The notes beneath the pieces were generated by a model, which saw only the letters and a program-made list of their open reading frames with translations, was not told the DNA's origin and made no database searches. This document shows positions 1 through 64,000 of a DNA stretch of 64,000 bases, one piece after another. Every line of letters starts with the position of its first letter. Positions within the stretch are counted from its first letter, which is position 1. Origin of the DNA: Candidatus Undinarchaeales archaeon (GTDB lineage Archaea > SpSt-1190 > JASMDC01); the NCBI GenBank assembly GCA_030753015.1, contig JASMDC010000014.1, positions 1 to 64,000 of the forward strand, in the 5' to 3' direction. The position numbers were made by a program, and so were the translations under genes.

Positions 1-1578
1 CCTAGTCCCATCGCAGTCGAGGGATTACCGCAAGGTTGGGACCAGCATGTCATCTACGACCATCCCATCATCTATCCCTCCTACCTGACCCTCGATGGGG
101 AGGGCAACGTGCTCGTCTCTTCCCGAGGGAACGGGAAGATACTGAAGATGGGGCCCGGAGGCGAGCTCTCGACCTTCGCCGACGTCAGCAAGCTGGGCGA
201 GGTCTTTGCCATGGGGTACCAGCCCGTCTCGGACCGGGTGATCATGACCACCATGATGACGGGGCTGTACGCCCTGTCCGATGGTGAGCTCTCAACGCTC
301 CAGATGTGGGGCGTCATGGCCAACGCCCTGGCCGTTGATCCCGACGACGACTCGTTCTACGGCTGCTCCATGGGGCAAGGGACTTCTCTTGTCCACTTCG
401 ACGTCGATGGGGACCGTATCGATACCATCGTCGAGGGGACGGAAGGGTGTTTCCAGGTCGTGCTCGATGCCGCGAACTATAAGCTCTATTACTCGGAGAC
501 GTTCCCCGGCCGCATCACGGCGGTCGACCTCGTCGACGGTACCCGGGAAGTTCTCGTCGAAGGGGTGGGCATACCCGGTACCCACGAGCCCATCGGGCTC
601 AGCCTCGACGGTGACGGTGTCCTCCATTCCTTCCCCAATGCCCATGGGCTGTTCAGGTACGAGGACGGGTCCTTCGAGAAGGTCATGGATTCCATCGCAG
701 GTGCGGGAGCGCTGCTCTGGTCATCGGCCCATGATGCGTTCCTGATGGCCAATGGCGTCGGGGCCAACGTCATCGCCTATGACCCGGCCACACGCACCGC
801 CGAGCATCTCACCCCCTACATGAACGCCATCGGCATCGTGGAGACGGTCGACGGTACGGTGCTGGTCTGTGACGGACACTACTTCGAGGGCCGCGTGCTC
901 TCCGTCAGCGGAACGGGTCTTGCTCCCTTCACCGAGGACCTGGATACCAACTGCCAGCACCTGGAGCGCGACGGTCGGGGGACCGTGTACGCCGGTATGG
1001 CCGAGGGCAGCATCTGGACCATCGGCGACGACGGTACCGCTTCTCTTTGGCTCGACCAGGTGTCCGACCGCCCCATCGTCTCCCTCCAGTACGATCCGCA
1101 CAACGACGCTCTTGTGGCCATCACCGGGGATCACCAGCGTTCGTCCGCCGAGGTCTGGCGCATCCCCATCGATGATCCCGATAAACGTGAGAAGGTGCTC
1201 GAGCTCGACGACGTGCGCATCACACCGGCCTTGCCCGCCGGCGCCGTGGACGCGTTGGGGAACATCTACGTGCTCGAGCGCCGGGCCAACGTCATCCATC
1301 GAATCGCCGACGGTGCCACGACTGCGACCGTGTTCGCCACGTCCGTGCTGGAGAACGAGGCGATCACCGTCCCCAAGATCGAGTACCTGTCGAAGGAGGA
1401 CGCGCTGCTCGTCAGCACCATCGTGACGTACGACCTCTGGCCGGTGGACGGGTCCGATAGGTCCATCTTCGCTCGCAACAGCGGCGCCGTGGACAACTTC
1501 GCGATCAGCGAGAACCCGGACGGCAGCATCGTTGCCATCCACTCGGGCCAGGTGTTCAGGTTCGTCCATGATGGATGA
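1..1578 (+). CDS. Beta-propeller (SMP-30/NHL-like) repeat protein, 5'-truncated by the window edge
   Basis: Frame is open from base 1 (PSPIAVEGLPQGWDQHVIYDHPII...) into the 489-aa ORF; repeated blade-like motifs such as ALAVDPDDDSFYG, LYYSETFPGRITAVDL, VYAGMAEGSIWTIGDDG. Confidence 0.75.
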   Translation, partial: PSPIAVEGLPQGWDQHVIYDHPIIYPSYLTLDGEGNVLVSSRGNGKILKMGPGGELSTFADVSKLGEVFAMGYQPVSDRVIMTTMMTGLYALSDGELSTLQMWGVMANALAVDPDDDSFYGCSMGQGTSLVHFDVDGDRIDTIVEGTEGCFQVVLDAANYKLYYSETFPGRITAVDLVDGTREVLVEGVGIPGTHEPIGLSLDGDGVLHSFPNAHGLFRYEDGSFEKVMDSIAGAGALLWSSAHDAFLMANGVGANVIAYDPATRTAEHLTPYMNAIGIVETVDGTVLVCDGHYFEGRVLSVSGTGLAPFTEDLDTNCQHLERDGRGTVYAGMAEGSIWTIGDDGTASLWLDQVSDRPIVSLQYDPHNDALVAITGDHQRSSAEVWRIPIDDPDKREKVLELDDVRITPALPAGAVDALGNIYVLERRANVIHRIADGATTATVFATSVLENEAITVPKIEYLSKEDALLVSTIVTYDLWPVDGSDRSIFARNSGAVDNFAISENPDGSIVAIHSGQVFRFVHDG

Positions 1579-1800
1579 ATGGGCGTACGCTCTACTCCTC
1601 GTTCCATTCGATAATGATCAAGGGCCCACAGACGCGGGTCCGCTTAGCGATTCCCAAGCGACGTATGGGCCACATGCTTCAGATGATCGGGGCCGTGTTG
1701 GTGGAGGGCTGAAGGCCCGGAGCCTGAAGTCCGGCCGTTATGTGCTTTGGCCCCAATTAGATTATGATGGACACGGATAACAAGAAGGATCTTTAGACGA

Positions 1801-2323
1801 TCAGGACGGACATCTACTGCCACAGTCATCCATTTCCCCCATCCTGTCCCTGATCAGCTTCACCACTTCATCAGGCCTTGCCGTGGAGAACACCAGTTCG
1901 TCGAACCGCCGCCCCCTCATCGCGAGGACGATGCGAGGGCTACTGACATTGCTGAACACTAGCCGCCTTTTCCCGTCAACAGGGGCGAACTTGATGCCCG
2001 CACCACCGTACCGCAGAGCAGAGGTCTCGTCCAGCCGGGCGTCAGTGATATCCTTGAGGGGGACTATATACGAGATGAGGGCGTAAGCGACGGAGACATG
2101 GTCGTTGGTCATCCGTATGGTCAAGGTGCGAAAGATCACCAGTATCCCCAGGAAGAAGTATGAACAGGATGCCAAAAAGTGCTCTAGGGGCGGACCTGGT
2201 GCCCGTAACGCCCTCAATAAACTGGCGGATGAACATTAAGAGAAAGAGCACAGCCAAGGGTGCCAGTATGCGCTTTAGCCACTTCGAAGCGACATCCTCT
2301 TCGTAGACCGTGTCGAGAGACAT
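1801..2323 (-). pseudogene. Small membrane protein with two TM segments and a PH-like C-terminal domain, interrupted by a frameshift near 2150-2165
   Basis: ORF 2042..2323 (N-terminal TM part) runs into ORF 1801..2217 in another frame; the N-part ends its hydrophobic segment at FGILFI and the C-part resumes at YFFLGILVIFRTLTIRMTNDHVSVAYALISYIVPLKDI. Confidence 0.55.
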
Positions 2324-2419
2324 GGTTAGCGTTCTTCTATACGCTGCGATCCCTTTTGTGGGTGACCGTTCAGATTGGAGGATCGGGGGCCAAGGAGTAT
2401 TTAATATCGCCCCTCCTCA

Positions 2420-2752
2420 ATGAACGTGAGGTTCTGGAGAATGAAGAACACATGGAAGAACATCAAAGAGATGATCACGTATCCAGAAGGTGGGATAACA
2501 AGCAAGGTCATTGAAAAGAACGAGCTCGGGGATGTGACGCTCTTCTGCATGTCGGGAGGGACATCGATCTCGGACCATACGTCGACCAAGGCAGGATACA
2601 TCTATGTCATCGAGGGGAAGGGCACCTTCATCCTCGAGGGCGAGAAGATCGAGATGACGCCTGGGACCTTAATCGTTATGAGGTCGAACGCTGTCCATTC
2701 CTTGAGTGCACAAGAGAACACATCGTTCATCCTGTTGCTGAGGGACATCTAA
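2420..2752 (+). CDS. Cupin domain protein
   Basis: 110 aa with cupin motifs HTSTKAGYIYVIEGKGTFILEG and PGTLIVMRSNAVHSLSA. Confidence 0.8.
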   Translation: MNVRFWRMKNTWKNIKEMITYPEGGITSKVIEKNELGDVTLFCMSGGTSISDHTSTKAGYIYVIEGKGTFILEGEKIEMTPGTLIVMRSNAVHSLSAQENTSFILLLRDI

Positions 2753-2919
2753 CGGTCAAGGGTTTTCTTGACGCGGGCCCTGTCTAGCGGATTAGAGCGA
2801 AGTTCAGACTATCGAAGCTCGAGGAGCTACGGGCACGTGTTGGTGGAAGGCCGGAGCGTATAGCGGAGGCCTGGAACCGAAAACCCGGTTGTTATGCGGC
2901 GGTTTCACTCCGTAATAAT

Positions 2920-3198
2920 TCATTCGATCCAGGAATAACCTTTTCCACGAGGAAAGATAAACGCGACCTTCACATCGAGCTCATCAACGATATAGACCGC
3001 ACGATAATCTCCCATTTTCAGACGGTAATAGGTACGTTTCTTCCCCTGTAGACGTTTGATATTAGCTCCCGGTCTGGATTGAAAGGGGTTCTTTTTCAGG
3101 CGACGTAAACGTTCCTTGATATACTTTTGAACCTCTTCAGGTCGTTGTTCTATGAATTTCCGTGCCGTCTGAGAGACAAGAACGTTATATTTCGTCAA
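2920..3198 (-). CDS. RelE/ParE-superfamily toxin
   Basis: FIEQRPEEVQKYIKERLRRLKKNPFQSRPGANIKRLQGKKRTYYRLKMGDYRAVYIVDE is RelE-like; probable TTG start at 3198 (MTKYNVLVS) overlapping the antitoxin stop. Confidence 0.75.
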   Translation of the reverse strand: MTKYNVLVSQTARKFIEQRPEEVQKYIKERLRRLKKNPFQSRPGANIKRLQGKKRTYYRLKMGDYRAVYIVDELDVKVAFIFPRGKGYSWIE

Positions 3199-3373
3199 GC
3201 GGTACGAACTCCTCGGTATCAAGAATACGATCGATCTCAGCGAAGAACATGGATTTCTGTGCGGTCTCGATAAGTCGTTGGATCAACATATCATAGGATT
3301 CTCCCTTTCGCCCTATCCCTTTGAGAGCTTCCCGGGTGTTTTTCTGGAGCTGGATGGTAGTCATTTCCGACAT
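3185..3373 (-). CDS. RelB/DUF7557-like antitoxin
   Basis: Short ORF MSEMTTIQLQKNTREALKGIGRKGESYDMLIQRLIE (CopG/VapB-like N-terminus) directly upstream of and overlapping the RelE-like ORF. Confidence 0.7.
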   Translation of the reverse strand: MSEMTTIQLQKNTREALKGIGRKGESYDMLIQRLIETAQKSMFFAEIDRILDTEEFVPLDEI

Positions 3374-3753
3374 ATGAACACCAGTTATATACAATTATAT
3401 GCAATTAAGTGGTATATATAATTTGTCCTTCCAGGGATCAATGTGAAATTGTACGCATATCCTGGTTATATCCGACATGCGACATTACGTGTGTGCCCCT
3501 TAAGCCGAGTGATATCCGAAAGCGACTTCGTATACACCACCTCACGGGGAAGATATCCGACATTCAGATAACATGTTGAATTGGACTATTATCCGGACCC
3601 CTCTGTTACTCCTGATCTCACTGTCGCAGAACCCCGACACACTTGTCCACGTTCCTATCGACGGTGGCACGCATGAGTGGTGGCTCCACCCCGATCCCCC
3701 GGAGTAGATTGTAGAGCCTGTTTCGGTGGTCGTCGATATACGTACGGCCGTAC

Positions 3754-4173
3754 CTACGATCCTTCGCGCCTTTTCTCGTGCGCGTAGATGCCGGTGACAA
3801 AGGCGCCTATGGTGCCCACGACCGCTCCTGTGCCAAGCGCTATCTCGTGCTCTGCCATCCAGTTGTCGGCGACGCGTTCGACGGCGTCGTCAGGAACCTG
3901 CACATACCCGCCGTCAGCGTCCTTGATGAAGTAGTTTGTGCCGGCAAATCCGTTGGAGTCGCTGTACACAAAGGTGCCGCTATTGTCCTCGAGGTGCGAT
4001 TTTTCCATGACCGCTCCCACGAAGCTCCCTATACCGACGACAGCAAGCCCTATCGTTGCGGCCGTCGCCACATCGGCTTTGCTCAGGTCGTCCGCGTACA
4101 CGCCGGTATCAGCTGACGCTGATGACGTGTAACCATCCGTTTCCAGGTCTATCTCATACATTGTGTATTCCAC
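3754..4173 (-). CDS. Small membrane protein, two predicted TM segments, unknown family
   Basis: 139 aa; hydrophobic stretches VATAATIGLAVVGIGSFVGAV and IALGTGAVVGTIGAFVTGIYA. Confidence 0.55.
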   Translation of the reverse strand: MEYTMYEIDLETDGYTSSASADTGVYADDLSKADVATAATIGLAVVGIGSFVGAVMEKSHLEDNSGTFVYSDSNGFAGTNYFIKDADGGYVQVPDDAVERVADNWMAEHEIALGTGAVVGTIGAFVTGIYAHEKRREGS

Positions 4174-4438
4174 CTTTTCCCATGTCCTGAACCCAGCGGC
4201 GGGTCGAGCACTTTATTAACGATTTAGAACCACTGTGGTGGTACTCGGGCCACGGTAGTCCGTTTTCGGCACCCTTGTTCTATATGGCCATCGTGGTCTA
4301 TGGACCGGTCTCTCGGCCGCTATGTGGACCCGATGTAGAGATCCGATCTTTGGTGATCCGGCGGCGTGACCGCTCCGCCAAGCCCGCTCCAAAAAGCCAG
4401 CGGCGGTCCGAGGATACGATCAGTGGGTCCTATTCTCT

Positions 4439-5866
4439 CTAGCTGATGGCGCGCTTCCAGACCGTGCCGCTCGCGTTGTCCTCCAGCACGATCCCCATCT
4501 CCTGGAGCCGGTCGCGGATGGCGTCGGCCAAGTCCCAGTCCTTCACCGAGCGAGCCTCATCGCGAAGCTCGATGAGTAGCTTGATTAGACCGTCCGTTTC
4601 GGTATCATCGCTTCCAGTACCTTCCTTGAACTCCCAGAAAATGTTGAGGACGCCCCCGAGGTCCAGGAAGGTGCCCATCAGCCGCTTCAGGACGAGCCGG
4701 TTGGCCTTCGGGTTCTTCTTCAGGAACGCGTTCGCAGCGGACGCGAGCTCGAACAGCGCAGCTACTGCGCCAGCCGTGTTGAAGTCGCTGTCCATTGCCC
4801 GGGCGAAATCCACTTCCGCCTTGACCACGGCAGTTAGCATGCTCTCTTCTGCGGGTGAGAGCACTCCCTCGTCCGTAGCGTCCCTGGACAGTGCCTGGAG
4901 CGTCCGGACGGTGTTGCGCAATCTCTCGAGACCGCGCGAGGCCTCCTCGATCCCCTTGTCGGAGAAGTCGATGGGGCTCCGATACTGAGTGAGCAGCAGG
5001 AAGAACCTGACCGCCTCCGGCTCGAACTTCTCTAGCACCTCGCGGATCGTGAAGAAGTTATCGAGCGATTTTGACATCTTCTCCTTGTCGATTGTTATGA
5101 ACCCGTTGTGCAGCCAGTACCGGGCGAATGGTGCTTTCCCCGATGCCGCCTCTGCCTGTGCGATCTCGTTCTCATGATGTGGGAACACGAGGTCCGCGCC
5201 CCCTCCGTGGATGTCGAACGTGGACCCGAGATATTTCGATGACATCACCGAGCACTCGATGTGCCACCCGGGCCGTCCCTCGCTCCAGGGGCTCTTCCAT
5301 TTCGGTTCACCGGGCTTTGCAGCCTTCCAGAGGGCGAAGTCCCTCGAATGGCGCTTGAGGTCCGATGGCTCGTTGCGCATCTCGTCGATAGATATGTTCG
5401 AGAGCTTTCCATAGTCATCGAACGCCTCGACAGAGAAGTATACGTCGCCCCCCGCCTCGTAGGCGAACCCCTTCTCGATCAGGCCCTTTACCGTCTCGAT
5501 GATGTCCGGTATGTGCGCAGAGACCCTGGGATGCACGTCGGCCTCCCGTACACCGAGCGCCGACATGTCCTCGACGTACGCATCGATGAACGTCTTTGCG
5601 AGCTTGACGGGATCCTCTCCCTTCTCGTTCGCCCGTTTTATTATCTTGTCGTCGATGTCCGTGAAGTTCTGAGCATAGATGACGTTGAACCCCTTGCGCT
5701 CGATCCATCGTCGTATGACGTCGAACGCCACGTACGACCTGGCATGACCTATATGGCAGTAGTCGTACACGGTGGGCCCGCACACGTACATGCGTACGTT
5801 GTTCCCGTCCGCCGGCTTGAACTCCTGTTTCTCCCTGCCGAGTGTGTTGTACACGACGAGCGTCAT
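4439..5866 (-). CDS. cysS: Cysteinyl-tRNA synthetase
   Basis: CGPTVYDYCHIGHARSYVAFD (HIGH), WHIECSVMSSKYLG, HGGGADLVFPHHENEIAQ, KMSKSLDNF; ATG at 5866 (MTLVVYNTLG) preferred over the upstream alternative. Confidence 0.97.
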   Translation of the reverse strand: MTLVVYNTLGREKQEFKPADGNNVRMYVCGPTVYDYCHIGHARSYVAFDVIRRWIERKGFNVIYAQNFTDIDDKIIKRANEKGEDPVKLAKTFIDAYVEDMSALGVREADVHPRVSAHIPDIIETVKGLIEKGFAYEAGGDVYFSVEAFDDYGKLSNISIDEMRNEPSDLKRHSRDFALWKAAKPGEPKWKSPWSEGRPGWHIECSVMSSKYLGSTFDIHGGGADLVFPHHENEIAQAEAASGKAPFARYWLHNGFITIDKEKMSKSLDNFFTIREVLEKFEPEAVRFFLLLTQYRSPIDFSDKGIEEASRGLERLRNTVRTLQALSRDATDEGVLSPAEESMLTAVVKAEVDFARAMDSDFNTAGAVAALFELASAANAFLKKNPKANRLVLKRLMGTFLDLGGVLNIFWEFKEGTGSDDTETDGLIKLLIELRDEARSVKDWDLADAIRDRLQEMGIVLEDNASGTVWKRAIS

Positions 5867-6006
5867 GCCTGCCGGTCGCTGAACAAGTCTTAAATGTGTG
5901 TCGTTAGGGTGCACTGCATCCTCTTTCTATGGATCCTACCCATCCATTGCTCGTAGACCGTTGATCGCTGAACGTGTGAAGGATGGGGTGAGGGAAAGGG
6001 GGGGAA

Positions 6007-6031
6007 GTACGGGGACTAGATGTCCCCGTAC
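6007..6031 (-). terminator. Hairpin overlapping the paralog A stop codon (candidate terminator)
   Basis: GTACGGGGAC-TAGAT-GTCCCCGTAC, perfect 10-bp arms; pyrimidine-rich tract follows on the minus strand. Confidence 0.5.
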
Positions 6032-6591
6032 CTGTCCGACAGCTTCTCGATGGTGGCCGTCAGCTGTTCGAGCTGCTTCTCGATCTTTCCACCGAAGTCC
6101 TTCAGACCGTTGGCTATGCCCTCGGACGCCTCGGTGAGGTGCATCATGCCCTCAGCCTGCAGGTATCCTGCCAGCGAGTTGGAGTAGAGATTGCCCAGAC
6201 TGTCACCGATGCTGTCGAAGTATCCACCGAACTTCGGCATCCCAGCATCCTCTGCGATCTTCTTGAACCCGCCGTACTTGGCCCGGGTCTCTCCCGCGAT
6301 CTCGCCCAGCATCTCGTTGACCCCTTCTTCGCCGTACTTCGCCTTCATACCGAAGGACATCAGGGTCATCGCGTCGCCGGTCATCTTCAGAGCGTTATAT
6401 ACCTGCTTGGCGTCCTTTCCGTGAGCCTGCTTGATATAGGCCTCGGCATTGTCCATCCAGTCCCCGCTCTCTTTGAGCTTCTCCCAGTTGGCCTTACCGC
6501 CTGCTATATCCTGGCCGTACTTTCCCAGGATGCCCATATAGCCTCCCAGGTCCTCTCGTATTCCGCCTGTATCAGGAGCATCAGCGTACAT
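6016..6591 (-). CDS. Uncharacterised helical 191-aa protein, paralog A
   Basis: Clear paralog of 6723..7298; same length, conserved termini MYADAPD...RYGDI and conserved leader. Confidence 0.8.
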   Translation of the reverse strand: MYADAPDTGGIREDLGGYMGILGKYGQDIAGGKANWEKLKESGDWMDNAEAYIKQAHGKDAKQVYNALKMTGDAMTLMSFGMKAKYGEEGVNEMLGEIAGETRAKYGGFKKIAEDAGMPKFGGYFDSIGDSLGNLYSNSLAGYLQAEGMMHLTEASEGIANGLKDFGGKIEKQLEQLTATIEKLSDRYGDI

Positions 6592-6683
6592 GATTTGTCA
6601 CCAGCGAGTAGTAAATGTCTCCCCAGCTATATATATGTTTCGTTTTGGTGCTACCGCTGGAAGAAGGAGTGAGGAGAAGGGTT

Positions 6684-6707
6684 GCGCGGGGACCTAGGTC
6701 CCCGCGC
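6684..6707 (-). terminator. Perfect 24-bp palindrome downstream of paralog B (candidate terminator)
   Basis: GCGCGGGGACCTAGGTCCCCGCGC, followed on the minus strand by AACCCTTCTCCTCACTCC. Confidence 0.45.
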
Positions 6708-6722
6708 CCTGCCTTTATGGGG

Positions 6723-7298
6723 TCAGATGTCCCCGTATCTGTCGTTCAGCTTCTCGATCGTGGTCGCAAGCTGTTCGAGCTGCTGTTCGATCTTTCCACC
6801 GAAGTCCTTCAGGCTCTTTGCTATGCCCTCGGAGGCGTCGGTGAGGTGCATCATGCCCTCTGCCTGCATGTATGCAGAGATCGATCCGGAGTAGAGGTCT
6901 CCCAGACCGTCGCCGATCGACGCAAAGGCATCACTGAACTTCGGCATCCCTGCCTCTTCAGCGATCTTCATGAACCCGAGGTATCTGCCCCTTGTCTCTT
7001 CTGCCAGTTCGGCTGTCAGTGAGTTGACGCCCTCTTCGCCGTACTTCTCCTTCATGCCCATCGACATGAGCGTCGTCGCGTCACCGGTCGCCTTCAGTGC
7101 GTTGTACACTGACTTGGCATCGGAGCCATGGGCGCTTTTGATATAGGACTCGGCATTGCCTAACCAGTCACCGCTCTCCTTGAGCTTCTCCCAGTTGGCC
7201 TTTCCGCCTGCTATATCCTGGCCGTACTTCTGCAGAACGCCAGTATAAGATTCAAGGTCGTCTCGAATTCCACCCATATCAGGAGCATCTGCATACAT
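6723..7298 (-). CDS. Uncharacterised helical 191-aa protein, paralog B
   Basis: Tandem paralog of 6016..6591. Confidence 0.8.
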   Translation of the reverse strand: MYADAPDMGGIRDDLESYTGVLQKYGQDIAGGKANWEKLKESGDWLGNAESYIKSAHGSDAKSVYNALKATGDATTLMSMGMKEKYGEEGVNSLTAELAEETRGRYLGFMKIAEEAGMPKFSDAFASIGDGLGDLYSGSISAYMQAEGMMHLTDASEGIAKSLKDFGGKIEQQLEQLATTIEKLNDRYGDI

Positions 7299-7403
7299 GT
7301 TTTGTCACCAGCAAGTGACGACACCCCCTTGTCGTTTATATACTTTTCGTTTGGTGTGAGACGTGCTGACAGACAGAACGGGACACGGGGCCGCATAAAG
7401 AGG

Positions 7404-9254
7404 CTAGGACTTTCTTGCGCCCTTTCCCTCGAAGTGGGCGAGGAAGATCGCCGCTGCCGACCAGGCCTGGGGATTGCAGGAGTGGCCACGGATGGTCGGT
7501 TCATCGCAATCGGCCCTCAGCACCTCGGGTATGGAGCCCATCTTCTCTATGACATTGACGTTGGCGGACTCGAGGCCGTCGGCGTAGGTGTCCTCTCCGT
7601 AGTTGCGGGCACCGATAGCGGCGAACGGGCTCTGGAACGGCCAGACGCCACCCAGGTGATACCCGTCGGGGGCATACGATCCGTGCTCCTTTGAGATGGT
7701 GCGCATACCGAACTTATCACCGAGGCGGTCGGGATCGGCGAGCACGTTGTCGATAAGGCGGTGCGCCTTGTCATCGTCGAAGGCACGGTAGTACAGGCCC
7801 ATGCATACGTCCGAGTTGACCGTCCGCACCTGGTCTCCGTCCTTGTCCAGAGCAATGGCGTACGCGTCGAGGTCGTCCATCCAGTACTTATCGTTGATAG
7901 TGAGCTTCAGCGCATCACGCTTGGATGCTAGAAAGACGCTGGCATCATCGACGCCGATGATGGACGAGAGTTTCGCGTTGGTGGTACTGTCCCCGGATGC
8001 GAGGCGGTGGAACTCCTCGTACATGCCGTAGAGACAGAGCTGGTCCCACAGCACACGTAGCGGCTGGTCCGGGTGCTGGCCTGCGGGATGGAGAACACTG
8101 TTGTCGGCGTCGCGCCAGGTGTGGTACCGGGTGAAGTACACAGGCTCGCCGGTGGCAGGGTCGCGGTCGTCCCCCTTGAACGAGAGGAGACCGTCAGTGT
8201 CCTCGTGGTCGCGGATGAACGTGAAGAGACGGCCGAGCTCGGAAGCACGGGAGTCGAGGAGGGCATCGTCATCCGCGATCCGTGTGTAGCGTGCGACCGA
8301 GATGCCCAGGAGCGGGCTCTCGTCGGTCCCGATGAAATTGGGAAAGCGCTTGAAGGAACTAGACTGGGTGAGCTCGTCGATGTTGTACTCGTGGACTGCC
8401 TTCCCGGGTTCCTCGGACTTGTGGTGGTCCATCTTGGTACCAAGACGGGTCAGGCGGAACTCGACGTTGTCACGGACGAGGTCCGGATCTACGTACACTA
8501 GACCGAAGTTGGTTATGTCAGAGTCACGCCCAAAGACGCTTGGGAACACGGGATAGCCGGCCACCAGCGCCCTCACCTGACGGTCGCCCTCGACCGGTAC
8601 ATAGGTGACGAGCTGTGCGATCGCGTCGACGGCACCCTGGAAGGCGTCGTCGTACCGGACGTTACCGCTGCTGGGAGCGGGCCGTGATGCGGCCCACTGC
8701 TGAGGATCGACGAACTCCTTGTCCGGGAACCGGTCGTCCACGGTGATGGAAAGGCCGCTCCTCCCATTGGATCGAGATGTGTCGTACGAGAACGAGCGCT
8801 CCACGCCGTCCAGGCCGGTCTTTTCGTACCGGTCGCCGACCTTCTCATAGGGAGGGCACTGAACAGAAGGCATCATGCCCCAGAGACGGTGCTGGAAGGC
8901 CGTCTCTCCCCGTGGTATGACCTCGTACTGGGCATCGGGCAGGTCCGTGGTGTCGTGGATGGTGTTGCCATCGTAGTTGATGGTCCGGGTGTACTCCTTG
9001 CCGCCTAGCTCGTAGGTCGCTTCGGCGCGGTCCTTATCGACGCTGGACGATACCATCCGGGCCTCGGTACGCAGCTCGTAGTCCAGGATCCAGTTCCCCC
9101 GGACGAAAACGTTCGAAGCGTTGACGACATCTAGCGGTCGGTCTCCCTCGATGAGCTCGTAGTTCTCCTCTCTAGGAGTCACGCTCCAGAGGTACCCATT
9201 GGAGATGGTGTCCAATTCCACCCAGTCACCCGATGTCAGAATCAAGCTGCTCAC
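7404..9254 (-). CDS. (alpha/alpha)6-barrel glycosidase, glycogen-debranching (GDE C-terminal)/GH15-like
   Basis: 616 aa; LRVLWDQLCLYGMYEEFHRL, DGYHLGGVWPFQSPFAAIGARNYG, CNPQAWSAAAIFLAHFEG typical of amylo-alpha-1,6-glucosidase-like proteins. Confidence 0.7.
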   Translation of the reverse strand: MSSLILTSGDWVELDTISNGYLWSVTPREENYELIEGDRPLDVVNASNVFVRGNWILDYELRTEARMVSSSVDKDRAEATYELGGKEYTRTINYDGNTIHDTTDLPDAQYEVIPRGETAFQHRLWGMMPSVQCPPYEKVGDRYEKTGLDGVERSFSYDTSRSNGRSGLSITVDDRFPDKEFVDPQQWAASRPAPSSGNVRYDDAFQGAVDAIAQLVTYVPVEGDRQVRALVAGYPVFPSVFGRDSDITNFGLVYVDPDLVRDNVEFRLTRLGTKMDHHKSEEPGKAVHEYNIDELTQSSSFKRFPNFIGTDESPLLGISVARYTRIADDDALLDSRASELGRLFTFIRDHEDTDGLLSFKGDDRDPATGEPVYFTRYHTWRDADNSVLHPAGQHPDQPLRVLWDQLCLYGMYEEFHRLASGDSTTNAKLSSIIGVDDASVFLASKRDALKLTINDKYWMDDLDAYAIALDKDGDQVRTVNSDVCMGLYYRAFDDDKAHRLIDNVLADPDRLGDKFGMRTISKEHGSYAPDGYHLGGVWPFQSPFAAIGARNYGEDTYADGLESANVNVIEKMGSIPEVLRADCDEPTIRGHSCNPQAWSAAAIFLAHFEGKGARKS

Positions 9255-9493
9255 CCGGTTTATAAGGTTTTAGGAACCCGGCCGGGGTGCATTCGACAGC
9301 TGTAGCTATCCATCATGCAAAAGGGAAACGGGGGCGGGAACCATAAAGGAATGGCAACCCACGGCAAAGCCAGGATCTTTCTCGCCGCCCCCTGGGGGAC
9401 CCGGGTGGCGTCGTGCCCCCCTTAGGATTCGAATATACTCCTGATGTAATTAAGCCTCGGGAATTATCGTATATACTGGCAAAGTAGAGGGGC

Positions 9494-11473
9494 TCAGTCC
9501 CTCTTTTTTCCCTTCATCGTCTTCGATGGGTGCTCGCCGAGCAGCTCGAGGGCCGCCTCGGCAGCGGACCTCACGAACGTGTCATCGTCATCCATGAGGG
9601 CGCCAAGCGCCTTCACAGCACCACGCTCGCCGATCCTACCAAGAGCGTCCGCGGCGTGTTTGCGAACATGCGGGTTCGTATCATTAGTGACCTTTACGAG
9701 GGACTTGAGCGAGGCGGGCGAACCTATACGACCGAGAGCCTCGGCAGCAGAAAGCCGCACCCGTCCGTTGATGTCCTTGAGAGTATCATGGAGGGCGTCC
9801 CTTGCGCGAACGTCGCCGATATGTCCGAGCGCTTCTGCCGCGCACCACCGCAGGTCCACGTATTCGTCCTTGAGCAGCCCGATGAGCGGGATCGTACCCC
9901 TCGAATCCCCGATGCGCCCAAGAGCTTCGGCCGCCGCCCATCGCACATCGTCATGAGCGTCGTTAATGAGGTCGAGCAGCGGTTCGACGGCGCGTACGTC
10001 ACCTGTGCGACCCAGGGCTTCCACGACCCTTGTGCGTATCTGTTCGTGATGGTTATCGACCATGCTGATGAGGGGCTCTACAGCTAGAGGATCGCCAAGC
10101 CTCCCGAGGGACTCCACGGCACAGAGCCGCACGTCCTCGTGCCTGTCCCGAAGAGCGGTGATGATCTTGCGAACAGCACGGGCGTCACCGATCCTACCCA
10201 GCGCCTCTACTGCGTAACGCCTTACGTATACGTGCTCGTCGTCGAGGATGGTGAGCAGTCCTTTGACCGAGGAGCGGCTCCCGATGCGACCCAGTGCCTC
10301 TGCAGCGGACCAACGGACGTGGCTGTTGTCGTCCTTCAGTGCCATGAGGAGATAGGGTGTGGCAGCTCGTATCGACAGTTGGCCCAGTGCCTCGGCAGCG
10401 CTCCAGCGCACGTGGCTGGACTCGTCCTTGAGCGCGTCCATGAGCGCGGAACCAGCATCCCTGTCTCCGATGCTACCAAGTGCATCTGCGGCATACCATC
10501 TCACTTCCTCGTACTCGTCCCGAAGGAGCACCAGGAGCGGCATGACCGCGGCTCTGTCACCGATCCGTGCCAAAGCCCCGGCGGCCGCACGCCTCACATA
10601 GATGTGATGGTCCTTGGTGCACTCATTGAGCGCAGTTACTGCATCCTTCGAGCCGATACGCCCAAGCGCTTCAGCGGCCTTGGCACGCACGTCACCGTCC
10701 TCATCGTCGATGACCGATTCCTTGAGGATAGGGACAGAGGAGTAGTCCCCGAACCTGCCAAGTGCCTCTGCGACATACTTGCGCACCTCGACGGACTGAT
10801 GCGTCACGAGTGCCGTTACCGGTTCGATCGCTCTCGCATCGCGTATGCGTATGAGCGACATGATCGCACCGACGATGATACGTTCGTTGGACGATCCCAG
10901 CTCCTTCAAGAGGTGGTCGACTGCGTCCTCGCCTATCTCCCCCAGTGCCATTGCGGCACCGTACCGTGCATAGATATAATCGTCATCGAGCGTTCTTATA
11001 AGCGGTGTGATGGCCCGCTTGTCCTTCAGGCGGCCGAGCGCCTCTGCAGCGTGCTTGCGCACCTCCTCGTCATCGTGAGCGAGCGCTCCGATGAGCGGCT
11101 CCACGGCCTTGTTGTCACCGATCCTTCCGAGGGCCAGTATGGCCGCGTGACGTTTGTCCTCGTCACCGGTCGAAAGGACACTGATTAGCGGATCGACAGC
11201 GTGCTTTCCGATCTTGCCCAGGGCGAGCGCGGCACCGTACCGGGCGTACATGTCCTTGTCGCCGAGCAGGTCGGTGAGCGGTTCGACCGCCTTGATGCTC
11301 CCAAGGTCACCAAGGGCGAGCGCCGCGAACTGTCTGATGGTCTGATCTTCATCACGGAGGGCTTCGATGAGGGGTCCGACCGCGCTCTCACCGATCGTGG
11401 CGAGAGCGTCCTCGCCCCCATCATGGTAGTTGATGAGTATCTCTCTGATACGTCTGTGAAGCTCCCCTTCCAT
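9494..11473 (-). CDS. HEAT/PBS-lyase-repeat protein made almost entirely of about 31-aa repeats
   Basis: Iterated (V)RxxAAEALGRIGDxxAVxPLIxxLxD repeats over about 650 aa; ATG at 11473 after a GGTGA motif. Confidence 0.9.
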   Translation of the reverse strand: MEGELHRRIREILINYHDGGEDALATIGESAVGPLIEALRDEDQTIRQFAALALGDLGSIKAVEPLTDLLGDKDMYARYGAALALGKIGKHAVDPLISVLSTGDEDKRHAAILALGRIGDNKAVEPLIGALAHDDEEVRKHAAEALGRLKDKRAITPLIRTLDDDYIYARYGAAMALGEIGEDAVDHLLKELGSSNERIIVGAIMSLIRIRDARAIEPVTALVTHQSVEVRKYVAEALGRFGDYSSVPILKESVIDDEDGDVRAKAAEALGRIGSKDAVTALNECTKDHHIYVRRAAAGALARIGDRAAVMPLLVLLRDEYEEVRWYAADALGSIGDRDAGSALMDALKDESSHVRWSAAEALGQLSIRAATPYLLMALKDDNSHVRWSAAEALGRIGSRSSVKGLLTILDDEHVYVRRYAVEALGRIGDARAVRKIITALRDRHEDVRLCAVESLGRLGDPLAVEPLISMVDNHHEQIRTRVVEALGRTGDVRAVEPLLDLINDAHDDVRWAAAEALGRIGDSRGTIPLIGLLKDEYVDLRWCAAEALGHIGDVRARDALHDTLKDINGRVRLSAAEALGRIGSPASLKSLVKVTNDTNPHVRKHAADALGRIGERGAVKALGALMDDDDTFVRSAAEAALELLGEHPSKTMKGKKRD

Positions 11474-11530
11474 AGAGGTCACCAGTTCCCGGGATTACCC
11501 CTCACGCCCCGTACCACCTAGGGACGCCGC

Positions 11531-12001
11531 CTACTTCTTCTTACCGCTCTTGGCAGCGGACTTCTTCGCCTTCTTCGGAGCTGACTTCTTCTCCGAGATG
11601 CGGGGAGAGTCCTCCCCCAGGAGGATCTTGGGGGATGAGATCGGTGGCGGCAGCTTGAGGTCCCGCGCGAGGTTGATGGAGAGGATGAGCGGGTCCTGCA
11701 ACATGGCCTGGAACACCCGTTCCTTGGCGGGCTTAAGGAGGTCGATGTTTTTGCCTTCTCCTACCAGGATGTTGTCGATACGCTCTCCCGAGATGATCAT
11801 GATGCCCTGTACATTGAGTATCCCGACGGAAGGTGCATAGTCGGTGATGAGCTGGAACCTAACTGCAACGGCATCCCGCCCGGCGAGCTTGATGCGTTCG
11901 ATTGCTGTGATGCCCGGCTTGGTCTGGATGGAGATCTCCTCGGCGGAGACCTCGTGATTACGCTTGCCGGCGACATCGGTGTACACGATCTGGATCGGCA
12001 T
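11531..12001 (-). CDS. Conserved hypothetical (possibly SecB-like fold) with Lys/Ala-rich basic tail
   Basis: RFQLITDYAPSVGILNVQGIMIISGE...SINLARDLKLPPPI then KKSAPKKAKKSAAKSGKKK; BRE/TATA-like box at 12021-12040. Confidence 0.6.
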   Translation of the reverse strand: MPIQIVYTDVAGKRNHEVSAEEISIQTKPGITAIERIKLAGRDAVAVRFQLITDYAPSVGILNVQGIMIISGERIDNILVGEGKNIDLLKPAKERVFQAMLQDPLILSINLARDLKLPPPISSPKILLGEDSPRISEKKSAPKKAKKSAAKSGKKK

Positions 12002-12058
12002 GGGATTCGCCCCGGTGTCAACATTTAAATAGGTATTCGCGGCCCGTGGCCGGTCCGT

Positions 12059-13885
12059 TCACGCCTCGTCCCTGCCCAGGAAGTCGAGCGGACACGCCTG
12101 AGCAAGGCACTTCCCGCACTTCGTGCATCGCTTATCATCCAGCATGAGCCGACCCAAGAAGGAGAGCGCGTCACAGGGGCATGCAGAGACACATATACCG
12201 CACCCCGTGCACGCACGGTCGCGCACGAGCACCTTGCACACGCTCTCGAGGATCTCGTGTACCCCCTCTCTCGTAAGATCCTCACCAAGGACATTGGCGC
12301 TGCCATCGGGTCCGATCATCAACGTGGCATCACGCATTTCGATGGTGATACCGTCCTCATTATCAACGACGCCCAGCATCGAAAGAAGGTGGCTGTCCTC
12401 CCATCCCTCGATCTTGACGTCGAACATGTTGACGTCCCCACCACCGCTCTCAGAGATGATGGTGGCCATAGGCGCACCGCCTTTAAGGCACTGCTTCTCA
12501 CCGTGGCCGTGGCGTCGCCAGCCACCTTGTGCCCATTCGTCGCCCAGATTGTGGCGTTTTGCATGCTCCTGGACGATGTCGTCCCAACGCTGCGCGAGGT
12601 CTGGGTGCGTCTCTGCCAGTCGCTTGAACCCCCACGCGCTGGACGAAGGGCACATCCAGCATCCGACACGCTCGTGACCTCGGTGGTACATGGGGTTCAC
12701 GGGCACCTTCTCGCGCAGGAGGTAGAGCCACACGTCCAGCCCGGTCCAGTCGAGGATCGGGTAGGCCGAGAGCTGGTTGGGGACCCATGGATTGCGGTCG
12801 ATCGGTGGACGTTTGGCCCGGGAGAACGACTCGTACTTCCGCTCGCCGCCGAAGGTCAGTGTCGATCCCCATCGCTCCCCGATGGTCCGGGAAACGGGAC
12901 CGAGCTTAGCGACCTTGCAGCACCACCGGTAGTCCATGGCGGGTGGTCCGAAGGTCTGCAGGTTGCGCCAGAAACCGTCACCTGCCGAGGCGACAATGAG
13001 CCTTTCCTCTAGGCCGAGCGCCTTGCATGAATCGTGCACGCACTTCACGGTCTCTTCGAACTCCAGCCCGGTATCAACGAAAAGGACGTCGAACTCCTCG
13101 AGCGCCTTCTTCGCGATAACAAGGGTCACCATCGAGTCCTTCCCACCGCTCATGGCCACGAGAGGGTGCCCCTTGTTCCGATGCACGGCCTTCCGCATGA
13201 AGGCCATGGCATGTCGCTCGATGTTGTCAAGACGACGCGAGTTGGCCTCGACAGCGTCATCCCATGTGGACGGTCCCAGGTCGTCACCGTCGGAACGTCC
13301 GAACCTGCGGACCTTCACGGCGACACCACGCTCTCTGGTGCCCATCTCATCGCCGTTCATGCGTGCCGTTCCAGTGGCCACGACACGACCGTTGACATGG
13401 ACATAGACCTCCTGTCCGTTACGGATCTCAGGATCTGCCCCGTCCACTCCCGGCCTGAGCAGGTCGCCATGTTCGAGGAACCTGACGACGTCCTCCTCGA
13501 TGGTCACGCTTCCACGTGCTCCACCATCGGCCAACCGCTGGGCACCGGCGATATAGAGCTTGCAGAACTCCACCCCGGCGTCGTCGGTCCCGATGATACA
13601 GAGCTTCACACCATCGGTCAGGATCTCATAGGCACAGTCGAAACCGGCAGTGCTGCTCATCACGGCCACCCGGTCATCCCGGAGGAGAGGTGCGCCGTAA
13701 CGCTCACTGAAGAACGCGTTGATGTGCTCCACATCCCAGGGGAACGCGGGCTTAGTGTCCGCCGGGGGCGTGAGGCTGATGGACCTCGGTTGCGCCTCAC
13801 ATCGTCCACATTTCCGGCCTATGACCGGTACGTTACACTGCTCGCACCAGCCCAGAGTGGTCTTTCCCAACACGGGCGCCGGCAT
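12059..13885 (-). CDS. PAPS-reductase-family protein: N-terminal zinc ribbon, PUA domain, PP-loop reductase domain, C-terminal 2x[4Fe-4S] ferredoxin
   Basis: CEQCNVPVIGRKCGRC; NGQEVYVHVNGRVVATGTARM (PUA); PLVAMSGGKDSMVTL; CTGCGICVSACPCDAL and CTKCGKCLAQACPLDF; start at MPAPVLGK, 13885. Confidence 0.88.
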   Translation of the reverse strand: MPAPVLGKTTLGWCEQCNVPVIGRKCGRCEAQPRSISLTPPADTKPAFPWDVEHINAFFSERYGAPLLRDDRVAVMSSTAGFDCAYEILTDGVKLCIIGTDDAGVEFCKLYIAGAQRLADGGARGSVTIEEDVVRFLEHGDLLRPGVDGADPEIRNGQEVYVHVNGRVVATGTARMNGDEMGTRERGVAVKVRRFGRSDGDDLGPSTWDDAVEANSRRLDNIERHAMAFMRKAVHRNKGHPLVAMSGGKDSMVTLVIAKKALEEFDVLFVDTGLEFEETVKCVHDSCKALGLEERLIVASAGDGFWRNLQTFGPPAMDYRWCCKVAKLGPVSRTIGERWGSTLTFGGERKYESFSRAKRPPIDRNPWVPNQLSAYPILDWTGLDVWLYLLREKVPVNPMYHRGHERVGCWMCPSSSAWGFKRLAETHPDLAQRWDDIVQEHAKRHNLGDEWAQGGWRRHGHGEKQCLKGGAPMATIISESGGGDVNMFDVKIEGWEDSHLLSMLGVVDNEDGITIEMRDATLMIGPDGSANVLGEDLTREGVHEILESVCKVLVRDRACTGCGICVSACPCDALSFLGRLMLDDKRCTKCGKCLAQACPLDFLGRDEA

Positions 13886-13937
13886 GGGTCGGCGTGTAGC
13901 CAATAGACTTATATGCGTTCGGTAGGGCGAAACGCCC

Positions 13938-14615
13938 ATGCGGCCTCCCCTCCCCCATCCCCTGCTCAAGGCATTATGGGTCTTGAACCGGGCTGCTTGG
14001 CGACCGGACGGTGGGGAGCTGTCCCGTGTCCTTGGTATCCCCGAGGCATCGCTCGATGCGCTCGTTGACAACCTCGTGAACAATGGGCTTGCAGAACGTG
14101 ACCCTGAACAACGGGTCCATCTCACAAAGGCTGGCAGGAAGGAGCTCACGATCGTCCTCACGGCCGGTACCTTCGACATCCTTCATGGAGGTCACGTGTT
14201 CACCCTCGAGCGTGCCAAGGACTACGGGGACGTTCTCGCCGTGGTGATCGCACGTGATGCCAACGTTCGAAAGATAAAGGGACGTGATCCTATCCTCGAT
14301 GAGCAGGAACGGGTCACGCTCGTATCGGCCCTGAAGCCCGTGGACCTGGCCGTGCTCGGCGATATCGATGATCCCCTTCACCCGCTGCTAGACATCGAGC
14401 CCGACGTTGTCGTGCTCGGGTTCAACCAGCCCAAGGACGAGGAAGAGCTCCGCCGCGCGCTCAAAGAACACGGTCTGAGCCCGAAGATCGTGCGGTTCTC
14501 GGAGTACCGCGATGATCCGGGATCGTCCTCAGCGATCCTCAGGGAGGTCATCAGACGCTATCTCGAGGGCGAGCTCGCGCCCGTTATTGAGGACGATGGA
14601 CCGGAGAACGCCTGA
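13938..14615 (+). CDS. RibL-type FAD synthase/cytidylyltransferase with N-terminal wHTH-like domain
   Basis: VLTAGTFDILHGGHVFTLERAKDYGD (HxGH), ARDANVRKIKGRDPI; first about 65 aa wHTH-like (GELSRVLGIPEASLDALVDNLVNNGLAERDPEQRVHLT). Confidence 0.8.
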   Translation: MRPPLPHPLLKALWVLNRAAWRPDGGELSRVLGIPEASLDALVDNLVNNGLAERDPEQRVHLTKAGRKELTIVLTAGTFDILHGGHVFTLERAKDYGDVLAVVIARDANVRKIKGRDPILDEQERVTLVSALKPVDLAVLGDIDDPLHPLLDIEPDVVVLGFNQPKDEEELRRALKEHGLSPKIVRFSEYRDDPGSSSAILREVIRRYLEGELAPVIEDDGPENA

Positions 14616-14648
14616 ACTGGATCCACGCCGACGCCAGGAATGGCCCGC

Positions 14649-15956
14649 TCACTCGCTGTCCTCTTCCTTGTCGGAGAACCAGTGGCCCATGTAGGCGCGG
14701 CCCACGGCGTACGCTGCCTTGCAAGAGTCGACGAATCCGACCGCCTTTGCCCCGCCCCAGGCCATGCGGACCTTATCGCGCAAGGGGAGCTTGTCAGTGG
14801 CATCGAAGAAGGACTCCATGTCCTCGAGACGGAGGGAATCGTCCAGGGCACGCACCTGGATCTGGGAGAATGCTTCAGAGCTGCCGTACTTGACAAGGGG
14901 CTCGGCCAAGTCCATCATCTCCTCCACGGGCATCTCGATACCCTGCTTGATGAGGATGGGCATCAGTGTGTCCGAGAGAGGGTTCTTTTCCCGATAGGAT
15001 ATGGAATTAAGAGAGATTGCGTCGAGTTCGTCCTGTTCTAGAAGGTAGCCCACCTGTTCGGCCACACGCTCATGGCCCTTGAAGATAGAGTTGAAGCCAA
15101 GGGTGCAGAAGGGCGTCTGTCCACCGGCGTCACCCACCAGGAGCACACGGTCAGCGGCCTTCCTGTCCATCTGTCTCATGGGGATCACGCCATAGCACTC
15201 CTTGACGAGGTGGGAGCCAGCTACTTCAGGGTCCTTTGAGGCGAAATCCTCGTAGGCGTCCCTGAGCCCCTGGATCCATTCATCCTCGCTCTTCGCCGCG
15301 TACTCGTCAGGCTTGATCGTCTGGAACACCCAGGAAACACCCCGCTCCTCGGAGAGAGGGAAGTACTCCCCGAACACGTCGGTGTCGGCGTCACGGACGA
15401 CGACCAGGCCCGAAGTCGGGTCAGGGAACGATGCTCCCTCCACGTAGCCCCCGTAGGTGGGCACGTAGTAGTCCGGCTCCTTGTTCAGTCCGAGCTTCTT
15501 GGCTATAGGTGAGTTGTATCCGGTGGCATCGATGACGAGCCTGGCCCTGAGAGGGCCCGCATCAGTGTCGATCTCGACACCTTTGTCGGTGTAGGAGAGG
15601 TCACGGTAGGAGGTCTTTTCAAGGAGGTTGCATCCGTACGACTCCGCCTGGTCACGCCACTTTGCCATGACCTTCCCCTCGTCGACCAGTGCGCAGCCGT
15701 CACCCGCTGGCATGGGCTCTTCGATGTCGAGCGTCCTTTCGCCGGAGCGTAGACGGATACCGCCACGATACAAACGGTTGATGACCAGGTCGTCGTCAAC
15801 TCGGTACCCATCGGTCTCGAGTACGCCCCAGGCCTTGTCGGTATGGCCGATCTCTCCCCGCTCTATGAGGGCGACGTTGTAGTCCTGAGAGAGGTCCGCT
15901 GCAAGCGAGAGACCAGCCGGGCCTCCCCCGACAATGGCAACATCATACTCGTCCAC
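14649..15956 (-). CDS. Geranylgeranyl reductase family FAD-dependent oxidoreductase
   Basis: DVAIVGGGPAGLSLAADLSQDYNVALIERGEIG; VVIDATGYNSPIAKKLG; VLLVGDAGGQTPFCTLGF. Confidence 0.85.
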   Translation of the reverse strand: MDEYDVAIVGGGPAGLSLAADLSQDYNVALIERGEIGHTDKAWGVLETDGYRVDDDLVINRLYRGGIRLRSGERTLDIEEPMPAGDGCALVDEGKVMAKWRDQAESYGCNLLEKTSYRDLSYTDKGVEIDTDAGPLRARLVIDATGYNSPIAKKLGLNKEPDYYVPTYGGYVEGASFPDPTSGLVVVRDADTDVFGEYFPLSEERGVSWVFQTIKPDEYAAKSEDEWIQGLRDAYEDFASKDPEVAGSHLVKECYGVIPMRQMDRKAADRVLLVGDAGGQTPFCTLGFNSIFKGHERVAEQVGYLLEQDELDAISLNSISYREKNPLSDTLMPILIKQGIEMPVEEMMDLAEPLVKYGSSEAFSQIQVRALDDSLRLEDMESFFDATDKLPLRDKVRMAWGGAKAVGFVDSCKAAYAVGRAYMGHWFSDKEEDSE

Positions 15957-16097
15957 TGTGTCGTCCCGCCGTAGTAACAGTTAATAAACCTGCCTTTGGG
16001 TGACAGTCGCAGTTTCTAGCAGATGGGCGTACGGGAAGCGATACTTAACGATAGGTTAACTAATTGTTAGCGCAGGTTTAACGCGTAATCCGGCCCT

Positions 16098-17150
16098 TCA
16101 GTACCCGATCCCCATGTCGTTCTCGTAGAGTTCGAGCACCTTTTCCTTGTCGAGCCAGGCCGAGCACATGACCGTGTCGGCCCCTCCATAGGGGATCCAG
16201 ATCTTGTCGCCCGCGTCCACGGCACCGCATGAGAACACCACGTTGGGGACACCGAGCGTCGGGTGACCCTCAGCCTCGTAGGGCATGTCCGGTGAGAGGA
16301 TAGGCTCGGTGTATCTCCACGTGCATTCGAGGGTGTCAGCGTCGAGCATGGCCACACCCAGACGGTAGTTCTTCTCCGGGTCCACACCATGGTAGATGAC
16401 GAGCCAACCGTGGCGAGTACGGATGGGAGGCGCGTTAGCACCGATCTTCTCGCCCTCCCACTCCTGAGTGCCCATCTCCATGACGATCCCTGCATCATCC
16501 CAGTGGACCAGGTCGTCCGAGTAGGCCACGTGCATGGAAAGGTCGGTGTTCGGTCGGTGCATCATGGCATACCGCCCGTTGACCTTCTCGGGGAAGAGGA
16601 AGGCGTCCTTGTTGCGCACGCCTTCGAAGCCCTCGATATCCACAGGCCCCTTCTTGTCGAAGGTGTGGAAGTCCTTGGTCGTGGCCAGACAGATGTGATA
16701 GTGGAACCCGTCCTCCGGATCGTCCCTGTGCTTGAGACCCGTGTAGAGCACGGCGTACTCGTCGGACCCGGGTATCAGGGTCGCTCTCGGGTCCTCCACA
16801 CCGATGTAGTCGAAGTCGCTGTCGGGCAGCATCACAGGAGCCTCCGAGCGCTCGAGCACGGTGTGCCCGTCGGATGCCACAACGACACGCTCGAACCTCG
16901 AGCGGGAGTAATCGTTCCATCGGTCGAGATGTTCGGGTTCGGGGACATGGTCATTAAGGTCGGCATCTCCATCGAAGAGCTTGCCCGGTGCGCCCTGGTC
17001 GCGCACGAGCAGGAGATACCCATCGTCCCACTTGACCGCCGCAGCGTTGAAAACAACACCGGAGCGGAAGGGATCGTCCTCCACAGGCTCCAAGAACGGA
17101 TTATGTTCATCCCTCTCTAAGAGGGAGTCCTCGACCGATACCATGTACAC
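16098..17150 (-). CDS. GH130-family beta-mannoside phosphorylase/hydrolase
   Basis: GVEDPRATLI, YAVLYTGLKHRD, GWLVIYHGVD, IPYGGADTVMCSA. Confidence 0.88.
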   Translation of the reverse strand: MYMVSVEDSLLERDEHNPFLEPVEDDPFRSGVVFNAAAVKWDDGYLLLVRDQGAPGKLFDGDADLNDHVPEPEHLDRWNDYSRSRFERVVVASDGHTVLERSEAPVMLPDSDFDYIGVEDPRATLIPGSDEYAVLYTGLKHRDDPEDGFHYHICLATTKDFHTFDKKGPVDIEGFEGVRNKDAFLFPEKVNGRYAMMHRPNTDLSMHVAYSDDLVHWDDAGIVMEMGTQEWEGEKIGANAPPIRTRHGWLVIYHGVDPEKNYRLGVAMLDADTLECTWRYTEPILSPDMPYEAEGHPTLGVPNVVFSCGAVDAGDKIWIPYGGADTVMCSAWLDKEKVLELYENDMGIGY

Positions 17151-17381
17151 CCCTGTGATTCCCGGCAGGGAAGCCTGCTTATATACATTTGCTCGTATGA
17201 TAACGGATACACTTCATCGACCGACATCGTTCCGAGCGAAGAACTCGATTATCAATGAAGGAAAGTACCACTTCCCCCCTCCCAATACCACCCTGCCGGT
17301 TAACCAGAAAGCTTTTAAGGGACCTGTCTTGCCGTTTTTCACTGAGACATCGAGCCGCGGTTCGATATTAGGGGACTGTAC

Positions 17382-19622
17382 ATGGAAGTCGAACGGGACA
17401 TCGTCGAAGAGACATCCCTTGAAGGGGAGTGGGCCTATCGCACTGACCGCTTCCATCTCGGCGGGTTGCGTGGGTATGCCCGCGAGGGATTCAATGACGA
17501 TGGCTGGGACACCATGAAGATCCCCTCGAACTGGTACCGAGAAGGGCTGGACCACTCCGGGACCGTTTGGTTCCGTCACGGTTTCGACATGCCCGAACGT
17601 GAGGACGGTGCCCGCTATCATCTCGTGTTCAAAAGCGTCGACTACAAGGCCGATGTGACCCTCAACGGCGAGAAACTCGGTTCCCACGAGGGCTACTTCG
17701 ACGAGTTCTCCTATGACGTCACCGACGTGATTAAGGACGAGAACTCTCTGGCCGTGCGCGTGGACTCACCAAAAGAGCCGTTCTTCTCCTACATAACCGG
17801 CAAGAAGTACATCAAGGGCGTGCTGGACCAGTGGGACTGCCGGCCCGGCGGGCTCGATCCCTTCAGGGGTCGGGACGCCAACACCGGCGGCATCTGGCGC
17901 GACGTGACCATCAAGCGTACGGGCGACTATGTCCTCGGCGACGTCAAGCTCACCCCGACGATCCGGGAAAGTGGCGCCGACATGTCGGTCACGGTCCCCA
18001 TCAAGGCCTACCGGGACGGGGAGACGACCGTCCGTGTACGCCTCACCCCCAAGAACTTCGAGGGCGAATCGTACGAGATCGAACAGACCGTCGATGTCAA
18101 GGAGGGCGAGAACGAGGCCAGGTTCGACATGTCCATGAACGGGGCCAAGAAATGGTGGACCTGGGACATGGGCGACCCAAACCTCTACAACTATGAGGTG
18201 GCCGTCGTCGACGGCGGGCGAGTATCCGACCGTGATACGGGCAATATCGGCGTACGTGAGTTCGAACAGCGCGAGGACGGCGGATGGTACCTTAACGGTA
18301 AGCCCCTCTTCGTGCGCGGTACCAACTACATCTCGACACAATGGATGAGCGAGGGCCCGTCCTTCTACGATCGCGACTTCGAGCTCCTCAGGAAGGCCAA
18401 CATGAACGGCGTGCGTGTTCACGCCCACATCGAGGACGACTCGTTCTACGACCGATGCGACGAGAACGGCATCCTCGTGTGGCAGGACTTCATCCTCCAA
18501 TGGAACTATGACCCCAAGCTCCAGGACAGGGCCGTAGGTATGATGCGCAAGATGGTCAGGAATCTGTACAACCATCCGTCCGTGATGGTGTACGCCTGTC
18601 ACAACGAGCCCATCTCCGTCGACAACATCGGGGACATGCTCGGATTCGTCTGGGAATCTTTGGGTTTCGGCCGTAAGACCGACAGCCCCGAGGAGGAGCA
18701 GCATCGACGGAACACGCTCATGGGTGCCCTGGACGGACGACACTGGCTGGTTCAGAAGGGTGTCGAGGAGTTCGATGAGGCCCTTCGTTCGGCTGCTGTT
18801 GAAGAGGATCCCACGCGGCTCGTAAAGGTCTCGTCCCCAACGACCGAGCACAAGTACTTCGGCTGGTACACGGGCGACTATCACCAGTTCCGTGAGGACG
18901 CGGCCAATGCCGAGCCCATCATCAGCGAGTTCGGTGCCCAGGGTCTCCCGGACATGGAGACCATGCGCCGGATATTCTCAGAGAAGGAGATGGAGCCCAC
19001 CAACTGGAACTACGCCAGGTCTTGGATGCCCAAGGACTTCCAACCGCTCCAGACCCACATGATCGCCGGTATCGAAAAGGGTGAATCCATAGAGGAGTTC
19101 GTCGCTAACTCGCAGGATTACCAGGCGCGCGTGAACAAGTTCGCCATCGAGAACTATCGCCGCCACAAGCACGAGCCCGTGACCGCGCTCTTCCAGTTCA
19201 TGTTCGTTGACTGTTGGGAGGATGCCATCACCTGGTCGCTCGTCGACTACGACCGGCGCCCGAAGCAGGCGTTCGAAGCCGTGGCCACCGCCTACCAGCC
19301 CGTGCTCGTCTCTGCCGATCAGGAGCATGAAAAGGTCAGGCTCGGGGATCGCATCGAGGTGCCCCTCTGGGTGACGAACGACCTCTACAAGGCGTACAGC
19401 GGCGCGTCACTGCGCGCGACGCTCGTTGACGCAGAAGGGAACGTTGTCAAGGAGCAGGAGTCCGTCATCGATGTCGATGAGAGCTCATCCAATGCTTTCG
19501 GTTCCCTGAAGTGGACGCCCGAGGCCGCCGGGGACTACAAACTAAGGCTTGAACTCGAAAAAGAGGGCGAGGTCCTGTCCCGCAACGAGTACGACTACGC
19601 GGTCAAAGAGCCAACTGCTTAG
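17382..19622 (+). CDS. GH2-family glycoside hydrolase (beta-mannosidase/beta-galactosidase-like)
   Basis: Sandwich domain DVTLNGEKLGSHEGYFDEFSYDVTD; GTNYISTQWM; NGILVWQDFILQW; VYACHNEP; ISEFGAQGLPD. Confidence 0.9.
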   Translation: MEVERDIVEETSLEGEWAYRTDRFHLGGLRGYAREGFNDDGWDTMKIPSNWYREGLDHSGTVWFRHGFDMPEREDGARYHLVFKSVDYKADVTLNGEKLGSHEGYFDEFSYDVTDVIKDENSLAVRVDSPKEPFFSYITGKKYIKGVLDQWDCRPGGLDPFRGRDANTGGIWRDVTIKRTGDYVLGDVKLTPTIRESGADMSVTVPIKAYRDGETTVRVRLTPKNFEGESYEIEQTVDVKEGENEARFDMSMNGAKKWWTWDMGDPNLYNYEVAVVDGGRVSDRDTGNIGVREFEQREDGGWYLNGKPLFVRGTNYISTQWMSEGPSFYDRDFELLRKANMNGVRVHAHIEDDSFYDRCDENGILVWQDFILQWNYDPKLQDRAVGMMRKMVRNLYNHPSVMVYACHNEPISVDNIGDMLGFVWESLGFGRKTDSPEEEQHRRNTLMGALDGRHWLVQKGVEEFDEALRSAAVEEDPTRLVKVSSPTTEHKYFGWYTGDYHQFREDAANAEPIISEFGAQGLPDMETMRRIFSEKEMEPTNWNYARSWMPKDFQPLQTHMIAGIEKGESIEEFVANSQDYQARVNKFAIENYRRHKHEPVTALFQFMFVDCWEDAITWSLVDYDRRPKQAFEAVATAYQPVLVSADQEHEKVRLGDRIEVPLWVTNDLYKAYSGASLRATLVDAEGNVVKEQESVIDVDESSSNAFGSLKWTPEAAGDYKLRLELEKEGEVLSRNEYDYAVKEPTA

Positions 19623-19629
19623 GACGCTG

Positions 19630-20175
19630 TCACGTCCGTGACATGGCTTTCTTCTTGTTCAGTGCGGCGTCGAAGGTCGATGAAAGGAGGTCCTGGTTTA
19701 TGGCAGCACTACCGTCCGGCTTCAGCTCGATGAGCCCCATCTTGTAGAGCACGGCCACGACGTACCCGCACTTCTCCTGGTCCATGCCCAGCGCCTCGGA
19801 GAGCTCCACGAGCGTCGACCGACCGAAATGACCGAAATAGGCGAACACGATCTTCTGGATAGAAGGCTGTCGCTCCGGGTTCTTGACGGTCGACATGATA
19901 TGCTGGACCGCCCCCCGGATATCCTTGGAGTAGTTCTCCTTCCACTCTTCCGGGAAGAGCTCCTTGTACAGTTTCATCCCCTTGTCGGTGAGAGTATAGA
20001 AGTTATCATCCTTGATGACGACGCCCTCGTTCCGAAGGACGCTCAGCGCTCGAGAAACAGATGCATAGCCGCTCTCCCTGCGGTTCGGAGCGTACTCCTC
20101 GACTATGTCGCCGACGATCTTGCGGGATATTCCGAGGCTCCTGATGACGTGACGTTGAACCGTTCCAAGCCGCAT
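19630..20175 (-). CDS. wHTH transcriptional regulator
   Basis: SGYASVSRALSVLRNEGVVIKDDNFYTLTDKGMKLYKELF plus a second wHTH-like segment STLVELSEALGMDQEKCGYVVAVLYKMGLIELK. Confidence 0.7.
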   Translation of the reverse strand: MRLGTVQRHVIRSLGISRKIVGDIVEEYAPNRRESGYASVSRALSVLRNEGVVIKDDNFYTLTDKGMKLYKELFPEEWKENYSKDIRGAVQHIMSTVKNPERQPSIQKIVFAYFGHFGRSTLVELSEALGMDQEKCGYVVAVLYKMGLIELKPDGSAAINQDLLSSTFDAALNKKKAMSRT

Positions 20176-20354
20176 GGTACCACCTGTTAACAATGTGTTA
20201 TAGTGCCGTTACAGAAACGTTATGTTATTTGAATTTAAAGCTCAGACGACACCTTTTCCTTCACCCCCCAAGGTGAGGCGGCCACCCCCCAGGTACGCAC
20301 CTTGATGAGCGGGAACACAATCCGGTGAGACATCCCGGGACGGAGGTTGGGAAC

Positions 20355-20819
20355 ATGAAGACCGAGCAGTTATTAGAGTCCATCAAGAAAGCGTTCAGCG
20401 AAAGTGAATTCACCATGGCAGAGCTTCTAGATGCCATGTTCGACGAGTCAGACAAACCGCGTTCTAACACGAGCGAGTACCGTGCGATCATGCACGCGCT
20501 GCTCGCGATCGAGAAGTACGGTGGTATCAAGTCCCGCAAGATCGGGTCCATCAAGCACTATTCGCTCCCAGAGTACAAGCGGCCCAGCGAGCGCCCCAAG
20601 CGCAACCACGCTGATGAATACATGCGTATCCGCGAGATGGTCATCGAAGGCCTCCGGACAGGAAAGATCCCCATGTTCGGTGCCAATAAGGACGATCTCA
20701 GGGCGCTGCGCTACATCCAGGACAACATCGTCGAGCTAGTGCAGCGGGTGAACGCTCCGTACCAGCGTATCCAAGTCAGGCGGACGCCCCTGTACCTCGA
20801 GCTCAATCCCGTGATGTGA
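20355..20819 (+). CDS. Hypothetical, possible wHTH-like regulator
   Basis: MKTEQLLESIKKAFSESEFTMAELLDAMF...; 154 aa, divergent from the wHTH gene. Confidence 0.55.
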   Translation: MKTEQLLESIKKAFSESEFTMAELLDAMFDESDKPRSNTSEYRAIMHALLAIEKYGGIKSRKIGSIKHYSLPEYKRPSERPKRNHADEYMRIREMVIEGLRTGKIPMFGANKDDLRALRYIQDNIVELVQRVNAPYQRIQVRRTPLYLELNPVM

Positions 20820-20915
20820 AGGGGTACACCCCCTTCCTCGCGAGACCCCGTGAGAACCATTATAAACTAGCAGGCTTGCGACCGGTCCCTGTACTCGATA
20901 TACCGGTCGTAAGCC

Positions 20916-21701
20916 ATGGTCGATCCTTCGCTACTCCTCATTCGCGGCATCGCCGGCGCTGCCATGGTGCTCACCGTGACCGCGCTCGCCGAGCGTGCAG
21001 GCCCACGTGTGGCAGGGGTCCTCATGGCCTTCCCCACCATGACGGCCATCAACCTTCATTTCATCGGGCTCTCTCACGATGCGACCTTTGCTGCGGAGAG
21101 CGCGACATGGAACCCCGTCGGGCTCACGGCCGACGTGTTCTTCGTTCTAGCATACGTCGCTTGTTGCCGACTCGCAACGGGGAACTCACGAAGGACAGAA
21201 GTGGCGATCGCGCTCATCGGAGCGCTTGCCGTACTGGTCACCTCCGTGTGGACGCTCGAGGCGATCGCTCCTGCTGCATTCATGGGCCGGCTTGCCGTCC
21301 TCGCATTCGCCATCGGTGTCCTTGCATTTCTCACACGCGACATCCCCGATAAGTCCACGACCTTGGTAGGCAGGGGTGCACTCGTCCCTCGCGCGCTCTT
21401 CGCAGGACTCGTCGTGGCGGGTGTCACACTGGCGGCCGATATGCTGGGCCCTGCCTGGGGCGGGCTCCTCTCCGCGTTCCCCGGCACTATCCTTCCGGTG
21501 CTCGTCCTCCTCCATCTGGCCCATGGCCACGAGGTCACGGATTCCGTCGTGAAGCACTCCTGGTCAGGATTCTCATCCACAGGCGTGTACGCGTTCATGA
21601 TAGCGAACCTCTACCCGGTATGGGGCGTGTGGGCCGGGACGGCCACCTCTCTAGTAGGTGCCACCCTTGTAGCACTGGTCCTGAACCTCATCCGCAAGTG
21701 A
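20916..21701 (+). CDS. Multi-pass membrane protein with internal duplication (GlpM/DUF3147-like halves)
   Basis: Duplicated motif GPRVAGVLMAFPTMTAINLHF and GPAWGGLLSAFPGTILPVLVLLH. Confidence 0.65.
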   Translation: MVDPSLLLIRGIAGAAMVLTVTALAERAGPRVAGVLMAFPTMTAINLHFIGLSHDATFAAESATWNPVGLTADVFFVLAYVACCRLATGNSRRTEVAIALIGALAVLVTSVWTLEAIAPAAFMGRLAVLAFAIGVLAFLTRDIPDKSTTLVGRGALVPRALFAGLVVAGVTLAADMLGPAWGGLLSAFPGTILPVLVLLHLAHGHEVTDSVVKHSWSGFSSTGVYAFMIANLYPVWGVWAGTATSLVGATLVALVLNLIRK

Positions 21702-21718
21702 GGTATTTTTAAACCATA

Positions 21719-22723
21719 ATGGTCCTTTCAGAGGGCACCGTGGCAGGGGAGAAGAAGGATTCGACGGACGAGGAAATCGAACTGAAGTCCAAGGATTCCA
21801 AGAAGGAACCAGGGGACAAGGAGTCGACCTCTAAGACTGAGGATTCGTCCAAGAAGACCGATAAAGAGGAAAAGGAGGCCACTCCTGAGGAAGAGGAGAA
21901 GGGCCAGGAAGAAGAAGAGGTGCCAAAGAAGAAGAAGGCTCGGAAGAAGAAGAAGGCTCCGAAGAAGGAGAAGGAACCCGTCGAAGCCCCGCCTAAGAAA
22001 GAAGAGGAAGAGGCCGTCGTCGAGTTGCCGATCGGGCGCATCATCTTCTACATAATCATCACGGTCCTTGCTGTATCCCTCATCCTCAAGGCATCCCCCC
22101 AGCTACGAACGGTCAGGTGCGACTATCTGGCTGACGACCCGGAGATGTGTTTACTCGATTCAGCTCTCGTGCTCGAGGACATCTCGCTCTGCAAGTCGAT
22201 CACGGACAAGGACGTGATCAATCAGTGCTACCGTACGCTTTCCTTCATCAAACAGGACATCGAGCCATGCAAACTGCTCGAAGAGACATCGGAACGGGAT
22301 GCATGTGTCGCGAACGTGGCACTGACGCTAAAGGACGTGAGCTTGTGCGCCGAGTCGGTCAACGTATCAGAGCAGGACCGCTGTACGACCAACGTCGCCA
22401 TGGAGAAGAAGGACCCGACACTCTGTTCAGGTGTGAAGGACCTGGGGCTCAGGACCACGTGCGAGGCAACTGTCTCTCAGAACCTGGACCTCTGTGAGCT
22501 CATCATAACAGGCCAGCGCGACTTCTGCATGCGCCACATAGCAACACGGACGGTCCAGCCAAAGCTGTGCCAGCGCATCAACGATAACTGGTACCGTGAC
22601 ATGTGCTATGGGTTCCTTGCCGTCGAGATGGCTGATCGCACCGTATGTGAGAGCATCATCTCCGCCTCGTACAAGGAGCGCTGCCTGGCGGCGTTCAACC
22701 AGGACGTGCTGACTCCGCCCTGA
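21719..22723 (+). CDS. Membrane-anchored Cys-pair repeat protein with K/E-rich N-terminus
   Basis: K/E-rich segment, TM IGRIIFYIIITVLAVSLIL, then about 7 repeats of C..I......DxC....A....D..LC. Confidence 0.8.
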   Translation: MVLSEGTVAGEKKDSTDEEIELKSKDSKKEPGDKESTSKTEDSSKKTDKEEKEATPEEEEKGQEEEEVPKKKKARKKKKAPKKEKEPVEAPPKKEEEEAVVELPIGRIIFYIIITVLAVSLILKASPQLRTVRCDYLADDPEMCLLDSALVLEDISLCKSITDKDVINQCYRTLSFIKQDIEPCKLLEETSERDACVANVALTLKDVSLCAESVNVSEQDRCTTNVAMEKKDPTLCSGVKDLGLRTTCEATVSQNLDLCELIITGQRDFCMRHIATRTVQPKLCQRINDNWYRDMCYGFLAVEMADRTVCESIISASYKERCLAAFNQDVLTPP

Positions 22724-22780
22724 GCGCGCTCATCCTTCACGAGGATGGGTTTTTATGTCTTCCAGCTCAAGCGCCGTCCT

Positions 22781-24004
22781 ATGGCCGCCCAGAGGCTCTA
22801 TGAGGACGATCCCTTCGGCGATAGCTTCACAGCACATGTCGTCGCTCTAGGAAAGGAAGGTGTAGTGCTCGATCGGACGCTCTTCCACCCCCAGGGAGGC
22901 GGACAGCCGGGTGACACCGGTACGCTCGTCTGGAAGGACGGAGAGACGACCGTTGTCGACGCCCAGGAATCGGGTGATGACGTCATCCATGTCCTTGGAC
23001 CCGACACTACTCCACCACCCGAGGGCACAGAGGTCACAGGCCGCATCGACATGGTCAGGAGAAGGGCCCTCATGCGTGCGCACACGGGCGAACATGTGCT
23101 CTTCCGTGCCATCGACAAGGTCACCAAGGGTGAGGCTGCGGTCAGCAAGATCGCGCTGGAGGAGGATGGTGGGAAGCTCTTCGTAGAGGGACATGACCTC
23201 GACTGGCCTGTCATTGCACAATCCCTGTTACAGGCGAACGACGCCGTGCTCAGTGACATAGCCGTTCATACCGAACTGTTACCCAAGGAGAAGGTCCTTG
23301 GCCAGCATCCCGATGCCCGCATCAAGGTCGAGCGCATAAAGGGCGATGTCGCCCGCGTTGTCGTTGTCGACGGTTTCGACGCAGCTGCGTGCTCCGGAAC
23401 CCATCTCAGGTCGACGGGAGAGATCGGCGCCATCGCCATCACGGGCAGGAACCGGACAGGCGGCAGTACCATTCTAAGCTTCCTCACAGGCGAGCGTGCC
23501 CGATCACACCTCATCGAGGCGACATGTCGGGTCGGTGAGCTCAGTGAACTGCTCAGTGCGGACCTCGAGCGTTTGAGGCCTACGATCGAGAACCTCATCA
23601 CCGAGAAGGAGGCGCTCTGGTCACGCTACAAGAGCGCGTCCAGCCATCTGGCACGGCTCAAGCTCGAACATATGGAGCCCGTGGAGATGTCAGGTCTGAA
23701 GCTCTACTGCGAGGTCCTTCCCCTCAAGCGTGAGGAGGTCATCAAGACCGTGAACCGTCTTATCGCGGGTCAGAGAACGGTCGCCCTCCTCGCCAGCGAT
23801 GATGAGAAGCCCTTCCTCGCTTTCGGATCCTCGGACGACGCTGGCGTCGACGTCTCCCCGGTCCTTCGCCAGGCCTGCTCGCTCCTTGGGGGCGGAGGTG
23901 GTGGGAAGCCGACGTTCGCCAGCGGTGGGGGCAAGTCCAGCGAACACCTCGACGATGCCATGGAGCTTGCGCGCAGCCTGATCGAGGAACAGGCATCCTC
24001 TTAG
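22781..24004 (+). CDS. alaX: Alanyl-tRNA editing protein, long-form AlaX with DHHA1-like C-terminus
   Basis: FHPQGGGQPGDTGTL, RAHTGEHVLFRAI, CSGTHLRSTGEIGAI; LLGGGGGGKPTFASGGG tail; start MAAQRLYEDDPF. Confidence 0.9.
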   Translation: MAAQRLYEDDPFGDSFTAHVVALGKEGVVLDRTLFHPQGGGQPGDTGTLVWKDGETTVVDAQESGDDVIHVLGPDTTPPPEGTEVTGRIDMVRRRALMRAHTGEHVLFRAIDKVTKGEAAVSKIALEEDGGKLFVEGHDLDWPVIAQSLLQANDAVLSDIAVHTELLPKEKVLGQHPDARIKVERIKGDVARVVVVDGFDAAACSGTHLRSTGEIGAIAITGRNRTGGSTILSFLTGERARSHLIEATCRVGELSELLSADLERLRPTIENLITEKEALWSRYKSASSHLARLKLEHMEPVEMSGLKLYCEVLPLKREEVIKTVNRLIAGQRTVALLASDDEKPFLAFGSSDDAGVDVSPVLRQACSLLGGGGGGKPTFASGGGKSSEHLDDAMELARSLIEEQASS

Positions 24005-24143
24005 GTCACGACGCGACCATCAGAATCCTCGAAGGTGCGCTCGAAACTGCACGGTTGGGGCAAAAGGAGAGTCTCGACGCGTTGCGTCGTCTTCGGGCAG
24101 CCATGAGCCAAGCTATTTAATTGTGTGGCCTGCACGCGCGCCC

Positions 24144-26018
24144 ATGACGGAGGCCAAACAATCCATCGATGCTGTCATTGAGGTATCGTTCGAGGGGGGC
24201 CACAAGGTAGGGGGCATCTATACGGTGCTCCTTTCCAAGTCCGAACAGATGCGACGTAATTGGGGCGATAATTACTTCCTCATCGGATTCTACTGGCCCG
24301 ACGATGCACGGACCGAGCTCGTACCCGAGGAACCACCTCCAGAGGTCGTTCCCGCTCTCAAGCGTCTTGCTGACAGGGGTATCATATGCCATTGGGGGCG
24401 CTGGGTCAGGGGTAGCAATGTGCGCCTCATCCTCGTGGAGGCCGGGGATTACATCATGAATGACGTACCGTCGGAGAACGGTGCCGATAAGCGTATCAAC
24501 ATCCTCAAGTGGGACCTCTGGAAGAAGTATGGCGTTGACTCCATGATGATGGGTCATGACTTCAACGAGCCCATCGGGTGGTCCACTGCATGCGGCGAGG
24601 TCATCGAAGAGCTCACTCAGTCTCCGTTGCTCAAGGGTAAGCGGGTCGTCGCACAGTTCCACGAGTGGCTCGCAGGAGGCGCCCTCCTTCATCTTCACAA
24701 GAAGAAATCACCAGTGGGCCTCGTGTTCACGACCCACGCTACTATCCTTGGTCGATCCATCGCCTCGTCCGGCCGGGACCTCTTCCGCATGGTGTTCGAA
24801 GGGTCCAAGAAGGGCTCTGTCGTCGATCCCCATGAGGCGTACAACTACAAGTGTGAGGGAAAACACTTGATGGAGGTGGCCTGTGCCAAGAACGCTGATG
24901 CGTTCACGACGGTCAGCAAGACTACCGCCAAGGAGGCTCAGTTCATCCTTGGCCAGAAGGTGGACGCTGTCCTGCCCAACGCTCTCGACTTCTCCACGTT
25001 CGGGTCCGCTCAGAAGCTCTCGGTGAGCCATGCCAAGAACAGGAAGAAGGTGAAGCGGTTCCTCCGATCGTACTTCGCTCCCTTCTACGACATAAACCTC
25101 CTGGGATGCCTCATCTTCTATACATGCGGACGGTACGAGTTCAGCAACAAGGGCATGGATATCTTCATCGATGCGCTCGGTGAGCTGAACAAGCGTCTGA
25201 AGAAACAGAAGGACACGAATGAGGTCTATGCCTTCGTCTGGGTCCCTTCCGGAATAGCCGGGATGAAGGACTGGGTGCTCCGCACAAAGGTCATGCTCGA
25301 CCGCATAGAGGAGCTGGTGGACGAGGAGCTGGAGAACGTCCGGTTCGAGCTCATCGACTCCATCACGTCCCAGGACATGAAGGCCTTGAAAAAAGGTACC
25401 AAGGTCTCCGACAGGTTCGTGGCCGATGTCACCGGTCTCGTGGGCCAGTTCAAGAGAGAAGGTGCGCCCCCCCACTGCGCCTTCAACCTCATGTACGATG
25501 AGAACCACGATATGGTCATAAACCATCTCAAGCGTGCAGGGCTCAACAACGGTCAGAAGGACAAGGTCCGCGTGATCCACTACCCCTCCTACCTGACCAA
25601 ATCGGACCAGGTGCTCGGGCTCTCCTATTACGAGGCCCTCAATGCAGGTGACATGGGCGTGTTCCCGTCCCGTTACGAGCCGTGGGGGTACACACCCGCC
25701 GAGGCCGCAGCACAGATGGCGCTCTCGGTGACCACTGATCAGGCCGGTTTCGGCCAGTTCGTGCTGGAGAACACCAAGGGCAAGAAGGGCAACGGCATCC
25801 AAGTGCTCGCCATGGAGGGCAAGAAGCGCTCCGACGTCGTCACTCAGCTAGCGGACTTCATGGAGGAGGTCGCACTCATGGACAAGGGCGACCTCATCGA
25901 GCTCAAGCTCAATGGCCGCGACATCGCCGAGCTGTCCGACTGGCGGCGGCAGATCGAGAACTATATCACCGCTTATGGGCTTGCACTAAAGGGCTCGATC
26001 AAGAGGGTCAAATCCTGA
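24144..26018 (+). CDS. Glycogen synthase, GT3-like (eukaryote-type GYS family)
   Basis: SFEGGHKVGGIYTVLLSKSEQMRRNWGDNYFLIGFY; HEWLAGGAL; FTTHATILGRSIAS; PSRYEPWGYTPAEAA. Confidence 0.9.
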   Translation: MTEAKQSIDAVIEVSFEGGHKVGGIYTVLLSKSEQMRRNWGDNYFLIGFYWPDDARTELVPEEPPPEVVPALKRLADRGIICHWGRWVRGSNVRLILVEAGDYIMNDVPSENGADKRINILKWDLWKKYGVDSMMMGHDFNEPIGWSTACGEVIEELTQSPLLKGKRVVAQFHEWLAGGALLHLHKKKSPVGLVFTTHATILGRSIASSGRDLFRMVFEGSKKGSVVDPHEAYNYKCEGKHLMEVACAKNADAFTTVSKTTAKEAQFILGQKVDAVLPNALDFSTFGSAQKLSVSHAKNRKKVKRFLRSYFAPFYDINLLGCLIFYTCGRYEFSNKGMDIFIDALGELNKRLKKQKDTNEVYAFVWVPSGIAGMKDWVLRTKVMLDRIEELVDEELENVRFELIDSITSQDMKALKKGTKVSDRFVADVTGLVGQFKREGAPPHCAFNLMYDENHDMVINHLKRAGLNNGQKDKVRVIHYPSYLTKSDQVLGLSYYEALNAGDMGVFPSRYEPWGYTPAEAAAQMALSVTTDQAGFGQFVLENTKGKKGNGIQVLAMEGKKRSDVVTQLADFMEEVALMDKGDLIELKLNGRDIAELSDWRRQIENYITAYGLALKGSIKRVKS

Positions 26019-26113
26019 GCGCTGACGGATCGACCCGCAAGAAGCGGGTCAAGGAGCGTAAGCCGACCGAGAAGCTCGTCCCCAAGGATATACCCGAGGA
26101 CGAAGGCTCTTGC

Positions 26114-27685
26114 ATGAGCGTGCGGCGCGCGGTGTTCATCGCGCTCTTCACCACGGGCGCTGCCGCGATGATCTATGAGATAGTGCTCCTGCGGGAACTG
26201 GCCATCGTGCTGGGCGCCACCGAGACGGCTGCGGGCATCATCCTCTCCACCTTCATGGCGGGACTTGCCATCGGTAGCAAAGCGTTCGGTGGTTACTCGG
26301 AGCGTGTCGAGGACCCTACCGGCCTGTTCATCCGTATGGAGCTCGCGATCGCTGCCTGCGCCTTCTACCTCTTACCCATTGCACGGATGCTCCCGCAGGT
26401 CCATGACTGGACGGTCGAGCTGTTCATCGCAGTGATGGCCTTATTGCCGCCCACCATCCTCATGGGCGGTGAGCTGCCCGTGGCGGGACGATTGCTCGCC
26501 CAGGAGGACCGTCGGCGTGGCGAGGAGGAGCGGACGGGAGAATATATCGGCTACGCCTACTCGGCCGATACGCTTGGAGGTATCGTCGGCGCCGCTGCCA
26601 CGGGACTGGTCCTCATCCCCTATCTCGGCGCCATCAAGACTATGTTGCTGGGCGCGATGCTCAATGTGCTCTCCGGTGCTGTCCTTGCTGTGCGTCGGAC
26701 GCTCCCCCGAGGGGAAGTGCCCGTTATGGCCGCACTCCCTCTCGCCATCCTGCTCATCGTGGGCCTGCAGGCGATGGATATAACCAGCATCGAGCTTCAG
26801 CTCGTCAATCGCATCTACGAGTACCGTGTCATCTATACCGAGCAGACCGTTTACCAGCGCATCGATATTATCAACCACACCGATTTCGGAAAGTCCCTCT
26901 TCCTCAACGGGCAGCTCCAGATGACCGTCGAGGACGAGCCCATGTACCATGAGAACCTAATACATCCGGCCATGGTGGCCCATCCGTTGCCACGGCGTGT
27001 GCTCATCATCGGCGGAGGCGACGGGGGCGCGCTCAGGGAGGTGCTCAAGCACGGTCCCGAGGAGGTCACCCTCGTCGAGCTCGACGAGCGAGTGGTGAGC
27101 GTCGCGCGTGATCTCCTCCCCGAGGTGAACCAGGGCGCTTTCGATGATCCCAGGGTCACCCTTGAGTTCAACGACGGGCGTTACGTGCTCAAGTCGGCGG
27201 TCGAAGCTGGAAGAACGTGGGACGTGATCATATGCGACCTCTCCGATCCTACGACCGGACCGGTGGCCATGCTCTACACCCGTGAGTTCTACCAGCTGGT
27301 GAAATCGGCGCTGGACGATGGCGGTGTGTTCATCACCCAGGCGACCTCGCCCTATTGGTATCCCGATGCATACGCGTCCATCACCCGCACGCTGGCCGAC
27401 TCGTTCACAGTGGTCCATCCCATGGTAACATGGGTACCCACCTTCGGGATGTGGGGGTACGTGGTTGCTTCGAACGGTCCTGATCCTGCGACCATGTCCA
27501 CCGAAGAGATCATTTCGCGACTCCGGGAACGTGACATCACTACAACTCATTACACAGCGCGCGCACATGCACGCCTCTTCATCCTCCCGGGATCGGTCGA
27601 GACGGCCCTTGCGAATCCCAAGGTACCTGTATCAACCGACGACAATCCCTTCGTTCTCTATGCCATGCAAGAGGAGGACGATTAA
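26114..27685 (+). CDS. Spermidine/polyamine aminopropyltransferase with N-terminal membrane domain
   Basis: Hydrophobic N-terminal half; VLIIGGGDGGALREVLKHGPEEVTLVELDERVV; DVIICDLSDPTTGP; in-frame open sequence upstream of 26114 leaves the start uncertain. Confidence 0.85.
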   Translation: MSVRRAVFIALFTTGAAAMIYEIVLLRELAIVLGATETAAGIILSTFMAGLAIGSKAFGGYSERVEDPTGLFIRMELAIAACAFYLLPIARMLPQVHDWTVELFIAVMALLPPTILMGGELPVAGRLLAQEDRRRGEEERTGEYIGYAYSADTLGGIVGAAATGLVLIPYLGAIKTMLLGAMLNVLSGAVLAVRRTLPRGEVPVMAALPLAILLIVGLQAMDITSIELQLVNRIYEYRVIYTEQTVYQRIDIINHTDFGKSLFLNGQLQMTVEDEPMYHENLIHPAMVAHPLPRRVLIIGGGDGGALREVLKHGPEEVTLVELDERVVSVARDLLPEVNQGAFDDPRVTLEFNDGRYVLKSAVEAGRTWDVIICDLSDPTTGPVAMLYTREFYQLVKSALDDGGVFITQATSPYWYPDAYASITRTLADSFTVVHPMVTWVPTFGMWGYVVASNGPDPATMSTEEIISRLRERDITTTHYTARAHARLFILPGSVETALANPKVPVSTDDNPFVLYAMQEEDD

Positions 27686-27786
27686 CGCTCATTATTCGAT
27701 CCCGGGGCCCTTCCGGTCGTGGTACGGACGCCCAATACGATCAGTACAATAGGTTTTTAAGCCACACCACCATAGGCTCTAACAGG

Positions 27787-28278
27787 ATGAGTGGGCACCT
27801 TATGCGTAGGAATCTCACCCTCGGCGATGGAGGTCAGTTCTCTCTTGAGTTCCTGCTCGCCCTCTCGGTCGGTGTCGTCATCCTCGGGTTCGCCGCGTTC
27901 CTCAACACCTACAACTGGCGCAACACGCGTACCAATCTCGACATCCGCGCGACCGAGTCCTTTGTCGACACGGTCGCTGCCAGGGTGTTCGAGGCCAAGG
28001 CCATGGGCAGTAACGCGTCGGTCCTTTCCATCCCCATGAGGGCGCCGGTTGCGGGCATTCGTATAACCAAGCGCGAGACCAATGATCCGGACATGACGGT
28101 GCTCAGGTTCCTCATAGAGGACCAGGAACGGTTCCCCTCCGGTGCGTTCATCGACAAGACCCTACTGTTGAACCCCGACCTCGTGCTTCCGGATAACACC
28201 ACTCTGTTCAACCAGAACGACATCATACTTGTATGGAGCGACAGGCAGGGCCGTATTCGTGTGGGTGATTCGCGATGA
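27787..28278 (+). CDS. Type IV pilin-like protein, class III signal peptide
   Basis: RNLTLGDGG|QFSLEFLLALSVGVVILGF. Confidence 0.75.
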   Translation: MSGHLMRRNLTLGDGGQFSLEFLLALSVGVVILGFAAFLNTYNWRNTRTNLDIRATESFVDTVAARVFEAKAMGSNASVLSIPMRAPVAGIRITKRETNDPDMTVLRFLIEDQERFPSGAFIDKTLLLNPDLVLPDNTTLFNQNDIILVWSDRQGRIRVGDSR

Positions 28279-29084
28279 GGACCTCACGCAGGGGATCTGC
28301 GACTCAAGAGCTCCTCTTCATGGTCACGGTGTACATAATCGCTGTCGGATCCCTGGGCTCCTTCATGTCCATGCAGCACCGGCAATACTCCGCCCATGCT
28401 GACTATGAGAGCGCTGCCGTCACTGGCCGGCAGCTTAAAACGGCCATTGACCGTCTCTCGAGCCACAACGGCACGGTGAAGATGCACATACCGTGCAATC
28501 CGAACGAGACCGTCTCGATAGAGTCGGTCACTACGGGTAAGTTCATCATGATGATCGGTGAAGAGGAGATCACACGCTCCGTGCTCAGGGTCCACCCATC
28601 ACCGAACAGCACCATCGACTTCCAGCAACATTTCGCCCTCATCAGGTTCGACCTTTCCAATGATATGGCCGCGCGTATGAAGGAAGTGACGTGCGCCATG
28701 GGGTTCCAGCCCAATCCGAATCCCCCTGGCGGTGGTGGCTGTACACAGTTCTTGGACAAGCTCTTGCATATCTTCCTTGAGGGTGAGCTCTACCGCTCCA
28801 TCTACATATGTGAGGAACTGCACTGCAAGGCCGCAACGACACTCACCATCCACGTCACTTCGGATGATAACGACGTGCTCAGGAACGACTTCAACAAGAT
28901 CAAGTCCATCCTCGAGATGGAGGGCAAGGAGCTCCGCATCACCGTGACGAACAAGCGCAACCAGGATATCATCCTGTCGAGCAATAAAGGCAGTCTTCAG
29001 GACATGTCGCTATCACCTACGACCTGCACGACGGCGAGGTTCCAGACCCTGTGCGTCAGCTCCTACGACGGGAGATGCCCATGA
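28275..29084 (+). CDS. Type IV pilin-like protein, class III-like signal peptide
   Basis: MRTSRRGS|ATQELLFMVTVYIIAVGSLGSF; ATGA overlap with preceding CDS. Confidence 0.65.
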   Translation: MRTSRRGSATQELLFMVTVYIIAVGSLGSFMSMQHRQYSAHADYESAAVTGRQLKTAIDRLSSHNGTVKMHIPCNPNETVSIESVTTGKFIMMIGEEEITRSVLRVHPSPNSTIDFQQHFALIRFDLSNDMAARMKEVTCAMGFQPNPNPPGGGGCTQFLDKLLHIFLEGELYRSIYICEELHCKAATTLTIHVTSDDNDVLRNDFNKIKSILEMEGKELRITVTNKRNQDIILSSNKGSLQDMSLSPTTCTTARFQTLCVSSYDGRCP

Positions 29085-29665
29085 TGCGGCGCAGGCTCGC
29101 TCTTGCCCGACGTGGGCAGGTCTTCGCCATGGATGGTCTGCTGGCGATAGTTATCATCCTGCTCCTCGTATCACTCATCCGCTCGGCCCGCACTCGTCTT
29201 GCCACCGAACGCTCCGAGTGGGCGGCCCGGTTCCAGCTGGAGAAGAACGCCAACGACCTCATCGACGCCCTGGTGCGAGAACCGGGTCAGCTCTTGAGCG
29301 GCGCTGTATGGGAATGCGTTCCACCGACATGTGCGGTCTCCACGATCAGACGCCCGGGTCTTGCCTACATCGATCCGGTCCGTAACCTTGAGAGACCATC
29401 AGTGCTCGATCAGCGCAAGGTCAATGCCTTCTTCACGGACCATGTCACCGACTCTGAGGAGCTCATCAAGGACTTCGCACCTTATGTCCATATACAACTC
29501 GCACCGAACCGTGGAGCTGGTGGCCTCACCATCGAGATCGGGGACACTAACCGCACGACCAATCCCCGACTCGAGAAGGTGAGCATCACACGGGTAGTTG
29601 TAGTGCTCGAACCCGGGAGCGGTTCGCGGCGCACGGAGTTCCTGACGCTCACGTTGGCCCAGTGA
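29081..29665 (+). CDS. Pilin-like protein, class III-like signal peptide
   Basis: RRLALARRG|QVFAMDGLLAIVIILLLVSLI; start overlaps preceding stop. Confidence 0.65.
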   Translation: MMRRRLALARRGQVFAMDGLLAIVIILLLVSLIRSARTRLATERSEWAARFQLEKNANDLIDALVREPGQLLSGAVWECVPPTCAVSTIRRPGLAYIDPVRNLERPSVLDQRKVNAFFTDHVTDSEELIKDFAPYVHIQLAPNRGAGGLTIEIGDTNRTTNPRLEKVSITRVVVVLEPGSGSRRTEFLTLTLAQ

Positions 29666-29666
29666 T

Positions 29667-30164
29667 TCAACCGCGCCGTGTCTTGACAAGGGCAACCTGG
29701 AAGCCAATGAATGCCAAGATTAGCACACCGATGAACACTGTCATCGATTCCTGCACGAACTTGAGCTTGAAACCCATATACACGAAGGTCAGCCCCCCGA
29801 TCGCGAAACAGGATCCTGAGACCACCTCGAGCATCCGGCCGAGCTTCTCCTGTTCTCGCATCCCCCTGTAATAGGTCGCGAAGAGGTAGCATACTGCCGC
29901 GAGGAAGAAGAACTGTGACGACCAGTAGTAGGAGGTGACAAGTTGGCCCAGAGTGTCGCGGGCCTTGTCGGCACCCTCGGAGAGCACGATGTACTCTGCC
30001 TTATAGGATACCATATTGACGCGGAATAGGATCGTGACCATGAAGAACCCGACAACGAGGCATACTGAGAAGGTGAGCCGCTCGATCGAGCGAAGCCGGT
30101 CCTCCAAAGCGACCAGCATCTCGAGGATCTTGTCCTGCCGCTCGTCCGACGTCTTCCCAGGCAT
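29667..30164 (-). CDS. Predicted 4-TM membrane protein, unknown family
   Basis: MPGKTSDERQDKILEMLVALEDRL followed by four hydrophobic segments; TATA-like CAATATAAAG about 25 nt upstream of ATG at 30164. Confidence 0.65.
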   Translation of the reverse strand: MPGKTSDERQDKILEMLVALEDRLRSIERLTFSVCLVVGFFMVTILFRVNMVSYKAEYIVLSEGADKARDTLGQLVTSYYWSSQFFFLAAVCYLFATYYRGMREQEKLGRMLEVVSGSCFAIGGLTFVYMGFKLKFVQESMTVFIGVLILAFIGFQVALVKTRRG

Positions 30165-30216
30165 GGCCTTGGCAGGTCCAACAAGCTTTATATTGATTCG
30201 CGGCATGCTCTCGACC

Positions 30217-31047
30217 ATGGGGTATCGGCGTATTCTGTTGGTCGCGGCGACCGTGCTCCTTCTTCTCGCTTCTGCCGCATGCGAGGTCACTGACGTGACG
30301 CTCACCTGTTCGATAGAGGGCGATACTTCTCGATGCGTACTCACGGGAGGGCGGACGCTCGAGCCCCACTTCGGTATCTTGCAGCGTGCACAGGAGCACT
30401 CCTTTGAGGGTGAAGACCTTCGATACACCGTTGATAACATCTTCCCCCTGGAGGGGCACGCGCTCCTGGTCGATATATTCGAACCTACCTGTATCCTGCG
30501 TGACCTTTCGATCACTTATGACCTCGGCTCTTACGAGGTGGTCATCGACAACAGCTCGATACGCTCTCTCCCCCTCCCCCCGGATCTGAGGGTCCTCGAA
30601 GGCAAGGTCGAGCTCAAACGGACCATCCATGACGGTACGCTCACTATCGTGGTCCCCCTTCGGCGACGACAGGGCCGTGTGCTCTCGTCCTTGTTCGATA
30701 TCTTTCTCGCGCTATATGCTGCAGCAATTATCATCATCATACTGGTCTTCTCCAGGTCCATCGAGAAGCAGCGTGAAAAAGAGACAACTCCGCGCACGAC
30801 CCGCGAGGACTTCTCATATCTTCTTGCGATGCTTACCAAGGACGAGGAGATGGTGCTCGATACACTGCTTGGGAGCGAGGGTATGACACAGCGTGAGGTG
30901 AGACGCACGACCGGCTTCTCCGCACCCAAGTTGACCCGCATCCTCGCAGGGCTCGAGGGACGCAGCATCATCCGTCGAGAACCCGTCGGAAGGACCAAGA
31001 AGGTCTACCTATCCGGCGAGGTGAAGTACCAGAAACGAGGGATGTAG
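30217..31047 (+). CDS. Membrane-anchored wHTH transcriptional regulator
   Basis: Signal peptide MGYRRILLVAATVLLLLASAAC, extracytoplasmic domain, TM LYAAAIIIIILVF, C-terminal EEMVLDTLLGSEGMTQREVRRTTGFSAPKLTRILAGLEGRSIIRREPVGRTKKVYL. Confidence 0.75.
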   Translation: MGYRRILLVAATVLLLLASAACEVTDVTLTCSIEGDTSRCVLTGGRTLEPHFGILQRAQEHSFEGEDLRYTVDNIFPLEGHALLVDIFEPTCILRDLSITYDLGSYEVVIDNSSIRSLPLPPDLRVLEGKVELKRTIHDGTLTIVVPLRRRQGRVLSSLFDIFLALYAAAIIIIILVFSRSIEKQREKETTPRTTREDFSYLLAMLTKDEEMVLDTLLGSEGMTQREVRRTTGFSAPKLTRILAGLEGRSIIRREPVGRTKKVYLSGEVKYQKRGM

Positions 31048-31105
31048 TGTAAATTTGGGTTATTGAGCCCGAGGGGTTCTAGCCCTGTGGTGCCTGCTCC
31101 TGTTG

Positions 31106-32134
31106 CTATTGAGGAGCATACCCTTGCTCTGGCGCCTGTTTCCGATCTGGTTCCGACGGCCCTACGCCGTCCGCTTTATTCCCGACCTCTCCGGCCGCGA
31201 CATCGGCGATGAGGTTCTTGAAGCTGTCCTCGGATTTCGTTGCGGTCTTCATTTCCGCCCCTTCATTGAGCCCGGACGTGTACTTGTACTCGCCGCTGTA
31301 CGCGATGCAGTTCTTGCAGCAGTAGTTCGTACCGTCGTTGATGAAGCAAACCGAACACACCTTCGACTTGCACTGTGGGCACTCGAAGAGATCTTCCTTC
31401 TCCTCGTTGCACACAGCACATATATCGGCCTTCTTCCTCTTGATGATCCCCATCTTGTAGAGAACGATGACGATAGCCAGAACGATAACGATAAAACCGA
31501 TCGCGAACTGGGTCTGTGATGGATACCATGGGGGGGTCATCGTTTCGATCATCTCGGACGTGAGCCCGTAGTGAGCCTCCACGCGGATGAGAAGAATAGC
31601 AAGGGCGCTTTCTTCGACGGCGAGCACGACCTGGTTATCTCCGACCTGGAGAGAACAGTCACCTCCAGTGACGTTGAAAACGTGCCAGTCCTCATCAAGG
31701 ACAACACATTCATCGTGGGTGATCATTCCGCAATGCATCTCGATAATGCCCATGTCACAGCAGGACGCGGGATCCGTGTGATCGGTGCAGAATGAGACCT
31801 TTATCGATGTGCTGTCAAGCACGCCCTTTTCCCTGTCCGCTTCGACCGTGGTCCATATCTTGAGCCCGTCCACCTTCACGATCTCGGGAGTGCTCATGGT
31901 CAGGACTATCGGTGCTGAGCCATCCGCAGGGATGAACGCGGCAGCTTCCTTCGAATTGGCACTGCATATAGGTACGGATCCGGGCTGAGAGGGACATCGC
32001 ATCAGGTTATCGATGAGATTATCGACCCCTCTAGCCACGACGTAGTCTGCGGCACCCAGCGCTATCGAGAGAAGTAGTACTGCGACAATTACCCGCACTC
32101 CAGACCTTTCTCTCGATTTCATCAGGTCACTCAC
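31106..32134 (-). CDS. Membrane-anchored protein with cytoplasmic 8-Cys zinc finger (B-box/FYVE-like spacing)
   Basis: N-terminal signal/TM, extracytoplasmic Cys-containing domain, TM FAIGFIVIVLAIVIVLYKM, then CAVCNEEKEDLFECPQCKSKVCSVCFINDGTNYCCKNC. Confidence 0.75.
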   Translation of the reverse strand: MSDLMKSRERSGVRVIVAVLLLSIALGAADYVVARGVDNLIDNLMRCPSQPGSVPICSANSKEAAAFIPADGSAPIVLTMSTPEIVKVDGLKIWTTVEADREKGVLDSTSIKVSFCTDHTDPASCCDMGIIEMHCGMITHDECVVLDEDWHVFNVTGGDCSLQVGDNQVVLAVEESALAILLIRVEAHYGLTSEMIETMTPPWYPSQTQFAIGFIVIVLAIVIVLYKMGIIKRKKADICAVCNEEKEDLFECPQCKSKVCSVCFINDGTNYCCKNCIAYSGEYKYTSGLNEGAEMKTATKSEDSFKNLIADVAAGEVGNKADGVGPSEPDRKQAPEQGYAPQ

Positions 32135-32234
32135 CGCGTGCGCTGCCGCTGCGCTCTGCCAAATCAGAACGCTTTCTGTTTTATAAAACTGAGCCGGGAG
32201 CGGACTATTCTCATTCTATAGGTCAGATCACAGA

Positions 32235-32888
32235 TCAGACATCCCCGGTGCTCATCCTAGGTTCAGGTCCTACCCACGCCACCCGTTCCACCCACGTCAC
32301 CCACATGAGGAAGAGCACGAGTATGAGCCCCTCCCGCCAGAGGAAGGTATGCCATAGGTCGAACCACTCGGTCCCCCACCGGTGCACGATCCATGCAAGA
32401 GAGGAGAGCCGGACGATGTTCACCAGATAGATAACGGGGTATCCGATAGCGATCCCAAGGAGCCTACGGTGCAAGCTGGTCCCGGGAAGGGCGAACACCA
32501 GGGCGGTGAATGCCATGATCGACCGCCATCCAGTGCATGCTTCCACGATCTCGATGTACGTAACCAGGGGTTCTGCGGGGACGTGGAGGAGTATGCCCGC
32601 GGTGCAGGGCCCACACATGGTGATGTTCCCTCCGGCCATGCAGAAGTCCGTGCATCCCTGAACGAGCGTGGTCTCGCCACCGACGACCCGGGCGACGAAC
32701 GCTGTGTGGGAAGCGACCACTCGCTGGAGCGGTAGCAGGCCCACACCCGTGTCCAGTAGAAGGTAGAACGGGAGCGATAACGCGATGAACCGTAGCATGA
32801 AGAAGAGCACAAGGAGAAGCCGTCGGTCCGTATCCGTCGCCGGTTTGCCACCGAGACGCTCGAACGGCCTCACGAGCGGGTTCTCCAT
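32235..32888 (-). CDS. Archaeosortase/exosortase family protein
   Basis: Multi-pass; catalytic-like motifs IVEACTGWRSIMAFTALVFALPG (Cys), YLVNIVRLSSLAWI (Arg), DLWHTFLWREGLILVLF (His); start MENPLVRPFERLGG at 32888. Confidence 0.82.
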   Translation of the reverse strand: MENPLVRPFERLGGKPATDTDRRLLLVLFFMLRFIALSLPFYLLLDTGVGLLPLQRVVASHTAFVARVVGGETTLVQGCTDFCMAGGNITMCGPCTAGILLHVPAEPLVTYIEIVEACTGWRSIMAFTALVFALPGTSLHRRLLGIAIGYPVIYLVNIVRLSSLAWIVHRWGTEWFDLWHTFLWREGLILVLFLMWVTWVERVAWVGPEPRMSTGDV

Positions 32889-32979
32889 TGTTGACAGTGT
32901 GTCGGAGAATACATAAAAGCATGATGGCGCGGGGCCGCCCTCGATAACCTTAATAGGTTTAGGTGGCAGGTGTCGCACC

Positions 32980-34416
32980 ATGGCCTGGGATGGTGCCCTT
33001 GAGCAGGTTTCTGACGTTATATGGGAGATCCCCAGCGACCATGACATGAGGGTGCCGGTCCGTGTGTACGGGAGCAAGAGGATCGTCACCACCATGCGAC
33101 GGGACAAGACCTTTGAGCAGGCGACGAACGTGGCCAAGCTACCAGGGATCATCTCCCGGTCATTCGTCATGCCCGACGGCCATCAGGGTTATGGATTCCC
33201 TATAGGCGGGGTCGCCGCCTTCTCGCTCGAGGACGGCGTGGTCTCGCCCGGCGGCGTGGGATACGACATCAACTGTGGTGTCCGTCTCCTGACAACGCCG
33301 TTGACCGGTGAAGAGATCCGACCTCGAATCAAGGAGCTCCTTCCGACGCTCTTCAGGAACATCCCCTCCGGAGTTGGTAGCAAGGGCCGGTTGCGCGTTG
33401 GCGGACGTCAACTCGAGGAGGTCATGGAGCAGGGTGCACGCTGGGCCGTGGACAACGGTTACGGTACAACGGCCGACCTTGAGCACATGGAGGAGAGCGG
33501 ATGCATCGCGGGCGCTGATCCGAGCAGGATCGATGTACGGGCCCGGAAGCGCGGGGTACCCCAGTTGGGGACGCTGGGTGCCGGTAACCACTTCCTTGAG
33601 GTGCAGGAGGTTGCGGAAGTGTACGACGAGCATGCTGCCAAGGCCTTCGGCGTGGAGGAGGGGCAAGCGATGGTCATGCTCCATTGCGGCTCCCGCGGAT
33701 TCGGCCACCAGGTGTGCAGTGACTATGTGAAGATAATGCTCGCTGCGTCGCGAGCATATGGGATCACGCTCCCCGACAAAGAGCTGGCTTGCGCTCCACT
33801 TGGAAGCCGTGAGGCCGATAACTATCTGGCCGCGATGTTCTGTGCTGTCAACTATGCGTTCTGCAACAGGCAGGTCATGACGCACTGGGTGAGGGAGAGC
33901 TTCAAGCAGGTGCTCGGAGGAGATCCTGATCTGCGCCTTGTGTACGACGTGTGTCACAATATCGCCAAGCTGGAAGAGCACGATGTGGATGGCAAGCGGT
34001 CAATGGTGTGCGTTCACAGGAAGGGTGCGACCCGAGCCTTCGGTCCAGGACGTAGTGAGGTCCCTGCCGACTATCGGGACGTGGGTCAGCCGGTGATCAT
34101 TCCTGGTGACATGGGCACGGAGTCCTATCTCCTCGCAGGCACGGAAAAAGCCATGAGTGAATGCTTCGGTTCCACCTGCCACGGAGCGGGTAGGGTAATG
34201 AGTCGCCACCAGGCAGTTCGCGAGTTCGGAGGGAATGCGCTGAAACAAGAACTGTCCGACAGGGGTATCGCTGTAATGGCCACGAATCCGAAGATCCTTG
34301 CCGAGGAGGCCCCGGGCGCCTACAAGAACGTGTCGGCCGTGGTCGACTCAGTCCAAGTTGCAGGTCTGGCCCGTAAGGTTGCTCGTATGGTACCACTGGC
34401 CGTCGCGAAGGGATAA
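32980..34416 (+). CDS. rtcB: RNA-splicing ligase RtcB
   Basis: MPDGHQGYGFPIGGVAAF, GGVGYDINCGVRLL, HCGSRGFGHQ, VCHNIAKLE, GDMGTESYLLAG. Confidence 0.97.
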   Translation: MAWDGALEQVSDVIWEIPSDHDMRVPVRVYGSKRIVTTMRRDKTFEQATNVAKLPGIISRSFVMPDGHQGYGFPIGGVAAFSLEDGVVSPGGVGYDINCGVRLLTTPLTGEEIRPRIKELLPTLFRNIPSGVGSKGRLRVGGRQLEEVMEQGARWAVDNGYGTTADLEHMEESGCIAGADPSRIDVRARKRGVPQLGTLGAGNHFLEVQEVAEVYDEHAAKAFGVEEGQAMVMLHCGSRGFGHQVCSDYVKIMLAASRAYGITLPDKELACAPLGSREADNYLAAMFCAVNYAFCNRQVMTHWVRESFKQVLGGDPDLRLVYDVCHNIAKLEEHDVDGKRSMVCVHRKGATRAFGPGRSEVPADYRDVGQPVIIPGDMGTESYLLAGTEKAMSECFGSTCHGAGRVMSRHQAVREFGGNALKQELSDRGIAVMATNPKILAEEAPGAYKNVSAVVDSVQVAGLARKVARMVPLAVAKG

Positions 34417-35204
34417 TGGCCATGGCACCCATTACCGGCCTCATCGTGGACATCGACGGTGTTGTCTACCGCGGCAGCACACCGTTGCCTGGCGCCATTG
34501 ACGCGATCAACGCGCTCTCGGAACGGCTCAAGGTCCTTTTCCTTACCAACAACTCGACACGTTCACGGGCCCAGTACCGTGAGAGGCTCTCATCCATGGG
34601 CATTGACATGGAGCGCTGTTCTGTACTCAACTCGTCACGGGCAACAGCACTGCACCTTTCCCGCTCCGGTATACACAGTACCCTAGTCATCGGGGAGAGT
34701 GGTCTTGTGGACGAGCTCGTGCTCGAGGGGATCCAGATCGTTGACCGCAATGCAGAGGCCGTTGTCGTCGGTCTTGACCGATCGTTCTCCTACGAGAAGA
34801 TGGCAGCAGGCCTCAGGGAGGTCCTGGGAGGTGCCACGTTCGTGGCAACGAATCCGGATCCCACAATCCCTGATGAGGAAGGCCTCCTCCCCGGCAACGG
34901 GGCCCAGGTCGCTGCCCTACAGCGTGCGTCCGGCGTGGAGCCGCTGGTTGTGGGAAAACCCGAGCACATCATCATGGACATCGCCCTGGACGAATTGGGT
35001 ACATCTCCCGAGCACATCCTCACGATCGGTGATAGGTTGGACACCGACATACTCGCAGGTATACGTGCAGGCACCAAGACATGTCTGGTGCTCACGGGTG
35101 CCACGGGGAGGGACGATCTGAAAGAGACGGACATCCGCCCCGACCACGTCCTTGAGAGCATCGCTGACCTACCTGCGCTCCTCGACTCCCTCGAACGCCA
35201 GTGA
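34416..35204 (+). CDS. HAD-superfamily hydrolase (NagD-like)
   Basis: IVDIDGVVYRGSTPLPGA, FLTNNSTRSRAQY, GKPEHIIMDIA, TIGDRLDTDILAGIRAG; TAATG overlap with rtcB. Confidence 0.92.
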   Translation: MAMAPITGLIVDIDGVVYRGSTPLPGAIDAINALSERLKVLFLTNNSTRSRAQYRERLSSMGIDMERCSVLNSSRATALHLSRSGIHSTLVIGESGLVDELVLEGIQIVDRNAEAVVVGLDRSFSYEKMAAGLREVLGGATFVATNPDPTIPDEEGLLPGNGAQVAALQRASGVEPLVVGKPEHIIMDIALDELGTSPEHILTIGDRLDTDILAGIRAGTKTCLVLTGATGRDDLKETDIRPDHVLESIADLPALLDSLERQ

Positions 35205-35370
35205 CACGGCGTTAGCGTAAAACCTTTAAGGCTGCGGCGAGATACAAAGTGGTGGTGGCGTCGTGACCTGGCGCGGCGTGCCTCCATGTGAGCCGTTCAT
35301 GTAACTCCCGGCGCACAGAGTGAACCTACGGGCTCCGTGAGACACAAGTCAGGGAAAATGGGGGGTCACG

Positions 35371-37176
35371 ATGGCAAAGGGTTCAACGAAAAAGGAACGG
35401 AACGTAAAGAAGGGTCTTTCTGAGGAGGAGTCACGCTACCGCGGACTGTTCGAGTATTCGCCCATATCCCTATGGGAGGAAGACTTCACGGCCCTTAAGA
35501 GCTTCTTCGATGACCTTCAGAAAAAGGGTGTCAAGGATTTCCGGAAGTACTTCGAGGGCCATCCCGAGGCGGTGGAAAAGTGCGCAGGCATCGTCAATGT
35601 CATCGATGTCAACAAGCGTACTCTCGACCTCTATAAGGCCAAGAGCAAGAAAGAACTGCTCTTGGGGCTCCCGAAGGTATTCGGTGAGGAGTCATTCCCT
35701 GTCTTCAGGGAAGAGATCATCGCGCTCGCTGAGGGAAAGACCACGTTCGAGAGCGAGGCGGTCAACAAGACCCTGAAGGGGGACCGCATCGGCATCCGTC
35801 TGAGCCTTGCCGTGGCACCCGGATATGAAGGAACGCTCTTCAAGGTCTTCGTTTCCATTCTCGATATCACCAAGCGTAAGCGAGCTGAGGCGGCGCTCAA
35901 CAGGAGGCTCAAGGTGGAGGAGACCATCACGGGGGTTTCGTCACGGTTCGTCAACGTGACCGACATGGACACCGCCATCACGGCCACGCTCGCTGACATG
36001 GGGACACTTTCCGGCGCCAGCCGCTCTTATCTGTTCAAGTTACGCGACGAGCAGCGCATGATGGACAACACCCATGAATGGTGCAGCAAGGGAGTAGAGT
36101 CCCAGAAGGAGAATCTGCAAGGTCTCCCTTCGGACATGTTGCCCTGGTGGATGTCAAAGCTCATGAAGCAAGAGCTCATCCACATCACTGACGTCTCGGA
36201 GCTGCCCAAGGAAGCCGCTGCCGAGCGAGAGATCCTCGAGGAGCAGGACATCAAGTCCCTCCTGGTGCTCCCGGTGTTGGTCGGGGGCGAGCTTTCTGGA
36301 TTCCTTGGCTTCGACAACGTCGAGGATATCGGGGAATGGAGCGAAGAGAACGTTACCCTCCTCAGGGTTGGGGCCGAGATCATCGGTAACGCCCTGGAGC
36401 GGCAACGGAGCGAGGAGGCTCTGAGGGAGAGCGAACAGCGCATCCGGCTCCTGTTCGACTGCGCGCCGGTGGGGATCCTCACATCTGACAAGACCGGCAC
36501 CATCCTTGCTGTTAATCCAGCCATCCTCAAGATCCTCGGTTCGCCCTCGGCGGAGGCCACGAAAGCGATCAACCTCCTTACCTTCCCCCCGCTGGTCGAC
36601 GCGGGTGTGTCTGCGGATTTCCGCCAATGCCTGGACACTGGCGAGATCACGGTCTCAGAGCACCCGTATACGACCGCTTGGGGGAAGAAGATCCACCTAC
36701 GGTACCACCTCTCGCCGATCAAGGATGAGGATGGCACCGTCGCCCGTGTGCTCGCCGTCGTCGAGGACTTCACCGCGCTGAAGGAAGCCCAGGACGCGCT
36801 CCGGACGAGCGAGGAGCTCTTCCGAGCGATCTTCGATCGCTCTGCGGTGGGTATCGCCCGCATGCACCTTGATGGTCGGATCTTCGAGACCAATCTTGCG
36901 CTCCAGCGCTTCTTCGGCTATTCTGGTGACGAACTACGTGGTAAGCTCGTGTTCGACCTCTCGCACCCGGAGGACATGCTCAAGGACTACGCCCTCCTCA
37001 AAGAGATGGTCGATGGGAAACGCGACCACTACCAGATCGAGAAGCGGTTCTTCAAGAAGAACGGCTCTGAGGTCAGGGGGAACCTCAACGCATCCATGAT
37101 GCACGATCCCACCGGTAAGCCGGAGTTCATCGTGGCAGTGGTCGAGGACATCACTGAGCGCAAGAACGCGAAATAA
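35371..37176 (+). CDS. PAS/GAF sensor protein (PAS-GAF-PAS-PAS) without a kinase domain
   Basis: SILDITKRKRAEAALN, GAF-like segment, VVEDFTALKEAQDALRTSEELF, VVEDITERKNAK then stop. Confidence 0.8.
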   Translation: MAKGSTKKERNVKKGLSEEESRYRGLFEYSPISLWEEDFTALKSFFDDLQKKGVKDFRKYFEGHPEAVEKCAGIVNVIDVNKRTLDLYKAKSKKELLLGLPKVFGEESFPVFREEIIALAEGKTTFESEAVNKTLKGDRIGIRLSLAVAPGYEGTLFKVFVSILDITKRKRAEAALNRRLKVEETITGVSSRFVNVTDMDTAITATLADMGTLSGASRSYLFKLRDEQRMMDNTHEWCSKGVESQKENLQGLPSDMLPWWMSKLMKQELIHITDVSELPKEAAAEREILEEQDIKSLLVLPVLVGGELSGFLGFDNVEDIGEWSEENVTLLRVGAEIIGNALERQRSEEALRESEQRIRLLFDCAPVGILTSDKTGTILAVNPAILKILGSPSAEATKAINLLTFPPLVDAGVSADFRQCLDTGEITVSEHPYTTAWGKKIHLRYHLSPIKDEDGTVARVLAVVEDFTALKEAQDALRTSEELFRAIFDRSAVGIARMHLDGRIFETNLALQRFFGYSGDELRGKLVFDLSHPEDMLKDYALLKEMVDGKRDHYQIEKRFFKKNGSEVRGNLNASMMHDPTGKPEFIVAVVEDITERKNAK

Positions 37177-37236
37177 AGCGGGGAGTACGAAAGCTCAAGT
37201 CTACATTTATAAACCGGGGATCGGGCAATCGCCGGC

Positions 37237-38961
37237 ATGTCGCAGGCAGGGTATCGTTTCGTTGAGATAGATCCCGAGAAGCTCGACTTCTGGGAGGAGC
37301 GTCTTGACCTAGATCCTGCTTTCACAGAGATGCTATCCCACTACACTGCAGGAAAGGAGAGCTCTGCGCGCTTCACGGTCGCCTACGATACCGCGACCCT
37401 GGATGTCCAGGGTTACGGCCTCTCACTAGAGACCGAAGACAGCTCGGTGAACCTATTCAAGCCCGTGAGCGCGGCCACTTCTGAAGGGACCGTCATCGAA
37501 GAGGACGGAGACCGGCTCGTCGCTTCTCACGAGGAGCGGACCGTCACACCGCTCGCAGCGGTCGACATGGACGGACGCAGTCTGCTCATCTACTCTGACA
37601 TCGATCTCGAGAAGGAACTCGGTGCGTTCCAGTACGAGCGGAAGGAGGCTCACCGTCTCGGGGATATGCTCGTCGGCGAGGACTCGGGATTCCTTACGGA
37701 CATGTACGACTTCTTCGGTGTTTCTGCCGATGCCGAGGCGTTCGGTTTTGAGCCTGCAGAGACGAGCAAGCTATCACAGCTCAAGGAGTACATGGATGTA
37801 ATCGGTGAGGAGCCGGAGTATGCCGCGCTCCAAGTTGGTAAGATCATGCGTCGCATGGGTCAAGGGCTCGTTCAAGGTTCGCTCGTCGGTGTCGCCATGA
37901 GCATGGGTGCCGTATACGGTGTCGTAGGCTTCTTGGCAGCGACCCAACAGCTCGGACGGGACCAGATGGAGGCCGTCGCCGATGGCCTGGTCGGTAAATA
38001 CGTCGATGATGCGGTCAATTCTGAGAACCCTCGTGAATCGCTCAAGTCGCCCTATCTTGTCAAGAGCCTCTTCTGCGCTGCCAGCGGGGCCGCCACCTAT
38101 CTCATGCAACCTCAGTTCCTTGCCGGAATGGCCAATCCCGCTATCCCGCTCGCAGGACTATTCCTCGCCCAGCAGGCGACCGATGCGCTCGAGGACTCGC
38201 TCAACGATAAGATTGGTTTCGCCGTACGTGAGGAGCTGATCAAGAACTCCGAGAAGATGAAGGCCAAGGGCCATGACAAGCACTTCTATCAGCTCAAAGG
38301 GACCGAGGACATGGTCACCAAGTATGCTCGCATCGTCCCCTTCCTCGGTTCTGCTATCGCCACAGGTGCTCTCTTCGCGGCTGGTGGTGCGGTCTCCCCC
38401 CTCGCCTTCACGCTGGCGTCGATAGGCATCCCGATGTGGGCCGGAGGCAACATGGTCTGGTACGCTTACCGTTCCAAACCCGATGTGATGATGGAAGTGG
38501 ACGCCGACGAGTACCTCGTCCTCCAGGACGGATATGCTCTCGACTCGGGCTGGGAAATGAGGTTCGAGCGTCTCGAGGGCGATGAGGCCGTATCCTACAA
38601 TCTTGAGAGCCCAAAGGTCTACCACGGGAAGGACGGGAAGCTCAACATCCCGGTCGACCTGGGTGACGAGGAATGGGGCGTTCAGCTCAAATACGGCGGC
38701 GATGGGACGATGCCCGAGTACACGGAGGAGCGATCATTCATCAACAAGATGCCCGGATTCGTGCAGAAGATGGCGTTCTTCAAGGAGAAGGAGAGCTGGG
38801 ACATAGGGGAGGGCGACCTCCGCATAGGTCGCTACAGCACCGATGCCTACGACATGGTCAAGGTCGATGATCACACCTATGCTTTCGGTACGAAAGCGTA
38901 CATCGACCACCTGGAAGGTTCGCTCGTGAAAGAAGGTCCTGAGGACGCGTACGACATCTAG
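37237..38961 (+). CDS. Large hypothetical protein with hydrophobic central region
   Basis: 574 aa; TATA-like ATTTATAAA about 30 nt upstream; hydrophobic GSLVGVAMSMGAVYGVVGFLAA. Confidence 0.6.
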   Translation: MSQAGYRFVEIDPEKLDFWEERLDLDPAFTEMLSHYTAGKESSARFTVAYDTATLDVQGYGLSLETEDSSVNLFKPVSAATSEGTVIEEDGDRLVASHEERTVTPLAAVDMDGRSLLIYSDIDLEKELGAFQYERKEAHRLGDMLVGEDSGFLTDMYDFFGVSADAEAFGFEPAETSKLSQLKEYMDVIGEEPEYAALQVGKIMRRMGQGLVQGSLVGVAMSMGAVYGVVGFLAATQQLGRDQMEAVADGLVGKYVDDAVNSENPRESLKSPYLVKSLFCAASGAATYLMQPQFLAGMANPAIPLAGLFLAQQATDALEDSLNDKIGFAVREELIKNSEKMKAKGHDKHFYQLKGTEDMVTKYARIVPFLGSAIATGALFAAGGAVSPLAFTLASIGIPMWAGGNMVWYAYRSKPDVMMEVDADEYLVLQDGYALDSGWEMRFERLEGDEAVSYNLESPKVYHGKDGKLNIPVDLGDEEWGVQLKYGGDGTMPEYTEERSFINKMPGFVQKMAFFKEKESWDIGEGDLRIGRYSTDAYDMVKVDDHTYAFGTKAYIDHLEGSLVKEGPEDAYDI

Positions 38962-38995
38962 GTGATCATTCCTCTACCTGATCAAGTAGGTTAGG

Positions 38996-39070
38996 TAGCG
39001 GGGGATGGATTTGAACCATCGATCTTCGGGTTATGAGCCCGACGGGCACTCCAGGCTACCCTACCCCGCT
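38996..39070 (-). tRNA. Initiator tRNA-Met (CAU)
   Basis: Minus-strand cloverleaf AGCGGGG-TA-GGGTAGCCTGGAGTGCCC-GTCGGGCTCATAACCCGA-AGATC-GATGGTTCAAATCCATC-CCCCGCT-A; GGGCTCATAACCC anticodon stem; CCA not encoded. Confidence 0.9.
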
Positions 39071-39130
39071 ATGGGATGAGCAAAAGAGGGCCGATAGTGT
39101 TTAAATAGGTATCGTTGGCGGCGTCCTTGA

Positions 39131-40801
39131 CTAAACGACAAGGGCGTTCTTGGTGATGTCCTCGAACTTGGCCTGCCACGCGGACACCTTCTCGGCGTCA
39201 GTGATCGTGCCCTCCTCCTTGAGCATGGAGGTGAGGTACACGAACTCCAGGGTGTCGCGCAGTAGCTGCTCGGCCTTGCGACCACGCTCGATCGTATTGG
39301 AGTCGCTCTGGTCCGCGAGCGCAGCGATGGCATATCCCGCGATATCGGAGGTCAACTTGTGGTAGTCCGCATCCGTTCCCTTCTCGGGTGCGAGACAGAA
39401 GTCGAACTTGGCCCAGTCCCCTTCCTCGATCGTACCGTCAGCGGTTATCTCCTCGACCACCTTGCCGTAGTCCGCCAGGGCGTTATTGATCCTGCGTGAG
39501 AGATCGTACTGACCGGACGTACCGAGCTTCATCTCCAAGAGGGTGCTGTATTTGTTGGCAGCCTTCTCGTTGATGCTCTGGTACTCGTTCCTGATGATGG
39601 TGTCTGCGAACCCGTCCGCTGCGACAACAAGGTCCTCACAATGCTCACGTTCCGATGTATGGATGTACTCCTTGAGCCGTTCCCGGTCGTCACCTTTTGC
39701 GGGATTGGCCCTGAGCACGCTGATGAGGAGAGAATACTCGTCGAGAGTGGAAGAGATGGTCGAGTGCATGTCACCGCGGAACTCCGGATCGTTCAGCAGG
39801 CCGTGGACCAATCCGTTCATGGCCTCGGACCCGAGGATATCATTGGCGAGGTTCCTTCCAGCCTTCGCGGCGACGTACTTGATCCGTGAGCTGCCGAGGA
39901 TGTCCTTTCCACGTTCGGTCTCAACACCCTTAGCATGCACGAATACCTCCTTGTCAACGATGTTGTCGGAGTCTACCGCGGCATAATTGAGCGCCTTATC
40001 TGCGATCTCCTTGTACGGGACTGCGGTCTCGAGGAGGTTGGAATCGAAAATCTCGTGATTGCCCGCCCAGGCCTTTGCAATGAACTGTGACGTCTCCTGA
40101 CCGATGAACCTTGACGTCGCACCTGACACCTGGTCACTAACGGTCTGCACCGTGGTGTCGATGACGTATTCGGCCATGTCGTTCGCGTAGCTGTCCAACT
40201 GCTCCTCGGGGACCTCTTTGGCCCGGCGGAGCTCGTGTCGGAACTGGTCGACGAGCTCTTGGCGATGGGTCTCGGCCTCGGTGCGCGCGGTGTTCGTTGC
40301 GTCCTTGACATAGTCCACCTGGTACTTGGCATCGAACTCCTTGACCACTTGCTTTGCTATGAGAGCATGTACGTCCCGATACTCACCATAATGGATATTG
40401 AACAGGCGTTGGATGCTCCCCATGACGAAGGGGTACGAGAGCCCAGCAGTGACGGTACATGTTGCCAACGCCCATGGCGCCGGTGATAGTGGACCGCCAC
40501 CGAGCATGAACCACAGGGCTCCGTTCTTGAACGCTGACTCCACGTACTTGGCCGGCTCGGCCTTCACGCCGTAGAACTCCGATTTGAAAGCACTCTTCAG
40601 TTCATCCATGGTATTGCCGTTGGCGTTGGATGCATTAGTGAGGCCATCGGACACGTAATCGTGGCACTTGGAGAATCCGTCAAGGGTGCTGTCACCCATC
40701 TGCCATGCCTTTCGCTCAGCAAGGTCGTAGGCGTTCTGACCGGCTATAGCGATCCTGTCGATATACTCCCCAACAGTCACTGTCAAGGGACGGCATGGCA
40801 A
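39131..40801 (-). CDS. Large hypothetical, mostly helical with a hydrophobic segment
   Basis: 556 aa; helical regions and GALWFMLGGGPLSPAPWALATCTVTAGLSYPFVMG. Confidence 0.6.
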   Translation of the reverse strand: MPCRPLTVTVGEYIDRIAIAGQNAYDLAERKAWQMGDSTLDGFSKCHDYVSDGLTNASNANGNTMDELKSAFKSEFYGVKAEPAKYVESAFKNGALWFMLGGGPLSPAPWALATCTVTAGLSYPFVMGSIQRLFNIHYGEYRDVHALIAKQVVKEFDAKYQVDYVKDATNTARTEAETHRQELVDQFRHELRRAKEVPEEQLDSYANDMAEYVIDTTVQTVSDQVSGATSRFIGQETSQFIAKAWAGNHEIFDSNLLETAVPYKEIADKALNYAAVDSDNIVDKEVFVHAKGVETERGKDILGSSRIKYVAAKAGRNLANDILGSEAMNGLVHGLLNDPEFRGDMHSTISSTLDEYSLLISVLRANPAKGDDRERLKEYIHTSEREHCEDLVVAADGFADTIIRNEYQSINEKAANKYSTLLEMKLGTSGQYDLSRRINNALADYGKVVEEITADGTIEEGDWAKFDFCLAPEKGTDADYHKLTSDIAGYAIAALADQSDSNTIERGRKAEQLLRDTLEFVYLTSMLKEEGTITDAEKVSAWQAKFEDITKNALVV

Positions 40802-40838
40802 GCTCCTTATATACTTTTCTTAGGTTGGATGGGAGCAA

Positions 40839-41705
40839 ATGAACGTCCAGTGCCTGTGCCTCGGGTCCGCGAATATCGATATGGTGGCCTCTGTCACACG
40901 GAATCCGCGCACGGACGAGAAAGTGAAGATCCAGGACATCTCCCAGTACTATGGCGGGAGCGCTGCAAACACGGCCACGTGCCTGGCGCGCCTGGGTGTC
41001 CGTACTGCTATGGTGGCCCGAGTGGGGAAAGACCATAACGGTGACCTCATCATCACACGGCTCGAGCACGAGGGCGTGATAACTGACCATGTCATCCGTT
41101 CGAAAGGAAAGAGCGGGTACACGTTCATCGGTCTCGAGCCCGGAGGTATGCGCGTCATCTATGATTTCAAGGGTACGAACGCCCTCCTCGATCCCAGGGA
41201 CGTACCACCCATCGCGGCAGATGTCCCCGTGGTGTTCGTTGCCGGTATCGACGAGCGCGGCATCGCTTTTGCGAAGGACGCGTTCCAGCGTGCACGCTAT
41301 TCCATCTTCGCGCCATCAGGGTACATGATCAAAGAAGGTATCGAGCCGCTCCTCGAGATCTCCGACCTCCTTATACTGAACGAGTACGAATGGGAGCTGG
41401 TACAGAAGGTGTCCCCCGGGTTCACCGGCGATGTCGTCATCACCAAAGGAGCCGAAGGCGCCCTCGCCATCATCGATGGTGAGGAGGTGCAGGTCCCCGC
41501 GTTCAGTGTGGAACCTGTTGACACAACAGGAGCGGGCGACGCATTCTGTGGCGGATTCATCTACGGCTTTATACAGGACCTCTCTACTGCCGAGCGACTT
41601 CGCTTGGGGTGTGCGACCGCCGCGATGAACACACGTGGCTATGGAGCACGGGGCGGGATGCCTATCCTTGAGGACCTTGAGAAGTTCCTGGAGGAGAACC
41701 GTTGA
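40839..41705 (+). CDS. PfkB-family carbohydrate kinase
   Basis: CLGSANIDMVASV, YYGGSAANTATCLARLG, DTTGAGDAFCGGFIYG. Confidence 0.93.
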   Translation: MNVQCLCLGSANIDMVASVTRNPRTDEKVKIQDISQYYGGSAANTATCLARLGVRTAMVARVGKDHNGDLIITRLEHEGVITDHVIRSKGKSGYTFIGLEPGGMRVIYDFKGTNALLDPRDVPPIAADVPVVFVAGIDERGIAFAKDAFQRARYSIFAPSGYMIKEGIEPLLEISDLLILNEYEWELVQKVSPGFTGDVVITKGAEGALAIIDGEEVQVPAFSVEPVDTTGAGDAFCGGFIYGFIQDLSTAERLRLGCATAAMNTRGYGARGGMPILEDLEKFLEENR

Positions 41706-42346
41706 GCGCCCGCATCATGGGTATCGACGAGGCCGGGCGTGGACCCGTTATCGGTCCGCTCGTCATCTGTGGTTTTGTGTACGACGAGAGCGTCGACCTC
41801 CGAGCACTGGGCGCAAAGGACTCCAAACAACTATCACCCACACGACGTGAGAAGTTAGCAGTAGGCCTTTTGGAGGTCGCTACTGACCATCGTCTATCGG
41901 TCATCACTGCCATAGACATAGACCAGAGGGACTGTTCCCTCAACGACCTCGAGATCAACCATATGGCGCGACTCATTGATGAACTGGCTCCGGACACTGT
42001 GTACGTCGACGCTATCCAAAGCGACTGTGCCGCGTTCCGGGACAAGCTCATGTCCCGTCTCTCGCATAAGTGTACTATCATCGCAGAGAACAAGGCGGAC
42101 GTGAAGTTCCCGGTGGTATCGGCAGCTTCGATCCTCGCCAAGGTCGAGCGCGATGCTGCGGTCGGGCGTCTGCGTAAGGAATACGGTGACATCGGTTCAG
42201 GGTATCCGTCCGATCCGACGACAAGACAGTGGTTGCGGGATTGGTACAGCTCACACGGCAGTTTCCCTCCCGTCGTCAGGCACACGTGGGCGACTATCAA
42301 AGAACTTCTCTCCGCTCGCAACCAACGATCACTGGACGACTTCTGA
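41702..42346 (+). CDS. rnhB: Ribonuclease HII
   Basis: MGIDEAGRGPVIGPLVICGF, GAKDSKQLSPTRRE, NKADVKFPVVSAASILAKVERD. Confidence 0.96.
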   Translation: MSARIMGIDEAGRGPVIGPLVICGFVYDESVDLRALGAKDSKQLSPTRREKLAVGLLEVATDHRLSVITAIDIDQRDCSLNDLEINHMARLIDELAPDTVYVDAIQSDCAAFRDKLMSRLSHKCTIIAENKADVKFPVVSAASILAKVERDAAVGRLRKEYGDIGSGYPSDPTTRQWLRDWYSSHGSFPPVVRHTWATIKELLSARNQRSLDDF

Positions 42347-42437
42347 ACGGGGCAAAACGCTCGTTGGGCACCCTAGACGGGAACCCCGGGCACCGTCCCC
42401 ATGCTTTTATATGTCTTTGGGGAAAGGCCCTGATTAG

Positions 42438-42617
42438 ATGCCCACTAAGACGTGCACAACGTGTGGCAAATCCATCGACCTTTCGAAGAAGAAGGAGCAG
42501 CATGCTTCCGTTCGTCTGGAGTACTTCCATCCGAACGGAAAGGACTTCGAACTAAAACGCACGTACTTCTGCTCGCAGGAATGTTTTGCTAAGAAGGTCA
42601 AGGGGGCCAAGAAGTGA
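42438..42617 (+). CDS. 59-aa zinc-ribbon protein (TRASH/YHS-like); absent from the supplied ORF track
   Basis: MPTKTCTTCGKSIDLSKKKEQHASVRLEYFHPNGKDFELKRTYFCSQECFAKKVKGAKK; CxxC...CxxxC; overlaps the following GTG start (GTGA). Confidence 0.75.
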   Translation: MPTKTCTTCGKSIDLSKKKEQHASVRLEYFHPNGKDFELKRTYFCSQECFAKKVKGAKK

Positions 42618-43879
42618 ATCCCAAGGAGAAAGAATCAGAGGAACACGAGCCCGAGGTGCACGCATACGATAACATCCGTCGTGTAGGTGGTGAACTTGAA
42701 TCGTTCATCGTCGAGAAACGCGACGGTGAGTACGTACCGGCCCCTATTACAGATAAGATCTTCACTGACGGTCCCTTGATCGATATCGAGAACGTGGGTA
42801 CACTCGCCCGCGAGTTCCACCGGGACATGATCGAGTTCAATCCGGATCCCTGCATCTCGCTCCACGAACACTACGCGCGCCTCAAGACCATGTTCTGGGA
42901 GGCCGAGCTCATGGTCAAGAAAGTGAGGCCGAACGCAGAACTTGTAGGTCTCGCCCTTAACCAGATCAAGCCAGATCCCGCCCTCGACACCACCATCGAT
43001 GACGGCGAATATTCGCGCAAGTATGTCTACCCTTCGTCCCGCTACTACTCGTTCATCGACTACTATAAACAACTGGGTGACAAGGCCGTCCGCGAGTTCC
43101 TCTCCATGGGACTTGTTGTGTCCTACCAAGCGGAGTTCTCCGTACTTAAAGAGGAGCTGGCTCATCTCTACCACTTGAGGCGGAATTTGGTCCCTCTCAT
43201 GGTCGCCATTTGTAGCAATTCACCGACCCTAAACTACCCCGATCTCGTGCTCGACGGCCGGATAACGCTCTATCGCCGTAACTTCTCCCACGGCCATCAG
43301 CACATCGGGATCCCGACCTACATCCCTGAGGACTTCGACGACTATCTCGGCACCCTGGAGGGTCAGCCGCTCATCTTCGACGCAAAGGACGCCCGGGCAA
43401 AGCTCTCAGTAGACTATCGATGGGTCCGACTCAACGTCCCCACATCGGTCATCGTCGAACCACGGGAGATCGACAGTCAACCTTCTATCCTTGAGGACAT
43501 GGCACCCCAGGCCGCCCAGTTCGGTCTCATCGAGGAGAATCGCGACAATCCGTTAATCGACAGTGTGATGAAGGCCACGCCCGAAATGCTTGAGAAGAGC
43601 CTGACCTCGGCCGCCAAGAGCGGACTTGAGGGCGAGTTCTTCACATCAACGGGAAGCCGACCCATGTACGATATATGGGCCGAGCTGCTCGAGATAGCCG
43701 CTGTGAACCTGGAGGAGCGCGGATTTGGTGAGCAGATGTTCCTCAAGCCCTTCGAGCGCCGTATCAAACAGGTGAAGACGCCCGCCCAGGTTTTCATTGA
43801 GATGACACAGAAACGGGGTCTTACGAAGGCCATCGACCGCTTCGTGGAGTGCATGAAGACGGATAAGCCCCTCATCTAA
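42614..43879 (+). CDS. Probable glutamate-cysteine ligase-like (GCS2 superfamily) protein
   Basis: 421 aa; GGELESFIVEKRDGEYVPAP, ISLHEHYARLKTMFWEAE, MVAICSNSPTLNYPD; assignment from motif resemblance only. Confidence 0.45.
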   Translation: MNPKEKESEEHEPEVHAYDNIRRVGGELESFIVEKRDGEYVPAPITDKIFTDGPLIDIENVGTLAREFHRDMIEFNPDPCISLHEHYARLKTMFWEAELMVKKVRPNAELVGLALNQIKPDPALDTTIDDGEYSRKYVYPSSRYYSFIDYYKQLGDKAVREFLSMGLVVSYQAEFSVLKEELAHLYHLRRNLVPLMVAICSNSPTLNYPDLVLDGRITLYRRNFSHGHQHIGIPTYIPEDFDDYLGTLEGQPLIFDAKDARAKLSVDYRWVRLNVPTSVIVEPREIDSQPSILEDMAPQAAQFGLIEENRDNPLIDSVMKATPEMLEKSLTSAAKSGLEGEFFTSTGSRPMYDIWAELLEIAAVNLEERGFGEQMFLKPFERRIKQVKTPAQVFIEMTQKRGLTKAIDRFVECMKTDKPLI

Positions 43880-44084
43880 CTGTGGCTAATCCCCATGTAA
43901 GTAAATAGGGAAGGCCGCCCAGCAAAAGCCGACCTTCCCCCGGTGGCAGGTCACGGACCGAGATGGCCCGTTTTGGGTGGTCGAATAAATTACTTCCTCC
44001 CCCCCTAACCACACTATAAAATAGAATAGTACATTTGGCGTATAAATTGCTAACGCCTCACAAGTATCCCTTTTTCCAAATCAG

Positions 44085-44109
44085 TATCCCTAAGTCATTA
44101 ATAGGGATA
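44085..44109. promoter_or_regulatory. Inverted repeat TATCCCTA-N9-TAGGGATA with a direct AGTATCCCT copy 20 bp upstream
   Basis: AGTATCCCT at 44063 and 44083; complementary TAGGGATA at 44102. Confidence 0.4.
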
Positions 44110-44227
44110 ATTCCGCTTCGAATATCGCAGCCACTTTCTCCGGGCATGGCCGTAGTCCCCTATAAACAGTGATAATGGATCGGTCTCCCCCATCTGCTTA
44201 TAAAAAGACGGTCAATAGTGCCCCATC

Positions 44228-45556
44228 ATGACGGATGATGGCATGTCGGTTAGGTTCCATGGCTCCGGTCTCGAGGTGGGTCGCAGCGCCATCAGCGTCA
44301 GTGTCCCCGGTACGCGTTTGCTCCTCGACTGTGGGCTCAAGCTCGTTCCAGAAGGTGAGGAGCATCCTCTTGCGCTCGATGAGCTCACGGGAGAGCTGGA
44401 CGCCGTGCTCGTCTCCCATGCCCACCTCGACCATGTCGGCTATCTATCTGACTTTGTTGCGGCAGGCTATCACAATCCCATCTACATGACCGAACAGACT
44501 GCGCGGCTGACCCGACTGTTGCTCGAGGACTCGGCCAAGGTCAGGGAGATCCTGGGACACCACTCTCCAGATCCGGGCCCTGCGCTCGACCTGATCCAGC
44601 ACGTACGGCTGGAGGAGGAGGTCCGACTTCCCGGAGGCACTACCTTCTCCGCTCATCAGGCCGGTCATATCCCTGGTGCGGCTGGCCTCCTTGTACGGGG
44701 CAGGGGCAGGTCCATCTTCTACACAGGTGACATTTGTACACGTAAGCTCCACACCATCCCACCAGCAGAGCTACCACAGGGGCCCGTGGATTGCCTCATT
44801 CTCGAGTCCACGTACGGTGGGCTCAGTGATGTCCTCCCGACGATCGAAACACGTGACAGGGCGTTCATGGAGATGATCGGGACGGCTCTCGAACGTCGTG
44901 GTACGGTCCTTGTACCGTCCTTCGCGGTGGGACGGTCACAGGAGGTCATGCTCACCCTCCATGAACACAAGAAAGAGCTTCTGCACCACGGCAATGTCAG
45001 GGTCGTACCGTGCGGCGGCATGCTCTTCGGAGCCACCAAGGTCTACGACAAGGAGGCGAAAAGGCCTATCGGACTAGACACTAAGAATGGCCCGCTGTCA
45101 CCCATCCATATCCCCAAGAACCGCCGGATCGAGAAGGTCGCATCCGGCGAGTTCCCGACGATAGTCATCGCTACTGCCGGCATGCTTACCGGCGGCAGCT
45201 CACCCCGATACCTGCGACATCTTGCCGGTGATAGCCGGAACCTCATCCTCATCGTAGGATATCAGGCGGAAGGGACTCCCGGCAGAGAGCTGTTGGATGG
45301 TTCACGTCGGATAATGATAGACGGACAGCAAGTGGACATCAAGGCCGAGGTCGGATTCGTGAGCTTCTCGTCCCACACCTACCACGAGCAGTCCCTATCC
45401 CTGGTTCAGGATCTCTCTCCCGGGACCGTGCTCTGTAATCATGGAGAGCCATTGAAATGCGCTGAACTCGCCAGCGCGGTGGAGGAGCGGCTCGGGATCA
45501 AGGCCTCGGCGCCACCGAACGGTACGATGATCAGGGTGGCTGCACGTCCGACATAA
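44228..45556 (+). CDS. Beta-CASP metallo-beta-lactamase RNase (CPSF/RNase J-like)
   Basis: VSHAHLDHVGYLSDFV, FYTGDICTRKL, LESTYGGLSD, VPSFAVGRSQEVML, GYQAEGTPGRELL. Confidence 0.93.
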   Translation: MTDDGMSVRFHGSGLEVGRSAISVSVPGTRLLLDCGLKLVPEGEEHPLALDELTGELDAVLVSHAHLDHVGYLSDFVAAGYHNPIYMTEQTARLTRLLLEDSAKVREILGHHSPDPGPALDLIQHVRLEEEVRLPGGTTFSAHQAGHIPGAAGLLVRGRGRSIFYTGDICTRKLHTIPPAELPQGPVDCLILESTYGGLSDVLPTIETRDRAFMEMIGTALERRGTVLVPSFAVGRSQEVMLTLHEHKKELLHHGNVRVVPCGGMLFGATKVYDKEAKRPIGLDTKNGPLSPIHIPKNRRIEKVASGEFPTIVIATAGMLTGGSSPRYLRHLAGDSRNLILIVGYQAEGTPGRELLDGSRRIMIDGQQVDIKAEVGFVSFSSHTYHEQSLSLVQDLSPGTVLCNHGEPLKCAELASAVEERLGIKASAPPNGTMIRVAARPT

Positions 45557-45596
45557 GGCCTTCGAGAACATGCTCAGGATAGTAACTTGTCCCGAC

Positions 45597-46595
45597 CTAC
45601 AGCTCGGAGTACTCCTCTTGACGACGGCGGATGATGATGTAGCGCATATAGAGCAACACCACGACGCCCGTGATGAGGATTATCGAGATGAGCAGGACCT
45701 GGACGAGGTTCTCGAAGTCAAGCTTCGCGATGTTATACTCCACGTGAGCGTCCCAGTAGATGTATATCATCTCCTGGGCCGAGTCGTGCTGTCCGATGAC
45801 CGAATAGGAGCGACGCGCGCTCTCAAGGGCGCTCTTCCCCTGGGCGTAGCGGATCATCTTGAGATACGACACTGAACCCGCGTAGTCCTGGATAATCTGC
45901 TTCCCTTCAGCGCTCTTCTCCAGGGCATTGGTCGTATGGGCCGTACAATCCTCTACGGCCTCTTTGTGGCGGGTGGCATACTCCTCTGCTCTGGCCGATT
46001 TGCACGTGCGTGCCCATGAAGAGACCCGATCGAGCACTTCGGCCTGACGACACACGTTCGGCTCACCTTCCACGATGGCGTCGAACACGGAGAGCGCGAC
46101 GAAGCAGATGTCCTCGTAGGTATCGTCCACGTTCGTGAGGACCTCGGTGACCTCCTCATGCTCGAAAGAGGCCACGGTGAGGTTCTGCCGGTCCTCGGCG
46201 AGTGCCTCGATATTGTCGGTTATGGTACTGAAGCTCTCGATAGATTGGGCCTGCTCGTATGCCATGGATGATGCTGTGACCGCCCAGTACGTATCTCGTG
46301 TGTGATTGATGAAGTCATAGGTGGACGAGAGGAAGGTGGCCCCGAAGGTACCGTCCTTGCCGGAAGGGAGAGTCTGCGAATCGCAGAGGTAGGAGAGGTC
46401 CCGGGCGAAGTGGCACACCGATGAGGCCGTTGGGATGTCGGTTATGAACGTATCCCGGTGGCCACGCGAGATTATCTCCGAGTAGAGATCGATGAGCTGG
46501 CGACACGGTCGCGGCTCCGCCAATACCGGCATCAGCATAACGAGCAGTACTACTGTCGCAATGACCAGTAAGCGGGTCGTTCCATTCGACCTCAC
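45597..46595 (-). CDS. Secreted/membrane-anchored helical protein, signal peptide and C-terminal TM
   Basis: LLVIATVVLLVMLMPVLAEPRPC; C-terminal LVQVLLISIILITGVVVLLYMRYIIIRRRQEE; GTGA overlap with upstream CDS. Confidence 0.7.
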   Translation of the reverse strand: MRSNGTTRLLVIATVVLLVMLMPVLAEPRPCRQLIDLYSEIISRGHRDTFITDIPTASSVCHFARDLSYLCDSQTLPSGKDGTFGATFLSSTYDFINHTRDTYWAVTASSMAYEQAQSIESFSTITDNIEALAEDRQNLTVASFEHEEVTEVLTNVDDTYEDICFVALSVFDAIVEGEPNVCRQAEVLDRVSSWARTCKSARAEEYATRHKEAVEDCTAHTTNALEKSAEGKQIIQDYAGSVSYLKMIRYAQGKSALESARRSYSVIGQHDSAQEMIYIYWDAHVEYNIAKLDFENLVQVLLISIILITGVVVLLYMRYIIIRRRQEEYSEL

Positions 46596-49471
46596 AGCTC
46601 AAGCACCTTCTGCGTCTTGATCCGATAACGCACGTACATACCTGTGATGATGACGGTGACCATGAACGCGAATGCCACGACGACATTGACCAGTGTCGAC
46701 CAGAGCATGGCCAGGTCCTCGCGTTCGCTCTCGATGATGATGAGCTCGTTCCGCACACGTTCCGCGTCCTCCGTGAGATTCAGGTACTCACTTCCTAAGT
46801 CCCCTACAATCTCCCTGTACTCTTTGATGACCCTGTCGTACTTCTCCAGCGCGCGAGGGGGGAGGATACGGTCGCCCAATGCCTCCTGTCTGAGACCTTG
46901 GACATTCTCATACTTCGTCGAGACCTCGTCGAGCTTGTCGATGATATTACAGCGCAGGTTCACCCGGCTGAAGAACACGTTGGCCATGGCACCGTTGTGG
47001 CGCAGACGCTCAGAACGTGTCGTGGGTTTCAGGCAGTAGTACCTTCCGACATCCTCGAACGTTTTCAGGAGGGTGGCATTGGCCTTCTCGCAGATCGGCC
47101 GCGCCTCCTCGATATCGATGCACAACACTTCGAGGTTGCGCTCGGTCGAACGCAAGATGGAGAGAGCGCGGACCGACGTGAGATTATGGCTCCGCTTCAT
47201 TTCGTTGAGGGTTAGGACGTTCGTCGAGAACACCGAGAAGGAAGATACGAGGGAGGCGGCTTTCGCCGACATGACCGGATCTTTCTTCGACCAGTCATCG
47301 CAGTGGACCAGGAAATCGCGCAGAGCCTTCTTCTCCTCTGGGAACCGTTTATCGATGAGCTTGATGTCGTCCCGGGCCTTCCGACAGCTCGGTGGGATGA
47401 TCTCGAACTCCATGGGTCTCTCATCGGCGGCCCGGTCATCGTTCAGGGCATCGATGACAAGGCCGATCGTGTAGTCCCCTCTCGGATCGGAGAAGTCGAA
47501 CCCAAGGCCTATTGGCAGCGTAAGGCGGCCCCCCTTGTCGATCTCGAACACGGGCGAGGGTACCTCTACTGCTTTGGCATGACGCACACACGCCTCCCCG
47601 GCCCCAACGGGGCAGGACCGGGCAACGACACTGAACGTTATGTTCCGGAGAGGGGTGAACCCGCCAACCTCTGCCAGGGTGAGGCTCGTGTTACCAGTGA
47701 TCGACGGCGGGCGTTCCTTGTAGAGCGTGAGCTTGTCCGGCATCTCGATCATGAGCTGTGGGTGGGGGATCGTGAAGGAGAATGGGACCGTCCGGTCACC
47801 ACGGTCAGGTATGGTAATGCGCAGCCCGCAGGTGTACTTATCTGGCGGGAGGTAATGGGGTACGTTCACCTCGAGGTCGAAGTCACCGGTCTCTTTTGCC
47901 GATACACCGATAGTCCCCTTAGCGACAGTGATGAATGTATTATTGAAATCACAGTCCACGATCTCGCCAGTAATCCCCTCAGCACAACCTCCATCGACCT
48001 CGATGATGGTTATGTTCTGTGACCGGAAATCCCCGCAAGGGAGCTCACGCATGTCCACATTCTCTGCCTTGAGGAGATAGTCAAAGCGTGGTACTTTGAG
48101 GAACAGGACTGTCTCTTTCTTTGCTTGTTCGGTCTTCGTGCGTGGATATGTCGCTGCTAGCCGGCCCGTGTACTCCCCCGCATTGATGTACTTGGGGACC
48201 ATGATATTCAGGGTACCGCTTATCCGGTCACCAGGGGAGAGGTTGTCGGTCTTTTCAGCTTCGAACTCGAATGTGAAGTCCTTGATATTGCCCGTTATGT
48301 CCAACTTGAGGTCACGAACGCAGCCGGAGGTGGATGGTACGTACAGCTCGATGGGCTGCTTGAGCTCCCCCTTGCAGGGTGCGTCGAGCCCGATCGACCG
48401 GGGGCTCAGACGGAGCTCTGGAGGTCGGACTGACACAGCTGCGGGGACCTGTAGCATTTCATCCCCGAAGCGGAGGTTGATCTTGTAATCATCCTGCTTC
48501 TCATCCTCGTCCTCCAGGAGCGTGAGGTTGCCCAGAGTGAAGTCGACAGTTACCTTACCGCACTTGGGGAGCGTGTAGCTCTTCGAAGTGAAGATGAACG
48601 GATGGTCGTCCATGTTCACGTCAACTTCGAGCGGCAGATCGAACACGCAGCAGCGGTCCTCGATGGTTATGGTCCGTTCCTCGTTACCACAAGCGTTCTC
48701 GAATGAGAATGTATCAGGGCTTACTCGTACGTCCAGCGCTGGCACGAACCGAATGTTCAGGTCCACGACGATCTCAAGGGCGTTCGAACCCTCGATCCGA
48801 AGGGGTGTCGAATAGGTCGTCCATGGTGTGAGCACCTGTACTGTCTTCATGTTGAGCGTGATGTATTGGACCTGTCCCGATCTGACCTCACTGAAGCTCA
48901 ACTGGTTCCCGAAGCGATCACCAAGGCTGATCTCCAGAGGACAATCCCCGTCCTCGTTACACATGTATGATGAGTCCAATTGTGCCACAACGTTGTACGC
49001 GTCGAGCTTACCCTGATTGGTCAGGGAAAGACTGTCCGTAACCTTGACGGCCCCGGAAGAGCGACATGGGATCTCGATGTCCTTTGCGTACTCTATCGGA
49101 ACGGTGCGGAGGTTGGCACGCGCTTTCGCTACGTTGAAGGAGACGTATGTGGACTTCGGGCTACCGGTCAGGTTGTAAGCCTCGATCTTTAGCTTGTAGC
49201 TGCCTGTGCTCAGCTTCCCGATCATTATCTCGTGGCTTGTGGACCAGGAAGCATCGGTCCCGAGGACACGACCCCGGTCGTCCTTGACCTGTGCCTGGGA
49301 GTTCTGATTGGTCGAGATCGTGATCGTGAGAAGGTCTGCATCGGTCGCATAATCATAGGGTTCCTTCGATGCGATGACCTGAGCGGAACTCGTGAACCTG
49401 AAGTCATCCGCCACGGCGGACAAGCAGAGGAGGATCGACAGAGCGAGTAGTATGCGCTGGTAGCGAGCCAT
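46592..49471 (-). CDS. Large extracytoplasmic Ig-like beta-repeat protein with Cys-containing repeats, helical stalk and C-terminal TM
   Basis: Signal peptide MARYQRILLALSILLCLSAVA; repeats opening IPCRSSG, FENACGNEE, DAPCKGEL, ELPCGDF; C-terminal WSTLVNVVVAFAFMVTVIITGMYVRYRIKTQ. Confidence 0.75.
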   Translation of the reverse strand: MARYQRILLALSILLCLSAVADDFRFTSSAQVIASKEPYDYATDADLLTITISTNQNSQAQVKDDRGRVLGTDASWSTSHEIMIGKLSTGSYKLKIEAYNLTGSPKSTYVSFNVAKARANLRTVPIEYAKDIEIPCRSSGAVKVTDSLSLTNQGKLDAYNVVAQLDSSYMCNEDGDCPLEISLGDRFGNQLSFSEVRSGQVQYITLNMKTVQVLTPWTTYSTPLRIEGSNALEIVVDLNIRFVPALDVRVSPDTFSFENACGNEERTITIEDRCCVFDLPLEVDVNMDDHPFIFTSKSYTLPKCGKVTVDFTLGNLTLLEDEDEKQDDYKINLRFGDEMLQVPAAVSVRPPELRLSPRSIGLDAPCKGELKQPIELYVPSTSGCVRDLKLDITGNIKDFTFEFEAEKTDNLSPGDRISGTLNIMVPKYINAGEYTGRLAATYPRTKTEQAKKETVLFLKVPRFDYLLKAENVDMRELPCGDFRSQNITIIEVDGGCAEGITGEIVDCDFNNTFITVAKGTIGVSAKETGDFDLEVNVPHYLPPDKYTCGLRITIPDRGDRTVPFSFTIPHPQLMIEMPDKLTLYKERPPSITGNTSLTLAEVGGFTPLRNITFSVVARSCPVGAGEACVRHAKAVEVPSPVFEIDKGGRLTLPIGLGFDFSDPRGDYTIGLVIDALNDDRAADERPMEFEIIPPSCRKARDDIKLIDKRFPEEKKALRDFLVHCDDWSKKDPVMSAKAASLVSSFSVFSTNVLTLNEMKRSHNLTSVRALSILRSTERNLEVLCIDIEEARPICEKANATLLKTFEDVGRYYCLKPTTRSERLRHNGAMANVFFSRVNLRCNIIDKLDEVSTKYENVQGLRQEALGDRILPPRALEKYDRVIKEYREIVGDLGSEYLNLTEDAERVRNELIIIESEREDLAMLWSTLVNVVVAFAFMVTVIITGMYVRYRIKTQKVLEL

Positions 49472-50398
49472 TCAACCACGCCCCAGGAGCAGGAGCACCG
49501 CACCAGCGATGGCCAGTATCACCGACACCCCCAAGGCACCTAGGGCCACCGACCGGGGCTGGACGATGTTAGTGGAGCTTGTGAACGTTTTCCAGAACTC
49601 CACTTGTGCACGATACTTCCGATCGTAGGCGATTATGATAACGATCACCAGGAAGCATCCAACGAGCGCTGCCGGGGCTATCCGCGTCGTTACGAGCCCG
49701 GGAATGCGTGTGCTCTCATCCTCCAACAACATCTTAGACTTCTTGAGTTCCTCCTTGAAGCTCTCAAGAGGGGCCTCGGGCCCGAGCCCGGTAACTCCCA
49801 TTTCCTTGATGTTCTTCTGTGATGCTTCTCCGGCCTCGACGACACGCGACTCGTACAATGAGGGGTAGTCAAGAAGGAACTTGCGCTCGGGTTCAGTCAA
49901 GGCTGCGAGCTCTTCCGACGTCGGGACCGTGCCAATGCGCAGGTCCGCTGTATACCGGGAGAGCCTTAGGGCACGACTGGCGGTCATTACCGATTCATGT
50001 ACGCATGAGGGCCGGTCACATATCGTTGCCCAGGATATCTCCATCCAATCGGTGATTAGCGTGTCGACACGGGCTCCTGACTCGGACACCGCACGCGTCA
50101 CCTCTGAAATGAAGCCCGACATGACATGCTTGAAGGATTCCGGTGTGCAACCAGTAACTCCGCTGAGCGCCTGTTCTCCAGTCTCGCATATGGAGAGGTT
50201 AGCAAGGACCGGATCATCAACATATCCTTCGATGAACTTCGCGTCCATTTTTCCACGGACAGGTCTGATGAGATCGATACAATCCTTGGGAGCACCTTTA
50301 TCCGGTTCGCAAGCAGGTGGTTCGCCCTCGAACACGAACTGTGTACATCCACTGATGAGTACGAATGAGAGCAGGAGAACTGCGTACTTACTCTTCAT
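49472..50398 (-). CDS. Lipoprotein-like protein with two C-terminal TM segments
   Basis: MKSKYAVLLLSFVLISGCTQ lipobox-like; APAALVGCFLVIVIIIAYDRKYR and GALGVSVILAIAGAVLLLLGRG. Confidence 0.65.
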   Translation of the reverse strand: MKSKYAVLLLSFVLISGCTQFVFEGEPPACEPDKGAPKDCIDLIRPVRGKMDAKFIEGYVDDPVLANLSICETGEQALSGVTGCTPESFKHVMSGFISEVTRAVSESGARVDTLITDWMEISWATICDRPSCVHESVMTASRALRLSRYTADLRIGTVPTSEELAALTEPERKFLLDYPSLYESRVVEAGEASQKNIKEMGVTGLGPEAPLESFKEELKKSKMLLEDESTRIPGLVTTRIAPAALVGCFLVIVIIIAYDRKYRAQVEFWKTFTSSTNIVQPRSVALGALGVSVILAIAGAVLLLLGRG

Positions 50399-52325
50399 CG
50401 TCCTCACCCTCCCAATAGTCATCATCGTCGGCCTCAGTATCATCAACCTCGGCCTTCGCCTGTACGGCCTCGCTCGCCCCCTTGTTCGGCTCCTTGCTTC
50501 TCTTTGGGACGGGAGCTCCCCTTACAATGGCGAGTCCAAGAAGAGCGCCAAGCAGACCACCGAGCCCGAAACCGAAGAGGATACCGGGAACGCCACCGAC
50601 CGCGGCGTTCGTCTTGGCGTTCTTCGCCCGCTCGATCTCGACGACGGCACGCTGTCCAAGGAGGTCCTCTCGTTCATGGAGCGACTCCACGGAAACCGCG
50701 GCCATAGCAAGACTATCGAGCGCTACCGTCTCGATGCTCAATGAAGAGGAACTGCTCCCGCACCGGCCATCAGTGCAAGTGACGTTGATGTAAACTACAC
50801 AGGCGCCTCCGGTGGAGGAGTAAACTACGGTCCCGTTGACGTCCGCGCGGGCGGGTACGGTCCATCCCTCGTTGGCCGCTGTAAGGCCTTCTATCTTAAG
50901 GCCCGTAGCACAGCCTGCATTATCCGTGACCTTGAGGAGGCGTTCAAGGTCGGCCGGCACCGTCCCAGAGAGCTTGATCGAGAAGGGGTACCGTGATGCC
51001 ATCCCGGTGAAGGTGCGCTGTGACGTGGTACCAATATCCAGGCTCTGGACAAGTGGAGCTCGAACGAGGAACTCGGCGCATCCCTCGCCGGAGAGCCCCT
51101 TGATAACGGCACAAATAGCATGGAGACCTGCAGCGTCCGGGACGAGACCGAGGTCTTTGAGTGCATATGGTTTCCCAGATACGACCTGGAACACCTTGGA
51201 GGATGAGGCAAGGGTCTCACTGCTGGTAACGGTGATATTCAGAGGGAGGACGATGTCAGGAACGCCGGTGACCGTGACGGACGTCTCGACCGTGTCCCCG
51301 GGGAACACCTCGAGGCGATCGTGTGAGAAATATATGTGGAATGCTCCCGAGCCCAGCTGTGTGATGGGAGCACGGACCAGTGTCTCCACGGTCTCGTTGC
51401 GCTCGAACGAGTAGGTGACGTGTAGCATATCGGTGCCATTGAACAGCGGGCGGAGCGTGAGAGCGACGGTCGTTCCCGCGACAGGCTTCATCACAAGGAG
51501 CTCGGTCCGCTCCCCGTCCTTCCAGCTTCCGAGCACCTCGAAGGCCTCTGTGTTCACGGAGACGGTGAGGATGCGATCGGTGCGCTGTTCATTAGTGAAG
51601 ACCACTGTGGCGTTGAAGGTCTCGTTCCCCTGGAGGACCGTTGCAGTGGTCGTGAGTTCGGCCGTCGGCAGCACGGCGGGCACATCGACCTCAGGGCCTG
51701 TGACTTTCCCCTTGACCATGGCTTCGATCACGCACGTATCCAAGGTCACATCGCCCTCTCCAGTGGCCGTGAGCGTGATGGTGGTGGACCCTCCGCCAAT
51801 GGCGCGGAAGGAAGCGAGCTTCACGATGCCCTGAATCATGCTGGTGACGTTCTGAGCGTACTCGAGAGTAAGCACCGAGTCATCGAAATCCGCGGATACG
51901 TTCGCATCGGTAGCAAAGGCCCATGCGCTCACATCAAGGTTATCGCCGAGGTCCAGTGTGACAGATGCATCGGGACAGAGCAGACCCACAGGTTCTCGAG
52001 GCTTGATCTCGACCGTGGCCCACGTCCGAACGGTACCGGATGTGCGGTTGACGAGGGTGAGGTTGAGCTGTGGATTCTCTACAACAAGGCCATATGGCGG
52101 TGCCGTCACATTGACGATCACCTCGAAATTGGACCCTGCAGGTGGGAATGACACGGTCGCGTAGGATGCGGCGGACGCGGGATCCACATCTACGACAATA
52201 CCTTCGGTCGCTGTGACAGGCGGAAATGTACAGCTCTCGGACGAGCCCTCCCGAAGTGGGCCTAGCGAATCGCACGTCTTGAGTGCGAACGCTGGCGATA
52301 TCATTAGTGTAAAGAGGAGCACCAA
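50388..52325 (-). CDS. Extracytoplasmic beta-rich protein with C-terminal TM and acidic cytoplasmic tail
   Basis: Hydrophobic leader VLLFTLMISPAFALKTC; GGVPGILFGFGLGGLLGALLGLAIV; tail VDDTEADDDDYWEGEDDEE; TTG start uncertain. Confidence 0.65.
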   Translation of the reverse strand: MVLLFTLMISPAFALKTCDSLGPLREGSSESCTFPPVTATEGIVVDVDPASAASYATVSFPPAGSNFEVIVNVTAPPYGLVVENPQLNLTLVNRTSGTVRTWATVEIKPREPVGLLCPDASVTLDLGDNLDVSAWAFATDANVSADFDDSVLTLEYAQNVTSMIQGIVKLASFRAIGGGSTTITLTATGEGDVTLDTCVIEAMVKGKVTGPEVDVPAVLPTAELTTTATVLQGNETFNATVVFTNEQRTDRILTVSVNTEAFEVLGSWKDGERTELLVMKPVAGTTVALTLRPLFNGTDMLHVTYSFERNETVETLVRAPITQLGSGAFHIYFSHDRLEVFPGDTVETSVTVTGVPDIVLPLNITVTSSETLASSSKVFQVVSGKPYALKDLGLVPDAAGLHAICAVIKGLSGEGCAEFLVRAPLVQSLDIGTTSQRTFTGMASRYPFSIKLSGTVPADLERLLKVTDNAGCATGLKIEGLTAANEGWTVPARADVNGTVVYSSTGGACVVYINVTCTDGRCGSSSSSLSIETVALDSLAMAAVSVESLHEREDLLGQRAVVEIERAKNAKTNAAVGGVPGILFGFGLGGLLGALLGLAIVRGAPVPKRSKEPNKGASEAVQAKAEVDDTEADDDDYWEGEDDEE

Positions 52326-52361
52326 TCCAATTAGACGTATGGATCTAGGAGAAGCTATCGC

Positions 52362-53645
52362 CTACCCCCCTGAGAAGAACTCCATCTCAGTAACGTTATC
52401 AAAGAGCGCCTGTGCTTCATCCGGTGAAGTCTTGCTCGCTTCACGGAGGGTCTTGCGGGCCCAAGCGTTCCCCTTGACCTCGAGCTCCTTCAATCGCCCC
52501 ACGTCCTGCGGTCTGTAGGTGAAGGACGTTGTGACGGAGATCTCGGGATTGTCGGTCGGGACCACACCATGATGGAGCTCCTTACGAGTGAGGCGGCCCT
52601 CTTGGTCCTTGGTGATGGTCTCGAAGTATATCTTGTTCAGGTACTTCTTGTTCACCTTGAACACCATGGCGGCAGAGACAGGGAGCGTCTCTTCCAGCCC
52701 GGTCATGAGCTGTTTCGACCAGCACTTCATGGCCTCATCCGCGACCTGCTGAGTCTTGTCCTTTGATAAGAAGGGGAGCATCGTCTCCGAGAAGCTCAGG
52801 AACATCTGGCTACGTCCGATCGAGGCGATACCGGGCTTGCCCGGCATATAGGCAAGAGCTCGGATGTAGTCCGCAATGTCGAATGCGGGCAGGTTGAGCT
52901 TGCCCGTTGAGTCCTGGATGGACACGATGAGGTCGAGCACGAGGTTCTTAAGGGAGTCGACCACCATCTCGTTGAACACAGGTATCTTCTCGATGAAGGC
53001 GCCATGACCACGCTCGAGAACGACCTGGTTATCGACGACGATGAGCCCGTCGACGAGGTCGAGCATCTTGGTAATGTTCCACACGGCGTTCCAGGCACGC
53101 ATGTAGCCTTCGCTCTCCTCGGCAGGGAGCACTGCGACAGCGATGATGGGCGTGTTCGGGTAGATAAGCTTGAGGAACTCTGCGATCTTGGGTGCAGTAC
53201 CGGAACCCGTACCACCGCCAGCACCGAACGCCATGAGGATGACCGGAGGCCCGTTCTCACCCATCTTGAGGTGTAGGAAACGGCGGAACTCGGGCAGGAA
53301 CTCGTTCTGGTGTTCCTCGAGAAGGATGTGGCCCTTCCAAGGTGTAGCGCCCATCCCGCCCTTCACGCGACCTTCGAAGTCGGTCTGGTCGGTCTTTCCT
53401 AGGGCAGGAGCCACGCACGATCCGTCGATCCCGATACCCACGACGGGATCGAGCTTGAAGGCCTTGCGCAGGTTAGGGCAAGCGCGGTAGTAATCGGTGA
53501 ACCCTGATGTGATGCACACAGGAGTGATGAACACCGACGGGTCCTGTTTGAAGAAGTCAAGGAATGTCTTCTCACCCTTCAGGTTCATATACAGCTGGTC
53601 GAGTATCTTCATCCCGCACTGACCAAGTCCCACTGCACCGTACAT
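52362..53645 (-). CDS. Divergent tubulin/FtsZ-superfamily GTPase
   Basis: MYGAVGLGQCGMKILD N-terminal nucleotide loop and ILMAFGAGGGTGSGTAPKIAEFLK, matching the tubulin signature [SAG]GGTG[SA]G. Confidence 0.85.
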   Translation of the reverse strand: MYGAVGLGQCGMKILDQLYMNLKGEKTFLDFFKQDPSVFITPVCITSGFTDYYRACPNLRKAFKLDPVVGIGIDGSCVAPALGKTDQTDFEGRVKGGMGATPWKGHILLEEHQNEFLPEFRRFLHLKMGENGPPVILMAFGAGGGTGSGTAPKIAEFLKLIYPNTPIIAVAVLPAEESEGYMRAWNAVWNITKMLDLVDGLIVVDNQVVLERGHGAFIEKIPVFNEMVVDSLKNLVLDLIVSIQDSTGKLNLPAFDIADYIRALAYMPGKPGIASIGRSQMFLSFSETMLPFLSKDKTQQVADEAMKCWSKQLMTGLEETLPVSAAMVFKVNKKYLNKIYFETITKDQEGRLTRKELHHGVVPTDNPEISVTTSFTYRPQDVGRLKELEVKGNAWARKTLREASKTSPDEAQALFDNVTEMEFFSGG

Positions 53646-53670
53646 ATCTGATATATCGGGAGGGGATTAA

Positions 53671-53690
53671 TATTAAATAGGTATTCGTGC
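53671..53690 (-). promoter_or_regulatory. BRE/TATA-like element of the tubulin-like operon
   Basis: Minus strand GCACGAATACCTATTTAATA about 30 nt upstream of the start at 53645. Confidence 0.5.
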
Positions 53691-53721
53691 CATTCCGTGA
53701 CGGATCCGGGGGCCGTGACCT

Positions 53722-55584
53722 ATGACAGGAATGTACTATATCCGTCTTGCTACCATTGATGAGGTCTTTCAGGTCCACCCCTTCGATCCCAACGATCCGG
53801 GACAACCCCTGCTCGAGAACTTCACACGCATCGTCGGTAGCGTCTACCACCTCTCGCGTATCTACAGGCTCAAGTCCATCGGTCTATACGTCCATTATGT
53901 ATTGGAGCGGGCCAAGACCTGGGTCACCGAGGAGGAGGGCGACTACGTGCTCAACGTCGAGGTGCCCACTACCTGGACCTATCCCAGTACCGTGGAGCTG
54001 CTCTCCGAGATGGCTGCGAGCAAGTATCGCGATAACAGGATGAAGCTCACAAAGCGGGCAGAGATGGGTATCAATCCCTTCCTCAACCAGGCCGTTTCCA
54101 GCATACAACGTATGCAGGTCTCCGAGCTACAAGGGCTCGTTGATATCCCGGATAACGTAGCACGGGCCTATATCGCCAAGCTTCGGGGTGAGCAGCAGAC
54201 CCTCCTTCGTAATCTTGTTATCGGCAAGCTCCTCGCGGCGGGGAAGCTCTACGCTACAACCCAGCAGGCAGATGCCCAGCACACCGTCTGCGTCCGATGT
54301 GGGAACGTCCTTGACCTGCAGCGAAACCGCTGCCCGAAGTGTTTCTCCGCCCACCAGGGCGTGAAGTTCCAGGTCTATGTGACCGCATGGCAGGATGGCG
54401 AACCGGGAAAAGATTTCCTTGTGTTCCCGATCGAACCTCTGAAATCGATCCTCCCCAATCCCACATCCCCTCTTTTCGAGCAGACAATGCTCAAGGAGCT
54501 CGTGCTCCAGCATTTCAAGATTAGCGGGGACAGCGAGGGCTTCGTGCTCATGGACCTGGACCGCTCGCAGGAAGGGACATGGGAGCGCACTAATCTCCTA
54601 CTTCACGGTCGGAGGCTAGCGCTTGTGCCCTCTGATCGCGCCCCGGACATCGACGATTCCGAGATCTACGCCCAGCTCCGTTTCTCTGATGTGTGCGCCG
54701 ACTTCATCCAGCTACGGGTGACTCTCCCCGGGAACAGAGGGACCGTGGCCCACTCGGTAAGCCCGGAGACGCGCCTCGGGGACGTCGCCGATGCGGTGGT
54801 CAATAAAGCGGGGCTCAAGCTGGCGGACACCATCCTTGTTCGTGGGGGGCATCCCCTTGACCGGGAGGGGACCGTGGGCCAGGTAGGGCTCGTCAGCGGG
54901 GAAGAGGTCACCGTACAGGCCGTAGCACAGATGGCCGTGTTCATCCCAGAGATCGGGGGTACGAAACGATTCGGTGTCCCCGGGCGGATCACTGCTGCCC
55001 AGGCCATCGACCTCCTCAAGACACGATGCAATCTGACAGGTGATTACGTGCTCTCACAGGGTTCGGTATTCCTTAATCCAGATCACATTATCGATCCTGC
55101 TGCGCTCAGCAAGGGTGCGGGATTGCGTCTCAACCAACTCATCACCGTTGGTATCCAGCTCGCGGGGAACGTTCATACCATCAGTGTCTCGGCCGAGTCG
55201 ACGGTCGGCGACCTGCTCAGCAATCTCAAGGTGCGCGTCGGTGTGAACGGAGTGCTCGTTGCCCAGCTCAAGGGTGCGGTCGTCCCTAGCACCACACTAA
55301 TTGGTGAGCTCGATCTCAAGAAGGGACAGAACCTCGCGGCCGTGGAACGTCAGGTCAAGATGATCAACCTAACCATCTCACCGATCGAGGGAGGGAAGGA
55401 CACCAAGGTATCCATAGCTGAGGACCAGACAGTCTCCTCGCTCAAAGTCCAGCTCCGTACGATGCTCGGTCTCCCCGATAGCTCACGCATGGACCTCGTT
55501 TTCGGGGAGAAGGTGCTCAAGGACGATGCATCCCTGATGGAGTCCGGTGTCGGGGAAGGCGCGAACCTCTTCCTCATGGGATAA
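53722..55584 (+). CDS. Zinc-ribbon protein with about four C-terminal ubiquitin-like beta-grasp domains
   Basis: CVRCGNVLDLQRNRCPKC; C-terminal MINLTISPIEGGKDTKVSIAEDQTVSSLKVQLRTMLGLPDSSRMDLVFGEKVLKDDASLMESGVGEGANLFLMG and three preceding about 70-aa beta-grasp-like segments. Confidence 0.75.
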   Translation: MTGMYYIRLATIDEVFQVHPFDPNDPGQPLLENFTRIVGSVYHLSRIYRLKSIGLYVHYVLERAKTWVTEEEGDYVLNVEVPTTWTYPSTVELLSEMAASKYRDNRMKLTKRAEMGINPFLNQAVSSIQRMQVSELQGLVDIPDNVARAYIAKLRGEQQTLLRNLVIGKLLAAGKLYATTQQADAQHTVCVRCGNVLDLQRNRCPKCFSAHQGVKFQVYVTAWQDGEPGKDFLVFPIEPLKSILPNPTSPLFEQTMLKELVLQHFKISGDSEGFVLMDLDRSQEGTWERTNLLLHGRRLALVPSDRAPDIDDSEIYAQLRFSDVCADFIQLRVTLPGNRGTVAHSVSPETRLGDVADAVVNKAGLKLADTILVRGGHPLDREGTVGQVGLVSGEEVTVQAVAQMAVFIPEIGGTKRFGVPGRITAAQAIDLLKTRCNLTGDYVLSQGSVFLNPDHIIDPAALSKGAGLRLNQLITVGIQLAGNVHTISVSAESTVGDLLSNLKVRVGVNGVLVAQLKGAVVPSTTLIGELDLKKGQNLAAVERQVKMINLTISPIEGGKDTKVSIAEDQTVSSLKVQLRTMLGLPDSSRMDLVFGEKVLKDDASLMESGVGEGANLFLMG

Positions 55585-55628
55585 ACGAAGATATTTATGC
55601 GATGGGCGGCATTAGTTTAGTTGGGGCA

Positions 55629-55769
55629 ATGGGAGAACATGAAAAAACCTACGGGTCGTACGTCATGAAGCTCCTTTTCCGGAGGAAGTACGAGGACTAC
55701 GAGGTCTTCCTCAAACGGAACAAGAAGGAGAAGAAGTTCTGGACCGAGAAGGACATCTTCGAAGAGTGA
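55629..55769 (+). CDS. 46-aa basic hypothetical protein; absent from the supplied ORF track
   Basis: MGEHEKTYGSYVMKLLFRRKYEDYEVFLKRNKKEKKFWTEKDIFEE, 45 bp after the beta-grasp protein. Confidence 0.4.
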   Translation: MGEHEKTYGSYVMKLLFRRKYEDYEVFLKRNKKEKKFWTEKDIFEE

Positions 55770-55884
55770 GCCCTACAAACGTATCACTTGTTCCCGAACG
55801 TTAATACAGCGTTATAGCTGGCGCTGCCCTCCGTTTTATAATGCTTTCCCCCCTCCACTCCCTAATCACAAGGGGGCCACTATC

Positions 55885-56958
55885 ATGCAATACAAAGACC
55901 AGATTCCTGCTATCGTGATCTCTGAAGGCGGCTTCGGAGACGGTCTGGGCAAGAGCGCCAACGGTCTCGCCCGCTTCTCGCGTAAGTACGCCCTCATGGG
56001 CATCGTCGACAGCAGACATGTAGGAAAGACCGCAGACCAGGTTCTCGAGGCGGCCAAGCCGATCCCTATCTTCGGTTCGATGGAGGAGGCCTATGAGAAG
56101 GCCGAACAAAAGCCACAGTGCATCATCATGGGGCTGGCTACCTACGATGGGATGTTCCCCCAGGAGTTAAGATCAATCTTCATCAAGGCCATGGAGATGG
56201 GCATGGACGTGGTCAACGGTCTCCACGAGTTCCTTACCGAGGACGAGGAGTTCATCCGGGTCATGGAACGGACCGGGAGGGATATCTGGGACATCCGCAA
56301 ACCGCCGAAGAAGCGCGAGATGAGAGTGCTCAACGGCGAGATCTACAAGAAGAAGACGCCGGTTGTGCTCCTCCTTGGTACCGATGGCGGTGTCGGAAAG
56401 CGCACGACCCAGATGTTCATGTTCGAAAAGCTCGAGGACCTCGGGATTTCTGTCCGCCTCGTAACAACGGGCCAGACCGGCGCCATGCAAGGGGCCCGGC
56501 ACCGCGTGGCCGTGGACGCTCTCCCGGCCGAGTTCATCTCGGGGGCCGTTGAGCGAAAGGTTGTCGATGCGTGTGAGCACGGTGACATCGTCATCGTGGG
56601 AGGTCAGGGGGCCCTGGATCATCCTGCTTACATCACAACGGCTTATATCATCCGTGGTTCGAATCCCGATGCGATCATCCTCCAAGTGCCGCCAGCACGC
56701 AAGACCCGGGCCGGTTTCTCCCAGTTTGAGCTCCCACCCGTGAAGGAGGCCATGTCCCTCATCGAGCACTTCGCCGGGACCAAGATCGTGGCCATATCCA
56801 TCAACCATGAAGGTATGAGCCGTGAGGAAGTCGACGCAATCGTGAAGGAGTACGAGGAGACCTTTGGTATCCCCACGTTCGATCCGATCTGGCACGGTGT
56901 CGATAAGGCCGTGGACACGATTGTCGGACTGTTCCCGGAGCTCACTCCTAATAAATGA
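55885..56958 (+). CDS. DUF1611-family P-loop protein (D-glutamate N-acetyltransferase DgcN-like)
   Basis: PAIVISEGGFGDGLGKSANGLARFSRKYALMGIVDSRHVGK; VVLLLGTDGGVGKRTT; GDIVIVGGQGALDHPAY. Confidence 0.8.
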   Translation: MQYKDQIPAIVISEGGFGDGLGKSANGLARFSRKYALMGIVDSRHVGKTADQVLEAAKPIPIFGSMEEAYEKAEQKPQCIIMGLATYDGMFPQELRSIFIKAMEMGMDVVNGLHEFLTEDEEFIRVMERTGRDIWDIRKPPKKREMRVLNGEIYKKKTPVVLLLGTDGGVGKRTTQMFMFEKLEDLGISVRLVTTGQTGAMQGARHRVAVDALPAEFISGAVERKVVDACEHGDIVIVGGQGALDHPAYITTAYIIRGSNPDAIILQVPPARKTRAGFSQFELPPVKEAMSLIEHFAGTKIVAISINHEGMSREEVDAIVKEYEETFGIPTFDPIWHGVDKAVDTIVGLFPELTPNK

Positions 56959-57041
56959 CGAAGGAGGCGCCCGTGAGTGGCCACCAACAGTATTAGCAGT
57001 CTTTGCCAGTTCATCACGAGCGGACGGTCCCGCGGAGCTTG

Positions 57042-57947
57042 ATGAGAATGGGAACGCCGTTGTTCTCGGTCATCATCCCGTCCATGGACAATAGCGATAC
57101 TCTGGAAAAAGTACTTGGAGCGCTCGTACGCTCTACGTTCAAGGACTTCGAGATCATCATCGTTCACGAGGGGGTACTTGAACCACATCTGCTTGCTGAC
57201 CATAAGGGCATCCCCATCACGGTCCTTAGGACCGACGGTCGATTGGGAGCCGGTCATGCAAGGAACATCGGGGCGAAGAAAGCGCAAGGCGAGGTCCTGC
57301 TCTTCCTCGATGCCGACGTGAAAGTCACTCCTGACACGCTCCAGATGATAAAGGACGACCTTGAGAACAAGGACATCTCGGCCGTCCAGACGGTGTACTC
57401 GAAGGATTGTCCTGTGGACAACTTCGCATCACAGTATCGGAACATCTACGAGCGCTATATGTTTGACAGGATCGATGAGAAGTACATTCAGGCCGCAAGC
57501 ACTCACTGCTTCGCTGTCCGCAAGGACCAGTTCATCGCGTTCGATGATGATCTCTTGACGGCAGAGGACGATGTGTGGGGATTCAGGTTGTATAAAAAAG
57601 GCCTGAGGATCCTATTGGATAAAGGTATCGAAGTAATCCATCTTAGGAAGTTCACGTTGTCGAGCATGCTCAAACGGAGCCTCATGATCTCCCGGTACAA
57701 GGCGATATCGGTCAAGCACTACAGGGAACAGGTCCAGATGGCTCCGAAAGCATCTCATCATCACTGGGGTAAGCTCCTCGGGGTCGTACTCTCTCCAGTG
57801 CCGCCTCTCTTTTGGATAGTCAATATCGGTTTCTTCGGTCTCGTATATCGGGAGAAAGGTCTCGGATTCCTGATGAACACGGTCATCTTTCACGAACTGA
57901 ACTTCTTGATGTTCCTATGCGGTATCATCTGGGGATTGATATGTTAG
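57042..57947 (+). CDS. Family 2 glycosyltransferase with C-terminal TM segments
   Basis: FSVIIPSMDNSDTLEKVLGALVRSTFKDFEIIIVHEG; GAGHARNIGAKKAQGEVLLFLDADVKV. Confidence 0.9.
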   Translation: MRMGTPLFSVIIPSMDNSDTLEKVLGALVRSTFKDFEIIIVHEGVLEPHLLADHKGIPITVLRTDGRLGAGHARNIGAKKAQGEVLLFLDADVKVTPDTLQMIKDDLENKDISAVQTVYSKDCPVDNFASQYRNIYERYMFDRIDEKYIQAASTHCFAVRKDQFIAFDDDLLTAEDDVWGFRLYKKGLRILLDKGIEVIHLRKFTLSSMLKRSLMISRYKAISVKHYREQVQMAPKASHHHWGKLLGVVLSPVPPLFWIVNIGFFGLVYREKGLGFLMNTVIFHELNFLMFLCGIIWGLIC

Positions 57948-58999
57948 GCAAGATCGTGTCGAAAAGGGATGCTCTTCCGGAGTACGTCACTCTCTTCGTC
58001 ACGAACAAATGCAATTGTAGATGCACACACTGCTTCCTTTGGAAGGAGCTCAACGATACCGAGGGCGAGCTCAACCTGGATGAGATCGAGCTTTTGTCCA
58101 AGAGCATGGGGCGCTTCGCCGTCCTCTCGCTGACCGGTGGGGAACCCCTCCTGAAAAAGGACCTGCTCGACGTCATCAGGACGTTCCACCGAAACAACAG
58201 GATGCGGTACCTCGTGATCCCCACCAACGGAACGGTCCCGGCACGCGAGCTTGTCGAGAGGGTGCTTGAGGATTGTCCCGGGCTCAGGATCAGGGTGTTC
58301 GTGAGCATTGACGATATCGGTGAACGTCACGACCTGATCAGAGGGCACGAGGGCGTTTTCGACAAGGCTGTAAAGACGTTCAAGGAGCTGCGCTCGATCG
58401 GGAACGAGCGACTGGAGCTCGGCACGATAACGACCTACTCGAGATTGAACGAGGACAGGATATTCACCATCCTCGAATGGTTGAGAGAGAACCTACGACC
58501 CGACATCACGAACTTCCCGCTCGTACGCGGTGATGTCTCGAATCCTACGATCACTGATATCGACATCGCCATCTACGAGAGACTGATGGAAGACGTGTTC
58601 CGGAGGACAAGCGGTAATCTTGTCGAGAGTGCCAAGGAGGTGATGACCCAGCTCACGATCCAGACGGTGAGGGAGAACAGGTACATCACACCGTGCTACG
58701 CAGGCAGTATCAACGCCGTCATCCGTGCCAACGGGGACGTCTACCCTTGTGAGCTCCTGGACCTGAGGATGGGTAATCTTCGGGAGAACGATATGGACTT
58801 TAGGAAGTTATGGTCGTCAAAGAAGGCAATCAGTGTCAGGGAGCGGATAACGAGCATGAAGTGCTTCTGCACACATGGATGCAACATGCTACCGAACGTG
58901 CTTTTCAATCCACGATACCATCCCCGGGTCATCTGTGTGTACCTCAGGAACCTGTTCTCGGGTAGCGATAGCGACGCTCCGGTCGATACGGACCGGTAG
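57941..58999 (+). CDS. Radical SAM/SPASM-like protein
   Basis: VTNKCNCRCTHCFLWKEL (CxxxCxxC), LSLTGGEPLLKKD, C-terminal GDVYPCELLDLRMGNLREN...CFCTHGCN; ATG overlaps GT2 stop. Confidence 0.88.
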   Translation: MLGKIVSKRDALPEYVTLFVTNKCNCRCTHCFLWKELNDTEGELNLDEIELLSKSMGRFAVLSLTGGEPLLKKDLLDVIRTFHRNNRMRYLVIPTNGTVPARELVERVLEDCPGLRIRVFVSIDDIGERHDLIRGHEGVFDKAVKTFKELRSIGNERLELGTITTYSRLNEDRIFTILEWLRENLRPDITNFPLVRGDVSNPTITDIDIAIYERLMEDVFRRTSGNLVESAKEVMTQLTIQTVRENRYITPCYAGSINAVIRANGDVYPCELLDLRMGNLRENDMDFRKLWSSKKAISVRERITSMKCFCTHGCNMLPNVLFNPRYHPRVICVYLRNLFSGSDSDAPVDTDR

Positions 59000-59010
59000 T
59001 CAATATGGGC

Positions 59011-60501
59011 CTAATGTTTAGCCCAGTCCCCGCTACGGCGCACGGCGTCCTGCCATCGGTCGTATAGTGCGTCCCGGTCGATGTCCTTCGGACTAAAAGT
59101 CTCGTCGGCCTGCCATAGCGAACGGATCTCGTCAAGACCGTCCCATACGTCAACTGCCAGTCCGGCAAGGAATGCCGCCCCAAGAGCGGTCGTCTCGAGC
59201 ACGCGCGGTCGCACGACGTCGACACCGAGGATGTCGGCCTGGAACTGCATCAGGAAGTCGTTGCGGGCCATGCCCCCATCCACGGTGAGATGCTTGGTTG
59301 GAGTTCCCGTGTCCCGCTCCATCGCTCCGACCAGGTCCCGGGCCTGGAACGCGACGGACTCGAGCGCAGCACGCACTATGTTGGCGCGTCCGGTGTCCCG
59401 CGTGATTCCGATGAGCAGACCACGGGCGTACTGGTCCCAGTGGGGTGCGCCCAGTCCGACGAAGGCCGGGACGAGGTAGAGCTCAGAGTGCTCTACGCTC
59501 TCCGCCATGGTGGCGGTCTCCTTGGCATGGTCGATCATGTTCACGCCATCGCGTAGCCACTGTACAACGGCCCCCGCGATGAACACGCTCCCCTCGAGTG
59601 CGTAGTTGGCCTTTCCTTCCTCGAGGCTGTAGGCCACGGTCGTGAGCAGACGGTTGTTGGAGGGAACTGCCTTGCGTCCGGTGTTTAGCAGAAGGAAGCA
59701 GCCAGTGCCATATGTGTTCTTCATCTCGCCTTCTTCGAAGCAGCACTGCCCGAACAAGGCACCCTGTTGATCGCCAACGACACCGCAGAGGGGTACTTCT
59801 GCCCCCACGATGGCGGGATCGGTATAACCGTAAACTTCGCTGGACGGCCGCGCCTCAGGGAGCAAGGCCATGGGGATATCGAGGATCTTGCAGAGCTCCT
59901 CGTCCCAGGCGAGCTTGTGGATGTTAAAGAGCATGGTTCTCGAGGCGTTCGTGTAGTCCGTCTTGTGGACCTTCCCTCCGCTCAGTCGCCAGAGGAGGTA
60001 TGTGTCCACTGTACCGAAGAGGAGGTCGCCACGTTCGGCCCGTTCCCGTGCACCGGGAACGCTGTCCAGGATCCACTTGACCTTGGTGGCCGAGAAGTAC
60101 GAGTCGGGGATGAGGCCGGTCCTTTGTGTGAACAGTTCTCCGTGACCGTCCGCGACCAGCTTGTCCACGATGCCCGAAGTGCGCCGGCACTGCCACACGA
60201 TAGCGTTGTGCACAGGCTTTCCGGTCTTCCGGTCCCAAACGATGGTGGTCTCCCGCTGATTGGTGATGCCGATACCGGCGATCGAGCTCAGGGAGATCTT
60301 TCCCCTGTCGAGCGCTTCTCGCAGGGAGGCGCGCTGGGCAATGAAGATGTCCTCGGGTCGGTGCTCCACCCATCCGGGCTTCGGGTACACCTGTTCGAAC
60401 TCCAACTGGCCGGACGCGACCTCACGCCCCTCTGCGTTCCAGATCACCGCCCTAGCGCTGGTCGTCCCTTCATCGAGCGCGATAACATACTTCTTCGTCA
60501 T
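59011..60501 (-). CDS. glpK: Glycerol kinase
   Basis: VIALDEGTTSARAVIWNAEG, GIGITNQRETTIVWDRKTGKPVHNAIVWQCRRT, GVVGDQQGALFGQCCF, LTVDGGMARNDFLMQFQADILG. Confidence 0.97.
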   Translation of the reverse strand: MTKKYVIALDEGTTSARAVIWNAEGREVASGQLEFEQVYPKPGWVEHRPEDIFIAQRASLREALDRGKISLSSIAGIGITNQRETTIVWDRKTGKPVHNAIVWQCRRTSGIVDKLVADGHGELFTQRTGLIPDSYFSATKVKWILDSVPGARERAERGDLLFGTVDTYLLWRLSGGKVHKTDYTNASRTMLFNIHKLAWDEELCKILDIPMALLPEARPSSEVYGYTDPAIVGAEVPLCGVVGDQQGALFGQCCFEEGEMKNTYGTGCFLLLNTGRKAVPSNNRLLTTVAYSLEEGKANYALEGSVFIAGAVVQWLRDGVNMIDHAKETATMAESVEHSELYLVPAFVGLGAPHWDQYARGLLIGITRDTGRANIVRAALESVAFQARDLVGAMERDTGTPTKHLTVDGGMARNDFLMQFQADILGVDVVRPRVLETTALGAAFLAGLAVDVWDGLDEIRSLWQADETFSPKDIDRDALYDRWQDAVRRSGDWAKH

Positions 60502-60647
60502 GGTCCACCTCACCCCTTACGACAGAAACGACCGATGTCGTCTGCATCGTCCCGCGCCATCGAGCACAACACCAACGGTTAAAAAGCTCACGGCGGGCCG
60601 CCCGCTCGGGACGAACAAATAAATAGGTGTAATGGGTGTTACTCCAT

Positions 60648-61517
60648 ATGGAGGGTACCTCTCGCACGTCCATCGCCCTCCTAGTAATATGGCTTCTATG
60701 TCTGCTCCTGGCCGCCTCCGCTGCACAAGCGGACGCGTGGGACTGCAGTTCACTCCCCAAGGGAACGTCTCATGGGCTCTGTATCTTCCAGCGGGCCGCT
60801 GCCGATAACGATTCAAGCGCGTGCGCGGGCATCGTGAACGACACCCTCCGAGAGACCTGCCTTCTCCACACGGGACCGGGACAGCCAGGTGGGGAAGCGG
60901 TCTGCAAGGACATCGTCCAGGACCAAGGACGAGATAGGTGTTACTGGGCACGGGCCCTCGGCCAGGGTGAAAGTAGGTTGTGCGAGAGTATCAGTAATCA
61001 TTTTACCCGCGACGCTTGTCGCACCCAGGTGGGCTCACAGATGGCCGATGTCGACCTATGCATGAAGGTAGTCGACACGGGTTGGCGCGCTCATTGCCTA
61101 TTCAACGTCTTCGGCTCCGGACGTCCCCGCTCCACCCGACACACTGACGACGTAGAACTGGTCTCCGAAGCCTTCGTACATGGCGACATCGTGGCATGTG
61201 GCGGTACCAAAGAGCCTCAGCTCGGGGCGTTCTGTCGGATCGCTCTCATCGTACGGTCCGGTGACGTGACCCCCTGTAGGACCGTTCCCTCCGAATCCTG
61301 GCGGGACATCTGCGTGGAGCTCATGGCGCTGCGCGGTGTCCCGGACGAGGCGTGCGCCAGCATCACGGACGCGTACCACCGCGATATCTGCTATACGAAC
61401 GGACCGATGTCCCTCAGCGATGTGACACGATGCAACATGATCCGTGACGCTGCACTCAGGTCGACATGCAATTCTGTCCGTACGAACTGGGTCCCCGCAC
61501 TGGCACCTGACCGTTAG
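60648..61517 (+). CDS. Secreted Cys-pair repeat protein
   Basis: Signal peptide IALLVIWLLCLLLAASAAQADA; repeats such as CKDIVQDQGRDRCYWARALGQGESRLCESISNHFTRDAC, same family as 21719..22723. Confidence 0.75.
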   Translation: MEGTSRTSIALLVIWLLCLLLAASAAQADAWDCSSLPKGTSHGLCIFQRAAADNDSSACAGIVNDTLRETCLLHTGPGQPGGEAVCKDIVQDQGRDRCYWARALGQGESRLCESISNHFTRDACRTQVGSQMADVDLCMKVVDTGWRAHCLFNVFGSGRPRSTRHTDDVELVSEAFVHGDIVACGGTKEPQLGAFCRIALIVRSGDVTPCRTVPSESWRDICVELMALRGVPDEACASITDAYHRDICYTNGPMSLSDVTRCNMIRDAALRSTCNSVRTNWVPALAPDR

Positions 61518-63124
61518 AATTGCCGGGCGATTACAGCCGGATAGCACATGCGCGCGTCCCCTGTGCAGCGTACGTGCTGGTCCGTTATATACTCGACCGA
61601 CCACTCCGCGTCCAACCGTGGGGCCACTGGTAGCAGCGAAGGTGAGAGAAGGTCCACACGGGCCTGATGGACCGCGGGCACGTCCTCCGACATGAACGGG
61701 ATGTGAAGAGCGTACCGCGCATCAGGGGGTGCGTCCACGTAGCCTGCTGCGGCCACGAACACGACCACTGCGGCAAAAGCCGCGAGATATGCCCGCACCG
61801 CCTCGCGACGTTCCATCCGGAGGAGGAGCGCCAGCCCCCGGCCCACAGCGAGCCCTAGCGGCGGGAGAGCGATGAACAGGAGCGATGTCTTGGGGGGGGC
61901 CCAGTTCTCGTTGAGGCCGAGGAACGTGAGCATGAGCAGGGTCCATGTCAGTAGGACGGGCCCAATTTCGTCCTTCCCACGCAGTACAAGACCAGCGGCC
62001 GCCAAGGGCGCAGCGACCAGTCCGAGTGTCCGGACCACGAGGAGAGGTAGGTAGAGGAACGATGGGAAAGGATAGCCCGGCGTCCGGACCACGACAGCAT
62101 AGAAGGGGGCGTTGAGCATACCGTACATGCAGAAGGAGAAAGGACCAAGGACATGGCGATACTGAGGAGGGCATTCATCCGCAGGGAGGGGACTGGTGTG
62201 TGCTTCGTGCACCAGGATCCGACCGAAGTTGAGCTGGTGGCCGAGCAACACGGGCGCGACGACAAGAGCGGCGCCCGTGCAGAAAGCGAGGAAGCGGGGT
62301 CCCCGTAGACCCGCCCCCCTCACGAGGTGGACAAGAACGGGAACGGTCAGGAGAACCGCTTCCTTCCGGTAGAAGTAGCAACTGCCGAGCGCAAGTCCAA
62401 CAAGGAGCCACTGGCGTGGCGAGCGAGCCTTGACGATTAGGTGTAGGAGGGCACATCCACCGAAGAGCGCGAGGAATGCGGTGATGAACGAAGCGAAGTT
62501 GAGCACCGTCCCGTTGAGCGAAAGGACCAGTGCGGCCACAAGGGAGGGGACAGGACTACTGGTAAGTGCACGTCCCGCGGAGTAGGTCAGCAGGAGGATG
62601 AGCCCGAGCACGGTCCCCATCACGAGGGGCTCGTTCGCAGGTCCCAGCAATGTGAGCATTGTATGCTTGTAGAGCGTAGCCCCGAGCGGGCGCATGCCGA
62701 AATGGAACGCTCCCGCACCCGTTACAAGGGGCAAGGTGTCGCCAGCGGCCTCGAGCTCCACAGGGACCGCCACGATGTTCCAGATAATGATGGCACTGGC
62801 GGCGGCGACTGCGAGCGCGTCGAAACGGTCGCTCTTCGATACCTGTACGCGACCACCAGTGAGAAGAGCACAGGCCACTGTGATGGCCACAGCGACCGCC
62901 ATCAGGAGCATGAGGCTAACTGGAAGGTACCCTACAAGGAAGAGTAGATAGGCACCAAGGGGTACCACGAGAATCCCCATGGTGAGTGAAAGAGCGCACC
63001 ATTCGAGGACCTTCCCGCGCCAGCGAGCCGCTCGGAGCAGCGATGCCCCGGGGAGCGCGAGCACGGGGAGCAGGAGGAAGACCCGGAACAGGCTTACAAC
63101 GGTCCACACCACGATAGAGCCCAC
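61514..63124 (-). CDS. Polytopic membrane protein, possibly a GT-C/DUF2206-like glycosyltransferase
   Basis: 536 aa with more than ten hydrophobic segments. Confidence 0.6.
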   Translation of the reverse strand: MGSIVVWTVVSLFRVFLLLPVLALPGASLLRAARWRGKVLEWCALSLTMGILVVPLGAYLLFLVGYLPVSLMLLMAVAVAITVACALLTGGRVQVSKSDRFDALAVAAASAIIIWNIVAVPVELEAAGDTLPLVTGAGAFHFGMRPLGATLYKHTMLTLLGPANEPLVMGTVLGLILLLTYSAGRALTSSPVPSLVAALVLSLNGTVLNFASFITAFLALFGGCALLHLIVKARSPRQWLLVGLALGSCYFYRKEAVLLTVPVLVHLVRGAGLRGPRFLAFCTGAALVVAPVLLGHQLNFGRILVHEAHTSPLPADECPPQYRHVLGPFSFCMYGMLNAPFYAVVVRTPGYPFPSFLYLPLLVVRTLGLVAAPLAAAGLVLRGKDEIGPVLLTWTLLMLTFLGLNENWAPPKTSLLFIALPPLGLAVGRGLALLLRMERREAVRAYLAAFAAVVVFVAAAGYVDAPPDARYALHIPFMSEDVPAVHQARVDLLSPSLLPVAPRLDAEWSVEYITDQHVRCTGDARMCYPAVIARQF

Positions 63125-63125
63125 C

Positions 63126-63587
63126 TCATTCCTCCGAGCCCTTGCTCAATCGCAAGCCCAGAGCACGTCCAAGGTCCCGGAGCCGTGCTTCATCCTTCGT
63201 CCCCGGTTGCCCCTTGACGAGCACTCCGGGACAGATCCTCACGAGCCCGACAGATGTGCTCAGTCTTTCCAACACCTTGACGACCTTCCCACCACCTCCG
63301 TGAGTACCGAACGCCACGAAAGGCTTACCATCGACGCGAGTGTCGCGGTATACCCGGTCGAAGAAGCACTTCACCTCTCCTGAGACATAGGAAAAGAAAT
63401 CAGGGCTCCCCAAGGCGATCCCGTCCATCCTGTCAAGGATATCCGGATCGAACATATCAGCAGGAACGGTCTCGACGCTCACACCTTCCACACCGAACGC
63501 ACCCTGGGCGACGAGCTCGGCGGCCCGCCGGGTGTTCCCCGAGCTCGAATGGTAGAGCACAAGGATGCGGCGACCGGGGGTCGACAT
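63126..63587 (-). CDS. Flavodoxin-like protein
   Basis: MSTPGRRILVLYHSSSGNTRRAAELVAQGA; DGIALGSPDFFSYVSGEVKCFFDRVY; PFVAFGTHGGGGKV. Confidence 0.88.
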   Translation of the reverse strand: MSTPGRRILVLYHSSSGNTRRAAELVAQGAFGVEGVSVETVPADMFDPDILDRMDGIALGSPDFFSYVSGEVKCFFDRVYRDTRVDGKPFVAFGTHGGGGKVVKVLERLSTSVGLVRICPGVLVKGQPGTKDEARLRDLGRALGLRLSKGSEE

Positions 63588-63666
63588 GGGGAACAGTGGC
63601 GCGGTGAAGCTTTTTATGTCCTCCGTGACCGGTCTCCGACCCAAACACATACTTTTAAGCACGGAC

Positions 63667-64000
63667 ATGCCCACGGCCTACATGTTCATCGCCAAGGCCG
63701 AGGACGTTGACGAGCGCCCCGTGGAGATGGAGGGTGCCCGGGACATCACCATCCGATGGCTCATCGATCCAAAAGTGGGTGCAGAGAACTTTGCCATGCG
63801 CCTCTTCCGTCTTGAGAAGGACGGCTACACCCCATACCACCAGCATGACTGGGAGCATGAGGTCTTCGTGCTCCGGGGCGATGGTATCGTTCGGACCGAG
63901 GAGGGCGACCACAAGCTCGGCCCACGAAGCGTGATCTTCATGCCTGGCGGTAAGTGGCACCAGTTCCTCAACTCCGGTCCCGAGGAGTTCGAGTTCCTCT
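63667..64000 (+). CDS. Cupin protein, truncated by the window end; absent from the supplied ORF track
   Basis: MPTAYMFIAKAEDVDERPVEMEGARDITIRWLIDPKVGAENFAMRLFRLEKDGYTPYHQHDWEHEVFVLRGDGIV...PRSVIFMPGGKWHQFLN; open to base 64000. Confidence 0.85.
   Translation, partial: MPTAYMFIAKAEDVDERPVEMEGARDITIRWLIDPKVGAENFAMRLFRLEKDGYTPYHQHDWEHEVFVLRGDGIVRTEEGDHKLGPRSVIFMPGGKWHQFLNSGPEEFEFL

Follow-up and report, generated by a model that had tools for sequence, protein, structure and literature searches.

A Tubulin-superfamily GTPase Encoded with Bitopic Envelope Proteins in an Archaeal Operon, a Probable Minimal Copy of a Conserved Module

The five-gene operon described here, from a 64,000-nucleotide stretch of Candidatus Undinarchaeales DNA (the window), encodes a tubulin-superfamily GTPase of a clade termed c0 followed by four secreted or membrane proteins. 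In several deep archaeal lineages the c0 GTPase is often co-encoded with one type of surface protein, termed c3, and the window locus is best read as a minimal copy, with a single GTPase, of a conserved archaeal module. The core recurs in very distant archaea, and the operon is therefore probably a real, undescribed machine tying a filament inside the cell to its surface.

RESULTS

Arrangement of the Operon

The open reading frames listed in the earlier note are all present, and five of them form a run on the minus strand from the GTPase gene (52362–53645) down to the TM332 gene (45597–46595), with the GTPase followed by four signal-peptide/transmembrane (TM) proteins. The spacing reported there is reproduced, with gaps of 36 bp between the GTPase and Beta645, −11 bp between Beta645 and Lipo when Lipo starts at ATG 50398 and not TTG 50446, 0 bp between Lipo and Cys959, and −4 bp between Cys959 and TM332. 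A TM scan places N-terminal signal-like segments in TM332, Cys959, and Lipo and C-terminal TM segments in all four proteins. Direct reading of the sequence shows a divergent intergenic region of 76 bp (53646–53721, unstranded) separating the GTPase gene from a ubiquitin-like gene on the plus strand. TTTAATA/TTAAATA motifs precede the two start codons, by ~30 nt at the GTPase ATG and by 45 nt at the ATG of the ubiquitin-like gene, and their TATA-like character makes them candidate promoter elements. The small ORF previously given as 46 amino acids has that length counted from its second ATG, whereas counted from the first it has 55.

The Window GTPase Falls in a Clade Distinct from Both FtsZ and CetZ

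The GTPase (52362–53645, minus strand, 427 amino acids) was assigned by Pfam, HMM, tree, and fold. The T1 loop GLGQCG is located at residue 6, the tubulin signature GAGGGTGSG noted previously is found at residue 141 as the T4 loop, VDNQ is also present, and the acidic pair D256/D259 occupies the T7 position; the GTP-binding loops and the T7 acidic pair are kept throughout c0. PF00091 matches with an E value of 1.4e-20 (74.8 bits against a cut-off of 33), and a c0 HMM built without the window matches at 8.5e-45, compared with only 1e-10 to 1e-17 for the FtsZ and CetZ proteins of the same genome. The c0 clade stands apart from FtsZ and CetZ in the tree with a support of 99/100. The AF2 model has the two-domain tubulin fold (pTM 0.84) with the core helix H7 accounted for by a helix at 217–237 and the C-terminal domain by a β-sheet, and its PDB fold matches reach a probability of 1.00, the nearest being CetZ1 (PDB code 4b46; TMt 0.80). 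A domain scan of the window GTPase found no CetZ_C, FtsZ_C, or Tubulin_C domain; the FtsZ model TIGR00065 scores 41.4 bits, below its cut-off of 295, with FtsZ_C unmatched, and PF13809 (Tubulin_2) scores 14.7 against 27 bits, the other c0 members tested also falling under the cut-off. The window GTPase is thus a complete two-domain tubulin-fold protein in a clade of its own. Besides it, the genome encodes three strong FtsZ proteins together with two CetZ proteins; thermosome and TFIIB-like genes are also present in this genome (L039), in keeping with an archaeal host.

Cys959 Is a c3-type Surface Protein

Cys959 (46592–49471, minus strand, 959 amino acids) has a signal peptide, tandem Ig-like β-domains with paired cysteines (22 Cys in total), a helical bundle, a TM helix at 927–945, and a 14-amino acid cytoplasmic tail, as described by HMM, hhalign, and AF2. 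The AF2 model, which is of low confidence, runs from β-domains to helical bundle to TM helix, and a fold search with it returns generic Ig-like matches only. A c3 HMM built without the window matches Cys959 at 4e-10, improving to 7.7e-14 after the addition of members from family f75, and hhalign aligns Cys959 with c3 over residues 383–617 (96.5%, E 7.6e-10). Part of this signal could be generic, because the Ig-like fold is common in surface proteins; other surface proteins of the window genome score near zero against c3. A further family, c4, is a paralogue of the C-terminal (helical/TM) half of c3 (hhalign 98%, E 1.5e-13). The tails of c3 and c4 are more alike within a lineage than across lineages, the observed arrangement being the best of 24 pairings in a four-lineage test whose minimum attainable P is 1/24; the window pair alone gives P 0.13, which is not significant.

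Beta645, Lipo, and TM332

Sequence-level homologues in the module exist for two of the five window genes, leaving these three. Beta645 (50388–52325, minus strand) has, by TM scan, a β-rich ectodomain, a single TM at 574–592, and a 53-amino acid acidic cytoplasmic tail, and family searches gave no match. A counterpart recognized by topology and order alone, with signal peptide, ectodomain, TM, and charged tail, is encoded in the second f75 module (L090, 11734–13023). Lipo (49472–50398, minus strand) carries a lipoprotein-like signal with the lipobox LISGC, an ectodomain of ~210 amino acids, and a two-TM hairpin at its extreme C terminus, a topology unique among the 129 ORFs scanned in the window genome. 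Both the haloarchaeal operons (g6) and the second f75 module (147/160 amino acids) encode proteins of this topology, with no detectable sequence similarity to Lipo; hhalign comparison of Lipo and Beta645 with haloarchaeal and f75 proteins gave nothing significant. TM332 (45597–46595, minus strand) is described by topology as a signal peptide, a helical ectodomain, a TM at 289–307, and a short basic tail ending in YSEL. It adjoins the c3-type gene in the position taken elsewhere by c4 or a 322-amino acid protein, and its likeness to c4 is one of topology and position, the c4 profile giving an E value of 0.69 and hhalign no significant homology to c4 or the Cys959 C terminus.

Conservation of the Module across Archaea

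In a sample of 397 archaeal genomes, c0 is present in 19, and 18 of these also encode a c3 relative; a strong c3 match occurs in 0 of the remaining 378 (Fisher P 3e-30, uncorrected for kinship). The two genes also lie together in Hydrothermarchaeota, a groundwater lineage, and haloarchaea. Their usual companions are a second GTPase of tubulin-like type, a helical protein anchored in the membrane, a β-propeller TM protein, and a small bitopic helical protein. The second GTPase (c2), the propeller-TM protein (c5), and the anchor-like c1, which has one or two N-terminal TMs and a long helical cytoplasmic domain, are present in Hydrothermarchaeota, f75, and haloarchaea and were sought and found absent in the window genome and one other (G031). 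The f75 genomes hold two sets, one with c0, c1, c2, c3, and the c5 cytoplasmic domain on separate contigs and another, on one contig per genome, with c0-like, c4-like, GTPase B, c5-like, and c3-like genes. A larger form, reached through a search of plasmids, is an 11-gene operon on plasmid PHS2 of Halobacterium salinarum R1 (OE_RS12075–OE_RS12025), which holds c0 (OE_RS12060), c2 (OE_RS12040), and c3; the order c0, c1, c2, c5, c4, c3 is shared by PHS2, Halobaculum, and Natrinema. Members of the haloarchaeal operon match their HMMs at E values of 1e-27 to 1e-121, three GTPases are encoded, and haloarchaeal members carry the annotation "cell division protein FtsZ." Nine relatives of the same class, with genomes of 0.6–1.1 Mb, have no strong match to c0 or c3.

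The earlier note had proposed that the GTPase is coupled with the secreted or membrane proteins beside it, a proposal supported by the co-conservation of c0 and c3. When conservation of the GTPase with its neighbors was checked, it held for the 959-amino acid protein (18 of 19 genomes), and for the other three neighbors it extends to topology and gene order but not to sequence. The conservation evidence indicates that the gene clustering is not chance.

The Neighboring Ubiquitin-like Gene

The divergent gene (53722–55584, plus strand) encodes a zinc-ribbon, tandem ubiquitin-like protein of 620 amino acids (Ubl) with ubiquitin-domain matches above cut-off to PF11976 (E 1.2e-8) and PF00240 (E 2.6e-8) and a match to OTU1_UBXL (E 6.8e-8). 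A zinc ribbon-like CxxC...CxxC at ~190–207 falls under the Pfam cut-off. By eye the protein could plausibly comprise four ubiquitin-like segments in tandem, but hhalign detects no similarity among them. The suggestion that Ubl serves the module as scaffold or adaptor is not supported: a search of 100 relatives found no homologue, and no gene corresponding to it occurs where the module is found elsewhere, placing it outside the conserved core; its profile run against the neighbors of other c0 genes finds nothing past a generic zinc ribbon.

DISCUSSION

Proposed Mechanism and Alternatives

We favor a conserved module in which a cytoplasmic tubulin-superfamily GTPase is coupled to bitopic proteins of the envelope, the window operon being its minimal copy. 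The GTPase, with or without a second GTPase, would polymerize beneath the membrane in a GTP-dependent manner, and the polymer would dock on c3/c4-type proteins through their short cytoplasmic tails, here those of Cys959 and TM332, with the tail of Beta645 and the hairpin loop of Lipo as possible further sites. Once docked, the polymer is predicted to position or tension a surface structure built from the Ig-like and helical ectodomains. The outcome would be local organization of the envelope or of cell shape, apart from the main division ring because the window genome already has three FtsZ proteins. A broader and tentative extension, which we hold to be somewhat doubtful, is an ancient archaeal transenvelope cytoskeleton of one or two tubulin-family GTPases forming a membrane-bound polymer, bitopic linkers, and an external Ig-like/propeller assembly.

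A membrane-remodeling or vesicle machine, in which the GTPase bends or pinches the membrane and the ectodomain proteins are cargo receptors or scaffolds, is unlikely. It has precedents in FtsZl1 loci, for which such remodeling has been proposed and in which membrane proteins likewise accompany a divergent member of the tubulin family alongside FtsZ (PMC2875224), and in haloarchaeal vesicles, reportedly enriched in CetZ proteins and FtsZ2 (PMC10927574). However, the FtsZl1 partners (vWA protein, kinase, and P-loop GTPase) were not matched among the neighboring proteins scanned, and bitopic partners with large ectodomains fit linkage better than budding. Still less probable is a surface appendage, pilus, or secretion platform, with the GTPase positioning or powering an extracellular fiber of Ig-like proteins. 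Among the module proteins examined, none was recognized as a secretion ATPase, prepilin peptidase, or prepilin, and c3 stays in the membrane because its TM and tail are retained. This is set against the tandem Ig-like domains, whose fold is shared with adhesins and other extended surface proteins, the type IV pili loci that adjoin CetZ genes in some archaea (PMC9856176), and the window genome's own CetZ at L033, after which comes a T2SSF-like membrane protein.

The least probable reading makes the GTPase a non-polymerizing switch or an extra cell-division protein, with the surface genes merely co-regulated. The haloarchaeal annotation agrees with a division role, and polymerization is itself a prediction; but the C-terminal domain and T7 acidic pair on which longitudinal contacts depend are both present, and the coexisting FtsZ proteins speak against division. 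As to other origins, no PADLOC match indicated a defense system, and a search for phage origin gave one weak, functionless PHROG match to the GTPase, marginal ones for two other proteins, and no relatives in viral contigs.

The coupled module bears on a long-standing question, the targets of archaeal non-division tubulin-family proteins. With GTPase and surface protein together in nearly all c0 genomes and the larger form in a culturable, genetically tractable haloarchaeon, the question is open to direct experiment, with c1, c3, c4, and c5 as candidate membrane partners for a tubulin-family filament and candidate docking peptides as well. If the transenvelope cytoskeleton exists, it would be a cytoskeleton-to-surface coupling of a kind undescribed for any tubulin-family system, and the window would hold its stripped-down, single-GTPase form.

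Comparison with Known Systems

Within the literature searched the module is undescribed. SepF, EzrA, and ZipA are membrane anchors of FtsZ; c1, lacking in the window genome, resembles them as anchor-like in topology, with no sequence match found. The haloarchaeal GTPases of the c0 sort have probably been seen already as the phylogenetic group Halo.Tub, in which several tubulin-like copies lie quasi-tandem among unknown genes (PMC9871819), as do the three GTPases that the operon encodes in Halobacterium, Halobaculum, and Natrinema, a likeness drawn from the published description. In the portion of that source available, Halo.Tub differs in being given only as an unstable phylogenetic group in an unrelated context, with no c3/c4/c5/c1 module and no link to Hydrothermarchaeota or the window genome (PMC9871819).

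FtsZl1 (Tubulin_2, PF13809; PMC2875224), like c0, is a divergent tubulin-family protein with membrane proteins beside a normal FtsZ. Its GTPase domain is typically followed by a coiled coil and a helical C-terminal domain, the type member being 1051 amino acids long, and its partners are of the vWA, kinase, and OmpA-like kinds (PMC2875224); it has no recognizable T6-H7 region, whereas c0 is ~400 amino acids with a complete fold. CetZ (Haloferax volcanii CetZ1, PDB code 4b46; Methanosaeta CetZ, PDB code 3zid) shares the two-domain tubulin fold with c0, is its nearest PDB match by profile (E 1e-27) as well as by structure, and is likewise archaeal and not the main division FtsZ. CetZ_C (PF21011) is matched by the CetZ proteins at L033 and L034 and unmatched in the c0 proteins of the window, L049, L053, L086, L089, and Halobacterium. 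The c0 proteins are further distinguished from CetZ by their well-supported separate clade and by conserved neighbors that are bitopic surface proteins.

Identity of the GTPase and Its Neighbors

The window GTPase (52362..53645, minus strand; 427 amino acids) matches PF00091 (E 1.4e-20), and its AlphaFold2 model, built with a 14-sequence alignment, shows the tubulin fold complete with both domains (pLDDT 78, pTM 0.84). Among solved structures the closest are those of CetZ1 and further CetZ proteins, followed by FtsZ, TubZ, and tubulins, and a profile search concurs (CetZ1, E 1e-27). In a maximum-likelihood tree the protein and its relatives form a clade, termed c0 (support 99/100), in which the GTP-binding loops and T7 acidic pair are intact and the place of the window protein is uncertain because its branch is long (1.49). 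PF00091 is found in six proteins of the genome, of which three are strong FtsZ, two are CetZ, and one is the window GTPase. By the Pfam criterion the latter is not a CetZ, as no tested c0 member matches CetZ_C whereas both CetZ of the genome do, and assignments as FtsZ (TIGR00065, 41 versus 295 bits) and FtsZl1 (PF13809, 14.7 versus 27 bits) are likewise rejected. A CetZ gene on contig C75 (L034, 2943-8390) adjoins a degenerate 342-amino acid tubulin-like paralogue without the GGGTGSG loop, with a 659-amino acid, possibly secreted protein farther upstream, and this is perhaps another paired-tubulin locus. On contig C117 (L033, 9772-12198) the gene directly after a CetZ encodes a membrane protein whose T2SSF-like match (E 9e-5) falls narrowly short of the cut-off.

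An ORF check bears out the positions that the earlier note gave for the minus-strand run of five ORFs and for the gene on the opposite strand. In a TM scan the four proteins encoded after the GTPase have signal-like N termini and C-terminal TM segments; family searches gave no recognizable family for any. Beta645 (50388..52325, minus), whose N-terminal segment scores under the TM cut-off, has a TM at 574-592 and an acidic tail of 53 amino acids, and resembles in topology only an f75 protein with signal, ectodomain, TM, and charged tail (f75 is a genome family with two sets of module genes). Lipo (49472..50398, minus) has a lipobox and two TMs at its extreme end. This layout of signal, ectodomain, and terminal two-TM hairpin has no other case among 129 scanned ORFs of the genome, and is common to the gene two places after c0 in haloarchaeal operons and to 147/160-amino acid proteins of the second f75 module, with undetectable sequence similarity to either. 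Cys959 (46592..49471, minus) has a TM at 927-945. TM332 (45597..46595, minus; TM 289-307) is classed as c4-like from its place and topology only, the c4 HMM giving E 0.69. Nearby, a 442-amino acid β-CASP nuclease (44228-45556) resembles aCPSF1 (271 bits, C-terminal part of the model only) and type VII Cas14 (213 bits), scoring far under both curated cut-offs.

The ubiquitin-like and zinc-ribbon content of the opposite-strand gene (53722..55584, plus) is real by domain search; its proposed membership of the module is unsupported, with 0 homologues in 100 relatives. The gene, possibly co-regulated with the GTPase run from the 76-bp divergent region, is an orphan in an archaeon; its protein combines a zinc ribbon with as many as four ubiquitin-like domains in tandem.

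Conserved Neighborhoods of the c0 Clade

A scan of named genomes located c0 chiefly in Hydrothermarchaeota MAGs such as Pyrohabitans and Hydrothermarchaeum, and also in groundwater MAGs JACRDV/JACRDW and Halovenus salina. The better-covered Hydrothermarchaeota loci have a constant neighborhood, with c0, c1 (about 455 amino acids; one or two N-terminal TMs and a long helical cytoplasmic domain), and c2 (a second tubulin-like GTPase) in that order on one strand, c4 (about 320 amino acids; signal, helical, TM) and c3 (about 680 amino acids; signal, β domains, helical, TM) divergent, and c5 (signal, PQQ-like propeller, TM, cytoplasmic domain) in most. The layout nearest to that of the window is JACRDV, with the order c3, a 322-amino acid bitopic protein, a 212-amino acid protein, and c0. 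Genome G091, which has a c0 module, also carries three near-tandem tubulin-like proteins with a secreted TM protein between (L036, contig C105, 7434-11628).

Megaplasmids carry relatives of the Halovenus c0 in Halobacterium salinarum R1 (PHS2), in three Halobaculum, and in one Natrinema. All three haloarchaeal loci examined hold an 11-gene operon matching c2-like, c0, c1, c2, c5, c4, and c3 in the same order (module HMMs, E 1e-27 to 1e-121). On PHS2 (NC_010369.1, 5118-22345) its tubulin-like GTPases number three, of which two carry the annotation "cell division protein FtsZ" and the third is hypothetical; c1/c5/c4/c3 accompany them, and the gene order is repeated on the Halobaculum roseum and Natrinema megaplasmids. 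Apart from this FtsZ label, the genes of these operons are annotated mostly as hypothetical proteins.

Association of c0 with c3

A survey of 397 archaeal genomes places c0 (E<1e-35) in 19; of these, 18 also have c3 (E<1e-30), which occurs in none of the other 378 (Fisher P 3e-30, kinship ignored); the single exception is a 62%-complete genome. The c3 search model included the window protein, so the window genome counts only via a separate HMM test. Against a c3 HMM built without it, Cys959 scores E 4e-10 (7.7e-14 once f75 members are added), and hhalign matches its Ig-like domains (383-617) to c3 at 96.5% (E 7.6e-10), with near-zero scores for control proteins of the genome, secreted ones included. 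The C-terminal half of Cys959 has no sequence match to c3, and a low-confidence model predicts a helical bundle and TM there, as in c3.

Both proteins occur in several independent lineages: Hydrothermarchaeota-like families, JACRDV, f75, the window genome, and haloarchaea. The f75 c3, absent from the search model, is recovered at about E 1e-112. The first f75 set (c0, c1, c2, c3, and the cytoplasmic part of c5) is spread across contigs, which argues that the association rests on more than linkage. Two genomes each have the second, paralogous set (c0-like, c4-like, GTPase B, c5-like, c3-like) together on a single contig; near it, a 985-988-amino acid protein that matches c0 weakly (E about 1e-3; L089, 149-3115, and L123, 2279-5236) is possibly a further divergent tubulin-like protein. 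The window genome is 3.85 Mb, and the nine classmates examined, of only 0.6-1.1 Mb, have no strong c0 or c3 match; this could reflect an unusual expansion or horizontal acquisition of the module.

The c4 protein is a paralogue of the helical/TM half of c3 (hhalign 98%, E 1.5e-13). Both proteins have short cytoplasmic tails that are alike in any one lineage. The patterns are aromatic-x-R/K-D...G-D/N-E/V for Hydrothermarchaeota, ...EEIFE for JACRDV, Y-x-K/R-D...K-(I/F)-F for f75, and RY.I...EL for the window. Of 24 pairings, the one by own lineage ranks first (P 0.04); for the window pair alone the similarity is not significant (P 0.13). This likeness is a hint that both tails may bind a common cytoplasmic partner, the obvious candidate being the GTPase.

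Proposed Role and Relation to Known Systems

Computation establishes the clade, the fold as predicted, the intactness of the GTP-binding loops and of the T7 acidic pair, and the conserved association with bitopic surface proteins. We favor a reading in which the GTPase probably polymerizes at the membrane and docks to the cytoplasmic tails, with transmission to surface structures, in a role that would be organization of the envelope or cell shape and not division. Module function in vesicle formation is unlikely, assembly of an appendage more doubtful, and a switch or division function, to which the FtsZ annotations of the haloarchaeal operons would point, improbable.

CetZ neighborhoods hold type IV pili and biosynthesis genes (PMC9856176). 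A 2023 survey noted "Halo.Tub" paralogues that are quasi-tandem among unknown genes (PMC9871819) and that are possibly identical with the haloarchaeal c0/c2. The module itself was not found described in the literature searched, where many subscription papers fell outside coverage. The nearest published idea is that of the FtsZl1 systems, in which a divergent tubulin-family protein has membrane partners (PMC2875224).

Follow-up and report, generated by a model that had tools for sequence, protein, structure and literature searches.

Known prokaryotic tubulins act in cell division, cell shape or DNA movement. Patchily distributed 'non-canonical' proteins of the tubulin superfamily are mentioned by Brown and Duggin 2023 (PMC9856176). 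Santana-Molina et al. 2023 (PMC9871819) describe Halo.Tub, a haloarchaeal tubulin-like group with near-tandem copies in a context of unknown genes, many of them with coiled coils, and Makarova and Koonin 2010 (PMC2875224) defined FtsZl-1 and FtsZl-2. The protein of the present study, P0001, resembles FtsZl-1 in being a superfamily GTPase with a gene-context link to membrane proteins. However, P0001 retains T6-T7, which could not be identified in FtsZl-1, its 427 residues do not include the coiled-coil-plus-helical C-terminal extension, and its partners differ from the vWA/OmpA set described for FtsZl-1 in the available part of that work (PMC2875224). An identity with FtsZl-1 is not supported, given the retained T7 and the score of Pfam Tubulin_2 (14.7 bits, cut-off 27). 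P0001 belongs to a family that we call TubA. The haloarchaeal TubA genes are probably the published, uncharacterised Halo.Tub genes, which likewise stand outside FtsZ and occur in several near-tandem copies; in contrast, the exported-ectodomain cassette that haloarchaeal TubA shares with Hydrothermarchaeota is absent from the Halo.Tub description as far as the accessible text goes (PMC9871819). The TubA family has probably been recorded in the literature before, but this does not seem to hold for the shared membrane cassette: no description of a TubA/TubB/membrane cassette was found in the open-access literature, supplements aside, within the accessible parts of papers including PMC5898192 and PMC10067837.

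The window, i.e. the whole stretch of 64,000 nucleotides that was analysed, lies on contig 23 of the archaeal bin G000 (3.85 Mb, 117 contigs, 98.9% complete, 5.0% contamination). The gene of interest is:

52362..53645, minus strand: TubA (P0001), divergent tubulin/FtsZ-superfamily GTPase, 427 aa

The open reading frame runs uninterrupted from 53645 to 52362 and is taken as coding because it matches Pfam Tubulin with 74.8 bits (cut-off 33; the sole Pfam domain above its cut-off), because the search of a single genome returned distant homologues (2.6e-26) that can be aligned with the greater part of the protein, and because of its position-specific GC content (0.58/0.38/0.76). Neither an FtsZ nor a tubulin C-terminal Pfam domain was matched at E<=0.1 and the tail is short, in agreement with the earlier note, which had seen no obvious FtsZ C-terminal tail. 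Tubulin_C (PF03953) has no match in P0001 or its bin and is matched in 2 of 394 genomes.

Relatives of P0001, searched for in overlapping sets of 61, 101 and 101 genomes, are 26-32% identical over most of the protein. A scan of genome contigs named 15 loci, of which 13 (L050-L062) have a clear TubA member; an Altiarchaeota locus (L063, 22%) and a Myxococcales locus (L064, 83 residues matched) were not counted. The hosts of the 13 loci are Hydrothermarchaeota, Candidatus Pyrohabitans and Candidatus Hydrothermarchaeum profundi among them, as well as several records that are labelled merely Euryarchaeota or archaeon. Haloarchaeal plasmids account for five further matches (in 72,556 records), four of which cover at least 80% of the query. 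Members of TubA were found in Hydrothermarchaeota, on plasmids of haloarchaea and in a small number of other archaea. The uncounted Altiarchaeota locus (DAOVSA010000031, 307-6820) carries two divergent tubulin-like genes of 419 and 378 aa. The product of the 378-aa gene branches outermost among the TubA relatives of the tree. A reading frame of 385 aa, which by eye resembles a tubulin, lies at the end of the contig, and all three fit into 6.5 kb.

A leave-one-out TubA HMM (18 proteins, without P0001) scores P0001 with 165.3 bits, compared to 42.2 bits for FtsZ, 17.3 for TubB, 25.4 for a tubulin type that we read as 'Odin', and 63.5 for CetZ, whose rows are six proteins labelled by similarity (as were the other groups) and not the whole family. 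One of these CetZ rows matches CetZ1 4b46 at 2e-106. When two rows that we read as 'Thermococcales-like' were added to the CetZ HMM, its score rose to 81.3 bits, the highest of any non-TubA group tested. The NCBIfam ftsZ model TIGR00065 reaches 41.4 bits at a cut-off of 295.2. The same picture was obtained from a careful tree of 55 rows, built after 11 of the 66 rows of a first, quick tree had been removed for long branches or redundancy (PhuZ, two Altiarchaeota, two TubC, L049a, one 249-aa protein, three TubA and one TubB). TubA forms a clade in this tree with support of 100/99 including L063 and 95/86 excluding it, and the CetZ (100/99) and FtsZ (100/100) clades both stand apart. AU tests reject a grouping of P0001 with CetZ (p 0.005) and with FtsZ (p = 7e-5). 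P0001 itself is a long branch (1.69) with a protein of genome G031 as its sister, and its position within TubA is supported only at 92/81. These results assign P0001 to a separate family of archaeal tubulin-like proteins, neither FtsZ nor CetZ. Scores, tree and AU tests bear out the reading of the earlier note that the gene encodes a superfamily GTPase diverging from canonical FtsZ; of the three options that it had left, a separate clade is retained, CetZ is rejected, and FtsZl-1/2 are not supported by the Tubulin_2 score.

A phage or viral origin was also considered and rejected, as none of 77 pattern matches in viral contigs encodes a relative. Phage sequences gave no match to P0001 at E<=0.01; in PHROGs, P0001 reaches 17.4 bits with a family of unknown function and one of its relatives 23.4 bits with PhuZ. 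In the quick tree PhuZ does not lie near P0001, but it sits there on a branch of 4.21. Assignment to a defence system was rejected as well: one of nine proteins, a haloarchaeal neighbour, has a PADLOC match (12.6 bits, E 0.006).

Inspection of the nucleotide-binding loops modifies the earlier description in two points. The loop motifs quoted there, GLGQCGMKILDQ and GAGGGTGSGTAPKIAE, are found in P0001. The glycine loop had been taken for a departure from FtsZ, but GGGTGSG is none because an FtsZ from a same-class genome (L018) reads GGGTGSGAAP. The 'long insertion' PVCITSG...ALG proved to be mostly the homologous S2-T2-S3 region that is common to other superfamily members and reads NTDxxDL in FtsZ and NSxxxDL in relatives; the extras of P0001 over its closest relatives are three, of 12, 5 and 5 residues. 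The T2 asparagine is kept by the relatives (INSATxD) but is missing from P0001 (ITSGFTD). Alignments of 13 and of 15 rows show no variation in the key T1 and T4 glycines, the T6 asparagine or the T7 pair D256/D259. This pair aligns with the D..D of FtsZ and the D..E of CetZ; in CetZ1, E218 is the known catalytic T7 residue. T7 acids act only at the subunit interface, and the retention of the GTPase loops together with the T7 acidic pair suggests that P0001 probably polymerises.

P0001 is predicted to have a complete tubulin/FtsZ fold. The AlphaFold (AF2) model, computed from the 15-row alignment A5, has a pLDDT of 70.7 and a pTM of 0.77, the C-terminal half being of low confidence. The structure prediction that the earlier note had proposed thus returned a full fold, for which Foldseek and VIA-align rank CetZ structures first (3zid with Z 30.7 and an rmsd of 3.9 over 321; 4b46 with Z 29.4 and an rmsd of 3.4 over 309), and tubulins near Z 28. 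Among PDB sequences, profile A1 likewise matches 4b46 best (2.3e-26). CetZ thus shares with P0001 the archaeal superfamily fold and the lack of a recognised C-terminal Pfam domain and provides the nearest solved structures, but it forms a separate clade, its row has D..E instead of D..D at T7 and its gene partners are different ones. FtsZ1 and FtsZ2 have the GTP-binding loops and the T7 D..D in common with P0001, which however stays under the cut-off of the FtsZ model, has no FtsZ_C match and is rejected from an FtsZ placement.

The conserved neighbourhood of TubA did not figure in the earlier reading of the locus. Downstream of TubA, the Hydrothermarchaeota encode a two-pass membrane protein, CCM, and a second tubulin-like protein, TubB; divergent to TubA lie E3 and E2, both exported and C-terminally anchored, and often E4 beyond them (signal peptides and transmembrane segments of cassette and window proteins were called by a simple hydropathy scan). 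By blastp clustering, CCM is present in 12, TubB in 11, E2 in 10 and E3 in 9 of the 13 loci. In one more locus, L056, a profile comparison recognises an E2-like protein (9e-13), and the E2/E3 side of L052 and L057 is not visible because TubA starts within about 400 bp of the contig end. Four of the five haloarchaeal records were fetched, and each contains a run with three tubulin-like genes. Profiles of the two groups match for TubA (3e-79), TubB (1e-70), CCM (6e-18), E2 (1e-23), E3 (3e-14) and E4 (6e-18), and judged from these similarities TubA, TubB, CCM and the exported proteins of the cassette are orthologous between Hydrothermarchaeota and haloarchaea. E2 has a NEW3 Ig-like domain barely above the cut-off (25.3 vs 24.4), and E4 an N-terminal PQQ_2 propeller (51, cut-off 27.6). 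Among 394 genomes, which are related so that the counts are not independent, TubA (E<=1e-40) occurs in 18, TubB (E<=1e-30) in 17 and both in 16; TubA is without TubB in G000 and G031, and TubB without TubA in G112. The lineage f81 departs from this arrangement. Its main TubA is without exported neighbours in three of three loci, TubB being on another contig, and a second cassette (L103, L104) combines a TubA-like protein with E3 (about 1e-20) in both loci fetched, E4 being recognised in one of them (1.5e-11).

One haloarchaeal example is the Halobacterium salinarum R1 plasmid PHS2, where positions 5118-22345 hold an eleven-gene run with the tubulin-like genes OE_RS12070, OE_RS12060 and OE_RS12040, the cassette extending from OE_RS12075 to OE_RS12025. 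The annotation of two of the three reads 'cell division protein FtsZ', that of the third hypothetical; by eye, OE_RS12070 has an N-terminal zinc-finger-like stretch.

In the window, TubA heads a tightly packed run of five genes on the same strand (TubA, w645, w324, w959 and w332) and faces a divergent gene, w620:

50388..52325, minus strand: w645, predicted exported, C-terminal TM 582-600, acidic cytosolic tail
49472..50446, minus strand: w324, predicted exported, lipobox-like Cys (by eye), two C-terminal TM segments
46592..49471, minus strand: w959, signal peptide, repeated Ig-like ectodomain, C-terminal TM 927-945, short basic tail
45597..46595, minus strand: w332, signal peptide, C-terminal TM 297-315, short basic tail
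53646..53721, no strand: divergent spacer, 76 bp, one AT-rich element (ATTAATATTAAATA)
53722..55584, plus strand: w620, 620-aa gene, zinc ribbon, ubiquitin-like beta-grasp repeats

The four genes downstream of TubA are all predicted to encode exported, membrane-anchored proteins. w645 begins 36 bp after TubA, its signal peptide being called by eye; the true start of w324 is probably a downstream ATG, and w959 and w332 overlap by 4 bp. The protein w959 resembles cassette protein E2, with 1.4e-6 for the E2 HMM and 90.4% and 1.4e-6 by hhalign over residues 373-656. Its E2 score of 18.6 bits compares to at most 2.0 bits in 2000 shuffles, and w959 is the sole clear E2 match among 100 reading frames of the regions of this genome (next 2.0 bits); shared Ig-like repeats could explain this similarity without orthology. 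The architecture of w332 matches that of E3, while a sequence similarity is undetectable. No family was found for w645 and w324, and none of w645, w324, w332 and w620 matches a cassette protein at an hhalign probability of at least 40. TubB was not found in the bin (best 40.7 bits, a CetZ-like protein on contig C75), and CCM has no match there at E<=1, an empty answer that alone shows little. With TubB and CCM not found and w959 alone being E2-like, the window carries a reduced cassette of TubA and a local set of surface proteins. On the other side of TubA, w620 combines a zinc ribbon with some four beta-grasp repeats of the ubiquitin-like type; Pfam ubiquitin and Rad60-SLD score the last repeat at 34-35 bits. 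Of the 247 archaeal genomes that were searched, the other 246 gave no homologue, and a single-sequence structure prediction was useless (pLDDT 31.9). The spacer element ATTAATATTAAATA, judged by eye, is a possible shared archaeal TATA region, and w620 perhaps belongs to the TubA system as a ubiquitin-like-repeat partner.

The bin encodes six Pfam Tubulin proteins, namely P0001, three canonical FtsZ (contigs C25, C65 and C49), all of which fall within the FtsZ clade, and two other divergent ones (C117 and C75) that pair together at 100/99. A search for separate ftsZ copies, as suggested before, thus yielded three on other contigs, although at 5% contamination not every contig of the bin need come from the same organism. 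Both observations that the earlier note had named as refuting its reading, a robust placement inside FtsZ1/FtsZ2 and the lack of another division FtsZ, were looked for and did not turn up. TubA (E<=1e-40) is present in none of nine same-class genomes. These nine measure 0.6-1.1 Mb, compared to 3.85 Mb for the bin, which points either to a remarkably large genome within a lineage of small ones or to a classification or binning problem. On contig C75 (2943-9826 and 9863-14032) a CetZ-like gene (422 aa) lies beside a 342-aa protein that by eye resembles a degenerate tubulin, both adjoined by two exported TM proteins; they are faced by genes that resemble, by eye, a secretion/pilus ATPase whose N-terminal region is ferredoxin-like and two membrane proteins of TadC type. 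On contig C117 (3818-11698) the neighbours of a divergent tubulin-like gene (382 aa) are, by eye, a prepilin-peptidase-like reading frame and two membrane proteins, one exported with a TM segment and one multi-TM.

From these data we infer polymerisation, coupling and function, and consider it rather probable that P0001 forms a membrane-linked tubulin filament that is coupled to surface proteins. TubA with GTP would form filaments on the inner face of the membrane, each subunit supplying the T7 acids that make up the GTPase site of the following one. The anchored proteins end in short cytosolic tails, which would tether the filament or be organised by it, and the Ig-like ectodomains would thereby be positioned or pulled at the cell surface, division being left to the separate FtsZ proteins. 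Since no motif shared by the cytosolic tails is visible by eye, it is topology and gene context that speak for such a tethering. TubB and CCM were not found, so the filament of the window would be a homopolymer or use the other divergent tubulin-like proteins of the bin. Their absence from the search results counts against this model, as do the three of four exported neighbours without similarity to the cassette, the main TubA of f81 without exported neighbours, the lack of a visible common motif in the tails, the reliance of signal peptides and TM segments on a simple hydropathy scan, and, for P0001, the long branch, the support of only 92/81 for its place within TubA and the missing T2 asparagine. 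A more far-reaching proposal, which we regard as possible but put forward with some doubt, is that of an undescribed archaeal trans-envelope cytoskeleton. TubA and TubB, possibly a heteropolymer with an origin independent of alpha/beta-tubulin, would here be coupled mechanically to ectodomains of Ig-like and beta-propeller type, via membrane proteins with two passes and with one; Hydrothermarchaeota, plasmids of haloarchaea and further lineages would have the system, with the window showing a reduced, TubB-less version, perhaps with a ubiquitin-like-repeat partner.

The main functional rival to a membrane-linked filament is a GTP-binding regulator that has lost polymerisation and serves, for example, as a switch for surface proteins. 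P0001 is far more divergent than other TubA proteins and is without the T2 asparagine, no TubB was found, and the C-terminal half of the model is of low confidence, all of which would suit a regulator. Nevertheless, T4, the T6 asparagine and both T7 acids are retained, and the latter matter only at a subunit interface, so we consider this alternative unlikely. Even less probable in our view is a fast-evolving member of the known CetZ family with a role in shape, motility or association with pili. In its favour, the predicted fold resembles CetZ structures most (3zid, Z 30.7; 4b46, Z 29.4), 4b46 tops the PDB sequence matches of profile A1 (2.3e-26), the two other divergent tubulin-like genes of the bin lie near pilus-type genes (by eye), and CetZ genes are reported near type IV pili in the accessible part of PMC9856176. 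Against this stand the separate TubA clade at 100/99, the AU test (p 0.005) and the lower CetZ score (63.5 vs 165.3 bits, from six CetZ rows labelled by similarity).

That P0001 is a paralogue of the division protein FtsZ appears highly improbable. Haloarchaeal relatives do carry the annotation 'cell division protein FtsZ' and TIGR00065 gives 41.4 bits, but the latter value is far from the cut-off of 295.2, the AU test argues against the placement (p 7e-5), the bin has three canonical FtsZ, TubA is found at E<=1e-40 in none of the nine same-class genomes, and the haloarchaeal members found sit on plasmids.

If TubA genes consistently accompany exported anchored proteins, the family would be a candidate tubulin with an action on the cell surface, in some degree comparable to the links between cytoskeleton and receptors in eukaryotes. 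The presence of TubB in the cassette raises the question whether paired, possibly heteropolymer-forming tubulins have arisen more than once. As one cassette is found on a plasmid of the laboratory archaeon Halobacterium salinarum R1, this question of pairing can be addressed directly.
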